Below, one piece after another: positions 1 through 46,486 of a DNA stretch of 46,486 nt. Origin of the DNA: Nocardiopsis chromatogenes YIM 90109 (GTDB lineage: Bacteria; Actinomycetota; Actinomycetes; Streptosporangiales; Streptosporangiaceae). The notes under the pieces were generated by a model. It did no database searches. It saw only the letters and a program-made list of their open reading frames with translations, and had not been told where the DNA came from. Within the stretch, counting starts at the first letter, position 1. Every line of letters starts with the position of its first letter. The translations under genes and the position numbers were made by a program. The stretch is taken from contig NZ_ANBH01000058.1 in assembly GCF_000341185.1 (NCBI RefSeq), forward strand, positions 1-46,486, in the 5' to 3' direction.

Positions 1-345
1 GCAGCCTGCCCAGTGAACGCGGCCGCATGGCCCGAGTTGAATGGAGCGGTTTCTTGGGCACGGCGGGAAGTCGAGCCGTGGGATTTTTCAGCGGACCTAC
101 ATGGGAGTGGATCCGCGCACGCACACGCAGCGCCCTGCATGACGAGAAACACCCCAGTTTCCCAGGTGGCGCCCTGCGCGGGAGATCATCGACACCCAAA
201 CGGCGGCGTCGACATGGAAAACGAATATGATTCCTCCTCCAACAGAAGAATTATTGAAGGAAGGGTAGGTACGGATAGCTGAAAGACAGGCGGGCTGCAC
301 TGGAACCGCAGCTACCCCAGGGCGCGAGCGGTCCCCCGGCCGGTG

Positions 346-645
346 CGGCGGCCCGCCCACGGTGGAGGAGCCTACGCCGACGGTGTAGGAGTCAGGGATC
401 CCGACTAATACCCCTGAATACGGTCTGACCTGCTGTGATGTCGCCCGACTGGGGCTTGGGGTTTAATCCCAAGCCAAACCCCAAGGGAAAGCCCAAGCCG
501 AACCCACGTCGAACCCAACCCAAGGCCCAAGGGGTCTTCAGGCCGCCGCATCGGCGGCCCGCCCACGGAGGAGGAATCTTCTCTACGGTGTAGAGTCGGC
601 CCAGCCACTCGCCGCCCTTGATTGCGGGCTGACCTGCACTGATAT
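346..645. repeat. Duplicated ~95-bp element with a conserved hairpin
   Basis: Copy A (346-441) and copy B (552-645) lie about 205 bp apart in the same orientation. They share 17 identical bases at their start, a GGAGGA box, a small hairpin and a CTGACCTGC box at their end. The hairpin stems are cctac/gtagg in A (371-375 with 385-389) and ctctac/gtagag in B (581-586 with 590-595). Sequence differs but pairing is kept, which suggests selection on structure or on an inverted-repeat binding site. Confidence 0.6.
453..503. repeat. 12-bp tandem repeats overlapping two exclusive hairpins
   Basis: Three 12-bp units starting cccaag run 468-479, 480-491 and 492-503. The first two also form alternative inverted repeats: ggcttggg (453-460) with cccaagcc (468-475), or cttggggttt (455-464) with aaaccccaag (476-485). 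Both stems use the same left arm, so only one can form at a time. Function unknown. Confidence 0.5.
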
Positions 646-670
646 AGGGCCTGATTGCCGCACTCTGGGC

Positions 671-688
671 GCCTGGTTATAACCAGGC
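671..688. promoter_or_regulatory. 18-bp perfect palindrome
   Basis: The arms gcctggtta and taaccaggc form a perfect palindrome. Its right half overlaps the first unit of the phased repeat array at 684. It could be an operator or a protein-nucleation site; nothing nearby identifies the binding protein. Confidence 0.4.
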
Positions 689-755
689 CGCTGTCAGGCG
701 CCCACCAGGCGGCAAAGCAGGCGTCGATCAGGCGGGAAAAAGGCGCCTATCATGC
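684..755. repeat. Seven helically phased CAGGC repeats (iteron-like)
   Basis: CAGGC occurs at 684, 695, 706, 718 and 729, followed by AAGGC at 740 and CATGC at 751. Spacing is 11, 11, 12, 11, 11 and 11 bp, so all units lie on one face of the helix. Arrays like this are typical of iterons at replication origins or of cooperative regulator sites. No replication gene is adjacent, so the role is open. Confidence 0.55.
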
Positions 756-1039
756 GCCCCTCCTCACGCCACGCACGGACCGGCACATTGGGAATTCTCG
801 CCCGCGCTTACCAAACGGTCGAGGTCGGCTATCCGCTGTAGGCGCGGAAGTCCGCCACTGGTGCGGTATCGATTCGCCAGGTTCCGGGAGAACCCTCTGC
901 AGGGTTCGTGACCAGACTCTGTCGCTCTTCTTCTTGAGCGAGGCCGGTAAGCGCGTCCGCGGCTTGTTAGCAGCGGCGATGGCGCTCGACCGTCACCCAG
1001 GGCTCACTTCGCGAGCTGGTTTTTCGTCGACCTCGAGCC

Positions 1040-1879
1040 TTATCGATCGTGGTTCAACAGCGTTCGGGCGTGGCCGTGAAGCAGCGGAGCGAGTTCTGGA
1101 TCGTCTCCGCGCTCGATGCGCAGCAGAAGACGAGCGATGACGTAGAGCTGCGCGCGCACGCCGTCGGGGGTGTCGAGCTGGTCGGCGAAGACCTCCCGCA
1201 CCCTTCCAGCGGTCCCCGGCTGCAACAGGCTGTGGCACAACAGGGTCGCGGCGTCGAGTCCGGCCGGTGCCCGCCCCCAGCCTTCCCAATCAAGGATGCC
1301 CAGATCAGGGCCGAGCACGTTGTTCCAATGCAGGTCCGCGTAAGCGGTGCGCCATTGCTGAACCGTCGGGTCGATGGCGTCGCCGAAGAACACCAGCAAC
1401 CGGCGCGAGATGTCTTCCTGGGCGACCGCGATCCGCTCCGTCGGTGTCCGCCCGACCCGGTCGAGTGCGCCCCGTAGGTCTGCCCACCAGGCGCCGGAGA
1501 GCCTCGGGGCGTCGCGGAGCTCGGCAGTCGGCGAGCACACGCGCCCGGGAAGGCGGGTCATCAGCTCGGCGCGCACGCGCTCGGGCGCCTCATCCCATTC
1601 GGTGACCTCGACGACCTCGGGCTTGGGAACGCCCGTGATCACGGAGGAATCGGCGTTGCCGGTCCAGAACTCGCCATGTGCCCAGCTCATGTGCTCGGTC
1701 GTCACGCGAACCCACATGTCCCCACGGCGCTCTGTGGCGGGCGCGCCGATGCTGCGGTCGCGCCACCCGAACACCACGTCGCCGGCCACGGTCGTCCCGA
1801 AGCCCTCGGCCGCTCGGGCGAGCAGGTCGCGCATGCGGGCGCGGTGGCGCTGGTCGGCGAGCGTCTGGGCGGTGGTCAT
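1040..1879 (-). CDS. APH/choline-kinase-like phosphotransferase
   Basis: This 279-residue protein resembles the aminoglycoside phosphotransferase (APH) fold of small-molecule kinases. The catalytic loop appears as DLHWNN (about 182-187), matching the family pattern H-x-D-x4-N only in part, followed by the metal-binding segment ILDWEGWG (about 195-202). The ATG at 1879 overlaps the stop of the upstream ATPase gene (ATGA), so the two are probably translationally coupled. It is the last gene of the leftward cluster. In this context it may phosphorylate a cluster-made metabolite; antibiotic resistance is possible but not indicated. The substrate cannot be read from sequence. Confidence 0.7.
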   Translation of the reverse strand: MTTAQTLADQRHRARMRDLLARAAEGFGTTVAGDVVFGWRDRSIGAPATERRGDMWVRVTTEHMSWAHGEFWTGNADSSVITGVPKPEVVEVTEWDEAPERVRAELMTRLPGRVCSPTAELRDAPRLSGAWWADLRGALDRVGRTPTERIAVAQEDISRRLLVFFGDAIDPTVQQWRTAYADLHWNNVLGPDLGILDWEGWGRAPAGLDAATLLCHSLLQPGTAGRVREVFADQLDTPDGVRAQLYVIARLLLRIERGDDPELAPLLHGHARTLLNHDR

Positions 1880-2616
1880 GAGTCGATGATGTGGCGAAGG
1901 TACTTGCCGGGGCCGGACAGGTAGCGGCGCCAGTGGTCGACCATCTCCAGCTCTTCCCACTTGCTCCGGCGCGCGCCGTGGTCGCCGACTTCGATGATGT
2001 CGGCGCCGGGGGTCGCCGACAGGATCGGGCTGTGCGTGGCGCAGATGATCTGTGAGCCGGACTCGGCGAGCTCGTGCATGAGTCCGACCAGGCGAAGGCA
2101 GGACATAAAGCTAAGCGCCGCTTCGGGTTCATCCATCAAGTACAGGCCGGGCTTGTCGAACATGGCGTTCAGGATGATCAGGAACCCTTCGCCGTGGCTG
2201 TGCTCGGACAGGTTCTCATCCCAGTAGCCGTGCATGCCCGAGACGGCTTCGGCGAACCCGAACGTCGTTTCGGCGCGCAGGAAGTACCCCGTGCGGGAGC
2301 GGCGCCCGGCGCTCATCTGCCGGGCGCCGCGTTGGGTCAGGTCCAGACGCAACCCCTCGCCCAGCGGCGTCTTGGGGCGGTTGTTGGCGTACTTGCGCCC
2401 GGCGCGACCGCCGCGCGCGTCCAGTCCGTAGGCTTCGGCGATCCCTTCGACCAGGGTCGACTTGCCCGAGCCGTTCTCGCCGACCAGGAACGTAACCGGC
2501 GCGTGGAACTCCAGTGGCTCGGTGAGCAGTCGGCCGACGGCCGGCACCGTGTAGGGCCAGTCGTTCGGGTCCGGGGGGTCGAGTCCTTCGGGGATGTCGA
2601 TGCCTTGGACGAACAC
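1876..2616 (-). CDS. SMC/ABC-type ATPase (AAA_21-like)
   Basis: A soluble 246-residue ATPase with Walker A GENGSGKST (46-54), a signature-like SHGE (about 140-143), Walker B LYLMDEPEA (158-166) and switch histidine in ATHSP (about 193-197). There are no membrane segments, so it is not a transporter by itself. It starts at a GTG with an AGAGGAA ribosome site, 9 bp after the radical SAM stop, and overlaps the kinase gene start. Stand-alone ATPases of this kind occur with many partners, in repair, defence and biosynthesis. Here the tight operon packing links it to the radical SAM enzyme and kinase. Confidence 0.8.
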   Translation of the reverse strand: MFVQGIDIPEGLDPPDPNDWPYTVPAVGRLLTEPLEFHAPVTFLVGENGSGKSTLVEGIAEAYGLDARGGRAGRKYANNRPKTPLGEGLRLDLTQRGARQMSAGRRSRTGYFLRAETTFGFAEAVSGMHGYWDENLSEHSHGEGFLIILNAMFDKPGLYLMDEPEAALSFMSCLRLVGLMHELAESGSQIICATHSPILSATPGADIIEVGDHGARRSKWEELEMVDHWRRYLSGPGKYLRHIIDS

Positions 2617-2625
2617 GCTGTTCCT

Positions 2626-3600
2626 CTACCGGTAGTTCGGTGCGCAGTTGCCTGCGGGGGTGCAGTCCCCCTTGGGCTGACACGCCGGGCTGCACGAGGG
2701 TCCGCACTGCGGGTCGCACATCTTCGGCACGCACGTAGACGCTTCGGTGAACTCCGCTTGGAGCTCACCCACCACGGTAGCCATTCGTTCACTGTTGAGG
2801 ATGTGGTTCAACGACTGCTCTCGCACGTTGCCGACCGGAAGCCAGCGGGTGAAGACGCACGGCCATACCGTGCCGTCCGGAGCGACGGCGAGATTGCCGT
2901 GTGCGCACCGCCCCCACAGTACCGAGGTGTCGGGCTCGGCGTCGGTCTGGGCGCCGCGGCCGACGCCGCGAAGGTCGTCGTACCGGACTTCGTCGAGGCC
3001 CAGGTCGACGAGCATGCGGCTCGCCTGGTCGCTTCGCTGGGACTCCAGAACACCGATGACACCGGCGCGCAAGGGGATGTCGCGCCGCTTGGCCTCGGTG
3101 ATGTTGGCGAGCGTGCGCGCGTGGGTGGGGCGCTGGGTGATCTTCGCGTGCTCGTCGGGGTCGTCGGAGTACCACGACGTCGCCAACCGCACGCCGGGGC
3201 GCTCGAAGACCTCCCACAGTTCCGCGGGGACGTGCACGAGGTTGGTGAAGACCTCGACTTCGAGACGCCGATCGAGCGCGTGCTCGATCAGCTCGCCGAG
3301 ATCGGGGTGAAGCACCGGTTCGCCACCGATGAACTGAACCATCCCGGCGCCGGCCTCGGCGACGTCGTCGATGACGCGTCGCCAGTCCTGGGCGGTCATG
3401 GTGCCGTGGGTGCCGTCGGGGCCGCTGTCGGCGTAGCAGTGGGTACACGCCAACTGGCACTTGCCGGTGATCTCCAACCAGACGAAGCGCAGGGGCGGAA
3501 CGTGGTTGGTAGGGGTGGAGTTCTCAAGGGGGGCGTCACGACAGTCTTTTCCGAAGCGGTCGTGCGGGTTACTGGTTCCCCCACGCCCAGGACGGAACAA
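2626..3600 (-). CDS. Radical SAM/SPASM protein with Cys/Pro-rich tail
   Basis: The protein (up to 324 residues) carries the [4Fe-4S]-SAM motif C-x3-C-x2-C as CQLACTHC (48-55) and the SAM-contacting GGEP (92-95). A SPASM-like region follows, with CAHGNLAVAPDGTVWPC supplying two cysteines. The last 37 residues hold seven cysteines spaced by 3-5 residues with many prolines, which could bind further iron-sulfur clusters. SPASM enzymes usually modify peptides or small carbohydrates; no precursor peptide gene is visible nearby. The start is uncertain: only a TTG at 3600 is available in frame, and the first 35 residues look unlike the rest, so the true start may differ. Confidence 0.8.
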   Translation of the reverse strand: MFRPGRGGTSNPHDRFGKDCRDAPLENSTPTNHVPPLRFVWLEITGKCQLACTHCYADSGPDGTHGTMTAQDWRRVIDDVAEAGAGMVQFIGGEPVLHPDLGELIEHALDRRLEVEVFTNLVHVPAELWEVFERPGVRLATSWYSDDPDEHAKITQRPTHARTLANITEAKRRDIPLRAGVIGVLESQRSDQASRMLVDLGLDEVRYDDLRGVGRGAQTDAEPDTSVLWGRCAHGNLAVAPDGTVWPCVFTRWLPVGNVREQSLNHILNSERMATVVGELQAEFTEASTCVPKMCDPQCGPSCSPACQPKGDCTPAGNCAPNYR

Positions 3601-3652
3601 CGGGCACGCGAGGGGTCTATGTCGGCCCCGGAAGGAAGGGGCGTTTCCAGCG

Positions 3653-4447
3653 TCAGTGAGCCTTGGGAAGCGGGGACCCGAGGTCGGTCACCGGAGTATC
3701 CGCACGCAGTACCCGGACCGGCGCCGTTCGGGCGTAGGCGGCGACGGCCAGTGAGAGCTTGGGCTCTCCGTCCGGATTCCGGTACGTGTGCAGGAAGTCG
3801 AGGAAGGCGCGGCTGACCCGCGCCCGACCTTCGAGAAGCGCGAGGTTCGCTCGACCGTGCCGGGCTTCGAGCTCCTGGGCTGTCAGGGCGTCGGGTTTCT
3901 CGACGAGTCCGACCACGTGGTCACCGTCGCAGGCCAGGACGCCGCGGTGTGCGGCTTCGGCTCGGGCGTAGGGGCGCGCGAACACCGCCGTCTCGGCGCC
4001 GAGCTCGCCCAGGGACGCCACGGGACGCGCGCCGGGGTACAGGTTGTCGGAGTACAGCACGTAGAGATGTCTCGGACGGTCGAGATAGTCGTCGGCGTTG
4101 AGCACGGACGTGATGTCGCTGTAGGGGCCGCTCTGGGGGATCAGGTCGAGGGCCACCTCGGGCCACCGCTGGGGCGTCGGTGCTGTCGAGGCGAGCCGGT
4201 CATAGGTGTCAGGCATGTTCAGGACGCGGCTCGCCCAGGCCGCGAACGCTGCGTAGTAGGGATGGTGCACCATGACTGCCCGCACGTTTCCCAGCTCCGC
4301 AACTTCCTCTAGCAGAAGCACAATTCCCGGTCTGCCCTGAACCGGAAAGTATTCCTTCGGAAGAAACCGGGACCAATCGGCGCGGCGCGTCCCCAACCCT
4401 CCGGCGGCGATCACCGCAAAGTTCCGTTTCGCCTTTACCGATTCCAT
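3653..4447 (-). CDS. Sugar-phosphate-type nucleotidyltransferase
   Basis: A 264-residue protein of the NTP-transferase (GalU/RmlA-like) fold. The N-terminal nucleotide-binding signature reads AAGGLGTR followed by SRFLPKEYFPV, close to the family G-G-x-G-T-R...P-K. A second conserved block is VLYSDNLYP, the likely metal-binding aspartate. VGLVEKPD matches the EKP motif common in this fold. Such enzymes join a nucleotide to a phosphorylated sugar or small acid. The ATG at 4447 has a GGGG ribosome site and faces the NUDIX gene across about 30 bp. Activation of a kinase product is an attractive but unproven idea. Confidence 0.8.
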   Translation of the reverse strand: MESVKAKRNFAVIAAGGLGTRRADWSRFLPKEYFPVQGRPGIVLLLEEVAELGNVRAVMVHHPYYAAFAAWASRVLNMPDTYDRLASTAPTPQRWPEVALDLIPQSGPYSDITSVLNADDYLDRPRHLYVLYSDNLYPGARPVASLGELGAETAVFARPYARAEAAHRGVLACDGDHVVGLVEKPDALTAQELEARHGRANLALLEGRARVSRAFLDFLHTYRNPDGEPKLSLAVAAYARTAPVRVLRADTPVTDLGSPLPKAH

Positions 4448-4476
4448 TGGTATGCCCCGTTCGCTAGGGTGCCGGT

Positions 4477-4917
4477 ATGGATACACGAGTGACGGGCCTC
4501 CTCGTGGAGGACGGGAAAGTACTGCTGCTTGACCAGGACACCGACGGGCCTCGGCGGTGGAGCCTGCCCGGTGGACGGGTCGAGGAAGGCGAAGCGCTCG
4601 GCGACGCCTTGGTACGCGAGATGCGCGAAGAGACGGGCATCGAAGTTGAAGTCGGGCGACTTCTCTACGTGTGCGACCACATCGTTCCCGAAAAGGACCT
4701 TCACGTCATTCACATGACTTTCGAGGTGCGTAAAGTGGGCGGATCTCTCGGTGAAATCGCCGAAGGGTTGGACACCCGCCCGATTCGCGGAGTGGAGTTC
4801 GTGAAAACCGCCGAGCTTCCCGAGCGGGGATTCAGTGACACCTTCGCCCGTCTGGTCGACGAGGGGTTCCCGGGCGCCGGCTCGTACATGGGGCCCAAGT
4901 CGGCGATCGGGCTATGA
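4477..4917 (+). CDS. NUDIX hydrolase
   Basis: This 146-residue protein has a complete NUDIX box (G33 to I55: G-x5-E-x7-R-E-x2-E-E-x-G-I), the metal site for hydrolysing nucleoside diphosphates linked to another group. It is divergent from the nucleotidyltransferase gene, and its stop overlaps the stop of the sulfotransferase-SUMF1 gene (4912-4917). It is the only rightward gene of the cluster. It may recycle or proofread an activated nucleotide made by the transferase, or simply be a passenger. The substrate is unknown. Confidence 0.88.
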   Translation: MDTRVTGLLVEDGKVLLLDQDTDGPRRWSLPGGRVEEGEALGDALVREMREETGIEVEVGRLLYVCDHIVPEKDLHVIHMTFEVRKVGGSLGEIAEGLDTRPIRGVEFVKTAELPERGFSDTFARLVDEGFPGAGSYMGPKSAIGL

Positions 4918-6552
4918 CAAGAGCGTGATCGCCTCCTGGTCGAACTCGGCCAGGGGGTGCCCGCGGTCGCCGAGGCCGGCGACCCAGCGGTTCAGGCGGT
5001 CGGCGATCTCCCGGGGCGGGCACCTGTGGCCGGTCGAGGTATCGCGGACCAAGCGCACACCGACGCCGCGGGACGCGCCGAGCAGGGTCCGGGACCGCCG
5101 CCGCACCACCTCGGCCCGTGTGGCAGGGGTGTTCCACGCGGCACCGTGCAGGTACCGCGTCACCGGTGCCCACTCGGGTTCGTCGTCCGGACCGTCCACG
5201 CACCAGGTCTGAAGGTTGCCGACCCGGTGGTGTACGGCGTCGGCGCTTGCTCCGGGCTCGGCGACGGGGGTCACGTCGCCGACGCGGTACTCGGCGTTGC
5301 CTGCCTCGGCGCCGCTGGTGAGCCGGTCGAGCTCGTCGGCGGTCGGGAGGCGCGCGCCTTCCCGTAGGGCGTAGGCCGCGGCGCCGAGCCACGTCACCCA
5401 GTAGGCCGGATGGTGGTCGAACCCCGGGCTCACGATCCATCCGTCACGCCCGGGGTGAAGACGGCCACCCCGTTCGTGCGGCATGGGGACCGCCAGCAGA
5501 TGCACACCGTCCCGAGTCGCTGTGAAGCCGGCGTCGACGAGTTCGTTCAAGAACTCGACCATCTCGGCGTTGGAGACCAGGACGTTCCGCCACTGGGGCC
5601 CAGCCGGACCCGACGGGACGTAGGCCGGGGTGATCGGCGCCCCCTGGTGAGTGATCGTCAGAGGTGGTGCGGGCGCATCGCTCGTGATCCCGGGCGCCTG
5701 CCTGTAGGCGTCCGACCCTCCCAGCCAGTGCCGGACCGTCTTTGCCACCTCGGGCGCCGTGATGTCGCGTACGACGCTCAAGCACCGTGCGGTCTCGGTC
5801 ACCACCAGATCAGCAGAACCGGGCCGGAGCCGGGCCACCAGCTCGCTCTTTGCCGTCGTGGTGGCGAAGGTGTCGTCGGAGATGGGCCCCTGACAGGGTC
5901 CGGCCGACGGCCGCGCGTCGACTTCCGGGAGTAGCTCGACCAAGGGACGCATGGCGGACGGCCGGTCGAGCACCGCCGCTTCGTAGGAGACGTGCACGTA
6001 CTCGCGTCCGCCGAGGGACTCGGCCAAAAGGGTCGTGTTCAAGGTGATCAGGCGGGTAAGTGCGACGGGCGGGCACGGGTCGTCGTCGGGCACGAGCTCG
6101 GCCCAGCGAAGGCGGTCGTCGTCCTGGGTCATGGCGACGATCCGGCGGTAGATGCTGCCGTATCCCCAGCGCCCCCACAGCTCTCCGCGGGTGAAGGAAC
6201 TCGCCACTCCGAGCGGGGAGCGCGACAGGATGACCACGGGAGCATCCGGGAACATGCTGAGAAGGTCCGGGGCGGTGAAGTAGAGGTTCGTCTCTTTGAT
6301 GACGTGGGTTCCGCCGTGGTACTTGCTCCGGCGGAACGCCTCGACCCAGTGGGTAGCCAGTGGCGAACGGGCGACGTGACCGGTCGGGGCGGTACTCAAC
6401 GGCGCCAAGGGGTGTTCTCGGCCGAGCTGTTGCCGAAGGGGTTCGTTGTGCTGGGTCGTCGAGGCTCGCAAGGAGTCGAGGACCCAGTTCGACCCGACGC
6501 GCTCGGAGGTCCCCAACACGAGAATCGGAGGGCGCGTCAACTCGGTATCCAT
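4912..6552 (-). CDS. Sulfotransferase-like/SUMF1-like fusion protein
   Basis: A 546-residue protein with two parts. Residues 8-280 look like a sulfotransferase: a P-loop-like GTSERVGSNW (14-23) and the phosphate-binding VVILSRSPLGVASSF (106-120). Residues 315-505 look like the formylglycine-generating enzyme (SUMF1/EgtB) fold: SNAEMVEFLNELVDAGF, PAYWVTWLGAAAYALREGAR, GNLQTWC and GVGVRLVRD. The copper-binding cysteine pair of true formylglycine-generating enzymes is not seen, so the C-terminal half probably does something else. The ATG has an upstream GAGGAGG ribosome site. I know of no named function for this combination. Confidence 0.75.
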   Translation of the reverse strand: MDTELTRPPILVLGTSERVGSNWVLDSLRASTTQHNEPLRQQLGREHPLAPLSTAPTGHVARSPLATHWVEAFRRSKYHGGTHVIKETNLYFTAPDLLSMFPDAPVVILSRSPLGVASSFTRGELWGRWGYGSIYRRIVAMTQDDDRLRWAELVPDDDPCPPVALTRLITLNTTLLAESLGGREYVHVSYEAAVLDRPSAMRPLVELLPEVDARPSAGPCQGPISDDTFATTTAKSELVARLRPGSADLVVTETARCLSVVRDITAPEVAKTVRHWLGGSDAYRQAPGITSDAPAPPLTITHQGAPITPAYVPSGPAGPQWRNVLVSNAEMVEFLNELVDAGFTATRDGVHLLAVPMPHERGGRLHPGRDGWIVSPGFDHHPAYWVTWLGAAAYALREGARLPTADELDRLTSGAEAGNAEYRVGDVTPVAEPGASADAVHHRVGNLQTWCVDGPDDEPEWAPVTRYLHGAAWNTPATRAEVVRRRSRTLLGASRGVGVRLVRDTSTGHRCPPREIADRLNRWVAGLGDRGHPLAEFDQEAITLLS

Positions 6553-6859
6553 GTCTTATGTCCTCCTCGGGGGTAGAGGCCCGAAAGCCGTCGGAGTTGC
6601 AGGGGGTAAGCCTCCTGAGGGCGCAGCATCCGAATCGGTGGCGGGCACATGGCATGTCCTGTGGGGCACCGACTCGATCTGCCAAGGTCCGCAGGGCGGC
6701 CTGTGCGGTGGCTTGCCTGCCGCGCCGCCCGGCCGAGGGCGGGGCGTGATGGCACGGCGGGTGCACTTCCGCCGGGGGCCGGGTGCCGGGCGCGGGGAAG
6801 TCACGCCCGGCCCTCAGTGCGGGTGCCGACCCCGCCCCCTCGGGCCGGGGCCGGCAGTC
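6553..6859. other. Intergenic region upstream of the fusion gene
   Basis: About 300 bp separate the sulfotransferase fusion from the next leftward operon. It holds the fusion's ribosome site (GAGGAGG near 6565), a weak 8-bp inverted repeat (6785-6792 with 6804-6811) and the terminator at 6825-6855. No gene or clear promoter was recognised. Confidence 0.5.
6825..6855 (-). terminator. Hairpin terminator of the small-protein operon
   Basis: gccgaccccg (6825-6834) pairs with cggggccggc (6846-6855) with one G-U pair and an 11-base loop. It begins 5 bp beyond the stop of the last gene of the leftward operon. Confidence 0.5.
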
Positions 6860-7030
6860 TCAGGTGACGCGGACAGCGTCGGCGTTCCACCAGCCGTACT
6901 CGGTTCCGAGGCCGCCGAGTTCGTCGGCGACGACGGCGAGGCGTTCGCGGGTGGCGTCGCCATCCTCCAGGCCGTGCTCGGCGCAGAACGCCTGCTCCTG
7001 GTCGGCGGACATCGTGATGCGCACCTGCAT
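6860..7030 (-). CDS. Small hypothetical protein
   Basis: A 56-residue acidic protein beginning MQVRITMSADQEQAF. I place the start at 7030 because a strong GAGGAGGTC ribosome site lies 6 bp upstream; an ATG at 7051 in the same frame has only a GGGGG stretch. It is the last gene of the leftward unit 8273-6860. The C-terminal YGWWNADAVRV resembles small actinomycete proteins often found beside mobile-element genes, but no function is known. Confidence 0.6.
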   Translation of the reverse strand: MQVRITMSADQEQAFCAEHGLEDGDATRERLAVVADELGGLGTEYGWWNADAVRVT

Positions 7031-7107
7031 CCTGACCTCCTCAGGATCCATCGTGTCCCCCTCTCTGTTTCTGCCGCAGGTCAGCGGCAGGTCTGTAGAG
7101 GGGGAGA

Positions 7108-7200
7108 TCACCTGCAGCCGCAGGGGCGGGGCTGGTCGGCCGGGTAGCTGGTGCCGCAGTGCGGGCATGTGCGGTAGGGGCGGCCTGAGGAGTCGGGCAC
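7108..7200 (-). CDS. 30-residue Cys4 zinc-ribbon-like peptide
   Basis: A very short frame from GTG 7200 encodes 30 residues with CPHCG in the middle and PCGC near the end, a C-x2-C...C-x-C arrangement suited to one zinc ion. A GAGGAG ribosome site lies 9 bp before the GTG and overlaps the end of the upstream gene (stop at 7207), which indicates translational coupling. The four cysteines and good ribosome site support it as a real gene despite its size. Similar tiny zinc peptides occur in actinophages and integrative elements; role unknown. Confidence 0.55.
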   Translation of the reverse strand: MPDSSGRPYRTCPHCGTSYPADQPRPCGCR

Positions 7201-7206
7201 CGGTCG

Positions 7207-7563
7207 TCACTCCTCACCCTCCGGAGCCACCCGGGGCAGGCGCCGGACCCCGCGCATGTGATCCAGTATCGCCTCGCCCTGGTAGACAACGGCCCGCCAC
7301 CACGCCGCAGTGTCCTCGTCCTCGGTGGTGCGGGCGCCGGTCATCGCGGCGTCGAGGAGGGCCTGGAGGACGGCCTGGTGCTCATCGTGGCCGGGACGGA
7401 GCCAGAGGCCGCCGCGCGCGTCATCGGTCAGAGTGAGGACCGCGTCGCCGGTCTCGGCGTCGAGGTAGGCCCACACCACGCCCGCGTCCGGGACGGGGTC
7501 GAGGTCGGCCGCCTCGGTGGAGGACACGGCGGGGACAGGTCGGGGGTAGAGCTGTCGGGTCAT
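7207..7563 (-). CDS. Hypothetical protein
   Basis: A 118-residue acidic protein starting MTRQLYPRPVPAVSS. The ATG at 7563 shares a base with the stop of the upstream gene (TGATG), so the two are coupled. It contains a predicted beta-rich segment around AYLDAETGDAVLTLTDD and a helical region around HQAVLQALLDAA. No family was recognised. It belongs to the leftward operon of small proteins. Confidence 0.65.
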   Translation of the reverse strand: MTRQLYPRPVPAVSSTEAADLDPVPDAGVVWAYLDAETGDAVLTLTDDARGGLWLRPGHDEHQAVLQALLDAAMTGARTTEDEDTAAWWRAVVYQGEAILDHMRGVRRLPRVAPEGEE

Positions 7564-7883
7564 CACGCCGCCCTCCCCGTGCCGTCGGCGGGCACCCAGT
7601 ACCAGCCGCTCCGCTCGGACCGCTGGCCGGGCATCTGGCCGGTGCGCACTCGGCGCCGGACGGTGCCCGGGGTGACGCCGAGGCGGGCGGCGGCCTCCCG
7701 CGCAGTGAGGGTCTCGGGAGCGCGCAGGGCATCGTCCGCCCACCCCGGCCTCCACGACTGGGAGAAGGCGTCGCGGTGGTCGCCGTGGTGTCCCGAGGGC
7801 AGCGTGCAGAGGACGCGGTGGCGGCCGACGCCGGGACCCCACCCGGGGCGGCGCTGCCCGCACTGCTGGTCGCCGGTGGGCAT
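7563..7883 (-). CDS. Cys/His N-terminal domain with helix-turn-helix
   Basis: A 106-residue protein. The first 45 residues hold Cys and His in CGQRRPGW and CTLPSGHHGDHRD, a pattern seen in actinophage and actinomycete small proteins that probably binds zinc. Residues 58-100 form a MerR/excisionase-like helix-turn-helix (LTAREAAARLGVTPGTVRRR). The ATG directly follows the stop of the gene upstream (TAG then ATG). It is likely a DNA-binding regulator of this accessory unit. Confidence 0.65.
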   Translation of the reverse strand: MPTGDQQCGQRRPGWGPGVGRHRVLCTLPSGHHGDHRDAFSQSWRPGWADDALRAPETLTAREAAARLGVTPGTVRRRVRTGQMPGQRSERSGWYWVPADGTGRAA

Positions 7884-8273
7884 CTATGCCACCTCCCGCA
7901 TGGTGTCGGCCAGCAGCCGCCGCTCGTCGGCATCCGCCGAGGTGGCGGGGACGTAGGGGCGGGCGTAGGCCACGCCGGTGAGCGCGGCCAGCGCGTCGTC
8001 GAGGACGTCCACGCTGCTGGTGGTGATGACGGTGTCCTCATCACGGCGGGACTGGGCCCGGTACGGGGTCGGGGACCCGTGGTCGTAGGTGATCCACCAG
8101 TCGGAGCGGTGGCGGCTGGCGACCTCGCAGAACCGGCCGTAGCCGGGGATCCGATCGGTGCCGTAGCTGCGGGTTCGGGCGGCGTGGCGCCCCGGCCGCC
8201 TCGACGCCGGCGGGGACTGCGGGCGCGCGCCCCGCTCGGAGCGCTGGGGAGAGTCCAAAACGGACACGTCCAT
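7884..8273 (-). CDS. Hypothetical protein, first gene of small-protein operon
   Basis: A 129-residue protein. The start at 8273 is chosen for its GAGGAGG ribosome site 6 bp upstream; 63 bp of the same frame extend further up without such a site. The middle (SDWWITYDHGSP) and C-terminal helices (DERRLLADTMREV) are the only visible features. It is the first gene of the leftward operon and is divergent from the XRE regulator, with which it shares a 223-bp control region. Function unknown. Confidence 0.6.
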   Translation of the reverse strand: MDVSVLDSPQRSERGARPQSPPASRRPGRHAARTRSYGTDRIPGYGRFCEVASRHRSDWWITYDHGSPTPYRAQSRRDEDTVITTSSVDVLDDALAALTGVAYARPYVPATSADADERRLLADTMREVA

Positions 8274-8427
8274 ACGTGCCTCCTCGGGAGTCGCCGGGTG
8301 GGAAGGCCCGGCTGCTTCAGGTGGAGCCATCGTCACACAGCCCGGACTATATTCTCAATGCCCATGTTTGAAGTCGGTGCGAGAATCTAACCTGCACAGT
8401 GAGGTCAAGGTTGGGCGGTGTACTAAT

Positions 8428-8458
8428 TTGTCTGCTGGTGGGAAGTTCGGCGTAGGAT
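8428..8458 (+). promoter_or_regulatory. Putative promoter of the XRE-DUF397 pair
   Basis: TTGTCT (8428-8433) and TAGGAT (8453-8458) are separated by 19 bp, close to the housekeeping sigma pattern of actinomycetes, and lie about 40 bp upstream of the XRE start. Judged by eye only. Confidence 0.35.
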
Positions 8459-8496
8459 CACAGGCGAGAGCCACTTCGACGAGGAGCGACCCGACG

Positions 8497-9345
8497 ATGG
8501 CCAGCAGCCCTCCCCTCCGCCGTCGGCGCCTGTCCCGGCGCCTGCGTGAACTACGGGAGGCGAGCGGCTACACGTCGGAGTACGTGACCGCTGAGGCGAA
8601 GCGCCGTGGTGGAAAGTGGTCGCGGGGCAAGCTCACGCGGATCGAGAACAACGAGTGGACCAGGCCCGACCCCAAGGACGTCGAGGCCCTGCTGGACATC
8701 TACAAGGTGACCGATCCGCAGGAGCGCGACGCCTACCTCACCCTCGCCAAGCAGGCGCGCCAGCGCGGATGGTGGGTCAGCTACTCCGACGTTGTCGGCA
8801 AAGGGACCTACGTCGGTCTCGAAATCGAAGCGTCCCGCATCCGCACCTACGAGGCCCTCGTCGTCCCCGGCCTCCTCCAGACCGAGGCGTATGCCCGCGC
8901 CGTGATGAGCAGCCACGGCGTCACCGACCCCAGCGACATCGACCGCCGCGTCGAGGCGCGGGAGATGCGCAAGCAGATCCTCGCGAAGGCCGACGCGCCG
9001 CGCATCTGGGCGATCATCGACGAGGCCGCCCTGCGCAAGATCCCCGCCGACATCCGCGAGGAGCAACTGCGATACCTGGTCGACATCCAGCGGCCGTCAC
9101 TGCGCATCCAGGTTCTCCCGGACAGTGCCGGCCTCCACGCCGCCACCGCTGGGTCGTTCGTGATCCTGGACTTCCCGGAGGACCCGCCGGTCGTATACCG
9201 GGAAGATGTAATGTCCGAGCTGTTCTACGAGGACCCGGTCGAGGTCGACCATTGCGAGATGGTCTACGACCATGTCCACGCCTCGGCGCTGAGCGTGGAA
9301 GAGTCCCAACAGTTCCTCGAAGAACTGATCAGCGCATCCCAGTAG
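8497..9345 (+). CDS. XRE regulator with DUF5753-like domain (Scr1/WhiJ type)
   Basis: A 282-residue regulator. The N-terminal helix-turn-helix (about 10-65) reads LSRRLRELREASGYT then TRIENNEW. The rest matches the DUF5753 domain of Scr1/WhiJ-type regulators, including the marker YEALVVPGLLQTEAYAR and LRIQVLPDSAGLHA. Such proteins pair with a DUF397 partner in a toxin-antitoxin-like or developmental control module. The next gene is exactly such a partner, 10 bp downstream. The ATG at 8497 has a GAGGAG box about 10 bp upstream. Confidence 0.88.
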   Translation: MASSPPLRRRRLSRRLRELREASGYTSEYVTAEAKRRGGKWSRGKLTRIENNEWTRPDPKDVEALLDIYKVTDPQERDAYLTLAKQARQRGWWVSYSDVVGKGTYVGLEIEASRIRTYEALVVPGLLQTEAYARAVMSSHGVTDPSDIDRRVEAREMRKQILAKADAPRIWAIIDEAALRKIPADIREEQLRYLVDIQRPSLRIQVLPDSAGLHAATAGSFVILDFPEDPPVVYREDVMSELFYEDPVEVDHCEMVYDHVHASALSVEESQQFLEELISASQ

Positions 9346-9355
9346 GAGAACACCA

Positions 9356-9553
9356 ATGCCTGCCGCATCCCACAGGCTGGTCTTCCGGAAGTCCAGCTAC
9401 TCCCAGGGCAAGACGCAGAACTGCGTCGAGGTCGCCGACGCCCCCGGGGCATCCGCTGTTCGTGACAGCAAGCATCCGGGCGCCGGCCATCTCCAGTTCC
9501 CGGCCACCGAGTGGCGAGCGTTCCTGGAGGACCTCAAGGCCGACCGCATCTGA
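9356..9553 (+). CDS. DUF397 protein (Scr2/WhiJ partner type)
   Basis: A 65-residue DUF397 protein with the family marks FRKSSYSQG, NCVEVAD, AVRDSKHP and a C-terminal W-R-A-F-L. It follows the XRE gene at 10 bp with a TAGGAGAA ribosome site. In characterised pairs the small protein antagonises or is antagonised by the XRE protein. A strong terminator lies 12 bp beyond the stop, making this a closed two-gene unit. Confidence 0.9.
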   Translation: MPAASHRLVFRKSSYSQGKTQNCVEVADAPGASAVRDSKHPGAGHLQFPATEWRAFLEDLKADRI

Positions 9554-9564
9554 CCGACCACACA

Positions 9565-9600
9565 CGAGCGGCCCCCGGCGCACATGCCGGGGGCCGCTCG
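9565..9600 (+). terminator. Strong hairpin terminator
   Basis: A perfect 15-bp stem: cgagcggcccccggc (9565-9579) and gccgggggccgctcg (9586-9600) with a 6-base loop, 12 bp after the DUF397 stop. No U-tract follows, as is common in high-GC actinomycetes. Confidence 0.85.
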
Positions 9601-9761
9601 CATGCTTACCTGAAGCATCCCGAAGCCATCGTAAGGGGTGTTGCGGCGCTCACCTAGCGGCGGCTGTGTCCGGTCAGGTGGCCGCGGCCACGCGTGCGTC
9701 CTGGTAGGCGGTCACGGCGGAAGAGCGGTCGCTGGCGCCGGTTGGGGATGCGGACGACCGC

Positions 9762-9890
9762 CTACGGCTGCTTGCCGGTCCCGCCGCACATCGTGCACGG
9801 GACCATCGCTACGGTCCCGTCCTGGGACTGCTGCACCTGCCCACGCCCGGCGCAACCCGAGCAGTTGACCTCTTTGCGGTGCTCACCCAT
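9762..9890 (-). CDS. 42-residue Cys4 zinc-ribbon peptide
   Basis: A short gene with two DnaJ-like C-x2-C-x-G-x-G knuckles: CSGCAGRG (10-17) and CTMCGGTG (32-39). Four cysteines suit a single zinc ribbon. The ATG at 9890 lies inside the end of the methyltransferase gene (stop 9883) and has a GGAGGA ribosome site a few bases upstream, so translation is coupled. It probably works with, or is regulated together with, the methyltransferase. DnaJ-type knuckles bind proteins or nucleic acids; the target is unknown. Confidence 0.7.
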   Translation of the reverse strand: MGEHRKEVNCSGCAGRGQVQQSQDGTVAMVPCTMCGGTGKQP

Positions 9891-10980
9891 CGCGTCCTCC
9901 GATCACGTTGTCCGGACGGTCCAGCCACACGTGCTGCCCCTGTCGGTCGACGAGCAGCCCGAGACGGTCGCGGCCCGGGGACCCCATCCCCAGCCACTCC
10001 AGGTAGACCTCCTCCAGCTCCGCCCACAGTGACCGGGGGCCGCTCTCCTCCACGTCGGGCCCCTCCCCGCCCGTGCGGATGGCGAGGGCGTAGGAGCCGG
10101 TGCCCGGGTCCCACAACCCGACCCGGTCGTCAGGGGCGCCCAGGGCGTCGATCGCGACCCCGGGGAGGAGCGCCGCCGCCACCACCTCCAGGCCCCGGTC
10201 CGCACCGGCGATGCGCATCGGGTCGACGCGGCCGATGGAGTCGCGGAGCTCGCCGGTCAGCCGGGGCAGCCCCCGGCGCTGGGAGCGCAGCATCATGAAC
10301 GAGGTGTCGCCGTAGAAGCGCCCCACGGCGCGCCCGCCGCCCAGTCCCGTCAGGGCCACCTTGTGAGCCATCACCTGCACCGGCGCCCAGGGCAGGACCA
10401 TCACGCCGCCGGGGCGCAGCTGCTCTGCCCACACGGCCGGGATACCGGCCACGGCGCAGGTGACGTGCACCCGGTCGAAGGGCGCGCCCTCAGGGTGCCC
10501 CTGCGCGCCGTCGCCCACGACGAGACGGGGCGCGAGTCCGGCGCGCTTGAGGTTGTCCTCCGCTCGGGAGGCGATCTGGGCGTCGACCTCGACCGTGGTC
10601 ACCCGGTCCTCGCCCAGACGCGCGGCCAGTAGACCGGCGGTCCACCCGGTGCCGGTGCCGATCTCCAGTACCCGGTCGCCGGGATGGGGGGCGAGCAGCC
10701 GGAGGAAGTCCAGCACGAGGCCGGGGGCGGTCGAGGAGCTGGTGGGCAGCCCCGTGGTGTCCGGCGTGAGGGGGGCGGCGCCGTCGTCCACCTGGGTGAG
10801 GATGGTGGTGTCGCTGTAGACCGCCTCCCGCCACCGGTCGGGGTCGCTGCTGCGGTCGATCAACTGGTGGCCGGCCACGGCCCGGTCGGGGATGAAGTGT
10901 TCGCGCGGTACGGCGCGGAACTCCTCATCCCAGTCGGGCACGGCCAAGGCGGTGAGACGGTCAACGTCGGCATCGGCCAT
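9883..10980 (-). CDS. PIMT-like O-methyltransferase (RiPP/FxLD-associated type)
   Basis: A 365-residue SAM-dependent methyltransferase resembling protein-L-isoaspartate O-methyltransferase, with N-terminal VPREHFIPD and SAM-binding VLEIGTGTGW (about 105-114). It is longer than housekeeping PIMT (about 210 residues): an extra C-terminal half is shared with homologues that modify ribosomal peptides (lanthipeptide and graspetide clusters). No ATP-grasp, LanB-like or precursor gene is visible here, so the pathway role is inferred only. It overlaps the 42-residue zinc peptide gene. Confidence 0.75.
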   Translation of the reverse strand: MADADVDRLTALAVPDWDEEFRAVPREHFIPDRAVAGHQLIDRSSDPDRWREAVYSDTTILTQVDDGAAPLTPDTTGLPTSSSTAPGLVLDFLRLLAPHPGDRVLEIGTGTGWTAGLLAARLGEDRVTTVEVDAQIASRAEDNLKRAGLAPRLVVGDGAQGHPEGAPFDRVHVTCAVAGIPAVWAEQLRPGGVMVLPWAPVQVMAHKVALTGLGGGRAVGRFYGDTSFMMLRSQRRGLPRLTGELRDSIGRVDPMRIAGADRGLEVVAAALLPGVAIDALGAPDDRVGLWDPGTGSYALAIRTGGEGPDVEESGPRSLWAELEEVYLEWLGMGSPGRDRLGLLVDRQGQHVWLDRPDNVIGGRDG

Positions 10981-11041
10981 GAGACGACGGTAACTGTGCG
11001 GGTGCGGTCTGTCAGGAGGTGACCGGGGCCGGTCACCCACG

Positions 11042-11245
11042 TCACCTCACCGACCCCGGCCAGGCGGCCGTGGCCACAAGCTCGCCCTGGTAAGGAGCGG
11101 CCGGGCGGTCACCGTGTCCGGCCACGGGCCGCTCGGCCGGGGCGGGGGCCGGGCGGACCCCGGCCAGCTCCAGCGCCGCCTCGACCCGGCGGACGATCCG
11201 GCGGCCGGTGCGCTCCGAGCAGCCGGTCATGGCGGCCACCTCGCC
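11042..11245 (-). pseudogene. C-terminal remnant of a helix-turn-helix protein
   Basis: The minus strand reads ...MTGCSERTGRRIVRRVEAAL... then a Pro/Ala-rich stretch to a stop at 11042. The first part resembles a recognition helix of a replication or regulatory DNA-binding protein. The coding resemblance fades where the opposite-strand asparagine-synthase remnant begins. I read it as a fragment left by recombination; a chance frame is possible. Confidence 0.3.
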
Positions 11246-12308
11246 GTGGCCGACCGACCACGTCCTCGTAGAGACCGAGCCCGCCCTACACCGGGTTCCG
11301 CGTCGGCTTGCGCCGGACGCCGATGTCGTGGGGGTGTTCGTAGCGACCATGGACGCGGCGATGGACCGGCGCCCCTGGGCCGACTCCACCACCCTGTTCC
11401 ACCTGACCGGCGGGTTCGACTCGGGCACGGTGGCCACCCGCGCGGCCGAGCGCCACCCCGGCCTGTTCCCCACAGCGACCCTGCTGATCGGCGGGCCGGG
11501 ACGCGAGCAGCAGATCAGGCGCCGCGCCGAGATGCGCGAGCGCGTGCGGTTCGCCGACCCCGACCTCGTCACCGACGCCATGGAGTACCCGCCGCTGGCA
11601 CCCGGCTGCCGGTGGGTCGCCGGGGAGGTGGTCTCGCCGACGGAGGACCCCTTGCACCACCCGTTCACCATGATGGCGCGTGCCGTCGCCCAGGCCGGCG
11701 CCCGCACGGTCGTGACCGGCCTCGGCGGCGACGAGATGGTCGCCCTCACCCAGAAGGAGGAGCCGCACGAGGGGCCCGGGGACATCAGCGACGCCCAGAT
11801 CCTGCCCTGAGTCGGGCCGCGCGCACGGCAGGTGCTGGAGTTCGCCGACGACGGGATCGCGCCCCCGGCACGGGTGAACTCCATGACGCTGCTGTCGCTG
11901 GAGACGACCGCGCCGATCCTGCTGTGGGAGGGGCTGTGGCCGGTGCACCCGTTCGCCGACCCGGCGATGGTCGAGCTCGGCGAGCAGTTGCCGTTCGCCT
12001 GGCGCGAGTTGAAACAGGTACAGCGTCGGCGCCTGGCGTCGCTGGGCATGAGCGAGGACGTCGTACACCCGGTCGAGCGCGAGTCCTTCGCCGAGGTCGT
12101 CGAGCACGCGCTGACGGCCCACGCCCCGAAGCTGTTCGCTCGTATGCTGGCCGACGGATCGCCGCTGTTCGACGACGCTCTGGTCGACCCGGACGGGCTG
12201 CGCTCGGCGGTGGAGAACCTGACCGCGGGGGCCTACAGCGAAGAGCGGGACGGGAAGACCCTGGAAGTGCTGAGCCTGCACATGAGCGCCACCGCCTTCC
12301 TGCGTTGA
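11229..12308 (+). pseudogene. Asparagine-synthase-like protein, broken by an in-frame TGA
   Basis: Two open stretches in the same frame (to 11810, then from 11832) make one asparagine-synthase/lasso-cyclase-like protein of about 359 residues. The ATP-binding loop reads LTGGFDSG, near the family SGGxDS, and a later GLGGDEM is the conserved second motif. A single TGA at 11808-11810 interrupts it; CGA (Arg) would restore the frame by one C-to-T change. The glutaminase domain of true AsnB is absent, and the N-terminus seems cut at the junction with the preceding remnant. Such stand-alone domains adenylate carboxylates in peptide biosynthesis. Confidence 0.7.
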
Positions 12309-12319
12309 GAGGACACGCC

Positions 12320-12835
12320 ATGTTCACCATGCGCCCCGCCACCACGGCCGACACCGCCGACGTCGCGAAGATGATCGCCGCGCGCTGCGACTGGCAGGAA
12401 CAGCACGGACTGGAATCCTGGCGCGGAGAGGTCGAGGACCTGGCAGGACAGGCCGGAAGCGGCACCATGTGGGTTCTCGAAAACGGCGGGCGCATCGTCG
12501 GCTGCACCACCGTCATGGACCAGGCACCCCCGAAGGACTGGACCCCCGAGGAGGCCGCGGAACCTGCGCTGTACCTGTTCACGACCGTGACCGACCCCGC
12601 CTACCAGGCACACAAGCCCGGGACGCTGATCGCGCTCTGGGCGGTGGACCGGGCGGCACGGCAGGGGCGCACGTGGGTTCGGCGGGGGTGTTTCTTCCCC
12701 GAGCTGGTCACGTACTACAGGACACAGGGGTTCGCCCTGGTCAAGGAGCAGGAGCGAAGCGCCGGACACCTGTACCTGCTCGCGCGCCGGGCAGAACGCC
12801 TCGACCTGGGACGGCTCGGGATCACTGAGGCCTGA
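12320..12835 (+). CDS. GNAT-family acetyltransferase
   Basis: A 171-residue protein with the GNAT fold: N-terminal MRPATTADTADV, a central beta-strand MWVLENGGRIVGCTTV and a conserved C-terminal YYRTQGFALV. The acetyl-CoA loop is not sharp (KPGTLIALWAVDRAARQG), so it may acylate a divergent substrate. It starts 12 bp after the broken asparagine-synthase-like gene, with a GAGAGGA ribosome site, and is followed 16 bp later by the broken exonuclease gene. It remains intact between two pseudogenes. Confidence 0.75.
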   Translation: MFTMRPATTADTADVAKMIAARCDWQEQHGLESWRGEVEDLAGQAGSGTMWVLENGGRIVGCTTVMDQAPPKDWTPEEAAEPALYLFTTVTDPAYQAHKPGTLIALWAVDRAARQGRTWVRRGCFFPELVTYYRTQGFALVKEQERSAGHLYLLARRAERLDLGRLGITEA

Positions 12836-12850
12836 GGAAAGAGCCGCGCT

Positions 12851-13474
12851 GTGCAGGACCAGCCCTGGACCCATGCGCCCCTCGTGGCCGTGGACCTGGA
12901 AGGCACCGGCGCCCAGGACAAGGAGCACGAGGCGATCCTGGAGGTCGCGCTGGTGCCCCTGCACGGCGGCTCCCCCAACATGGCCCGCGCGTGGGAGACC
13001 CTGGTTAACCCGGGGCGGCCGGTTCCCAAGCGCCCGTGGATCTCACCGGGGCTGACCGACGAGGTACTCGCCGACGCACCATCCCCTGAGCAGGTGGGGC
13101 AGTAGCTGGAGCGCAGGGTGACCGGGGTGTGCCTAGTGGGCCACAACGTAGGGGTGGAGTGGAAGCTGTTGCACCGCCACCACCCGGGGCTGCGCCCCGC
13201 CGGTCTGGTGGACACGCTGAAGCTGGCACGCAACACGGGGGTTGCGGCCCCGCGAGGGCTCGGCGCCCTGTTGGACCGGTTCGACCTGCGCGGCCTCGTT
13301 GGAGAGCTGGTGCCGGACGGTCGGCCGCACCGCGCCCTATGGGACACGGTCGGGGCCGCAGTTCTGCTACAGCATCTGGCGCAGGACTTCCCCGAAGTAC
13401 CAACGGTCGGGAAGCTACTGGAGCAGGGCGAAGTCCCTGTGGGCGCGGAACCGGATGAGGCGACGCTCTTCTGA
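12851..13474 (+). pseudogene. DEDDh 3'-5' exonuclease, broken by an in-frame TAG
   Basis: Both open parts (12851-13105 and 13118-13474) are in one frame and together give a DnaQ-like exonuclease of about 207 residues. Motif I is VAVDLEGTG, motif II VGHNVGVEW, and motif III HRALWDTV. A TAG at 13103-13105 separates them; CAG (Gln) would restore it by one C-to-T change. In motif II the usual aspartate is replaced by V-E-W, so activity may have been poor already. It follows the GNAT gene at 16 bp and has a GTG start. Confidence 0.7.
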
Positions 13475-13576
13475 ACCGCACCGATTGGACACCGTCATGT
13501 CGTCCAGGAGGCGCTCGTTTGCATCACGGCACGGACCGCCGAAAGGCGTTCTGGACCGCCGCCCAGATCCCGGGCG

Positions 13577-14023
13577 TCAGGCTGCGGCCGGAGCTCGCAG
13601 CAAGGCGGCAAGCTCGTCCACAAGCCGCCGGGCCGCCCCCTGCGCATCCGCCCACGGGTGGGTGCACTGGGCGCCGTCGGCGCCGCGCCAGCAGAACGCT
13701 CCGCCGCGCACCCACACGGTGACCCCGCCCGGCAGCGAGACCACCGACACCCGGGCGTCCGCCGCCCCGAACACCCGCCCCACCCCGGCGGTCCGCAGTG
13801 CCGCGAACAACGCCTGCGCCGCCCCCGCAGCATCACCCTGGTAGCCGCCCTGGGGCCGGTGCCCTGCCCGGGGCGCTGGCACCCCTGCAGGCGCGCCAGC
13901 GGCGCGTCGGCGTCCTCCGAACGCCCGAGCGGGTCCCGTTGCCCCGCGCGGGCGGGGCCGCACCAGCCACAGCGGCCCGGTGCTCTGAACGGTCTCGGTG
14001 GCGATAGCGGTGGTGGTCAGCAT
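13577..14023 (-). CDS. Hypothetical actinomycete protein
   Basis: A 148-residue protein starting MLTTTAIATETVQST, with a GGGAGGGG ribosome site before the ATG at 14023. The first 70 residues are Arg/Ala/Gly-rich and probably disordered. The C-terminal half (RVSVVSLPGGVTVWVRGGAFCW then HPWADAQGAARRLVDELA) looks like a small beta-sheet plus helix domain found in actinomycete mobile regions. No function is known. It is divergent from the low-GC membrane gene. Confidence 0.5.
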   Translation of the reverse strand: MLTTTAIATETVQSTGPLWLVRPRPRGATGPARAFGGRRRAAGAPAGVPAPRAGHRPQGGYQGDAAGAAQALFAALRTAGVGRVFGAADARVSVVSLPGGVTVWVRGGAFCWRGADGAQCTHPWADAQGAARRLVDELAALLRAPAAA

Positions 14024-14214
14024 GGACGCCCCTCCCGGGCCCGGCGCCGCCGTGCGCGGCGCGATCACCACCGATGAACCCGCACCTCGACGAGAACCTT
14101 CAATACCACGCGGAAAAGTACCTCGAGAACCTCTTTGGAGGAAGTACAGCCGCGGTCATGGCCAGATGTGGCAACCTCCATCCCATACAAGGTCTTTGTG
14201 CGACCATCAGCGCT

Positions 14215-14973
14215 ATGCCTCTCACACAGTTCGAACCTCTCGCTGATGACGAAGACCCGACGATCAACGACTACTACCGACCCATCAGAAGCACTCGCTT
14301 GCACATCGACGAACTGGAAAGATTGCTAGCTTTCCTAAAGCAAAATACCGAATCAATGAAAATAGCAGCAGGAAATGTGCACAGAAAAAAGAACAAAAGG
14401 AAAGATAGGCCCGCTTATTGGCTAACCACGCCAGATGCATTGGCGCTAATGAAGCGCAGAGACCGTAAGCATGTATGGATTTTTACAGAAAACCCAAAAC
14501 TTGAAATTAGGCTCGGCGACTCATTGGCATACATAAAGACCAACGACACATCCCCTCAGGTACATGACATCGCAGATCGCTTCCATGAACTTGTTTCATA
14601 CAGACACCCCAAGATGGCCAATCTTTGGCACTTCGGATTCAAGCGCTGGATGTTGATCCTATCCTCAGCCATCGTGGCATCCTTTTTGATAGTCAGTGGA
14701 GGAGAATTTACCTCACATGCACATATCAGAAACACTCTCACAGTCCCCGTTGCCACAATCGGATTCATCTATATCTTGACAGCATTTGCAACACGATTCA
14801 CTGGCAGAGCCCCCATAAGCTCTCGCAGAAGCAAATGGCTCTCAACTATCATTGCAACAATACTGCTTCCACCAGCGATCGAATGGGTCTATGATAAACT
14901 TAATTGGGTGATAGACGTTCTCAGTAAGCTGTTTTCCGTGAACCCCAGCCCACGCATAAATGGTTCGCGATAA
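14215..14973 (+). CDS. Low-GC membrane protein of unknown function
   Basis: A 252-residue protein: a soluble basic N-terminal part (about 1-150, rich in Lys/Arg around KKNKRKDR) and three likely C-terminal membrane segments (WMLILSSAIVASFLIVS, LTVPVATIGFIYILTAF, WLSTIIATILLPPAI). The GC content is far lower than that of every neighbour, with codons such as TTT, ATA and AAA, a clear sign of recent transfer. I chose the ATG at 14215 because protein character becomes regular there; the frame stays open to 14074. No ribosome site is strong at either. Soluble-plus-membrane layouts are common in defence effectors, but that is only a suggestion. Confidence 0.6.
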   Translation: MPLTQFEPLADDEDPTINDYYRPIRSTRLHIDELERLLAFLKQNTESMKIAAGNVHRKKNKRKDRPAYWLTTPDALALMKRRDRKHVWIFTENPKLEIRLGDSLAYIKTNDTSPQVHDIADRFHELVSYRHPKMANLWHFGFKRWMLILSSAIVASFLIVSGGEFTSHAHIRNTLTVPVATIGFIYILTAFATRFTGRAPISSRRSKWLSTIIATILLPPAIEWVYDKLNWVIDVLSKLFSVNPSPRINGSR

Positions 14974-15182
14974 GCTTCACACTCACCCTGCCGCGTCGAT
15001 CTCAGCCTGGATGGTCAAATTGCGTAGCGTTTCGTGGTTGGCGTCCAGCTGAACGAAACAGGATGGCGGCTCGGGTATGTTCCGTGAGGCCTAGAGAAAT
15101 AATCCGGTAACCACCTGTCGTGGTGGATTGGTTGGGTGCATTCTGAGGGTGCCACGATCCGCCGATGGAAGGACCTTCGACG

Positions 15183-15665
15183 ATGCGGTTCCTTGTGTTG
15201 GCCGGTGCGCCGGCGCTGTTGGTGATGGCGGGATGCGGCGGTTCGGGGGAGGCAGATCCGGACGAGGATACGTCGTCATCGCTGTCCGCATCGTGGTTCA
15301 CCGTGAAGGTCACGACCAGCTCGGGGTCGATCGGGCGGAATCACGATGACCGGTTCTGCGCGTGGGTGGGTACCTCATATGTACTGCGCGACGATGACGG
15401 CGGCATCGTGGCCGAGGGGGATGCGGAGTCCCGGGTCGAGGGCAAGGCCGAGGCCAACGGTGAGCCCGCACAGATCGGCAAGGTGACGTCGCTGGATCCT
15501 TATGAGTGCGTAATGGACTTCCGGGTTGAGGAGGTGCCGCGCGGAGAGTTCTTCGAACTGGAGGTGAGCACCGAGTCGGTCCCCGACGGCGAGGAGTTCA
15601 CCGAGAAGGTGGTGCTGTCACGGGAAGATCTGGATTCGGTGGTGAAACTGGAGTTTACCCAATGA
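15183..15665 (+). CDS. Secreted lipoprotein of unknown function
   Basis: A 160-residue protein with a signal peptide ending in a lipobox (LVMAGC), so it should be anchored at the outer face of the membrane. The mature part begins GGSGEADPDEDTSSS and is acidic, with two cysteines (FCAWVG and YECVMD) that could form a disulfide. The ATG at 15183 has a GGAAGGA site upstream. No domain was recognised; the beta-rich pattern suggests an immunoglobulin-like or small binding fold. Confidence 0.7.
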   Translation: MRFLVLAGAPALLVMAGCGGSGEADPDEDTSSSLSASWFTVKVTTSSGSIGRNHDDRFCAWVGTSYVLRDDDGGIVAEGDAESRVEGKAEANGEPAQIGKVTSLDPYECVMDFRVEEVPRGEFFELEVSTESVPDGEEFTEKVVLSREDLDSVVKLEFTQ

Positions 15666-15674
15666 AGCTGGGCT

Positions 15675-15716
15675 GGTCCGGCTCAACGTGCTACCCCCAG
15701 TAAGCGAAGCCGGACC
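15675..15716 (+). terminator. Weak hairpin after the lipoprotein gene
   Basis: ggtccggct (15675-15683) pairs with agccggacc (15708-15716), a 9-bp stem with a 24-base loop, 10 bp beyond the stop. Confidence 0.35.
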
Positions 15717-16433
15717 GGGCGGGGCCCGGCGCGACGGGGTGTGTCCACTGGACGCTCGTGGAATGGCGAAGGGCCCAGGTAAGAGACTACCCCCGCGTGG
15801 GTGAGGGCGGTCTGCACCACAGCTCGTCGGCCGATCGCTCCGCGTTCGCTCTGTAGCTGGCGGACAGCGTGCCCCATCCCCGGGGAAGGCCTCCTGTCGA
15901 GGTTCTCGGACGCGAGGTGCTCGCCTCGTGGCGGTGTTCAGCGTGCGAGGGCCTCGCGACTTCGGTAGTGGTGGGCGCGGCGGGTCCCACTCAAAATTGG
16001 ACAAAACCACCATTCACCAGCGGTTCAACCAGCAGCGGAGCGGACTTTTAATCCGCGGGTTCAGGGTTCGATCCCCTGGGGGCCCACCCACAAACATGCA
16101 GTTCAGCGGGTTCCGTGGTGCCCGTCAGGGCCAGCGGGCACCCCACCTTCGGCTCCCCCTTCGCTCTTCAGCTTGGACCAAGCTCGCCGCCAGGCCAGCG
16201 AACAAGCCGAGCCCCGCCCACGGCCACCCCACCACGCGCCTGGGGACACCCCCCAGGGCCGCCCTTGAACGCCCACCAATGCCCCCGACCGGGCCGCTAC
16301 CCGCCCTCAGCGACCAGACCCTTCATCGCCCGCCCCAGGCCACCACGGGGGCACCACCTCGAAAGACCCGATCCGCTGGCCAAAGCGGACGAGAACCACA
16401 GCGCAGCAAGCCCCCCGACGAGCGCCGCGCCGT
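15717..16433. other. Long gap before the first CRISPR array
   Basis: About 700 bp with no convincing gene. It contains the tRNA-Lys-like sequence (15982-16086) and one member of a 26-bp direct repeat whose partner is at 36206-36231. The last 340 bp, next to the array's trailer end, show nothing recognisable. Confidence 0.5.
15982..16086 (+). tRNA. tRNA-Lys(UUU)-like sequence, disrupted
   Basis: The 3' half is a good tRNA: anticodon stem gcgga/tccgc (16040-16044, 16052-16056) around cttttaa, giving anticodon TTT; T stem caggg/ccctg (16062-16066, 16074-16078); acceptor strand ggggccc (16079-16085) then A. The acceptor can pair with gggtccc at 15982-15988 (one G-U), but that makes the molecule about 105 bases, some 30 too long, with no proper D arm. 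Either a tRNA gene with an insertion, or the 3' attachment fragment left by an element that integrated into a tRNA-Lys gene. Confidence 0.5.
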
Positions 16434-16645
16434 GGGAACAGCCCCGCGCACGCGGGGAGCAGTTCGGGGGTGTTGTCGACGAACCATCCGCACCGGGAAC
16501 AGCCCCGCGCACGCGGGGAGCAGGTAGAAACCTTGTGCGTTTCCAAGACAACTAAGGGAACAGCCCCGCGCACGCGGGGAGCAGGAATCGAATACGTTCC
16601 CCGCAAATGGTTCAGCGGGAACAGCCCCGCGCACGCGGGGAGCAG
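16434..16645 (-). CRISPR. Type I-E CRISPR array 1 (4 repeats, 3 spacers)
   Basis: Four 29-bp repeats start at 16434, 16495, 16556 and 16617, exactly 61 bp apart, so spacers are 32 bp. On the minus strand the repeat reads CTGCTCCCCGCG...CTGTTCCC, the usual type I-E form, with a ccccgcg/cgcgggg hairpin and central CA on the plus strand. The orientation places the leader at the right, next to cas2. All four repeats appear intact. I found no match to the spacers within this window by eye. Confidence 0.97.
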
Positions 16646-16699
16646 ACTCCCCGACCTGCGGTTTCACAAGCGCACACCGGCGTGTCGTGCCACTTCGAC
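16646..16699 (-). promoter_or_regulatory. CRISPR leader of array 1
   Basis: This 54-bp interval lies between the cas2 stop and the first repeat. Read on the minus strand, its end (CTTGTGAAACCGCAGGTC then GAGT) resembles the end of the array 2 leader, so it is probably the conserved leader-proximal sequence used for spacer integration. Confidence 0.65.
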
Positions 16700-17059
16700 T
16701 CACCGCCCTCCGAACCGGCGGCGCTTGGATGCCTTGCTCCAACCCTTGGAAGCTGGCTTTGGCTGGGAGGCCTCTTCCCGGTCCTGCCGGTGGGGGCGCA
16801 TGAGCAGGGTCAAACCCTCGTGGTCCACCGGTCGCCACTTGTGGTCGAAGGTCTCGAAGGTGTACCCCTGCTCGTTGTCGGTGCTGTAGGCCAGCAGCGC
16901 CCGCCCGGCCCCCGCGTACGCGCGCACCTCGTCCCACAGGATCTCTCGGATCCGCGCCGAGGGGTTGCCGATGAACACCCCGGCCGAGATCTCCATCAGC
17001 CACCGCGTCAAGAACCCCCGCAGCCCCGCCGGGCAGGTGGTCAGTACGATCACCGTCAC
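16700..17059 (-). CDS. cas2: CRISPR-associated protein Cas2 (type I-E)
   Basis: A 119-residue Cas2 of the I-E (CasD/ygbF-like) branch, beginning TVIVLTTCPAGLRGFLTRW. The ferredoxin-like core (GVFIGNPSARIREILW, then ALLAYSTDNEQGYTF) matches this family, which forms the integrase complex with Cas1 but has no needed nuclease activity. The GTG start overlaps the cas1 stop (GTGA). The C-terminus carries a Lys/Arg-rich extension after about residue 90. The array's leader begins right after the stop. Confidence 0.93.
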   Translation of the reverse strand: MTVIVLTTCPAGLRGFLTRWLMEISAGVFIGNPSARIREILWDEVRAYAGAGRALLAYSTDNEQGYTFETFDHKWRPVDHEGLTLLMRPHRQDREEASQPKPASKGWSKASKRRRFGGR

Positions 17060-18000
17060 CAGATCACCCCGTGGTTGATCCCCGACTCGAACTCCGCTCC
17101 GCCGTCGCCCTGCAGGTTGACCTGATCCGCAGCGTCCTCGACCTCGGCATCCTCCCCGCCGGGCAGCAGCAGGGTCTTGATGTCCTTCACGCACCGGTCG
17201 AGCAGACCGGTGTCGTTGATCCGCTCGCGAAGCAGGCGACGGGTGCGTCCGCCCACATCGATGGGCCCCTCAGCCGCCGCGTCGAAGGCCGCCGGGATGC
17301 CCACCTCGGTCTTGTACAGGTCGGCGACGTCCAGCACGAACGACAGCTCGTGTCCGGAGTGGACGAATCCCAGCGCGGGCGAGCAGCCCAGCGCGGCCAC
17401 AACCGCGTGGGCCACCCCGTACATGCACTGGGCGGCCGAGGTGATCCCCTGGTTCGGCGGATCGCCCGAGTCGAAGTCGCCCGGTGTGTACTTGCGGCCG
17501 TGCCAGGGAACCCCCGTGCGGGCCGACTCCTCCCGGTAGAAGATCTTGAGGCGGTCGCCCTCCATGCCCAGCAGCTGGCGGCGGGTGGCCTTCGCCGGGT
17601 CCTCGTCGGGGAAGCGCATGCGGTACATGGCCCGGGCGACCTCCAGGCGGGTGCGCCGGTTCGCCCACACCCGGGCCTGGGCCTCGGCCAGTGCCGCCGA
17701 GCGCGACAGGGCCCGGCCTCCGGCGTAGTAGCGCACCCCGTGCTCGCCCACCCACACCACCCCGGCGCCGCACTCCCCCAGCAGGCTCATCGCCTTGTGC
17801 GTGACGCGGGTCCCCGGCCCCAGCAGCAGGGTGCCGATGGTGGCCGCCGGTATGAAGCGGGTGCCTTCGGCGTCCTCGGCGGTGATGGCATTGTCCTCCC
17901 GGTGGACGGTGCACCGCTCCAGGTAGACGAAGGACAGGCGCTCACCCACCCGCGTCAGTTCCCTCGGCGTCAGGGCCTTGCGCGCTCCGATACCGCTCAT
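17056..18000 (-). CDS. cas1: CRISPR-associated endonuclease Cas1 (type I-E)
   Basis: A 314-residue Cas1, the integrase subunit for new spacers. Conserved metal ligands appear in the expected order: E in LLGMEGDRLKIFY, H in GFVHSGHELSFVLD, and D in the same block (DVADLYK). The N-terminal beta domain (SFVYLERCTVHRED) is present. The ATG is 1 bp after the cas6e stop; the stop overlaps cas2. Length and order are normal for subtype I-E. Confidence 0.95.
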   Translation of the reverse strand: MSGIGARKALTPRELTRVGERLSFVYLERCTVHREDNAITAEDAEGTRFIPAATIGTLLLGPGTRVTHKAMSLLGECGAGVVWVGEHGVRYYAGGRALSRSAALAEAQARVWANRRTRLEVARAMYRMRFPDEDPAKATRRQLLGMEGDRLKIFYREESARTGVPWHGRKYTPGDFDSGDPPNQGITSAAQCMYGVAHAVVAALGCSPALGFVHSGHELSFVLDVADLYKTEVGIPAAFDAAAEGPIDVGGRTRRLLRERINDTGLLDRCVKDIKTLLLPGGEDAEVEDAADQVNLQGDGGAEFESGINHGVIW

Positions 18001-18001
18001 G

Positions 18002-18700
18002 TCAGTCCGCCGGGGCCAGTGTCATCAGCCCGCATCCGTAGGCCTTGGCCCGCCCCAGGCCCGTGGCGAGCATCCGGCGCAGCGCTTCGGGGTCGGTGAC
18101 CGTCAGCCGTCCGTCGAAGGTCGCGGTGACCAGCGGGACCCGGTTCTGCTTCCCATTGGGTTCGACCTTTCCGAACCGGCGGGCGTGCCGGTCGTGCACG
18201 ATTACCTCGTACTCGTCGTCTGGGCCCCTCTGCCGGTCCTGGGGTTTGGCGACGATCTCGAAGCCGTTGGCCTCCTGGCGCTGCAGCAGCCAGGACAGCA
18301 GGTGCTTGGGCGTGCGGTGCGCGGTGACCTTGGTCGGCTCGCCGTCCTTGCGGCGGATGCTGTGCACCGGGTTGGCCGTCAGGCGGAAGGCCCACCTCTG
18401 CCCGGTCTGGAGCCGGGACAGCAGGGGCGTGTAGTCGCGGGTCTCCCAGGTCTGCGTGGTGGGCCACCCGGCCTGCTCCACCACGTGGGTCAGGTCGGGC
18501 CGGTCCGGGCTGACGATGTAGCAGTAAACCTCGTTGCGGGAGTTGTGGTCGAGCCGCCACAACACCCGCGGCCCTCCCCTGGGCACGGGCACCCCGTCGA
18601 CGAAGGCGGCCGTGACCGCCCCGTGCATCGCGCGGGGGGAGAGCAGGAGCTTGCGTGCCCCGGCGCGGGCGGGGTTCAGTCGGACCCTGGACAGGAACAT
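18002..18700 (-). CDS. cas6e: Cas6e crRNA endonuclease
   Basis: A 232-residue Cas6e (CasE/Cse3), which cuts the repeat RNA at the base of its hairpin and stays on the crRNA 3' end. It starts MFLSRVRLNPARAGARKLL, typical for the family, and the proposed catalytic histidine lies in AMHGAV (about residue 26). The C-terminal glycine-rich loop GLGRAKAYGCGLMTL is characteristic. The ATG overlaps the cas5 stop (TGATG). Confidence 0.93.
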   Translation of the reverse strand: MFLSRVRLNPARAGARKLLLSPRAMHGAVTAAFVDGVPVPRGGPRVLWRLDHNSRNEVYCYIVSPDRPDLTHVVEQAGWPTTQTWETRDYTPLLSRLQTGQRWAFRLTANPVHSIRRKDGEPTKVTAHRTPKHLLSWLLQRQEANGFEIVAKPQDRQRGPDDEYEVIVHDRHARRFGKVEPNGKQNRVPLVTATFDGRLTVTDPEALRRMLATGLGRAKAYGCGLMTLAPAD

Positions 18701-19425
18701 CACTCGTCTCCCAACGCGTCCATGGGCTCGTGGACAAGGGGGGCGGCCTGGAGCGGCGCGGCCTGCGCGGCCTGGGGGTTGGGCACGGTAACCGTCGTGT
18801 ACTCCACGCCGCGCATCGAGTAGCGGCGGTGGGCCTGGTCGAAGCTGACGGGCACGTCGCGCTGTTCGTGGTCGGCGGTGTGCCCTTTGCGCACGTCGAT
18901 CCACACGCCCAGCTCCACCTCCGCTTCCCTCTTGCGCTTACGCTGGTACCACTTGCCCGCCAGCCACGGGTGCGCCTCCAGGGCCGACTCCAGGTCCTCC
19001 TCGACGGCGCCCTGGGGGATGGGGCGTGCCGGGGGGCACGACCTGCGGCCCAGATAGGGCAGGTAGACCGGTGCCCGAAGGGTTTGGTGCAGCTCCTCGA
19101 CCAGGGCCCGGTCACCTTCGAACGCGGCGAGGAAGACCGCGTCGGCCAGGTAGAAGCGATCGGAGACCGGCATGGCCTCGCCGGTGTCGCCGTGGTGGGC
19201 GGTCTGGAAGTCGCGCAGCCGCACGCCCGGCTGGTCGACGCGCACCCCGAATCGCAGGGCGGCCAGGTCGCTGACGTCGTCGCTGCGCTCGCGGCCCTGG
19301 GCGGCGGCGAGCAAACCGACAAGCCCGCTCTTGGTGGGGGCGTTCTCGGTCGAGCGGCGGGCGAAGCGGGACGCGGCGCCCCATGACTGCAGTGGTCCGG
19401 CGAGCTGCAGCAGGAGCACGCTCAT
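18700..19425 (-). CDS. cas5: Cas5e, Cascade subunit
   Basis: A 241-residue Cas5e (CasD), which binds the 5' handle of the crRNA in Cascade. The start MSVLLLQLAGPLQSWG is the family hallmark, followed by TENAPTKSGLVGLLAAAQGR. FQTAHHGDTGEAM and YLPYLGRRSCPPARP are further conserved blocks. The ATG overlaps the cas7 stop (ATGA), fitting co-translation of the complex. Confidence 0.94.
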   Translation of the reverse strand: MSVLLLQLAGPLQSWGAASRFARRSTENAPTKSGLVGLLAAAQGRERSDDVSDLAALRFGVRVDQPGVRLRDFQTAHHGDTGEAMPVSDRFYLADAVFLAAFEGDRALVEELHQTLRAPVYLPYLGRRSCPPARPIPQGAVEEDLESALEAHPWLAGKWYQRKRKREAEVELGVWIDVRKGHTADHEQRDVPVSFDQAHRRYSMRGVEYTTVTVPNPQAAQAAPLQAAPLVHEPMDALGDE

Positions 19426-20597
19426 GCCGGGTTCTCCATGCGGGCGGCCACCGCCTGTCCGACCCCACCTACCATCTGGTCCAGCGTGGACGCCGTGCCC
19501 AGCGCCTCAAGGGGCTTGGTTGCCTCTCCGACGCGAAGGAGCCAGGTCTTGGCGTCGGCCACCCCGTAGACGCGCTCGATCTCGGCGATGTGCTCGGTGA
19601 GCTTGGCGCAGGCGTGTCCGACCTGCCCGTCGGGGGTGTCCTGGGGGACGGGGTCCTCGAACGCGCCGGCGAAGCTGATCGGGCGCGCGTCGCGCAGCTT
19701 GACGATGACCGCGGCCGGCAGGCTGTGGTTCGCGAAGGTATTGGACTTACCGGTGGGCATGGACTCCACGAAGCAGCGGACGAACGCCTCGACCGCGCGG
19801 CGCACCGGTTCGGCGGCGGGTCGGCCCTCCTGGATCCCGGCCCCGAGGTTGGAGGCGAGCCGGTCGACGTCGACCGCGGCGTAACGGTAGAGCGTTGCGG
19901 CATTGAATTCGACGGTGCCGATCATTCCCGCGCCGGGCTCGTCGTCCTCGCGGCGGTCGTCGACGGCGGTGTAGTAGTCGGCCTCGATCTCGGCGGCGTG
20001 CACGCTGATGGCGTGAGCGACCTGGGCCGAGGCGTCGACGTTGATGTCGGAGGAGTCGGCGACCATACGGCCGAACAGCGCGATGTCGACCGAGTGGTTG
20101 GTATTGGCGATCTGCTTGGCGCGCTTCTTGTTCTCCGGGTCCTTGAGGAATGCCTTGATGTCGGCGCGCCCCTGCACGGCCAGTTCGGCGAGGCCGTCGC
20201 GCTGACGCGCGCTGAGGAACATCAGGTAGGAGGACTCGGGGGCGCGGTCCTCCTCCTCGCCCTTGCGGCGCTTGGGCTTCTCGACCTTGGATCCGGTGGC
20301 CGCGGTCACGGTCGCGGCGGCCAGCTCCAGTGCCTCTTCCTGGGGGATGCTGTCGTCGAGTTCCGCGATGCGCCCGGCGACCAGTTCAGCGACGCGCTTG
20401 GTGCGTGTGCCCAGCTCCTCAGGGGGCAGGACCCCGTTGAACGCCTCCCGTGTGGCGCGCTTCCATGCCTGGCTGGAGACCCTTGCGCGGCGAACACCGC
20501 CGTAGACCGCCCCCTTGGGCGAGCCGGTGTCGTCGCGGTTGATGTTGCTCGGGGGGACGGTCTGCAGAATGTGCACGTCCAGGATGGTTCGGCTCAC
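19422..20597 (-). CDS. cas7: Cas7e, Cascade backbone subunit
   Basis: A 391-residue Cas7e (CasC/Cse4), the six-copy backbone protein of Cascade. It starts at a GTG, SRTILDVHILQTVPPSNINRD, a standard N-terminus. RRARVSSQAWKRATREAF and DIALFGRMVA are recognisable family segments, as is the late NTFANHSLPAAVIV. The GTG overlaps the cse2 stop (GTGA). Length is usual for the family. Confidence 0.95.
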   Translation of the reverse strand: MSRTILDVHILQTVPPSNINRDDTGSPKGAVYGGVRRARVSSQAWKRATREAFNGVLPPEELGTRTKRVAELVAGRIAELDDSIPQEEALELAAATVTAATGSKVEKPKRRKGEEEDRAPESSYLMFLSARQRDGLAELAVQGRADIKAFLKDPENKKRAKQIANTNHSVDIALFGRMVADSSDINVDASAQVAHAISVHAAEIEADYYTAVDDRREDDEPGAGMIGTVEFNAATLYRYAAVDVDRLASNLGAGIQEGRPAAEPVRRAVEAFVRCFVESMPTGKSNTFANHSLPAAVIVKLRDARPISFAGAFEDPVPQDTPDGQVGHACAKLTEHIAEIERVYGVADAKTWLLRVGEATKPLEALGTASTLDQMVGGVGQAVAARMENPA

Positions 20598-21343
20598 GAG
20601 GCGTCCTTGTCGGTGTCGTCGGTGGTGCGGGGTGCCCGGTAGGAGTTGAACCCGAAGTTCCATGCGCGGCGGACCTCGGAGATGCCGCCGGGCTGCTGGG
20701 CCTTGTGGATGTGCTCGGCCAGGAGCGCGTAGTCCAGGGGGACACGGTGACGGTGGAGCAGATCCACGAGGCCGCGAAGGCGGTCGGCCATGGTCCTGGC
20801 GCTGGTGGCCTTGCCCGCCTGGACGAAGCGCTGGCGCACCGGGTCATGGATCGAGACCGGTCCTGCCTTCCGCTGCCGGCCGTCGGCACCGGCGTCGGGC
20901 TCAGGCTCGGAGGGCGCCTGGTCCATGAGCGCACGCACGGCCCACCCAAGGTTGTGGCGGACAGTGGGGCGCCCCTCCGGCTTAGGGGCGGCCCACTTGT
21001 ACATCCGCAGGTCCGCGCTGCGAAGGGACTGCTGGTGCACGGCGTACAGGCTCAGCGCGATGTGCGCGGCGCGGACGGGGATGTCGTCGTCGAGCCACAC
21101 CTCGTGCAGGCCGTAGTCGTACCCCAGGAGCCGGGGAAGGTCCTCGGGGAGGCGGCCCGCGCCGGGGCGCAGCCCGGCGAGTACCTGCACGGCCATCGGG
21201 TCGTCGGGGTCGCTCACATAGCCCCGCTGGAGCCACAGGAGTTGGCCGTGGACGGCCTGGCCGAAGCCGGTGAGTTCCTTCCGCTCCGCGTCCCCTGCTG
21301 CGCCTTCTCCTGCTGGTTCTGTCGTCTCGGTCGTGGGCTCCAC
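20594..21343 (-). CDS. cse2: Cse2 (Cas11e), Cascade small subunit
   Basis: A 249-residue Cse2/CasB, the small-subunit dimer of type I-E Cascade that stabilises the displaced strand. It is helical, with the family pattern HIALSLYAVHQQS and RRAWNFGFNSYRAP at the end. The start is the GTG at 21343, 2 bp after the cse1 stop; an ATG further upstream in the same frame would overlap cse1 by almost 100 bp. An acidic/Thr tail of about 30 residues precedes the conserved region. Confidence 0.9.
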   Translation of the reverse strand: MEPTTETTEPAGEGAAGDAERKELTGFGQAVHGQLLWLQRGYVSDPDDPMAVQVLAGLRPGAGRLPEDLPRLLGYDYGLHEVWLDDDIPVRAAHIALSLYAVHQQSLRSADLRMYKWAAPKPEGRPTVRHNLGWAVRALMDQAPSEPEPDAGADGRQRKAGPVSIHDPVRQRFVQAGKATSARTMADRLRGLVDLLHRHRVPLDYALLAEHIHKAQQPGGISEVRRAWNFGFNSYRAPRTTDDTDKDAS

Positions 21344-21345
21344 GG

Positions 21346-23007
21346 TCAGTCTCCGGGCTCGTCGGGTTCCTGGGTCAGGGGCAGGGCCGTGGCGAGCTCG
21401 TAGTGGAACCGCCGCTCGGCACGCCCGGCGGTCAGCCACAGCTCATCGCCCTTGTCGGTCTCGATGATCCGGCCGCTCCACGCCCGCTCCCCGGCCGCGT
21501 CGACCAGTTCGCGGCCGACCGAGGCGATGGCTCGGCGCACCTGGCGCTGCCATTTCCGCCGCTCCTCCCGTGGAGAGGAATCGGAGGCCAGCCCCGCCAG
21601 CCACACCCGGAAGAGGTGGTCGAGTTCGCCGAAGCCCCGGTCCCGGGCCTGCGCGCGCGGGGCCTCGGCGTCCAGGCCCGCCGCACGGGCGATACCGGTG
21701 GCCAGGTTCCCCAGGGCGAAGACCGCCTGATCGGCGTCCGCAGCGGCGTCGACGGCCGCCTGCCGCAGCTGCGCGGAACGGTCGGCCAGCAGGGTGATGC
21801 GCATGTTGACCCTGTCGTCGGTCACCTCGTCGATGACCGACTGCTGGGTCCCGTACCTGGCCCCCACGGTGCGCACGGACACGGGATGGTCCTCGGGGAG
21901 CGCCCCGTCGTTGGCCAGGCGGGCGGCCCACTCCACAAGCCCCGGGCGCAGGCGCTCGGCGGCCTCGCCCCGCTGGCGCCCGGCCCGGCCCTGCAGCAGC
22001 GATTCCAGGCCCCGCCAGGCGCTGCGGGCCGGATCGTGCTCGGCGGGCATATAGACCTGGTTCTTTCCCAGCTTCTTCTCCTGGGCCGGGCTGCGCCGCC
22101 AGGCGGTCATCGGTTCGCGGTGGTGCTGGTTGGGCGCGTCCAGCGGGTCGCCGTAGCACAGCAGCACCCCGTGGACCCCGTCGTCATCGGCGAAGAGGCG
22201 GATGCGGCGGCCCTGCCAGGTGTACAGGTCGCGCAGGCCGTAGGGGCGATAGACCTGCTCGGCGCCGCGCAGTGCCGCCGCCCCGGCGGGCGGGAGGGCC
22301 CACGCCGGTCGGTCCTGGTCGTCGGTGCGGATGTCGGAGTCGAAGGCGATGAGGTTGAGCAGCAGCGTCTCGCGCAGGTCCCGGCCTTCCAGGAAGACCC
22401 CGCCGAGGTTCCCGGCCCACCCGACACCCTGGGGGTAGCCTTTGCCGTTCTTCACCCGCGCATCACCCACGGCTCCGGACTTGATACCGGAGGGGTCGTA
22501 GGCGTGGGCGTGCACGAGCCAGCGCGCCGCTTCGGCGAAGCCCAACCGCTGGGCGCCGCGGGCCCGCATGGTGAAGAACGGGGCCCCGTTGGGCACGTCG
22601 GCGACGATCCGGTCCAGGGGGAAGAACTCGTTCTTGGCCGTGTGCAGGTCTGCGACCTGCATGAAGGGGGCCTTGGGGTGCAGCAGGTCGAATCGGTCGC
22701 GGTGTCGGCCGAGGTAGTCGCGGATCTGCTGGACGGGTAGCTCCTTGGCCTCCCACAGCTCCTGCCACTCCCCCACGTCGGCGGGCCCGTCGAGGGCGTC
22801 GTGCAGGACGGCCAGCAGCAGGCGCAGCAGGGCGAACTCCTGGGTGGGAAGGTCGCCCACGATGCGGCGGATGCCGTTCGGGCCGCTGTCGGCGCCCTCG
22901 AAGACCTCGGTCAAGGACAGCTCGGCTTCGCTGCCGTCGCGCCTACGCACCGGGATCCAGGGGCGCTCGGTCAGGTCGAAGCCTGTTGCGCCGCCGTCAG
23001 TGGGCAT
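21346..23007 (-). CDS. cse1: Cse1 (Cas8e), Cascade large subunit
   Basis: A 553-residue Cse1/CasA, which recognises the PAM and recruits Cas3. It starts near FDLTERPWIPVRRRDGS and has the typical block LRLLLAVLHDAL. The loop NGAPFFTMRARGAQRL and GVGWAGNLGGVFLEGRDLRETLLLNL match the family. Its start overlaps the end of cas3 by 11 bp, consistent with one transcript. Size is normal. Confidence 0.94.
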   Translation of the reverse strand: MPTDGGATGFDLTERPWIPVRRRDGSEAELSLTEVFEGADSGPNGIRRIVGDLPTQEFALLRLLLAVLHDALDGPADVGEWQELWEAKELPVQQIRDYLGRHRDRFDLLHPKAPFMQVADLHTAKNEFFPLDRIVADVPNGAPFFTMRARGAQRLGFAEAARWLVHAHAYDPSGIKSGAVGDARVKNGKGYPQGVGWAGNLGGVFLEGRDLRETLLLNLIAFDSDIRTDDQDRPAWALPPAGAAALRGAEQVYRPYGLRDLYTWQGRRIRLFADDDGVHGVLLCYGDPLDAPNQHHREPMTAWRRSPAQEKKLGKNQVYMPAEHDPARSAWRGLESLLQGRAGRQRGEAAERLRPGLVEWAARLANDGALPEDHPVSVRTVGARYGTQQSVIDEVTDDRVNMRITLLADRSAQLRQAAVDAAADADQAVFALGNLATGIARAAGLDAEAPRAQARDRGFGELDHLFRVWLAGLASDSSPREERRKWQRQVRRAIASVGRELVDAAGERAWSGRIIETDKGDELWLTAGRAERRFHYELATALPLTQEPDEPGD

Positions 23008-25894
23008 CGGTCACCTCAAGACCGTCCTCGTGGGAGTAGTGCACGTCGAAGCCTGCCAGGCGGGTCCGACAGTCCTCGTCGAGGATGAGAAGGAGCTCTC
23101 CGGACACCCAGTGGGCGTCCTTGTCCTGCCAGGCCGGGAAGAGGTTCTGCTCCAGCTCCCCGATGACCCGGTCGATCACCCAGGGGGCGACCAGCGGGAA
23201 GGGCAGGCGCACCGCGCTGGCGGCGGCGATGCGCCCGGCCTCCTCGGACGGGGCGAAGTCGGTGGGAAGCTCGATGCCGCCCCTGCCCTCCCCCAGGCCG
23301 GGAAGGGTCGTGAGCACGCCGTCCGCACGCCGCCGCAACAGCAGCACCTCCAGGCTCTCCCCCGCGTCGCGCACCTGCGCCCGGCCCCGCGGGGTGTCGT
23401 CGGCGTCCCCGACCCCGGCCTGGACCCACCCGATGAGCGAGCGCCCCGCCCGTGCGGGCGCGCCGAGCACGAACGCGCGCGCCTCCTCGGTCTTGGCCGC
23501 CTGCTCGACCTCGTGCGACTCCCGCGCCTGCTCCAGCGCCTCCTGCCACTCGGGGGGACCGATCGGATCAGGTCCGTAGGCGCCTTGGACCAGGCGGTCG
23601 ATGTCGTCGGGCAGGACCACCGACCCGCCAGCGGAGCCTCGGCCGTCGTCGGCCTGGAGGAGGGGATCGAGCGCCGCGGCCGCACGCAGCAAGGGGTAGG
23701 GGCGGTAGACGAACTGCGACCCCGAATCCGGCTCGGGCGGCTGCTTCGCCCAGGCGGTTCCGGTGATCAGGCAGCGGGCCGTGCGCAGCCTCTCGGGGCG
23801 CTCGTGCTGGCCCTCACCGCGGAGGTGGCGGTGCAGGCGGCCCATGCGCTGCAGCATCAGGTCGACGGGGGCCAGGTCGGTGACCAGCAGGTCGAAGTCG
23901 ATGTCCAGGGACTGCTCGGCCACCTGGCTGGCGACCACGATGCGGGGGTGCTCGGGGCGCCGTCCGCCGAGTTCAGCGACCTTGGCCGACGGCCCGAAGG
24001 CCGCCAGTAGCTCCCGGTCCTTGTCCGCCCGGTCCAGGTCGGCGAAGCGCGCGTGCGCGACGGTGACCTCGACGTCCGTTCCGGCGAACCGGTCGCGCAG
24101 CACCCGGGCGGCGGCGTGGACCCGCTTGACGGTGTTGCGCACGACCAGCGCGCAGCCGCCCCCGGCCAGCTCGCTCTCAAGACGGCGGGCCAGGACGTCC
24201 GGATCATCGTCGAGGCGTTCGATCCGGACCTCGGTCCTGCGGCCCGAGGCCTCCACGGCCTCCACGCGCGGCGCCTTTCCGGGCACGGCGCTGGTCAGGA
24301 GCGGGTACCCCTGCGCCTTCTCGACCGCATCGAACTCGGCCGAACCGCGCCGGGCCTGGCAGTAGGCCTCGACCAGCTCCCTGCGGCGGCGCGCCGGAAG
24401 CGTCGCCGACAGGACCACCACCGGGACCCGGTAGGCGCCCAGCCAGGACAGAACGGTGTCCAGGTAGGTGTTCATGTAGGTGTCGTAGGCGTGCGCCTCG
24501 TCGACCACCACGACCTTGCCCGCCACGGCCAGGTGCCGCAGCGCCAGGTGGCGGCTCTTCAGGCCCGCGAAGAGGAGCTGGTCGATCGTCCCGGCCGCGA
24601 AGTCCGAGAGCATCCCCTTCTTCCGGCCCCGCAGCCACCAGTGGGCCGCCAGCCCGCCGCCCCGGCTCTCGGCGGCGTCGCGCTCGACGTCGTCGGCCGA
24701 TTCCACCCCGGCGAACGGCAGATCGGCGTAGTCGTCGTTGAGGGCCGCCTTCGAGTGCGCCAGGAACACCGACGCCGAACCGTCGAGGCCCTGCAGCGAT
24801 CCGGCCCAGTCGGCCAGGCGCGAGAACATCGCGTTGCTGGTCGCCATGGTCGGGAGCGCGACGAAGCAGCCACCCGCTCCGGACACCGCCGCCAGGTCCT
24901 CGGCGGCCACCAGAGCGGCCTCGGTCTTGCCCTCCCCCATCGGCGCTTCGATGACGAGCATGCCCGGCTCGTCCATGGCCCGCGCGGCAGCGAGCGCGGC
25001 CTCCTGGACCGGCCGGACCCGGGTGCTCTCGTCCCAGGAGAAGCGCGCGGCGAACACCTCCTGGGCGCTGCCCTGCGGACGCCGGGGGCGCCAGCGCCCC
25101 CTCAGGCCAAGCCGCTGCAGGGCACGGGATACGCGTCCGTCGGCGGCGGAGCCCGCCTGCTGGAAGTAGGGGAACAGAGCGGCGTTGGAGGCGATCCAGT
25201 CACTGACGATCACCAGCGCGCTGAGCAGCACCTGGCTCGGCTGCGGCAGTTTCACCGGCGACCAGGCGTCCAGGTGTTCGCGGATCTGGCAGGCGGACGC
25301 GGCCGCGTCGAGGAGTTCGCGCTGGACCCGCTGCCACGTGTCGGTGCCCGTCGGCCCGTACAGCAGTTCCGGGTGGGCCAGGGCGTCTTGGAGATCGGCG
25401 TCGCTGGGAGGCACGCCGTGGTGGCCGCCGACGACGGCCCCGACCTGCTGCGCGGCCCGCTTGGGCCACCCGCTCTCCTGGAGCCAGGCCACGAGCAGGA
25501 GTTGCCCGGCCAGACCGTGGGGGGCGAGTGAGCGCTCTTTGCCCATCTGCGCGGCCGAAGGCATCTTCAGGCCGTGCGAGCGCATGGCCTCGGCCAGCCC
25601 TTCGACCTGGCAGGCGAACGCCGGGGTGGCCTTGCCGATGTCGTGCACCATCGCGAGCCAGACCGCCAGCCGTCGGCCGTCGGCCTCACCACCGGGCAGG
25701 GCCTCACCAATGCGGGCGCGGACCTGGGCCGGGAGCCACTCGTCCCAGAGGTAGGCCGCCGTTCCCGCGCTGTCGCCCATGTGCCGCCACAGTGGCAGCC
25801 AGCCGCCGGAGTCCCAGTCGTGCTTGGCCCACACCGCCCGTGCTGCAGCGCTCAGGTGAGCGCTTAGCTCGTGGGCGTACTCCTCGTAGGGCAT
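22997..25894 (-). CDS. cas3: Cas3 helicase-nuclease (type I-E)
   Basis: A 965-residue Cas3. The N-terminal HD nuclease shows HMGDSAG, VHDIGK and GHHG. The helicase follows with Walker A-like PMGEGKTEAAL, the DEAH box VVVDEAHAYDTYM and a C-terminal helicase domain (IVVASQVAEQSLDIDFDLLVTDLAP). The enzyme unwinds and degrades DNA bound by Cascade. The start is not secure: I use the ATG at 25894, just before the conserved N-terminus (WAKHDWDSGGWLPLW); an in-frame ATG at 25927 is the alternative. First gene of the cas operon. Confidence 0.93.
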   Translation of the reverse strand: MPYEEYAHELSAHLSAAARAVWAKHDWDSGGWLPLWRHMGDSAGTAAYLWDEWLPAQVRARIGEALPGGEADGRRLAVWLAMVHDIGKATPAFACQVEGLAEAMRSHGLKMPSAAQMGKERSLAPHGLAGQLLLVAWLQESGWPKRAAQQVGAVVGGHHGVPPSDADLQDALAHPELLYGPTGTDTWQRVQRELLDAAASACQIREHLDAWSPVKLPQPSQVLLSALVIVSDWIASNAALFPYFQQAGSAADGRVSRALQRLGLRGRWRPRRPQGSAQEVFAARFSWDESTRVRPVQEAALAAARAMDEPGMLVIEAPMGEGKTEAALVAAEDLAAVSGAGGCFVALPTMATSNAMFSRLADWAGSLQGLDGSASVFLAHSKAALNDDYADLPFAGVESADDVERDAAESRGGGLAAHWWLRGRKKGMLSDFAAGTIDQLLFAGLKSRHLALRHLAVAGKVVVVDEAHAYDTYMNTYLDTVLSWLGAYRVPVVVLSATLPARRRRELVEAYCQARRGSAEFDAVEKAQGYPLLTSAVPGKAPRVEAVEASGRRTEVRIERLDDDPDVLARRLESELAGGGCALVVRNTVKRVHAAARVLRDRFAGTDVEVTVAHARFADLDRADKDRELLAAFGPSAKVAELGGRRPEHPRIVVASQVAEQSLDIDFDLLVTDLAPVDLMLQRMGRLHRHLRGEGQHERPERLRTARCLITGTAWAKQPPEPDSGSQFVYRPYPLLRAAAALDPLLQADDGRGSAGGSVVLPDDIDRLVQGAYGPDPIGPPEWQEALEQARESHEVEQAAKTEEARAFVLGAPARAGRSLIGWVQAGVGDADDTPRGRAQVRDAGESLEVLLLRRRADGVLTTLPGLGEGRGGIELPTDFAPSEEAGRIAAASAVRLPFPLVAPWVIDRVIGELEQNLFPAWQDKDAHWVSGELLLILDEDCRTRLAGFDVHYSHEDGLEVTDAH

Positions 25895-26193
25895 GGGGAG
25901 ATTCAAGCGCACCGAGGCACGCCACATGCTGCGGTTGTCCTGACTGTCCGTATCCGGCCACTCTCGCAAGCCCGTCACGGAGATGCACCCCGATGGCATC
26001 GGCGTAGTAGCCCCGCGTGTGTTGGGGCGGCGTTCCTTCGGGGGCGTCGCCCCCTCGCATGTCAGAGCGGGGGCACCTGACCTGCGGCGCTGCGGCGGGG
26101 CACTCGGCAGTGTGCCATCGTGTGACACCAAAAGACAGCCTATGCCGTGCTTCCCGGGCCACACACGGGCCAACGGGACAGTATCGGCGCTGG
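25895..26193. promoter_or_regulatory. Upstream region of the cas operon
   Basis: About 300 bp between cas3 and the next gene; both are leftward, so this should hold the cas promoter. An imperfect palindrome gtgcca...tgacac (26112-26128) could be an operator. No convincing -35/-10 pair was identified. Confidence 0.35.
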
Positions 26194-26592
26194 TCAGCGG
26201 GTCTCGTCGGGCCACGGCCCGGTGAGCGGCCCGGCCTTGCGGAACGCCTCGTCCAACGCCCGGTTCGCCCGGCGCTCGTCCAAGCGGACCTGTAGGGGAT
26301 TGGCGGACCGGTCGGGCTCGAACACCGCGACCCGCCCCTCCACGACCGTCGTGCGCACACTCACGCCCCGGATGCGCCCGGCGAGTCTCCCGGCGGCGCG
26401 GGCCTCCTGGCGCTGGGCGTCGTCCCGGCAGTCGATGACCACGGCCCCGCTGCGCTTCAACGCCTCGGCGATCCGGTGGGCATAAGCGGTGCGCTCGGCC
26501 TTGGCCTCGGCCCTGCGCGCCTCGTTCCGGGCTTGGGCGCGGCGGGCCGTGGGGGCGGCCTCGATGCGGACCACGGGGGCCTTGTCGGTCAT
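26194..26592 (-). CDS. Hypothetical basic protein
   Basis: A 132-residue protein starting MTDKAPVVRIEAAPTARRA. The first 50 residues form a highly charged Arg/Ala/Glu helix, possibly coiled coil. The remainder (AVVIDCRDDAQRQEARAAG, then TTVVEGRVAVFEPD) resembles small proteins common in actinomycete integrative elements. It ends KAGPLTGPWPDE, similar to the end of the integrase at 35.5 kb. It lies at the left edge of the proposed element. Function unknown. Confidence 0.55.
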   Translation of the reverse strand: MTDKAPVVRIEAAPTARRAQARNEARRAEAKAERTAYAHRIAEALKRSGAVVIDCRDDAQRQEARAAGRLAGRIRGVSVRTTVVEGRVAVFEPDRSANPLQVRLDERRANRALDEAFRKAGPLTGPWPDETR

Positions 26593-27018
26593 AGGGGCGA
26601 CGCTACCCCGGCCCCGGGCCGCGTGTCCCGGGCCGGTGGGAACCCGTCGCCGCGCCCGGACGGGGTGCTGTACCTGTGCGGGCGCTGCTCCGACGCCCGG
26701 GCGGGGCTCGATGCCCCGGCTGGGCGTGGCCCGCCCCGGATTCACCCCAGTTCCCGGCCGCGACGCGGAGGTTGGACGGGTCCGGTCACGCGGGAGCGTC
26801 GGGGCGGGGGCCGGGCGGCCGTAAGCTCGGGGCGCGGTCGGGCCCGGAGGGCTCCACCGGCCTTACCCGTCCGGGGCCGCCCGGCCGTAGGGTCCCGCCC
26901 CGGCGCGGGAGCGTGGACGGACCCGGACGACCGGACCCGACCGGCGCGGGCGGCCCGAGCATGCGGAAAGGTCACGCTTCCGGGCTTATGGCGGCATGTG
27001 TCCGCCGCTGGTGCTGGA
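26593..27018. other. GC-rich gap at the left of the element
   Basis: About 430 bp, rich in short GGACCCG/CCGGACC motifs. No gene, promoter or attachment site could be identified. The pentapeptide gene has no strong ribosome site here. Confidence 0.45.
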
Positions 27019-27924
27019 ATGGCGCGCATGCGGTGGAAGAAGGCGTGGAACGCGGTCAAGGTGTGGGGGCGGCGGTACCTGTGGGTGTGGGCGGTGCCGT
27101 TGGCCGTGGTGGTTGTGGGGCTGGTCCTGGTGCTGCTGCTGGGGCCCTTCACCGACTGGGTCGCCGGGCCGGTCGTGCACGACTTGGGTGGCAAGGATGA
27201 GGCGGCGGCGCTGAACCAGGTGCGCACGACCGTGTTGCAGGCGGTGGGGGGCACTGCGGCGCTGTCGGCGCTGGTGTTCACGGCCGTCAACTACCGGTTG
27301 AACCGGCGGGGCCAGTTCACGGAGCGCTACGCGACGGCGATCGGTCATCTGGCCTCGGACAAGATGGAGGAGCGCATCGGCGGGATCTACTCGCTGGAGC
27401 ACATCATGCGCGAGTCGGAGCGCGACCACGCGACCGTGGTAGAGGTGCTGTCAGCGTTCGTGCGGGAGAACGCCCCCGCCCCCGTAGAGGCCCCAAAAGC
27501 CCCTCCGGATGGCCGGGGCCGGTGGATGCACCCGCCCACTGGCACCCCGGACCCATCCGGGCAGGTGGAGCGCCGAGAGCGGCCTTCCACGGACGTGCAG
27601 GCGGCATTGACGGTTATCGGACGCCGTCCCCGACGTCCGGAGGCCAATCCTGTGGACCTTCATGAGACAGACCTCCAGGGCGCGAACCTCTTGGGCGCCC
27701 GGCTGGAACACGCGGTCCTGTTGGGCGCCCGGCTCGAACACGCGAACCTGGTGGTCGCCGGGCTGGAACACGCGGACCTGCGGGGCGCCCGACTCGAACA
27801 CGCGGACCTGCGGGGCGCCCGACTCGAACACGCGAACCTGCGGGGCGCCCGACTCGAACACGCGAACCTGGAAGGCGCTGTTCTCACTGGAGCCACAGGG
27901 CTCGACACGGAGCACGGGGGATAG
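27019..27924 (+). CDS. Membrane-anchored pentapeptide-repeat protein
   Basis: A 301-residue protein. An N-terminal membrane helix (WAVPLAVVVVGLVLVLLLG) is followed by a second hydrophobic segment and the actinomycete-typical linker RGQFTERYATAIGHL...GGIYSLEHIM, then a charged region. The C-terminal quarter is a run of A(N/D)L-type pentapeptide repeats that should fold as a beta-helix. The repeats are written in near-identical 30-bp DNA units. Such proteins are widespread in actinomycetes, and their role is unclear. The start is the ATG at 27019 or 27028; neither has a strong ribosome site. Confidence 0.8.
   Translation: MARMRWKKAWNAVKVWGRRYLWVWAVPLAVVVVGLVLVLLLGPFTDWVAGPVVHDLGGKDEAAALNQVRTTVLQAVGGTAALSALVFTAVNYRLNRRGQFTERYATAIGHLASDKMEERIGGIYSLEHIMRESERDHATVVEVLSAFVRENAPAPVEAPKAPPDGRGRWMHPPTGTPDPSGQVERRERPSTDVQAALTVIGRRPRRPEANPVDLHETDLQGANLLGARLEHAVLLGARLEHANLVVAGLEHADLRGARLEHADLRGARLEHANLRGARLEHANLEGAVLTGATGLDTEHGG
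27694..27873 (+). repeat. Six 30-bp tandem repeats coding for pentapeptides
   Basis: Six consecutive 30-bp units begin ggcgcccg(g/a)ct and encode G-A-R-L-E-H-A-x-L-x. The third is the most diverged (gtcgccgggct) and units 4 and 5 are almost identical, consistent with recent copy-number change. Confidence 0.8.
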
Positions 27925-28188
27925 AAGGTCGGGCGCGGCTCCGCCAGCCGAAGCGGAGCGGAGGCCGGAGCGCCCGGACCTGCGGAAACACGGTGTTCCG
28001 GGGGTTCTTCCCTGCGCGGGCGGGCGCGCCTGGGGCGAGGTGTGCGGGCGGTGAGCGCTGGGAGCGGCGGGAGGCCGGGGAGCGACGCGGAGCGGGCGCC
28101 GTGCGAGCACGCGACGAAGGAGCGCGCGCAGCACGGATGTCCGCGTGAGCGGAGCGACCCACGGCCGCCCCACCGCGAGCACAGCGAA

Positions 28189-28215
28189 GCCCGCCCGCGC
28201 GAAGCGCGGGCGGGC
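28189..28215. terminator. 12-bp perfect hairpin with GAA loop
   Basis: gcccgcccgcgc (28189-28200) and gcgcgggcgggc (28204-28215) form a perfect stem around gaa. It could terminate the pentapeptide transcript. The gcgcgaagcgc core recurs at 33570 and 33651, so it may instead be an element-specific structure. Confidence 0.5.
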
Positions 28216-28323
28216 CTTGATCCTGTAGGGAAACTCCTCACACAACCGTGAGGACGCCCTACCGGTGGTGCGCCCCCTGCTACGGGCATGGCCCGAACGG
28301 CTGTGGGCCGAAGACACGGGAAA

Positions 28324-28369
28324 GGTCCCGTCCTACCCTGGGACTGCGAACCCCCAAGAGGACGGGACC
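28324..28369 (+). promoter_or_regulatory. 11-bp inverted repeat overlapping the ribosome site
   Basis: ggtcccgtcct (28324-28334) pairs perfectly with aggacgggacc (28359-28369), only 6 bp before the ATG. The right arm includes the GAGGACGG ribosome site. It may be an operator for the regulator's own protein or an RNA hairpin that hides the ribosome site. Confidence 0.5.
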
Positions 28370-28375
28370 TGACTG

Positions 28376-29593
28376 ATGAGTCACGATATCAACCCGGGCG
28401 ATCGCATACGAGAGCTGCGCCGCCGCCGTGGCATGACTCAGGAACGCCTCGCCGAAGCCGCCCACCTGGCCCTTCCCACGATCAAGAAGATCGAACAGGG
28501 CGGCAGTGCGAGGATGGAGACCTTCAACGCCATCGCTCGCGCCCTCGGCAAGACCACGCTCGCTTTCGCCACCCCGGCCGCTCCGACGCCCGGCGACGAC
28601 TCCCCGGATGCCTCGCTGGCTGCGATCCGCGCGGCCATCAACCCCCCGACCGGCATCACGGGGGACCCCCTGCTCAACCTCGGCAGCGACGAACCCGACC
28701 TCGTCATGCTCGGCCGCGCCACGAAGTCGGTGTCGCTGGCCTACTACGCGGACCGATACGACGATGTCGCCCGGCTCGCCCCCTCCGTGATCCGCTCCGC
28801 CCACCTCCATGTCCGTGAACTCGACGGGCGCGACAAGGACGAAGCCCATCGCCTGCGCGCGGACATCCTGGGGGTTGCGGGCCGCTACCTGATCCAGGTC
28901 CGCCAACACGACCTTGCCCTGACCGCCCTCCGGGACAGCCTGCGTGACGCGCTGGAGATCGGGCACCAGCCGCTCGCAGCGGCCGCGATCTCCTCGCAAG
29001 CCTGGGCGCTGATGCGACAGGCCCGGTTCTCGGAGGTGGAGGCGCTGTGTGTGCGCACCGCTGACGAGATCGAACCCCGGATGTCCCGGGCCACCTCCGA
29101 CCAACTGAGCGCCTGGGGCTGGCTGCTCCTGCGCGCGGGGGCCGCTGCCGCGCGCAACAACCGCGCGGAGGAGTCGCGGGAGTTCCATTCGATGGCGGCT
29201 TCGGCTGCGGCCCGGCTCCATGAGGAGGTGGACACCGCTGAGCACCTGATGTTCGGCAGGACCACGGTGCAACTGAAGACCATCGAATCGGAGCTGGTCA
29301 CCGGGCACCCCGACCGGGTGTTGGAACAGTCGGAGCACGTTCCCGGCGACGTAGGGGAGCGCCTGAAGACGGGGGTGAACAGGCACCGCATCGACCAGGC
29401 CAAGGCCCACCTCCAGACCGGTGACCCCGGTGCCGCCCTTGAGGTGCTGCAGGGCCTTCGGCAGGACGCGCCCGAGTGGTTGCGTTACCAGCAGGCGGCC
29501 CGTGAAGTCGCTGAGGATATCCTCGCGGCACCCAAGCGGATGCCCAGCGCTGAGCAGCGCGAGTTGGCCGACTTCCTGGGTGTTCCTGTGTAG
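28376..29593 (+). CDS. XRE regulator with TPR-like C-terminal domain
   Basis: A 405-residue regulator. Residues about 8-65 form an XRE helix-turn-helix (IRELRRRRGMTQERLAEAAH then TIKKIEQGG). The rest is a long helical region resembling tetratricopeptide repeats, a layout used by peptide- or ligand-sensing actinomycete regulators. The start is close behind an inverted repeat that covers the ribosome site, suggesting self-control. As the main regulator in the element, it may govern its replication or transfer functions. Confidence 0.8.
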   Translation: MSHDINPGDRIRELRRRRGMTQERLAEAAHLALPTIKKIEQGGSARMETFNAIARALGKTTLAFATPAAPTPGDDSPDASLAAIRAAINPPTGITGDPLLNLGSDEPDLVMLGRATKSVSLAYYADRYDDVARLAPSVIRSAHLHVRELDGRDKDEAHRLRADILGVAGRYLIQVRQHDLALTALRDSLRDALEIGHQPLAAAAISSQAWALMRQARFSEVEALCVRTADEIEPRMSRATSDQLSAWGWLLLRAGAAAARNNRAEESREFHSMAASAAARLHEEVDTAEHLMFGRTTVQLKTIESELVTGHPDRVLEQSEHVPGDVGERLKTGVNRHRIDQAKAHLQTGDPGAALEVLQGLRQDAPEWLRYQQAAREVAEDILAAPKRMPSAEQRELADFLGVPV

Positions 29594-29710
29594 GGGATAC
29601 GCACCGTATCCCTTTGCCCTTGGGGCGTAGTCGAAAGGCTGCGCCCCGTTTCTGTTTCCGGCCTTGTGCGCTCCGTAGCTTCGTCCTCATCCCCAATCCC
29701 TGGAGGAGCG

Positions 29711-29920
29711 ATGAGGCCGCGAGCGTGGGAGCGCGAGAACCTTCACGGCTGGCCGACTGCGGCAGAGGTGCTGGCCGCCGACTTCCCTGACTGGGAGATC
29801 AGCCGCGACCTTCCCGACGACCCCGGCGAGTGGCGTGCGGTGCGCGGCGACGTCGTGCTGTCCGCGCCCACCGTTCCAGAGCTCCGCACCCTGCTGGAAG
29901 GGACCGAGGAACAGAAGTGA
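29711..29920 (+). CDS. Small conserved hypothetical protein
   Basis: A 69-residue protein starting MRPRAWERENLHGWPTAAEV. The start is set by a GGAGGAGC ribosome site. The pattern LAADFPDWEISRDL...WRAVRGD resembles small proteins repeatedly found next to XRE regulators in Streptomyces-type genomes. It lies 117 bp after the XRE/TPR gene and probably forms a unit with the next two genes. Confidence 0.65.
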   Translation: MRPRAWERENLHGWPTAAEVLAADFPDWEISRDLPDDPGEWRAVRGDVVLSAPTVPELRTLLEGTEEQK

Positions 29921-29988
29921 CCAAGACCCCGGCGGCCGGTCGCAACGGCCCCGGGGCGCGGCCCCACCTGGATACGAGGTGAGACGAG

Positions 29989-30351
29989 ATGGACGATATC
30001 CCGAAGAACCCCCCACCCGCACCCGGCCCGGGGGGCGAGGGCCTTCCGGACGTTCCGACCGGTATCAGGTCGGCCGCCTGGGAGTGGAACCAACAGCATC
30101 CCGGGTGGGTGGCGACCTTCCTGCCCAAGGCTCCGCGCGACTGGCAGTGGGTCGCCGACCGGACACGGCGCCTGGCCCCCGGGGAGCTGGAGCGCGGGTT
30201 CCACCCCTACCTGTACGCCCCGGACCTGGACGCGCTGTCGGCGGTGGTCTCGCAGGAGATGAAGGCGCAGGCCGCCGGGCAGCACGCGCCCGCTCCGCCG
30301 ACCCACCAACCCCCCGGCCCCCCTGTCCCCTGGGGCGGGAGCGCAGCGTGA
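29989..30351 (+). CDS. Small hypothetical protein
   Basis: A 120-residue protein, Pro-rich at both ends (PKNPPPAPGPGG and APAPPTHQPPGPPVPWGG). The middle holds AAWEWNQQHPGWVATFLP and FHPYLYAPDLDALSAVVSQE, a compact helical part. Its stop overlaps the GTG of the next gene (GTGA). No function known; it belongs to the small-protein group of the element. Confidence 0.6.
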   Translation: MDDIPKNPPPAPGPGGEGLPDVPTGIRSAAWEWNQQHPGWVATFLPKAPRDWQWVADRTRRLAPGELERGFHPYLYAPDLDALSAVVSQEMKAQAAGQHAPAPPTHQPPGPPVPWGGSAA

Positions 30352-30566
30352 GAAGGGTGCGCCGCCCCTTGGGCTGTGAGTACGGGGCCGCGATCGCCCG
30401 GGTAAAGGCTGCGGCTGCGAGCGCCGGTTACGTGCTGCTCCGCGTCCCCACCCGGACCGGGCAGCTCTACACCCTGCACGACGGGGCCACGCTGCGCTCG
30501 GTCATCGTCCGGGTGTACCTGGGCGACATCCAAAGGTTCCTGCGCGATGAGGGCGTAGACGCCTGA
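30348..30566 (+). CDS. Small hypothetical protein
   Basis: A 72-residue protein from a GTG that overlaps the previous stop. It has a helix IARVKAAAASAGYVLL, a two-strand part TGQLYTLHDG and a C-terminal YLGDIQRFLRDEG, a layout common in small actinomycete element proteins. A 21-codon frame at 30649-30714 follows but has no ribosome site. Function unknown. Confidence 0.6.
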   Translation: MRRVRRPLGCEYGAAIARVKAAAASAGYVLLRVPTRTGQLYTLHDGATLRSVIVRVYLGDIQRFLRDEGVDA

Positions 30567-30765
30567 AGCCGCCCCCCGCCCGCCGGTGACCCCCTCTATT
30601 CCCGGCGGGCGGGTGGGCACCCACCGCCTTTGCCAATGACGGGGCCCGGTGGAGGTCGCGCACCTGGTGCTGGCAGGGAACCGCCGCGTGCTGTCCTATG
30701 CCTTCTCGCCCTGACCCCCTCCCCGCGCCCCCTGTGAACGGCCCTACCCGGGAAGGCCCCGCCCT

Positions 30766-31017
30766 TTGTTGCGCCCTGATGAGGTCCTGGCCCTGTACGT
30801 CGCGCTCACCGCTGTGGGCCTGCCCCTTGCCGCGTTCGGGATGCGCCCGGCGCGGCGGCTGGCCGCTCCTGTCGGCCCGTGGCGCCTGTGGCTGCTCCTG
30901 GCGGTGCTGGCGGCCCTGTTCTGGGTGCTGCTGAGCGGCCGGGGCGCCCCTGAGGCGCCGCGCCCCGTGGTGCCGCCCGCTGCGGCGGCCCGTGATGTGA
31001 ATCCGCCCCTTCGATAG
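30766..31017 (+). CDS. Small membrane protein
   Basis: An 83-residue protein with two likely membrane segments (EVLALYVALTAVGLPLAAFG and WLLLAVLAALFWVLLSG) and a Pro/Ala-rich tail. The start is the TTG at 30766 with a GGAAGG site 9 bp upstream. It is 14 bp before the CPBP protease gene and probably co-transcribed. It could be a small Spd-like spread protein of the element, but that is only a guess from position. Confidence 0.5.
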   Translation: MLRPDEVLALYVALTAVGLPLAAFGMRPARRLAAPVGPWRLWLLLAVLAALFWVLLSGRGAPEAPRPVVPPAAAARDVNPPLR

Positions 31018-31031
31018 CTGAGGATCCCTCG

Positions 31032-31859
31032 TTGCCGACGACCCCCTTTACCCCCCTGTCCCGACGTGCGGGCGCCCTGCTCGCCTACCTGGCGCCGGTG
31101 CCTGAGGCCACGGCCGATCCCGTCCGGCCCCGGCGCTTGTCGCCCTGGGCCGCCTACGGGCTGCTCGCCGTGGCCTACCTGGTGGTGTTCGGCCAGTCCT
31201 TGTTCCAACAGGCCCTTGTGCTGGCTGAGGGCTACGTCCCTGAGGTGCGGCCCCCGGGGCCCGATGAGCTGTGGCCGGTGGCCGCGATGACGTGGGCCGA
31301 ACACGCGGTCCGAGTGGTGCTGGCGCTGTTGATGGCCGTCGCCGCGGCTCGGGCGACCGGCCTGCGCCTGGGCGAGGTGTTCGCCCCGCACGGTCGCAAC
31401 CGCAAGCAGAGTGCTGCGGTGTTCGTGTGCGCGCTGGTGGCCTACGCCGCGAGTGTCTCGGCCGTGGGCGCGGTGCGCACGGCCACCGGGGCCGAAGGCG
31501 GCTTCATCATGCGGGATTTCGGTGACGTCGCGCGGATGGTCGCCATGATGGGGCCGACCCAGGTGACGACCGGCTTCACTGAGGAACTGGTCGCGGTCGG
31601 CCTGGTGGTGCTGCTCCTCGGGGCTGCCCGCCGCCCGGCCTGGGAGGTCGGGGCGGTGGCGGTGGTGGCCAAGCTGGCCTACCACGCCTACTACGGCTGG
31701 CCCGTGCTGGCGCTGGCCCCGGCGGCGCTGGTGATGGCCTGGCTGTACGCGCGGACCGGGCGCATCTGGCCAATCATTGCCGCGCACGCAGTGTTCAATC
31801 TCGGCCAGAGCGTGAAAGTACTCGCCGTGGCGGCCCTGGCACCGTCCATGCTCGGCTGA
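31032..31859 (+). CDS. CPBP-family intramembrane metalloprotease
   Basis: A 275-residue polytopic membrane protein of the CPBP (CAAX protease/Abi) family. The active-site motifs are visible: glutamates in TGFTEELVAVGL, the first histidine in LAYHAYYGW and the late HAVFNL. About seven hydrophobic segments are present. Members process peptides or prenylated proteins in the membrane, and some give bacteriocin immunity. The start is a TTG with GAGGA 7 bp upstream. In this element it may protect the host or help maintain the element. Confidence 0.82.
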   Translation: MPTTPFTPLSRRAGALLAYLAPVPEATADPVRPRRLSPWAAYGLLAVAYLVVFGQSLFQQALVLAEGYVPEVRPPGPDELWPVAAMTWAEHAVRVVLALLMAVAAARATGLRLGEVFAPHGRNRKQSAAVFVCALVAYAASVSAVGAVRTATGAEGGFIMRDFGDVARMVAMMGPTQVTTGFTEELVAVGLVVLLLGAARRPAWEVGAVAVVAKLAYHAYYGWPVLALAPAALVMAWLYARTGRIWPIIAAHAVFNLGQSVKVLAVAALAPSMLG

Positions 31860-32050
31860 GGCACCCCCGACCGACAATCTCCCCGAAAGCCCCGCCTGGC
31901 CCCTTTGCCCGTCCGCGCAGGTGAAGGGGCTCTTCGCATTTCCAACCATGCCGTGACCTGTGTATTCGTGATTCTGGACATTTTCCAGGGCGCGGGTGAG
32001 CATCGATCACAGAAGGCGAACACGCGTTCTAGCGGGACTGCGGGGGTGCC

Positions 32051-33529
32051 GTGTCTTCTGGGAATCCGAACGGGGTCGATGACAGGTGGGTGGAGGCGGT
32101 CCACCGGAGAATGGCCCGGGAGGATTTCCCCTCCTGGCGCGCGCAGGTGGAACGCGTGGGCGGGTGTGTACGGCCGGTTCGGGTGGCCGGGTCGGCGGCT
32201 GCGGCGGATGCGGCCTCGGGTGAGGTGCTGGCGGCGTTCACGACTCGGGATGCGCCGGATGGTGTGGTTCTGGTGGCGTGCGGGGACCGGCGGGCCTCGG
32301 TGTGCCCGGCCTGCTCGGAGCGCTACCGCCGCGACCTGTGGCACCTGGTGGCCTCCGGGATGCGCGGACGCGACGGCGCGACGGCCGACGACGCGGTGCC
32401 CGGGACGGTGGGGGCGCATCCGAGGTTGTTCGTGACGCTGACCGCTCCCAGCTTCGGGCCGGTGCACTCGGCCCGGGGCGGGGCGTGCCGTCCGCGCCGC
32501 TCGGGCTCCCGGTGCGTGCACGGTCGGCCGGTGGGCTGCGACCTGGTCCACGAGGCGGACCACCGGGTGATGGGGACCCCGGTCTGTGCGGAGTGCTGGG
32601 ACTACGCGGGCGCTGTCATGTGGAACGCGCACGTGGGTGAGTTGTGGCGGCGCACACGGATCGCGGTGGGTCGGGCGCTGGCCCCGGCGGCCTCGGCCGC
32701 GCTCGGCCGCCGCGTGACCGTCCGCGAGGTTGACCGGCTGCTGCGGGTCTCCTACGTCAAGGTCGCCGAGTACCAGCGGCGGGGGCTGGTGCACCTGCAC
32801 GCGGTGGTGCGCCTGGACGGCGTGGACCCTGACGCCAGGGGTGCGGTGGTGGCGCCTCCGTCCTGGGCCACGCCCGCCCTGCTGGCCGGTGCGGTCCGCT
32901 CGGCGGTGGGCTCGGTGTCCTTCCCCCTGCCGTCGCCGGACGGGGCGCTGCGCTCGTGCGAGTGGGGCCCGCAGCTTGACGTGCGGGACGTGACCTCCAC
33001 GGGTGAGGACGATCCGGCCAGGTTGGCGGCCTATCTGGCGAAGTACGCGACCAAGACGGCCTCGGACGGCGCCCCGGCCGCGCTGGCGCACCGCCTGCGC
33101 CGGTTGGACCTGCCCGCCCTGGTGGCGAAGGTGGGGCCGCACCTGGCGCGGATGGCGGCCACCGCGTGGGCCCTGGGCGGGCGCCGGGACCTGGCTGATC
33201 TGCGGCTGCGGCGGTGGGCGCACACGCTGGGCTACCGGGGCCACCTGGCCACCAAGAGCAGGCGGTTTTCGACCACTATGGCGGCGTTGCGGGCGGTGCG
33301 GCGCACGTGGCGCGCCCGCCAACGCGTCGAAGAAGGTTCGCCGGACCCGTGGGCGCGGGCCGCGACCGGGGACGCGGTACTCCTCGGCCAGTGGGCCTAT
33401 GCGGGTTCGGGCTTCACCGGGCTCGCCGATGCGGACCTGGCGGCGGGGATCACGGCCGACCTGGAACACGCCCGCCAGGAGTACCGGGAGCTGTTGGCGC
33501 GTGAGGCCGCGCTGGCCCGTGAGCTGTGA
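32051..33529 (+). CDS. RepSA-like replication initiator
   Basis: A 492-residue initiator resembling the RepSA protein of pSAM2-type elements, which replicate by rolling circle. Blocks in order: a cysteine pair CPACSERYRRDLW (85-97), PRLFVTLTAPSFGPVH (124-139), the HUH motif region GLVHLHAVVRLD (245-256) and YLAKYATKT (328-336), the expected tyrosine-containing helix. It starts at a GTG. It lies directly upstream of xis and int, the usual order. This supports an excised circular form. Confidence 0.85.
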   Translation: MSSGNPNGVDDRWVEAVHRRMAREDFPSWRAQVERVGGCVRPVRVAGSAAAADAASGEVLAAFTTRDAPDGVVLVACGDRRASVCPACSERYRRDLWHLVASGMRGRDGATADDAVPGTVGAHPRLFVTLTAPSFGPVHSARGGACRPRRSGSRCVHGRPVGCDLVHEADHRVMGTPVCAECWDYAGAVMWNAHVGELWRRTRIAVGRALAPAASAALGRRVTVREVDRLLRVSYVKVAEYQRRGLVHLHAVVRLDGVDPDARGAVVAPPSWATPALLAGAVRSAVGSVSFPLPSPDGALRSCEWGPQLDVRDVTSTGEDDPARLAAYLAKYATKTASDGAPAALAHRLRRLDLPALVAKVGPHLARMAATAWALGGRRDLADLRLRRWAHTLGYRGHLATKSRRFSTTMAALRAVRRTWRARQRVEEGSPDPWARAATGDAVLLGQWAYAGSGFTGLADADLAAGITADLEHARQEYRELLAREAALAREL

Positions 33530-33857
33530 GGCGCCCCCGGGCCCCGGCGGCGCTTACGGAGAAAATCCGCGCGCGAAGCGCGTCCGCCCCTTCCCCCTCC
33601 TGCGCGCCGGAGGCTTGGCGGTGGCCCCGGCCACAGAGCAGAAACACTGCCGCGCGAAGCGCGTCCTATGCGCCTCGGCGCCCGCCGGGCGAAGGGGCGG
33701 GTGGTCGGGGGTTCGGCCTGTGGGCCGCCCGCCGCGTGACCGTCAACCTGATGGAATGCAATTCCCGATTTTTGTTTGGCCTTTTCCGGCCGTTGTCCGT
33801 GGCCCGCGGCCGGCCCGTGGCGAATGGCTCTGAGTCGGTTTCTGCGGAGGTGGAGCG
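33530..33857. other. Rep-Xis interval with repeated hairpins
   Basis: About 330 bp without a gene. A 16-bp direct repeat, cgcgcgaagcgcgtcc, occurs at 33570-33585 and 33651-33666, each forming a cgcgc-gaa-gcgcg hairpin. A T-rich stretch (about 33767-33789) is unusual here. It could be the replication origin region; the AT-rich part might be the xis promoter. Confidence 0.4.
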
Positions 33858-34055
33858 TTGAGTGGGGACGGGGTGCTGACCGTGGCCGGTATGGCGCGTG
33901 AGCTGGGTTTCAGCCGCCGGACGGTGTACCGGTGGATAGAGCACGGAAAAGGGCCGCGAACGTTCAAGTCCCCCGGTGGAAGCATTCGGATTAACCGTTC
34001 GGATTTCATAGAATGGGTGCGATCCAATCAGCTAGACGGAAGGAACCGCGGATGA
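33858..34055 (+). CDS. Excisionase (helix-turn-helix)
   Basis: A 65-residue MerR/Xis-like DNA-binding protein with VAGMARELGFSRRTVYRWIEHG and SIRINRSDFIEWV, typical of actinomycete element excisionases. The start is a TTG with a GGAGGTGGAG site. Its stop overlaps the integrase ATG (ATGA), the standard xis-int arrangement, so excision and integration functions are co-expressed. Confidence 0.85.
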   Translation: MSGDGVLTVAGMARELGFSRRTVYRWIEHGKGPRTFKSPGGSIRINRSDFIEWVRSNQLDGRNRG

Positions 34056-35554
34056 GTGAGGGTGCGCAGGACATTCAGTTCTGGGAGGTCCGCAAGCGGG
34101 CCAACCGGAAAAAGCCGTGGGAGCTGCGGTGGCGCATCGACACCACGGAGAAGTCGCGTTCGTTCCTGACCAAGGAACTCGCGAACAACCACAAAACGGC
34201 ACTTCACCGCGCGGCCCGGGCCGGTGAGCGCTTCTCGACCGTCACCGGTGAGCCCGAGTCCTGGGCCGCCTCCCGGGAGTCGGTGTGGTCGCTGCTGCGG
34301 GACTTCGTGCGCCACGCCTGGGCCCACACCTCCTCGGGCAACACCCGCCGCACCATCGCCGACAACGTCGCCCGGCTGGCCCTTGCGGCAATCGACGACG
34401 CGGCCCTCAAGCGGTGCGCGGCCCCCGCCCCGGCCTGGCAGGTGCGCAAGGCGGTGCACGCCGCGCTGGCCTTCCGCATCGTCGCCGGTGCGGAGAAGGC
34501 ACAGGACCGGGTCATCCCGCCCGACCCGGCCTCGCTGTCGGAGCTGGACCGCCACTGCCTGGCCTGGCTGGAAAGGGTCTGCCTGCCCGTCTCGGACGCG
34601 GGCTCGGAGAAGGGGGCGCGCCAGGTGCTGGACCGCTCGGCGATGCGCGCCGACGGCAAAGGCCGGGTGGCCGGTGACACGCTGCGGCGACGGCGCGGGA
34701 TCTGGTCCAACGCCCTGGACCACGCGGTAGCCCGGGGGCTCATCGGCGCGAACCCCATCGCGGGGGTGCGCATGCGGCGGGCGCGCTCGGCCGATGCGGT
34801 CAACCCCCGCACGGTCCCCGACTACGAACAGGCATCCCGCCTCATCCGGGCCCTGATGGACAGCGGACGCGAGCGGGACGGCTACCTGTCGGCGTTCTTC
34901 GCCACGGCCTACCTGGCGGGCACGCGCCCGGGTGAGACACGGGGCATACGGGCCCAGGACATCGTGTGGCCGGAAGACGTGCGCGACCCTGAAGCGGTGC
35001 CCGGGTGGGGCGTGCTGATGGCCTCGGGCTCGCGTAGCGAGGTGGCCGGGCGCTACACCGACGACGGCGCCCACGGGGAGGACCGCGAGCTGAAACAGCG
35101 CGCATCCGACGACGTGCGCCCGGTGCCGCTGTGCCCGGAACTCGTCGGTCTGCTGCGGGGCCACCTGGCCCGCTACGGCACGGCGCCGGACGGGCGGCTG
35201 TGGTGGCACGCCTCCCCGCACGGCGAACACGACGTGTTCCCGGGCAAGCTGTACCGGGCGGCCTGGTCCCGCGCCCGTGAGGCGGCGCTCACGCCCTCGG
35301 AGCTGTCGCTAGGGGTAGCCTCCCGCCCCTATGACCTGCGGCACGGATGCGCCTCCTGGCTGCTGTACACAGGGGTCCCCGCCCCTGAGGTCGCCCGGCG
35401 CCTGGGCCACACGGTCGAAGTGCTCATGCAGACCTACGCCCACTGGTTCACCGGCCAGACCAACGCCGCGAACGCCCTGGTAGACGCGGCCTTGGAAAAG
35501 GCCGGGCCCCTCACGGGCCACCACGACGAAAACACCACCCCCGACCGGCGTTAA
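34052..35554 (+). CDS. Tyrosine recombinase/integrase
   Basis: A 500-residue phage-type integrase. The catalytic arginine lies in LAGTRPGETRGI, the second box YDLRHGCASWLLYTGV supplies R and H, and LGHTVEVLMQTYAHW holds the nucleophilic tyrosine. It is translationally coupled to the excisionase. Such integrases usually have their attachment site close to the gene's 3' end, and here the next sequence is CRISPR array 2. No tRNA end or direct repeat is visible there, so the target is unknown. Confidence 0.9.
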   Translation: MSEGAQDIQFWEVRKRANRKKPWELRWRIDTTEKSRSFLTKELANNHKTALHRAARAGERFSTVTGEPESWAASRESVWSLLRDFVRHAWAHTSSGNTRRTIADNVARLALAAIDDAALKRCAAPAPAWQVRKAVHAALAFRIVAGAEKAQDRVIPPDPASLSELDRHCLAWLERVCLPVSDAGSEKGARQVLDRSAMRADGKGRVAGDTLRRRRGIWSNALDHAVARGLIGANPIAGVRMRRARSADAVNPRTVPDYEQASRLIRALMDSGRERDGYLSAFFATAYLAGTRPGETRGIRAQDIVWPEDVRDPEAVPGWGVLMASGSRSEVAGRYTDDGAHGEDRELKQRASDDVRPVPLCPELVGLLRGHLARYGTAPDGRLWWHASPHGEHDVFPGKLYRAAWSRAREAALTPSELSLGVASRPYDLRHGCASWLLYTGVPAPEVARRLGHTVEVLMQTYAHWFTGQTNAANALVDAALEKAGPLTGHHDENTTPDRR

Positions 35555-35583
35555 TGCAGGTAGCGGGGTCGCATCGGCGAAAA

Positions 35584-35918
35584 GGCCACATCCCCGCGTG
35601 CGCGGGGAGCAGTCTTCTGCGGCGTCGGGGGCGCCCCACCCACAGGGAACAGCCCCGCGTGCGCGGGGAGCAGCAAGTCTTTCTTATCCTGGCAGATGGA
35701 GAATCCGGGAACAGCCCCGCGTGCGCGGGGAGCAGCGGAAGAACATCACTGACAATCGATGTAACCTGGGAACAGCCCCGCGTGCGCGGGGAGCAGCGAC
35801 GAGGAACCTGTCCTTCACCCAGGTGGACCGGAACAGCCCCGCGTGCGCGGGGAGCAGGACGTCGTGAGCCGGATGCCCGCAGTGACCGCGGGAACAGCCC
35901 CGCGTGCGCGGGGAGCAG
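35584..35918 (-). CRISPR. Type I-E CRISPR array 2 (6 repeats, 5 spacers)
   Basis: Repeats start at 35584, 35645, 35707, 35768, 35829 and 35890, with 32-bp spacers except one of 33. The leftmost copy has three to four changes in its first eight bases, the usual sign of the trailer end, and the fifth begins with c instead of g. The loop centre is TG on the plus strand, where array 1 has CA. The leader side is on the right. It lies 30 bp from the integrase stop and about 10 kb from the cas operon. Confidence 0.97.
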
Positions 35919-35998
35919 ACTCGGTGACCTGGGGCGATTCACCAAGCAATCTCTTGTTTTCGACAACTTGGCTCATTCTCCGTACTCACCAGTAGGGT
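35919..35998 (-). promoter_or_regulatory. CRISPR leader of array 2
   Basis: The sequence right of the first repeat is AT-richer than its surroundings (around ctcttgttttcgacaac). On the minus strand it ends GCTTGGTGAATCG...AGGTC...GAGT, similar to the array 1 leader end, which supports both orientation and shared use of the same Cas1-Cas2. Confidence 0.65.
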
Positions 35999-36251
35999 AG
36001 CCACCGGCAAGCCGATACCGCCTCTCACCCATGATCACGCTCCCTCTCGAGCCTGCCTCGGGCCACCTGACACCGGGCACAGTCGCCCCGGTTCACGTTC
36101 CAGGATCCTGCAGTGGCAGTTTTGCACCCGCTCAGGCCGGACGGTTACCGAAACGGCCAGTTCACCGAGCGGCCCTGATGAGGCACGTACCTACATGGCA
36201 CCGTTCGATCACTCCGCGCTCGCTCTGTGGCCGACCGCTCTTCGGGGCGGG

Positions 36252-37007
36252 TTAGAGGTTGCGGGCGAACAGGTCCAAGAGGGCCTGCCAGTGGCGGTCC
36301 GCGGCCTCGGCGTTGTACGCCTCGGTGTCGGCCATCGTGAATCCGTGGTCGGCCCCCGTGTAGACCTCTGCCCTGTGGCGTACCCCCGCTGCGGCCAGCG
36401 CCCGGGTGAGGCGCTCCTGCTGTTCGGGCGGGTTGGCCGCGTCGCCGTCGGCGTGGCCGAAGTACAGTTCGGCGGTGATCCCGTCCGCGAGCAGGTGCGG
36501 GCTGTCAGGTGCCTCGGTGGCGAGTCCGGCTCCGTGGAGGCCCGCGGCGGCGGCGACCTTCGCCGGGTGGCTCCCCGCGGTGATCAGGGACAGCCGGGCG
36601 CCCATGCAGTAGCCGACCGTTCCGACGGGGTGCCCGTCGGTCTCGGGGCGGGCCTGCAGCCAGGTCAGGTACGCGTCCGCGTCGGCGGCCACCGCCTGAG
36701 GGGTGAGGTCGCCCATCATCGGGAAGAGCTTCCCGAACAACGCCTCGCGGTCCTCGTCGGCGATCTTGTCCGGGAGTTCGACCACCGGGGCGCGGCCGTG
36801 ACGGTAGAGGACGTTGGGGACCAGCACCGCGTACCCCGCCTCGGCGATGCGGTCCGCCATGGCACGCAGCTGCGGGCGCACGCCGAACGCGTCCATGTAG
36901 AGAAGCACCGCGGGACGGGCGCCACCGTCACCGGGGTGAGTGAAGTAGGCATCCGCCGTGCCGTCGAGGGCGGGGATGTCGACGGTCGTTCCCAGTGCGT
37001 CGGTCAT
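36252..37007 (-). CDS. Dienelactone hydrolase family protein
   Basis: A 251-residue alpha/beta hydrolase of the dienelactone hydrolase family. The nucleophilic cysteine is in GYCMGARLS, and the histidine in GADHGFTM; an aspartate precedes it (GHADGDAAN). The family opens lactone rings in aromatic degradation, but many actinomycete members have unknown substrates. The ATG at 37007 has AAGGACGG upstream. It lies beside a TetR gene on the same strand, but a 120-bp gap separates them. Confidence 0.88.
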   Translation of the reverse strand: MTDALGTTVDIPALDGTADAYFTHPGDGGARPAVLLYMDAFGVRPQLRAMADRIAEAGYAVLVPNVLYRHGRAPVVELPDKIADEDREALFGKLFPMMGDLTPQAVAADADAYLTWLQARPETDGHPVGTVGYCMGARLSLITAGSHPAKVAAAAGLHGAGLATEAPDSPHLLADGITAELYFGHADGDAANPPEQQERLTRALAAAGVRHRAEVYTGADHGFTMADTEAYNAEAADRHWQALLDLFARNL

Positions 37008-37130
37008 GATGCCGTCCTTGCCTCTGGTGGATCGCTCTCCGACCGAGGACCCTACGACTTCGCCCATGGGCCCGCGAACCGGCCGCGCAGGACGGTCGGG
37101 ACCAGCGCGGCGCGGCCGTCGATCCCCCGG

Positions 37131-37724
37131 TCAGCCTGTGCGCGAGAGGGCGTTGTCCAGGAGGACCTCGGCCGCCGCTCGTGCGTGGCGGCCGTAGTCC
37201 GGGGCGTCCAGCACCATGGCGCGGCTGGCGGCTCCGTCCGCGAGTGTCACGAGCTGTTCGGCGAGTGCGGCGGGCTCGCGGCATCCCAGTTCCGTCACCA
37301 GCTCGGTCACCAGCCGCACCATCAGGAGCTTCTGTTCGCGGGCGTGGGAGTGGACCGCGCTCTGCGGGTCGGGGAACTCGGCGGCGGCGTCGATGAACGG
37401 GCAGCCGCGCACCGGGGCCGTGTCGTCCGCGGGCAGGACGAACAGGGCGAGGATGCGCTCCCTGGCCGGGATGTCCTCGCGGGTCAGCACACCCTCCAGG
37501 GTGCGCCCCGTCGAAGCGAGGTCCTGCAGGTGGGCGACGACCAGGTCGCTCTTGGTCCGGAAGTGCGCGTAGAGCGTGCGCTTGGACACCGGCGCCTGCT
37601 CGGCGACCTGCTCCATGCCGGTCGCGTTGATCCCCTGGGCCGCGAACAGCCGGGCGGCGGCGGCCAGGATGCGCTCGCGCCCCCCGCGCCCCTGCCGTCG
37701 AGGCGCCGTCGTCACGGTGCTCAT
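37131..37724 (-). CDS. TetR-family regulator
   Basis: A 197-residue regulator with an N-terminal TetR helix-turn-helix (RILAAAARLFAAQGI, then VSKRTLYAHFRTKSDLV) and an unrelated ligand-binding C-terminal part (GCPFIDAAAEFPDP, typical of the TetR C-terminal subfamily with a conserved cysteine). It is divergent from the nitroreductase gene, with gtttac/gtaaac operator sites between them, so it probably represses both itself and the nitroreductase. Confidence 0.9.
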   Translation of the reverse strand: MSTVTTAPRRQGRGGRERILAAAARLFAAQGINATGMEQVAEQAPVSKRTLYAHFRTKSDLVVAHLQDLASTGRTLEGVLTREDIPARERILALFVLPADDTAPVRGCPFIDAAAEFPDPQSAVHSHAREQKLLMVRLVTELVTELGCREPAALAEQLVTLADGAASRAMVLDAPDYGRHARAAAEVLLDNALSRTG

Positions 37725-37743
37725 GCCACAAGTGTACGCCTCC

Positions 37744-37808
37744 GTTTACTTCAGGCGGAGAAAGCGGCTATGGTCCCTCCTGAGGTAAACGGATGCGTTT
37801 ACTTGAGT
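37744..37808. promoter_or_regulatory. TetR operator sites
   Basis: Three related half-sites: gtttacttcagg (37744-37755), cctgaggtaaac (37779-37790) and gtttacttgagt (37797-37808). The last two form an inverted repeat, gtaaac - 6 bp - gtttac, centred just upstream of the nitroreductase start. This is a good candidate for the binding site of the divergent TetR protein. Confidence 0.65.
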
Positions 37809-37822
37809 CTGAGGAGAGTCCC

Positions 37823-38512
37823 ATGAGCGAACCGGCCTTCACCGAGCTGAGCCACTACGCCGAGAAGCTGATCCGCGGACGCCACGCGACCCGCGCGTTC
37901 CGCCCCGACCCCGTGCCCGAGGACACCCTGCGCGCGATCTTCTCCCTAGCGGGCAGCGCGCCGTCCAACTCCAACGCGCAACCGTGGCGGGTCGAGGTGG
38001 TCGGCGGCGCGAGGCGCGAACGGCTGGCGAAGGCCCTGCAGGCGGCCCACGCCGAACAGCGCACCTCGGTCGACTTCCCGTACTCCGAGGACATGTACAC
38101 CCCCGTCCACCAGGAACGGCGGGCGGCCTTCGGCGCCGGGCTGTACGGGGCACTGGGCATCGGCGCCGACGACCATGCGGCGCGCGCGGCCTATGACGCG
38201 GAGAGCCTGGGCTTCTACGGCGCGCCGCACGCCGCCTTTCTGTTCGTCACCGGCGACGGCGGGGCCCGGCTGGCCGCCGACGTCGGCGCCTACCTGCAGA
38301 CGCTGCTCCTGGCCATGGCCGCCTACGGCGTGGACAGCTGCCCGCAGGGCCTGCTCAGCTTCTACGCCGACACCGTCAGGAGCGAACTCGGCGTCCCCGA
38401 AGGGAGGCTCCTGGTGGGCGTCTCTTTCGGATACGCCGACGAGAGCGCGCCGGTGAACCGGGTCGTGACCGAGCGGGCCGCCCTGGGCGCGACCACGGCC
38501 TTCCATCTGTGA
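37823..38512 (+). CDS. Nitroreductase family protein
   Basis: A 229-residue FMN-dependent nitroreductase-like protein. RHATRAFRPDPVPEDTLRAIF and SAPSNSNAQPWRVEVV are the family's FMN-binding N-terminal features, and the C-terminal part (YGVDSCPQGLLSFYADTV) also fits. It should reduce quinones or nitro compounds with NAD(P)H. The ATG has a GAGGAG site. Control by the divergent TetR is likely from the operator sites in front of it. Confidence 0.9.
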   Translation: MSEPAFTELSHYAEKLIRGRHATRAFRPDPVPEDTLRAIFSLAGSAPSNSNAQPWRVEVVGGARRERLAKALQAAHAEQRTSVDFPYSEDMYTPVHQERRAAFGAGLYGALGIGADDHAARAAYDAESLGFYGAPHAAFLFVTGDGGARLAADVGAYLQTLLLAMAAYGVDSCPQGLLSFYADTVRSELGVPEGRLLVGVSFGYADESAPVNRVVTERAALGATTAFHL

Positions 38513-38683
38513 GCCGCCGGGCGCGACGAACGGACGCCTCCGGGACCGACGATGGGATGGCCATCGGGCGCCACCACCGACTTCCGATCTAGCGGAGAAC
38601 CGGTCATCCGGGCGAGGAAACGGCCGGGATCGGGTTCCTACCGTGAAGGGGACGTCGAAACCGAACGGATTGGACTCCCCGCG

Positions 38684-38938
38684 ATGCCCGCCCTCGAAGC
38701 CGCCCCGCTGGCCGACCTGCTCCCCCAGTACGGCGGCATCGCCCTGCTCCTCCTCACCGGGTTCGCCATGCTGGCCTACGTCGTCTTCATCGTCGCCGCG
38801 TTCCTCGGCAGCCTGACGTCCCGGCTCGACGTGGGGATGAAGCTCGTGTGGGCCATCTTCATCATCTGCGCACCGTTCCTCGGCGCCCTGTGCTGGTTCC
38901 TCATCGGCAGGCGGAGCGCGGCCGCCACGGCCCGGTAA
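38684..38938 (+). CDS. PLDc_N-domain small membrane protein
   Basis: An 84-residue protein with two membrane helices (GGIALLLLTGFAMLAYVVFI and VWAIFIICAPFLGALCWFLIG). The end P-F-L-G-A-L-C-W-F-L-I-G-R matches the phospholipase D N-terminal (PLDc_N) domain found alone in many actinomycetes. The function of these stand-alone domains is not known. A TACCGT -10-like element (38639-38644) lies upstream. Confidence 0.75.
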   Translation: MPALEAAPLADLLPQYGGIALLLLTGFAMLAYVVFIVAAFLGSLTSRLDVGMKLVWAIFIICAPFLGALCWFLIGRRSAAATAR

Positions 38939-39131
38939 GGCCGCGGAGCCGGTACCCCAGATCCTTCTGCCCGGTCACCGGGCGGCCGGCGATGTGCAGG
39001 TTGCCGTCCGAGTCGAGCACCCCGATGGCCTATCAGCGACCAACGGAACCTGGCCCGCCCTCTTCCGATCCGGTGCGGGCACCCGCCGGGCAGGAGGGCC
39101 GACGGTCGGTGGCCTGTGGTTTCCTCATCCC

Positions 39132-39491
39132 ATGAGTGTTGAGATGACACGCTTCCTCCGGCTCCTGGACGCGCTGCCCGACGTGGTGCACAAGGAGTCC
39201 GCGCAGTGGACCTCCTTCAGCGTCCACGGCAGGAACTTCGGGTACCTCTGGCCCCGCACGCGGACCGTCGGGCTGAAGCAGACGCTCTCCGAGCAGCTCG
39301 CGCTCGTGGCCGAGCGGCCCGACGTGTTCGAGGTGCAGTTCACCACCGGGGGATTCGGCTGGGTGGTCGTCCACCTCGACAGGATCGACCTGGACGAGCT
39401 GAGCGAACTCGTCCTGGAGGCGTGGCGGCTGTCGGCCCCCGAGGACCTGTTGGAGGACCTCCCCTCGCCGGACGACCTGGTGCAGCACTGA
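39132..39491 (+). CDS. MmcQ/YjbR-like protein
   Basis: A 119-residue protein of the YjbR/CyaY-like fold: FLRLLDALPDVVHKES, WTSFSVHGRNFGYLWP, then GWVVVHLDRIDLDELSELVLEAW. Such proteins are proposed to bind DNA or act as small regulators, with no firm function. The start may be the ATG at 39132 or 39144. No clear ribosome site separates these. The next gene follows after about 60 bp. Confidence 0.75.
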   Translation: MSVEMTRFLRLLDALPDVVHKESAQWTSFSVHGRNFGYLWPRTRTVGLKQTLSEQLALVAERPDVFEVQFTTGGFGWVVVHLDRIDLDELSELVLEAWRLSAPEDLLEDLPSPDDLVQH

Positions 39492-39553
39492 CCAGTACGC
39501 TTGGACGGTTGCACGACGGCGGGGAGGAAGCGCGGAACTTGGGCGCGAGACTG

Positions 39554-40624
39554 ATGGCGCGGACACTGCGCGGGCTCGAAGAGGTCTCCGCCCGGGAGAT
39601 CGAGGAACGCGGCCTGGGCACCGTGGAGCGGCTGCGCCACCGCGAGGTCTGGTTCTCCTCCGAGGACCCCGGCCCGCGCGTGCTCGGCCTGCGCACCGTG
39701 GACGACGTGTTCCTGCTCGCCGCCACGCTGGACGGCATCGGCCACACCAAGGCCGAACTCGACCGCTTCGCCGCCCCCGCCCGCACCGCCCCCTGGCGCG
39801 ACCTGCTGAACCTGCGCGGCCGCTGCGGCGGCCCGTCCTCACCCACGCGGATCGACGTGGTCGCCTCCTTCCTCGGCAAGCGCAACTTCAACCGCTACGA
39901 CATCGAGGACGCCGTGGGCCGGGAGGCCTCCGACGTGCTGGGCCTGCCCTACCGCTCGCGGCGTGAGGGGCGCCCGCCCGAGGACGGCGAGCCCTTCCCG
40001 ATCCGGGTCACCCTCGAAGGCCCGGAGGCCGCACTGGCCGTCCGGCTCACCGGCCGACCGATGCACCGCCGGGCCTATAAGCGCGAGTCGGTGCCGGGCA
40101 CGCTGCACCCCCCGCTCGCCGCCGCGATGGCCCGGCTCGCCGGGGTGGGCGACCTCGCGCCCGGCGCGCGCGTGCTCGACCCGACCTGCGGCACCGGCAC
40201 CATCCTCATCGAGGCCCGGCACCTCGCTCCCGGGCTGCACCTGGTCGGCACGGACGCCGACCCGGACGCCCTCCGCGGAGCCGCGGCGAACTCGGCTGAC
40301 GCGGCGGAGGAGGACGCGCCGATCGCCTACGCGCTCGCGGACGCCGGGCGCCTGCCCCTCGCCGACGGGACCGTCGACCGTGTCGTGGGCAACCCTCCCT
40401 GGGGCCTGCAGGTGGAGCCGCACGGCTCCCTGGCCCGGCACCCCAAGCGGTACTTCGGGGAGGTCCAGCGGGTGCTCAGGCGCGACGGCGGCCGGGCCGT
40501 GCTGCTCCTGCACGACCCCGACACGCACCTGCCCCTCGCCGAGTCCGTCGGCCTGCGCGTCCGCGACTCCCTCACGGTCAGCCTGTTCGGCACCCACCCC
40601 TCAGTGGTGGCACTGGAGCGCTGA
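39554..40624 (+). CDS. THUMP-type RNA methyltransferase
   Basis: A 356-residue protein. Residues about 1-150 resemble a THUMP RNA-binding region, and the C-terminal half is a SAM methyltransferase with motif I DPTCGTGT and the catalytic NPPWG, as in TrmN/Trm11 family tRNA or rRNA guanine N2-methyltransferases. A TTG at 39539, closer to a GGGGAGGAAG box, is an alternative start. It likely modifies tRNA or rRNA. Confidence 0.85.
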   Translation: MARTLRGLEEVSAREIEERGLGTVERLRHREVWFSSEDPGPRVLGLRTVDDVFLLAATLDGIGHTKAELDRFAAPARTAPWRDLLNLRGRCGGPSSPTRIDVVASFLGKRNFNRYDIEDAVGREASDVLGLPYRSRREGRPPEDGEPFPIRVTLEGPEAALAVRLTGRPMHRRAYKRESVPGTLHPPLAAAMARLAGVGDLAPGARVLDPTCGTGTILIEARHLAPGLHLVGTDADPDALRGAAANSADAAEEDAPIAYALADAGRLPLADGTVDRVVGNPPWGLQVEPHGSLARHPKRYFGEVQRVLRRDGGRAVLLLHDPDTHLPLAESVGLRVRDSLTVSLFGTHPSVVALER

Positions 40625-40631
40625 ACCCCCA

Positions 40632-40682
40632 TTGCGCCCGCGCAGCGCCGGGGTTAGCATCACCGCAATCGAAGCGCTTCGA
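40632..40682 (+). promoter_or_regulatory. Promoter and LacI operator of the regulator gene
   Basis: TTGCGC (40632-40637) and TAGCAT (40655-40660) are 17 bp apart. The perfect 14-bp palindrome tcgaagcgcttcga (40669-40682) lies just downstream of the expected transcription start, where LacI binding would block transcription. A second copy lies before the transporter genes. Confidence 0.7.
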
Positions 40683-40732
40683 CACCGTCGAAGGGCGCCC
40701 GGAGAGCAGCCGCCCGCCGGGAGGTGAAGGGG

Positions 40733-41752
40733 GTGCCCGTGTCCATCGCCGACGTCGCCCGGCACGCCGGGGTCTCCCCCAGCACCGTCTCCTACGTCCT
40801 CAGCGGCAAGCGCTCCATCTCCGCCGACACCCGCCGCCGGGTCCTGGAGAGCATCCGGGTCCTGGGCTACCGTCCGCACGCCGGCGCCCGCGCGCTGGCC
40901 AGCAGCCGCTCCAACACCCTCGCCCTGGTCGTGCCGCTCCGCTCGGACGTGCACGTCCCCGTCGCGATGCGGTTCGCCGTGTCGGTGGTGACCCGCGCCC
41001 GCGACCACGACCACGACGTCCTCCTGCTCACCCAGGCCGAGGGCGCCGACGGGCTGCGCCGGGTCGCCGGGTCCTCCATGGCCGACGCGATCATCGTGAT
41101 GGACGTGGAGATCGACGACGCCCGCATCCCCGTGCTGCGCGAACTGGGCCTGCCCGCGGTGCTCATCGGGGTGCCCGCCGACACCGACGGCCTGGCCTGC
41201 GTCGACCTGGACTTCACCGAGGCCGGTCGGCTCTGCGTGCGGCACCTGGCCGGGCTGGGCCACCGGGACCTGGCCTTCGTCGGCGAGCCCCCGGCCGTCT
41301 ACGAGCGCCGCACCGGCTTCGCCGAGCGCACCCTGGCCGGGTTCCGGGAGGCCGCCCGCGCCCTGGGCGGCCCCGAGCCCGCGGTGCTGCCGTGCGAGCA
41401 GACCCGCGCCGCCGCCGAGCGGGCGGCCGCGGAGCTGCTGCGCGAGCACCCCGGCACGACCGGCCTCGTGGTGCAGAACGAGGCCGCCGCCGAGCCGCTG
41501 GTCGCCGCGGTGCGCGCGGCGGGCCTTTCGGTGCCCGGCGACCTGTCCGTGGTGGCCATCGGCGCCGACGACGTCGCCGCGTCCGCCACCCCCGCGCTCT
41601 CCTCGGTCGGCCTGCCCGCCGAGGAGCTGGCCGAACGCGCCGTCGAGCTGGCCGTCCGCGGCCTGGACGGCGGCACCCCCGCGGGCGTCACCCTGCTCCC
41701 GCCGACCCTCGTGGACCGCTCCAGCACCGCGCCGCCCCCGCGCCGCGCCTGA
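40733..41752 (+). CDS. LacI-family regulator
   Basis: A 339-residue LacI-family regulator: helix-turn-helix SIADVARHAGVSPSTVSYVL and hinge region RPHAGARALASSRSN, then a periplasmic-binding-like ligand domain. I place the start at the GTG at 40733, 8 bp after GGGAGG; GTGs at 40724 and 40739 are in the same frame. The palindrome in its own promoter and its copy before the binding-protein gene indicate that it represses itself and the sugar transporter until an inducer binds. Confidence 0.93.
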   Translation: MPVSIADVARHAGVSPSTVSYVLSGKRSISADTRRRVLESIRVLGYRPHAGARALASSRSNTLALVVPLRSDVHVPVAMRFAVSVVTRARDHDHDVLLLTQAEGADGLRRVAGSSMADAIIVMDVEIDDARIPVLRELGLPAVLIGVPADTDGLACVDLDFTEAGRLCVRHLAGLGHRDLAFVGEPPAVYERRTGFAERTLAGFREAARALGGPEPAVLPCEQTRAAAERAAAELLREHPGTTGLVVQNEAAAEPLVAAVRAAGLSVPGDLSVVAIGADDVAASATPALSSVGLPAEELAERAVELAVRGLDGGTPAGVTLLPPTLVDRSSTAPPPRRA

Positions 41753-41840
41753 CCCTCCCCGCCCCGAGCCACCGGCCCCGACACCCGTCTCCGCCCGCAC
41801 CGGCGCCCCGCGCCCTGAAGAGCGCGTCGCGCCAGTGCCA

Positions 41841-41854
41841 TCGAAGCGATTCGA
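41841..41854 (+). promoter_or_regulatory. LacI operator of the transporter operon
   Basis: tcgaagcgattcga is a one-mismatch copy of the palindrome in the LacI promoter, 16 bp before the binding-protein start. It places the transporter and glycosidase genes under the same regulator. Confidence 0.75.
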
Positions 41855-41869
41855 CCCCTGGAGGCCCAC

Positions 41870-43111
41870 GTGCCCCGTCCCGCACCCCCGACCACCGCCG
41901 CCGCCCGCACCGCGCGCCCCGCCTGCGCGCTGCTCGCCGCGGGCCTGCTCGCCACCGCCTGCTCCCCCTCCTCCGACGAGGGCGACGCCTCGGTCCTGAC
42001 CTCGCTGGACTACAACATCGCCGAGCCGCAGAACGCAGCCACCGCACAGATGCTGGAGGGCTGCGCCGAGCAGGCCGGCGTCACCGTCGAGCGCGAGGAG
42101 CTGCCGCGCGAGCAGCTCATGCCGCGCCTGCTGCAGGGCGCCTCCCAGCAGGACCTGCCGGACCTGATGCTCATCGACAACCCGGACCTGCCGCAGGTGG
42201 CCGCCACCGGGGCGCTGCTGCCGCTGGAGGAGGCGGGCGTGTCCACGGACGGCTTCTACCCCTCGGTGCTGGAGGCCGGGACCCACGACGGGACGCTGTA
42301 CGGCATCGCGGCCGGCGTCAACGGACTGGCGCTGTTCTACGACACCGGGAAACTGGACGAGGCCGGCGTCGAACCGCCGGAGACCTGGGACGACCTGCGG
42401 TCCGCCGCCGAGGAGCTGACCTCGGGCGACACCAACGGCCTGGCGTTCTCGGCCATCGGCCACGAAGAGGGCACCTGGACCTTCGAGCCGTTCTTCTGGT
42501 CCAACGGCGCCGAGCTCACACAGGTCGACTCCCCCGAGGCCGTGGAGGCCCTGGAGCTGTGGGCGGGCCTGGTCGAGGACGGCTCCGTCTCGCAGTCGGC
42601 CGTCAACTGGACCCAGGCCGACGTCAAGGACCAGTTCGTCGGCGGCAGGGCCGCGATGATGGTCAACGGCTCCTGGCAGCTCCCGGTCCTCGCCGAGGAG
42701 GACGTGGAGTACGGGGTGGTGCCGCTGCCCGTCCCCGAGGCCGGGGCCGAGCCCGCGCCCCCCATGGGCGGCGAGGTGTGGGCCGTGGCGCGCAACGGCG
42801 AGGAGCGCGAGGCCAAGGCCGTCGAGGTGCTGCAGTGCCTGGTCGAGGACGCGAACATGACCGAGTGGGCCGAGCTCAACGCCTACGTGCCGGGCAAGGA
42901 GGAGCTGGCCCGGACGCTCGCCGAGGAGGACCCCGGCATGGCGCCGTTCGTCGAGTCGGTTCCCAGCGCGCGCTCCCGCACGGCCGATCTGGGCGAGGAC
43001 TACCCGGAGGTGTCCTCGGCCCTGGCCGACGCGATCCAGTCCGTCCTCGCGGGCGACGCGGACCCTGAGGAGGCGCTCTCCCAGGCACAGGAGTCCGTCC
43101 CCGCGTCGTAG
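41870..43111 (+). CDS. Sugar ABC transporter substrate-binding lipoprotein
   Basis: A 413-residue extracellular solute-binding protein of family 1. The signal peptide ends in the lipobox LATAC (about 27-31), then the mature domain begins CSPSSDEGDASVL. Segments LPDLMLIDNPDLPQVAATG and GLALFYDTGKLDEAGVEPPETW are typical of oligosaccharide binders. It starts at a GTG with a GGAGG site 6 bp upstream. It is the first gene of the transport operon and should determine the sugar specificity. Confidence 0.93.
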   Translation: MPRPAPPTTAAARTARPACALLAAGLLATACSPSSDEGDASVLTSLDYNIAEPQNAATAQMLEGCAEQAGVTVEREELPREQLMPRLLQGASQQDLPDLMLIDNPDLPQVAATGALLPLEEAGVSTDGFYPSVLEAGTHDGTLYGIAAGVNGLALFYDTGKLDEAGVEPPETWDDLRSAAEELTSGDTNGLAFSAIGHEEGTWTFEPFFWSNGAELTQVDSPEAVEALELWAGLVEDGSVSQSAVNWTQADVKDQFVGGRAAMMVNGSWQLPVLAEEDVEYGVVPLPVPEAGAEPAPPMGGEVWAVARNGEEREAKAVEVLQCLVEDANMTEWAELNAYVPGKEELARTLAEEDPGMAPFVESVPSARSRTADLGEDYPEVSSALADAIQSVLAGDADPEEALSQAQESVPAS

Positions 43112-43123
43112 GGAGACCCACCG

Positions 43124-44047
43124 ATGCCGTCGCACCGGCTCAGAGGCGCCCTGTTCCTCGCGCCGCTCGCCCTGTACATCGCCGTCTTCTTCGGCTACCC
43201 GCTGGCCACCAACGTCGGGATGTCCTTCCGGGAGTACACCGCCGCGTCGTTCTACACCGGCGAGGCGCCCTTCACCGGCCTGGACAACTACGCCCGGCTG
43301 CTGGGGGACCCGCTCTTCACGAAGACCCTCGCCAACACCGTCCTGTTCACCGTCGGCTCGCTGGTCTTCCAGTTCGGCATCGGCCTGGCGCTGGCCGTGT
43401 TCTTCCAGCGCCGGTTCCCCCTCAACGGGGTGCTGCGCTCGCTGCTGCTGGTGCCCTGGCTGCTGCCGCTGGTGGTGTCCGGGACGGTGTGGCGCTGGAT
43501 CTACGACCAGGAGTACGGCGTGCTCAACCAGGCCCTGCTGGGGCTGGGCGGCGCCGTGGAGCGGCTGACCGGGTGGGCGCCCCTGGGGGGCGAGGGCATC
43601 GCCTGGCTCTCCAGCACCGACATGGCGCTGGCGTCGGTGACCATCGCGAACATCTGGGTCGGCATCCCGTTCAACATGGTCATCCTCTACGGGGGCCTGC
43701 AGAACATCCCCCGGCACCTGTACGAGGCCGCCGCGCTCGACGGCGCCGGGCCCTGGGAGCGCTTCCGGCACGTCACCTGGCCGCTGCTGCGCCCGGTCAC
43801 GGCGGTGGTGCTGATGCTCGGCCTCGTCTACACCCTCAAGGTCTTCGACGTGATCGTGGTGCTCACCAACGGCGGGCCCGCCAACGCCTCGCACACCCTG
43901 ACCACGTGGTCCTACCAGATCTCCTTCACCGACCTGGACTTCGGAGCGGGCGCCGCCGCGGGCAACGTCCTCATCCTCATCGCGCTCGCCTTCGCCCTGG
44001 TCTACCTGCGCTCGGGCCGCACCGCCGACGAAGGGGGAGCACGATGA
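43124..44047 (+). CDS. Sugar ABC transporter permease (MalF type)
   Basis: A 307-residue permease with about six membrane helices, starting LFLAPLALYIAVFFGYPLA. The cytoplasmic EAA loop reads EAAALDGAGPWERFRHVTWP, the docking site for the ATPase. It begins 12 bp after the binding-protein stop and its own stop overlaps the second permease start (ATGA). No ATPase gene is in the window; a shared MsiK-type ATPase elsewhere would complete it, as is common in actinomycetes. Confidence 0.94.
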   Translation: MPSHRLRGALFLAPLALYIAVFFGYPLATNVGMSFREYTAASFYTGEAPFTGLDNYARLLGDPLFTKTLANTVLFTVGSLVFQFGIGLALAVFFQRRFPLNGVLRSLLLVPWLLPLVVSGTVWRWIYDQEYGVLNQALLGLGGAVERLTGWAPLGGEGIAWLSSTDMALASVTIANIWVGIPFNMVILYGGLQNIPRHLYEAAALDGAGPWERFRHVTWPLLRPVTAVVLMLGLVYTLKVFDVIVVLTNGGPANASHTLTTWSYQISFTDLDFGAGAAAGNVLILIALAFALVYLRSGRTADEGGAR

Positions 44048-44871
44048 GGCCCACCCGGCCCACCCGGTCCGCGCGCACGACGGTGGCCGCGCTGCTGATC
44101 GTGGGCGTCCTGCTGTTCCCGCTGTACTGGATGGTGAACGCCTCGCTGCAGCCCTCCACCGCGCTGCTGGAGACACCGCCGCGCTGGCTCCCCCTGGGAG
44201 GCACGCTCGACGGCTACCGCGAGGCGCTCTCCGGGCAGGGCGGAGCGCTCCTGAACAGCACGGTCGTCGCCGTCGGCACGGTCCTGCTGACGCTGGCGGT
44301 GGCCGTCCCCGCCGCCTACGCGCTGAGCCGCTTCTCCCTGCCGGGAGGGCGCGCGATGCTCTTCGCACTGCTGCTGGTGCAGATGATCCCGGGCATCGTC
44401 ATGGCCAACTCGCTGTATGCGGTCATGAACACCGCCGGGATCCTCAACACCTATGCGGCGATGATCCTGGCCGACTCCACGCTGGCCGTCCCCTTCGCCG
44501 TCCTCATCCTGCGCGCCTTCATGGTGACCATCCCGCGCGCGCTGACCGAGGCGGCCGAGGTCGACGGCGCGAGCCCGCTGCGCGTGCTCGTCTCCGTCGT
44601 CCTTCCCGTGAGCCGGAACGCCGTCATCACCTCGGGGCTGTTCGCGTTCCTGTTCGCCTGGGCCGACTTCCTGTTCGCCGTCACCCTCAACCAGGACGAC
44701 GCGACTCAGCCGGTGACCGTCGCGATCTACCGGTTCATCGGCGCGCACACCGCCGACTGGAACGGGGTCATGGCCACCGGCGTGATCGCGTCCGTGCCCG
44801 CGGCGGTCCTGCTCGTCGTCGCCCAGCGCTATGTCGCCGCCGGGGTCACCGGCGGCGCCCTCAAGGACTGA
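44044..44871 (+). CDS. Sugar ABC transporter permease (MalG type)
   Basis: A 275-residue permease with six membrane helices, beginning VAALLIVGVLLFPLYWMV. The EAA loop is EAAEVDGASPLRVLVSVVLP. It overlaps the first permease gene (ATGA), so the two are made in equal amounts. Together with the binding protein it forms an importer for an oligosaccharide. The GH31 gene follows after 43 bp in the same direction. Confidence 0.94.
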   Translation: MRPTRPTRSARTTVAALLIVGVLLFPLYWMVNASLQPSTALLETPPRWLPLGGTLDGYREALSGQGGALLNSTVVAVGTVLLTLAVAVPAAYALSRFSLPGGRAMLFALLLVQMIPGIVMANSLYAVMNTAGILNTYAAMILADSTLAVPFAVLILRAFMVTIPRALTEAAEVDGASPLRVLVSVVLPVSRNAVITSGLFAFLFAWADFLFAVTLNQDDATQPVTVAIYRFIGAHTADWNGVMATGVIASVPAAVLLVVAQRYVAAGVTGGALKD

Positions 44872-44914
44872 CACCGCCTCACCCGCCTCATCCGCCTTAC
44901 GGAAAGGACAGCGC

Positions 44915-46486
44915 GTGTTCCACGAGATCGACGGGGGAATCGAATGGCGCGGCGGCCACCAGGTCGTCCGGGTCGAGGCCTGGGGCTCCGGCGCGGTCCG
45001 CGTGCGGGCCGGTCTGTACGGGCTGACCGACGGCCTGCCCGGAGCGCTGGGCCCGCGCCCGGACCACGACGCCAAGACGGTGGTGGCCGACGACCGCGCG
45101 GTGCTCTCCAACGGCGCGGTCACCGTCGAGGTGGGCGCGGACGGGATGCTGCGCTTCCTGCGCGGCGGGACGGCCGAGGAGCTGTTCGCCGAGGAGCGCG
45201 CGCACTTCTGGTGGCCCGGCCCGCGCGCGTTCACCTCCACCGGCAACGGCTACTACCGCATCGAGCAGCGGTTCCGCGCCTATGAGGGGGAGCGCCTCTA
45301 CGGCCTCGGGCAGCACACCCACGGCCTGTTCGACCAGAAGGGCGCCGTCGTCGACCTGGTGCAGCGCAATGCGGAGGTGACGATCCCGTTCCTGGTGTCC
45401 TCCCGGGGATACGGCGTGCTGTGGAACAACCCCGCCATCGGCCGGGTGGAGCTGGCCGAGACCGGAACCCGGTGGGTGGCCGACAGCGCGCGGCAGATCG
45501 ACTACTGGGTGACCGCAGGCCGCCCGGCCGACGTGCTCGCCCGCTACGCCGACGCCACCGGGCACGCGCCGGAGCTGCCCGAGTGGGCCTCCGGGTTCTG
45601 GCAGTGCAAGCTGCGCTACAAGACCCAGGAGGAGCTGCTGGAGGTCGCGCGCGAGTACAAGCGGCGCGGCGTGCCCCTGTCGGTGATCGTCTCGGACTTC
45701 TTCCACTGGAGCCACCTGGGCGATTGGCGGTTCGACCCCGAGGAGTGGCCCGACCCGGCGGCCATGGTGCGCGAGCTGCGGGAGATGGGCACCGAGCTGA
45801 TGGTGTCGGTGTGGCCGTCGGTCAGCCCGATCAGCGAGAACTACTCCGAGATGCTGGGCGCCGGGCATCTGGTGGCCACCGAGCAGGGGCCGCCGGTGCA
45901 CGCCGAGTGGGCGGAGAAGGGCGTCGACGGCCACGTGCAGGTGTCGTTCTACGACGCCACCAACCCCGAGGCCCGCCGGTACGTGTGGGAGAAGGTCCGC
46001 GACAACTACCACTCCCTGGGCATCCGCGTGTGGTGGCTGGACGCGTGCGAGCCGGAGATCAAGCCCGGCCACCCGCAGAACCTGCGCTACCACGCCGGTC
46101 CGGGCACCGAGGTCGGCAACATCTACCCGGCCGAGCACGCGCGCGGCTTCTACGAGGGCATGCTCGCCGAGGGCGAGACCGAGGTGGTCACCCTGTGCCG
46201 CTCGGCGTGGGCGGGCAGCCAGCGCTACGGTGCGGCCCTGTGGTCGGGCGACATCGCGGCGACCTTCCCCTCCCTGCGCGCGCAGATCCGCGCGGGCCTG
46301 AACACGGCGCTGTCCGGCATCCCCTGGTGGACCACGGACATCGGCGGCTTCCACGGCGGGGACCAGGACTCCCCCGAGTACCGGGAGCTGCTGGTCCGGT
46401 GGTTCCAGTACGGCGTGTTCTGCCCCCTGTTCCGCCTGCACGGCTTCCGCGAGCCGTTCGTCGACCGGCTGGACCCGGACATGTCC
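44915..46486 (+). CDS. GH31 glycosidase, alpha-xylosidase-like (partial)
   Basis: The frame runs from the GTG at 44915 off the end of the window, at least 524 residues, with no stop. It matches glycoside hydrolase family 31: the N-terminal beta domain (RLYGLGQHTHG), then the barrel segments FWQCKLRYKTQEELLEVARE, the nucleophile in WWLDACEPE (Asp about residue 376) and the acid/base in WSGDIAA (Asp about residue 446). W-L-D-x-x-E-P-E is more typical of alpha-xylosidases than alpha-glucosidases in this family. It should cleave the sugar imported by the upstream transporter. Confidence 0.9.
   Translation, partial: MFHEIDGGIEWRGGHQVVRVEAWGSGAVRVRAGLYGLTDGLPGALGPRPDHDAKTVVADDRAVLSNGAVTVEVGADGMLRFLRGGTAEELFAEERAHFWWPGPRAFTSTGNGYYRIEQRFRAYEGERLYGLGQHTHGLFDQKGAVVDLVQRNAEVTIPFLVSSRGYGVLWNNPAIGRVELAETGTRWVADSARQIDYWVTAGRPADVLARYADATGHAPELPEWASGFWQCKLRYKTQEELLEVAREYKRRGVPLSVIVSDFFHWSHLGDWRFDPEEWPDPAAMVRELREMGTELMVSVWPSVSPISENYSEMLGAGHLVATEQGPPVHAEWAEKGVDGHVQVSFYDATNPEARRYVWEKVRDNYHSLGIRVWWLDACEPEIKPGHPQNLRYHAGPGTEVGNIYPAEHARGFYEGMLAEGETEVVTLCRSAWAGSQRYGAALWSGDIAATFPSLRAQIRAGLNTALSGIPWWTTDIGGFHGGDQDSPEYRELLVRWFQYGVFCPLFRLHGFREPFVDRLDPDMS

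Follow-up and report, generated by a model that had tools for sequence, protein, structure and literature searches.

In the window analyzed here, the whole stretch of 46,486 nucleotides from Nocardiopsis chromatogenes YIM 90109, the six genes between positions 1040 and 6552 form two separate conserved modules, one consisting of a radical SAM enzyme (rSAM), an ATPase, and a kinase, and the other of a sulfotransferase-like/FGE-sulfatase-like fusion, a NUDIX hydrolase, and a nucleotidyltransferase (NT). The rSAM of the first module ends in a Cys-rich tail built of CxP repeats. We propose, with confidence that stands at about an even chance, that this tail is a substrate fused in cis to the enzyme, on which first the rSAM and then the partner enzyme would act, and that the window represents one type (type A) of a group of actinobacterial rSAM peptide maturases without an RRE.

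The rSAM gene occupies positions 2626..3600 of the reverse strand, with a putative start. The TTG at 3600 is the only in-frame standard start codon 5' of the conserved part, which begins at about 3507, and the GTG at 3539, whose position matches the rSAM starts of the relatives, is one base out of frame. The protein combines a CX3CX2C cluster motif with a SPASM/Twitch-like C-terminal half, has no RRE domain, and scores above the Pfam cut-offs for Radical_SAM (PF04055, 64 bits) and SPASM (PF13186, 40 bits). Profile searches for the wider family added members from a few actinobacterial families, and 70 entries were studied. The CX3CX2C motif was found in 69 of them and the first SPASM motif (CX9-15GX4C) in all 70, while the second SPASM motif (CX2CX5CX3C) was found in none (0/70). 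Furthermore, the window rSAM reached no cut-off of a curated NCBIfam rSAM maturase family, the best match by E-value being PqqE (67.5 bits versus 381). From these motifs, the family does not consist of canonical SPASM enzymes, and its members may work in the manner of SPASM/Twitch peptide maturases. An AlphaFold model of the window rSAM, built with 63 sequences, reached a pLDDT of about 95 in the core, and the whole SPASM-like half was confidently predicted without the tail. The nearest folds were those of SkfB (Z 24.6), which is also the closest solved relative by sequence profile, and SuiB (Z 23.7); both align only from their residue 101 onward, against residue 1 of the model. The N-terminal part left outside the alignment is the leader-binding RRE of these enzymes. 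As modeled, the window rSAM is an enzyme of SkfB/SuiB-like fold in which the leader-binding domain is absent.

The tail itself, CVPKMCDPQCGPSCSPACQPKGDCTPAGNCAPNYR, is encoded at 2629..2733 of the reverse strand, and each of its seven Cys residues belongs to a CxP unit. The initial annotation had noted a Cys-tailed enzyme, and the Cys-rich tail is real, although no interpretation had been offered for it. Across 67 entries of the family, Pro stands at +2 of every tail Cys (366/366); this count leaves out L085, L109, and L111, which run on past the tail and have non-CxP Cys there. Because Pro makes up only 20% of the tail residues, such regularity is far from chance, even though the entries are related to each other. 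The number of CxP units per tail ranges from 2 to 12, and a few tail Cys are near-invariant across the family. In the AlphaFold model, residue 259 marks both the start of the first CxP unit and the point from which the pLDDT is below 50, and the tail is thus predicted to be disordered. Among 36 type A pairs, 35 show higher conservation in the tail than in the core.

The absence of a visible precursor peptide, remarked upon from the window alone, was borne out for separate ORFs. An all-against-all ORF comparison revealed no conserved small ORF resembling a separate precursor in the loci, and no stand-alone CxP peptide was found in 38 genomes. Five candidates for such peptides were discarded, four because they are remnants of the module or damaged copies of it (L152, L153, L160, and L161) and one as a chance match without CxP repeats (L162). 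The likely peptide is, instead, the C-terminal CxP tail of the rSAM itself. A search of the open-access literature found no earlier description of radical SAM enzymes with a CxP tail.

A partner enzyme is encoded directly downstream of the rSAM in 67 of the 70 entries, often with a 4-base overlap (-4) or a gap of about 9 to 12 bases between the rSAM stop and the partner start, and such distances are, by sequence, those of coupled genes. The partners comprise 36 PIMT/PAMT-like methyltransferases of the PCMT family (type B, with 25 B2 and 11 B1), 15 kinases alone (12 of type C and 3 of type D), and 16 pairs of ATPase and kinase (type A, including the window). The methyltransferases score 257 (B1) and 262 bits (B2) with TIGR04188, both below its cut-off of 380. 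The WXXXGXP motif, described for RiPP-associated PIMTs in a 2026 review (PMC13001092), is found at the C terminus of 10 of the 11 B1 methyltransferases; among the 25 of B2, WXXXG occurs in 22 and WXXXGXP in none. In the window, the partners are a soluble ATPase of the AAA/ABC type (1876..2616, reverse strand; AAA_21, 48 bits versus a Pfam cut-off of 27) and an APH/haspin-like kinase (1040..1879, reverse strand), whose start overlaps the ATPase stop by ATGA, an overlap that had been claimed previously and is real. Both genes adjoin the rSAM in all type A loci. The previous assignment of an APH-like kinase is upheld by its catalytic loop but not by domain databases, as no Pfam or NCBIfam kinase family was matched and the best PDB profile match, haspin, was not significant (E 0.3). 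The loop DLHWxN...LDWE is invariant in an alignment of eight sequences, and [HY]xDLHxxN...LDWE was found in 15 of 16 type A partners. A looser pattern, [HY]xDxxxxN...DW, was present in 15/16 partners of type A and 3/3 of type D but in only 5/12 of type C, and the kinase call, which rests on this loop, is putative. A role in anti-phage defense was considered and rejected, the PADLOC matches being limited to a generic AAA ATPase and a weak viperin.

When the partner types were placed on a tree built from the rSAM cores without their tails, the partner type changed at least nine times; since the types cluster on the tree, these nine changes amount to few independent events. Two exchanges stand out. 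The first is that of L118 and L119, whose cores are only 47% identical, compared with 96% for their tails and 83% for their methyltransferases. By its core, L116 is the sister of L119 (65%), yet it has a kinase partner and an unrelated tail (22%). Similarly, the B1-like cores of L079 and L084 (55 to 68% identity to B1 and 48 to 56% to B2) carry a tail like that of B2 and are followed by a methyltransferase of B2 (58 to 78% to B2 and 29 to 35% to B1). L098 and L102 were not accepted as another tail swap, because their cores resemble each other (61%) just as closely as they resemble any other. By these identities, tail type tracks the partner and not the enzyme core, and similar cores occur with different tails. 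It is important to consider that the tail adjoins the partner gene, so that a single crossover could explain their joint movement without functional coupling.

The proposal of an in-cis substrate builds on what is established for the family, namely its architecture, the CxP rule, the predicted disorder, the adjacency of the partner, the exchange between cores and tails, and the lack of any separate precursor in the searches. All of its chemistry is inferred. The rSAM would modify the CxP cysteines of its own tail, or those of the tail of a second copy, and by analogy with SkfB the product of this step would most probably be Cys-derived crosslinks. The tail would next be acted on by the partner, with the PAMT/PIMT-like methyltransferase of type B modifying the Asp of D-[G/S]-C-like sites and the kinase of types A, C, and D modifying Ser residues close to Cys. 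For type A, the soluble ATPase would provide an energy-dependent step, such as folding, release, or transfer. D[GS]C-like sites occur in 27 of 34 methyltransferase-type tails compared with 4 of 31 kinase-type tails, and S-x0-1-C was found in all 31 kinase-type tails. The correlation between residue and partner is imperfect because Ser-Cys sites are common in methyltransferase-type tails too (23/34). The broader formulation, to which we hold more tentatively and at somewhat less than an even chance, is that of a RiPP-like class in which an rSAM maturase and its CxP-repeat substrate share one polypeptide and the second enzymes are exchangeable, each with matched tails; such a class would supply the missing substrate of the published rSAM-PAMT pairs.

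The same tails could play a structural part, supplying residues that bind auxiliary Fe-S clusters or other metals in keeping with the altered SPASM motif, while the substrate would be a small molecule that the kinase or methyltransferase then modifies. We regard this as unlikely, although it is the likeliest of the alternatives. The constancy of the first SPASM motif fits such a role, as do the few near-invariant tail Cys, which could be Fe-S ligands and count against the tail as substrate. BlsE, a small-molecule enzyme, is also close in fold (Z 21.1), and the absence of any conserved protease or exporter beside the genes, which leaves the release of a product unexplained, points in the same direction; ATPase homologues occurring without an rSAM likewise count against the tail as substrate. 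However, a metal-binding element does not account well for tails that hold anything between 2 and 12 Cys and yet all obey a single strict CxP rule, nor for the total lack of the second SPASM motif or a SPASM-like half that is confidently predicted in full without the tail. Moreover, the tail type goes with the partner instead of the core, and the B1 partners bear the motif of peptide-modifying PIMTs.

Another explanation, which we consider improbable, is that the tail has a docking or regulatory role, in which it binds the partner enzyme and remains chemically unchanged, the true substrate being elsewhere in the cell. Both the disorder predicted for the tail and its travelling together with the partner would be accounted for in this way. 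Nonetheless, docking would require neither that all Cys be in CxP units nor that these be repeated 2 to 12 times, and no conserved candidate gene for a substrate was found nearby.

The remaining three genes of the cluster comprise the NT (3653..4447, reverse strand; PF00483, 24.5 bits), the NUDIX hydrolase (4477..4917, forward strand; PF00293, 63.5 bits), and the fusion (4912..6552, reverse strand). All six ORFs of the initial annotation are present, and its domain calls for the rSAM, SPASM, NT, NUDIX, and ATPase exceed the Pfam cut-offs. Both halves of the fusion match weakly, with the FGE-sulfatase half barely above its cut-off (24.7 versus 23.3 bits) and the Sulfotransfer_3 half slightly below (25.5 versus 27). 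The stop overlap between the NUDIX and fusion genes, read as a sign of joint function, does exist, but the NUDIX gene is not cotranscribed with the fusion or the NT, as it is read from the other strand, convergently with the former and divergently from the latter. Consequently, the six-gene set cannot be one transcript.

Relatives were gathered with the rSAM as query, and all six window proteins were then mapped onto the fetched loci. The rSAM, ATPase, and kinase were found together, in a variable ATPase/kinase order, in about 20 loci of Nocardiopsis, Streptomonospora, Lentzea, Actinokineospora, Actinoallomurus, and Promicromonospora, as well as in Seinonella, a genus of Bacillota, where the rSAM frame is broken. 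None of these loci had a match to the NT or the fusion, and the only two NUDIX matches (about 30% identity, at L040 and L059) look unspecific. Of 150 other genomes of the taxonomic family, 4 contain relatives of the fusion, in each case beside a NUDIX and an NT gene in the arrangement of the window and with no rSAM trio adjoining. The NUDIX copies in this arrangement (L141 to L144) are 66 to 88% identical, and L145 has a NUDIX with an NT only. No match to the fusion, NT, rSAM, ATPase, or kinase came up in five other species of the host genus, which suggests that both modules are accessory. The joint occurrence of more than two genes in several genera, suggested earlier as a sign of a pathway, thus holds for each trio separately; the two trios were joined at no other locus examined. 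A single six-gene pathway in which one small molecule would undergo nucleotide activation, phosphorylation, and radical chemistry, as first suggested for these genes from their adjacency in one genome, is very improbable given that its two halves recur apart from each other, the NUDIX gene is opposite in strand, and the five congeneric species showed no match to the five genes named.

Among known systems, SkfB and the sactipeptide maturases are the closest to the window rSAM in both fold and sequence profile. Unlike SkfB, the rSAM family has neither an N-terminal RRE nor a separate precursor, and CxP repeats replace the second SPASM motif. Viperin (pVip) shares a similar radical SAM core fold (Z of about 20) and gave the weak PADLOC match (45 bits). 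It is, however, a weaker match than SkfB, and the window rSAM differs from it in the SPASM-like C-terminal half, the CxP tail, and the partners. A precedent is offered by borosins of the OphMA type, in which the RiPP substrate and the enzyme that modifies it are fused (PMC11285071). The CxP tail, which is predicted to be disordered and lies in one polypeptide with the rSAM, would follow the same logic as a putative self-modified substrate; the borosin enzyme, though, is an N-methyltransferase and not a radical SAM protein, and no sequence relation is claimed. In pamtides and imiditides, the methyltransferases belong to the PCMT family, as do those of type B, with WXXXGXP in B1. Type B differs from them in having no stand-alone precursor and in keeping the rSAM constant while the methyltransferase can be replaced by a kinase.

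A published counterpart is the set of 249 two-gene rSAM-PAMT clusters for which Lee et al. (2023, PMC10787088) identified neither a precursor nor a substrate. The two-gene layout given there is shared with type B, and we infer that the two are the same set. The passages on these clusters make no mention of a tail as a substrate; the CxP tail and the sister versions with a kinase, or with an ATPase and a kinase, come from the present analysis, which adds this parallel set to the rSAM-PAMT pairs. The CxP tails are a candidate and checkable answer to the missing substrate of the 249 pairs. If the answer is true, these proteins would unite the enzyme and the substrate of a radical peptide chemistry in one self-contained fusion whose second steps can be exchanged, and the CxP rule would serve to find more of them.

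Several relatives of the radical SAM (rSAM) module in other genomes have broken reading frames or survive as mere remnants (L050, L051, L058, L071, L152 and L161), and because of these the module, judged from sequence, seems to be frequently lost. Within positions 3537-3600 of the window, the GTG equivalent to the rSAM start codons of the relatives lies one base out of frame, and the TTG at 3600 is the only in-frame start; the displaced GTG reflects either a sequencing error or a real change. In L141 (10547-12138), one of the loci carrying the fusion/NUDIX/nucleotidyltransferase module, an insertion of two ORFs that looks like an IS200/IS605-type element splits the nucleotidyltransferase gene.

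CxP-tailed rSAM enzymes with none of the known partners were found at L122, L123 and L062, the last being followed directly by an unrelated 133-aa ORF. A number of rSAM loci have, within 3.5 kb, HTH regulators resembling the XRE/DUF5753 regulator of the window, which precedes a DUF397-like small protein (8368-9553, +). The window also encodes a Cas_CT1975-like protein and Cas3 (CRISPR-Cas genes; 19422-20663 and 22997-26215, -) and a pentapeptide-repeat protein (26476-27924, +).

A PIMT-like methyltransferase adjoins an asparagine-synthase-like ORF (9883-11040, -, and 11208-12308, +) and is not adjacent to the rSAM gene. L141 and L142 carry a relative of this methyltransferase at an equivalent position with respect to the fusion/NUDIX/nucleotidyltransferase module. 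The window protein scores 281 bits against TIGR04188, below the cut-off of 380, and contains WLGMGSP, which matches the WXXXGXP motif of RiPP-associated PIMT/PAMT enzymes.
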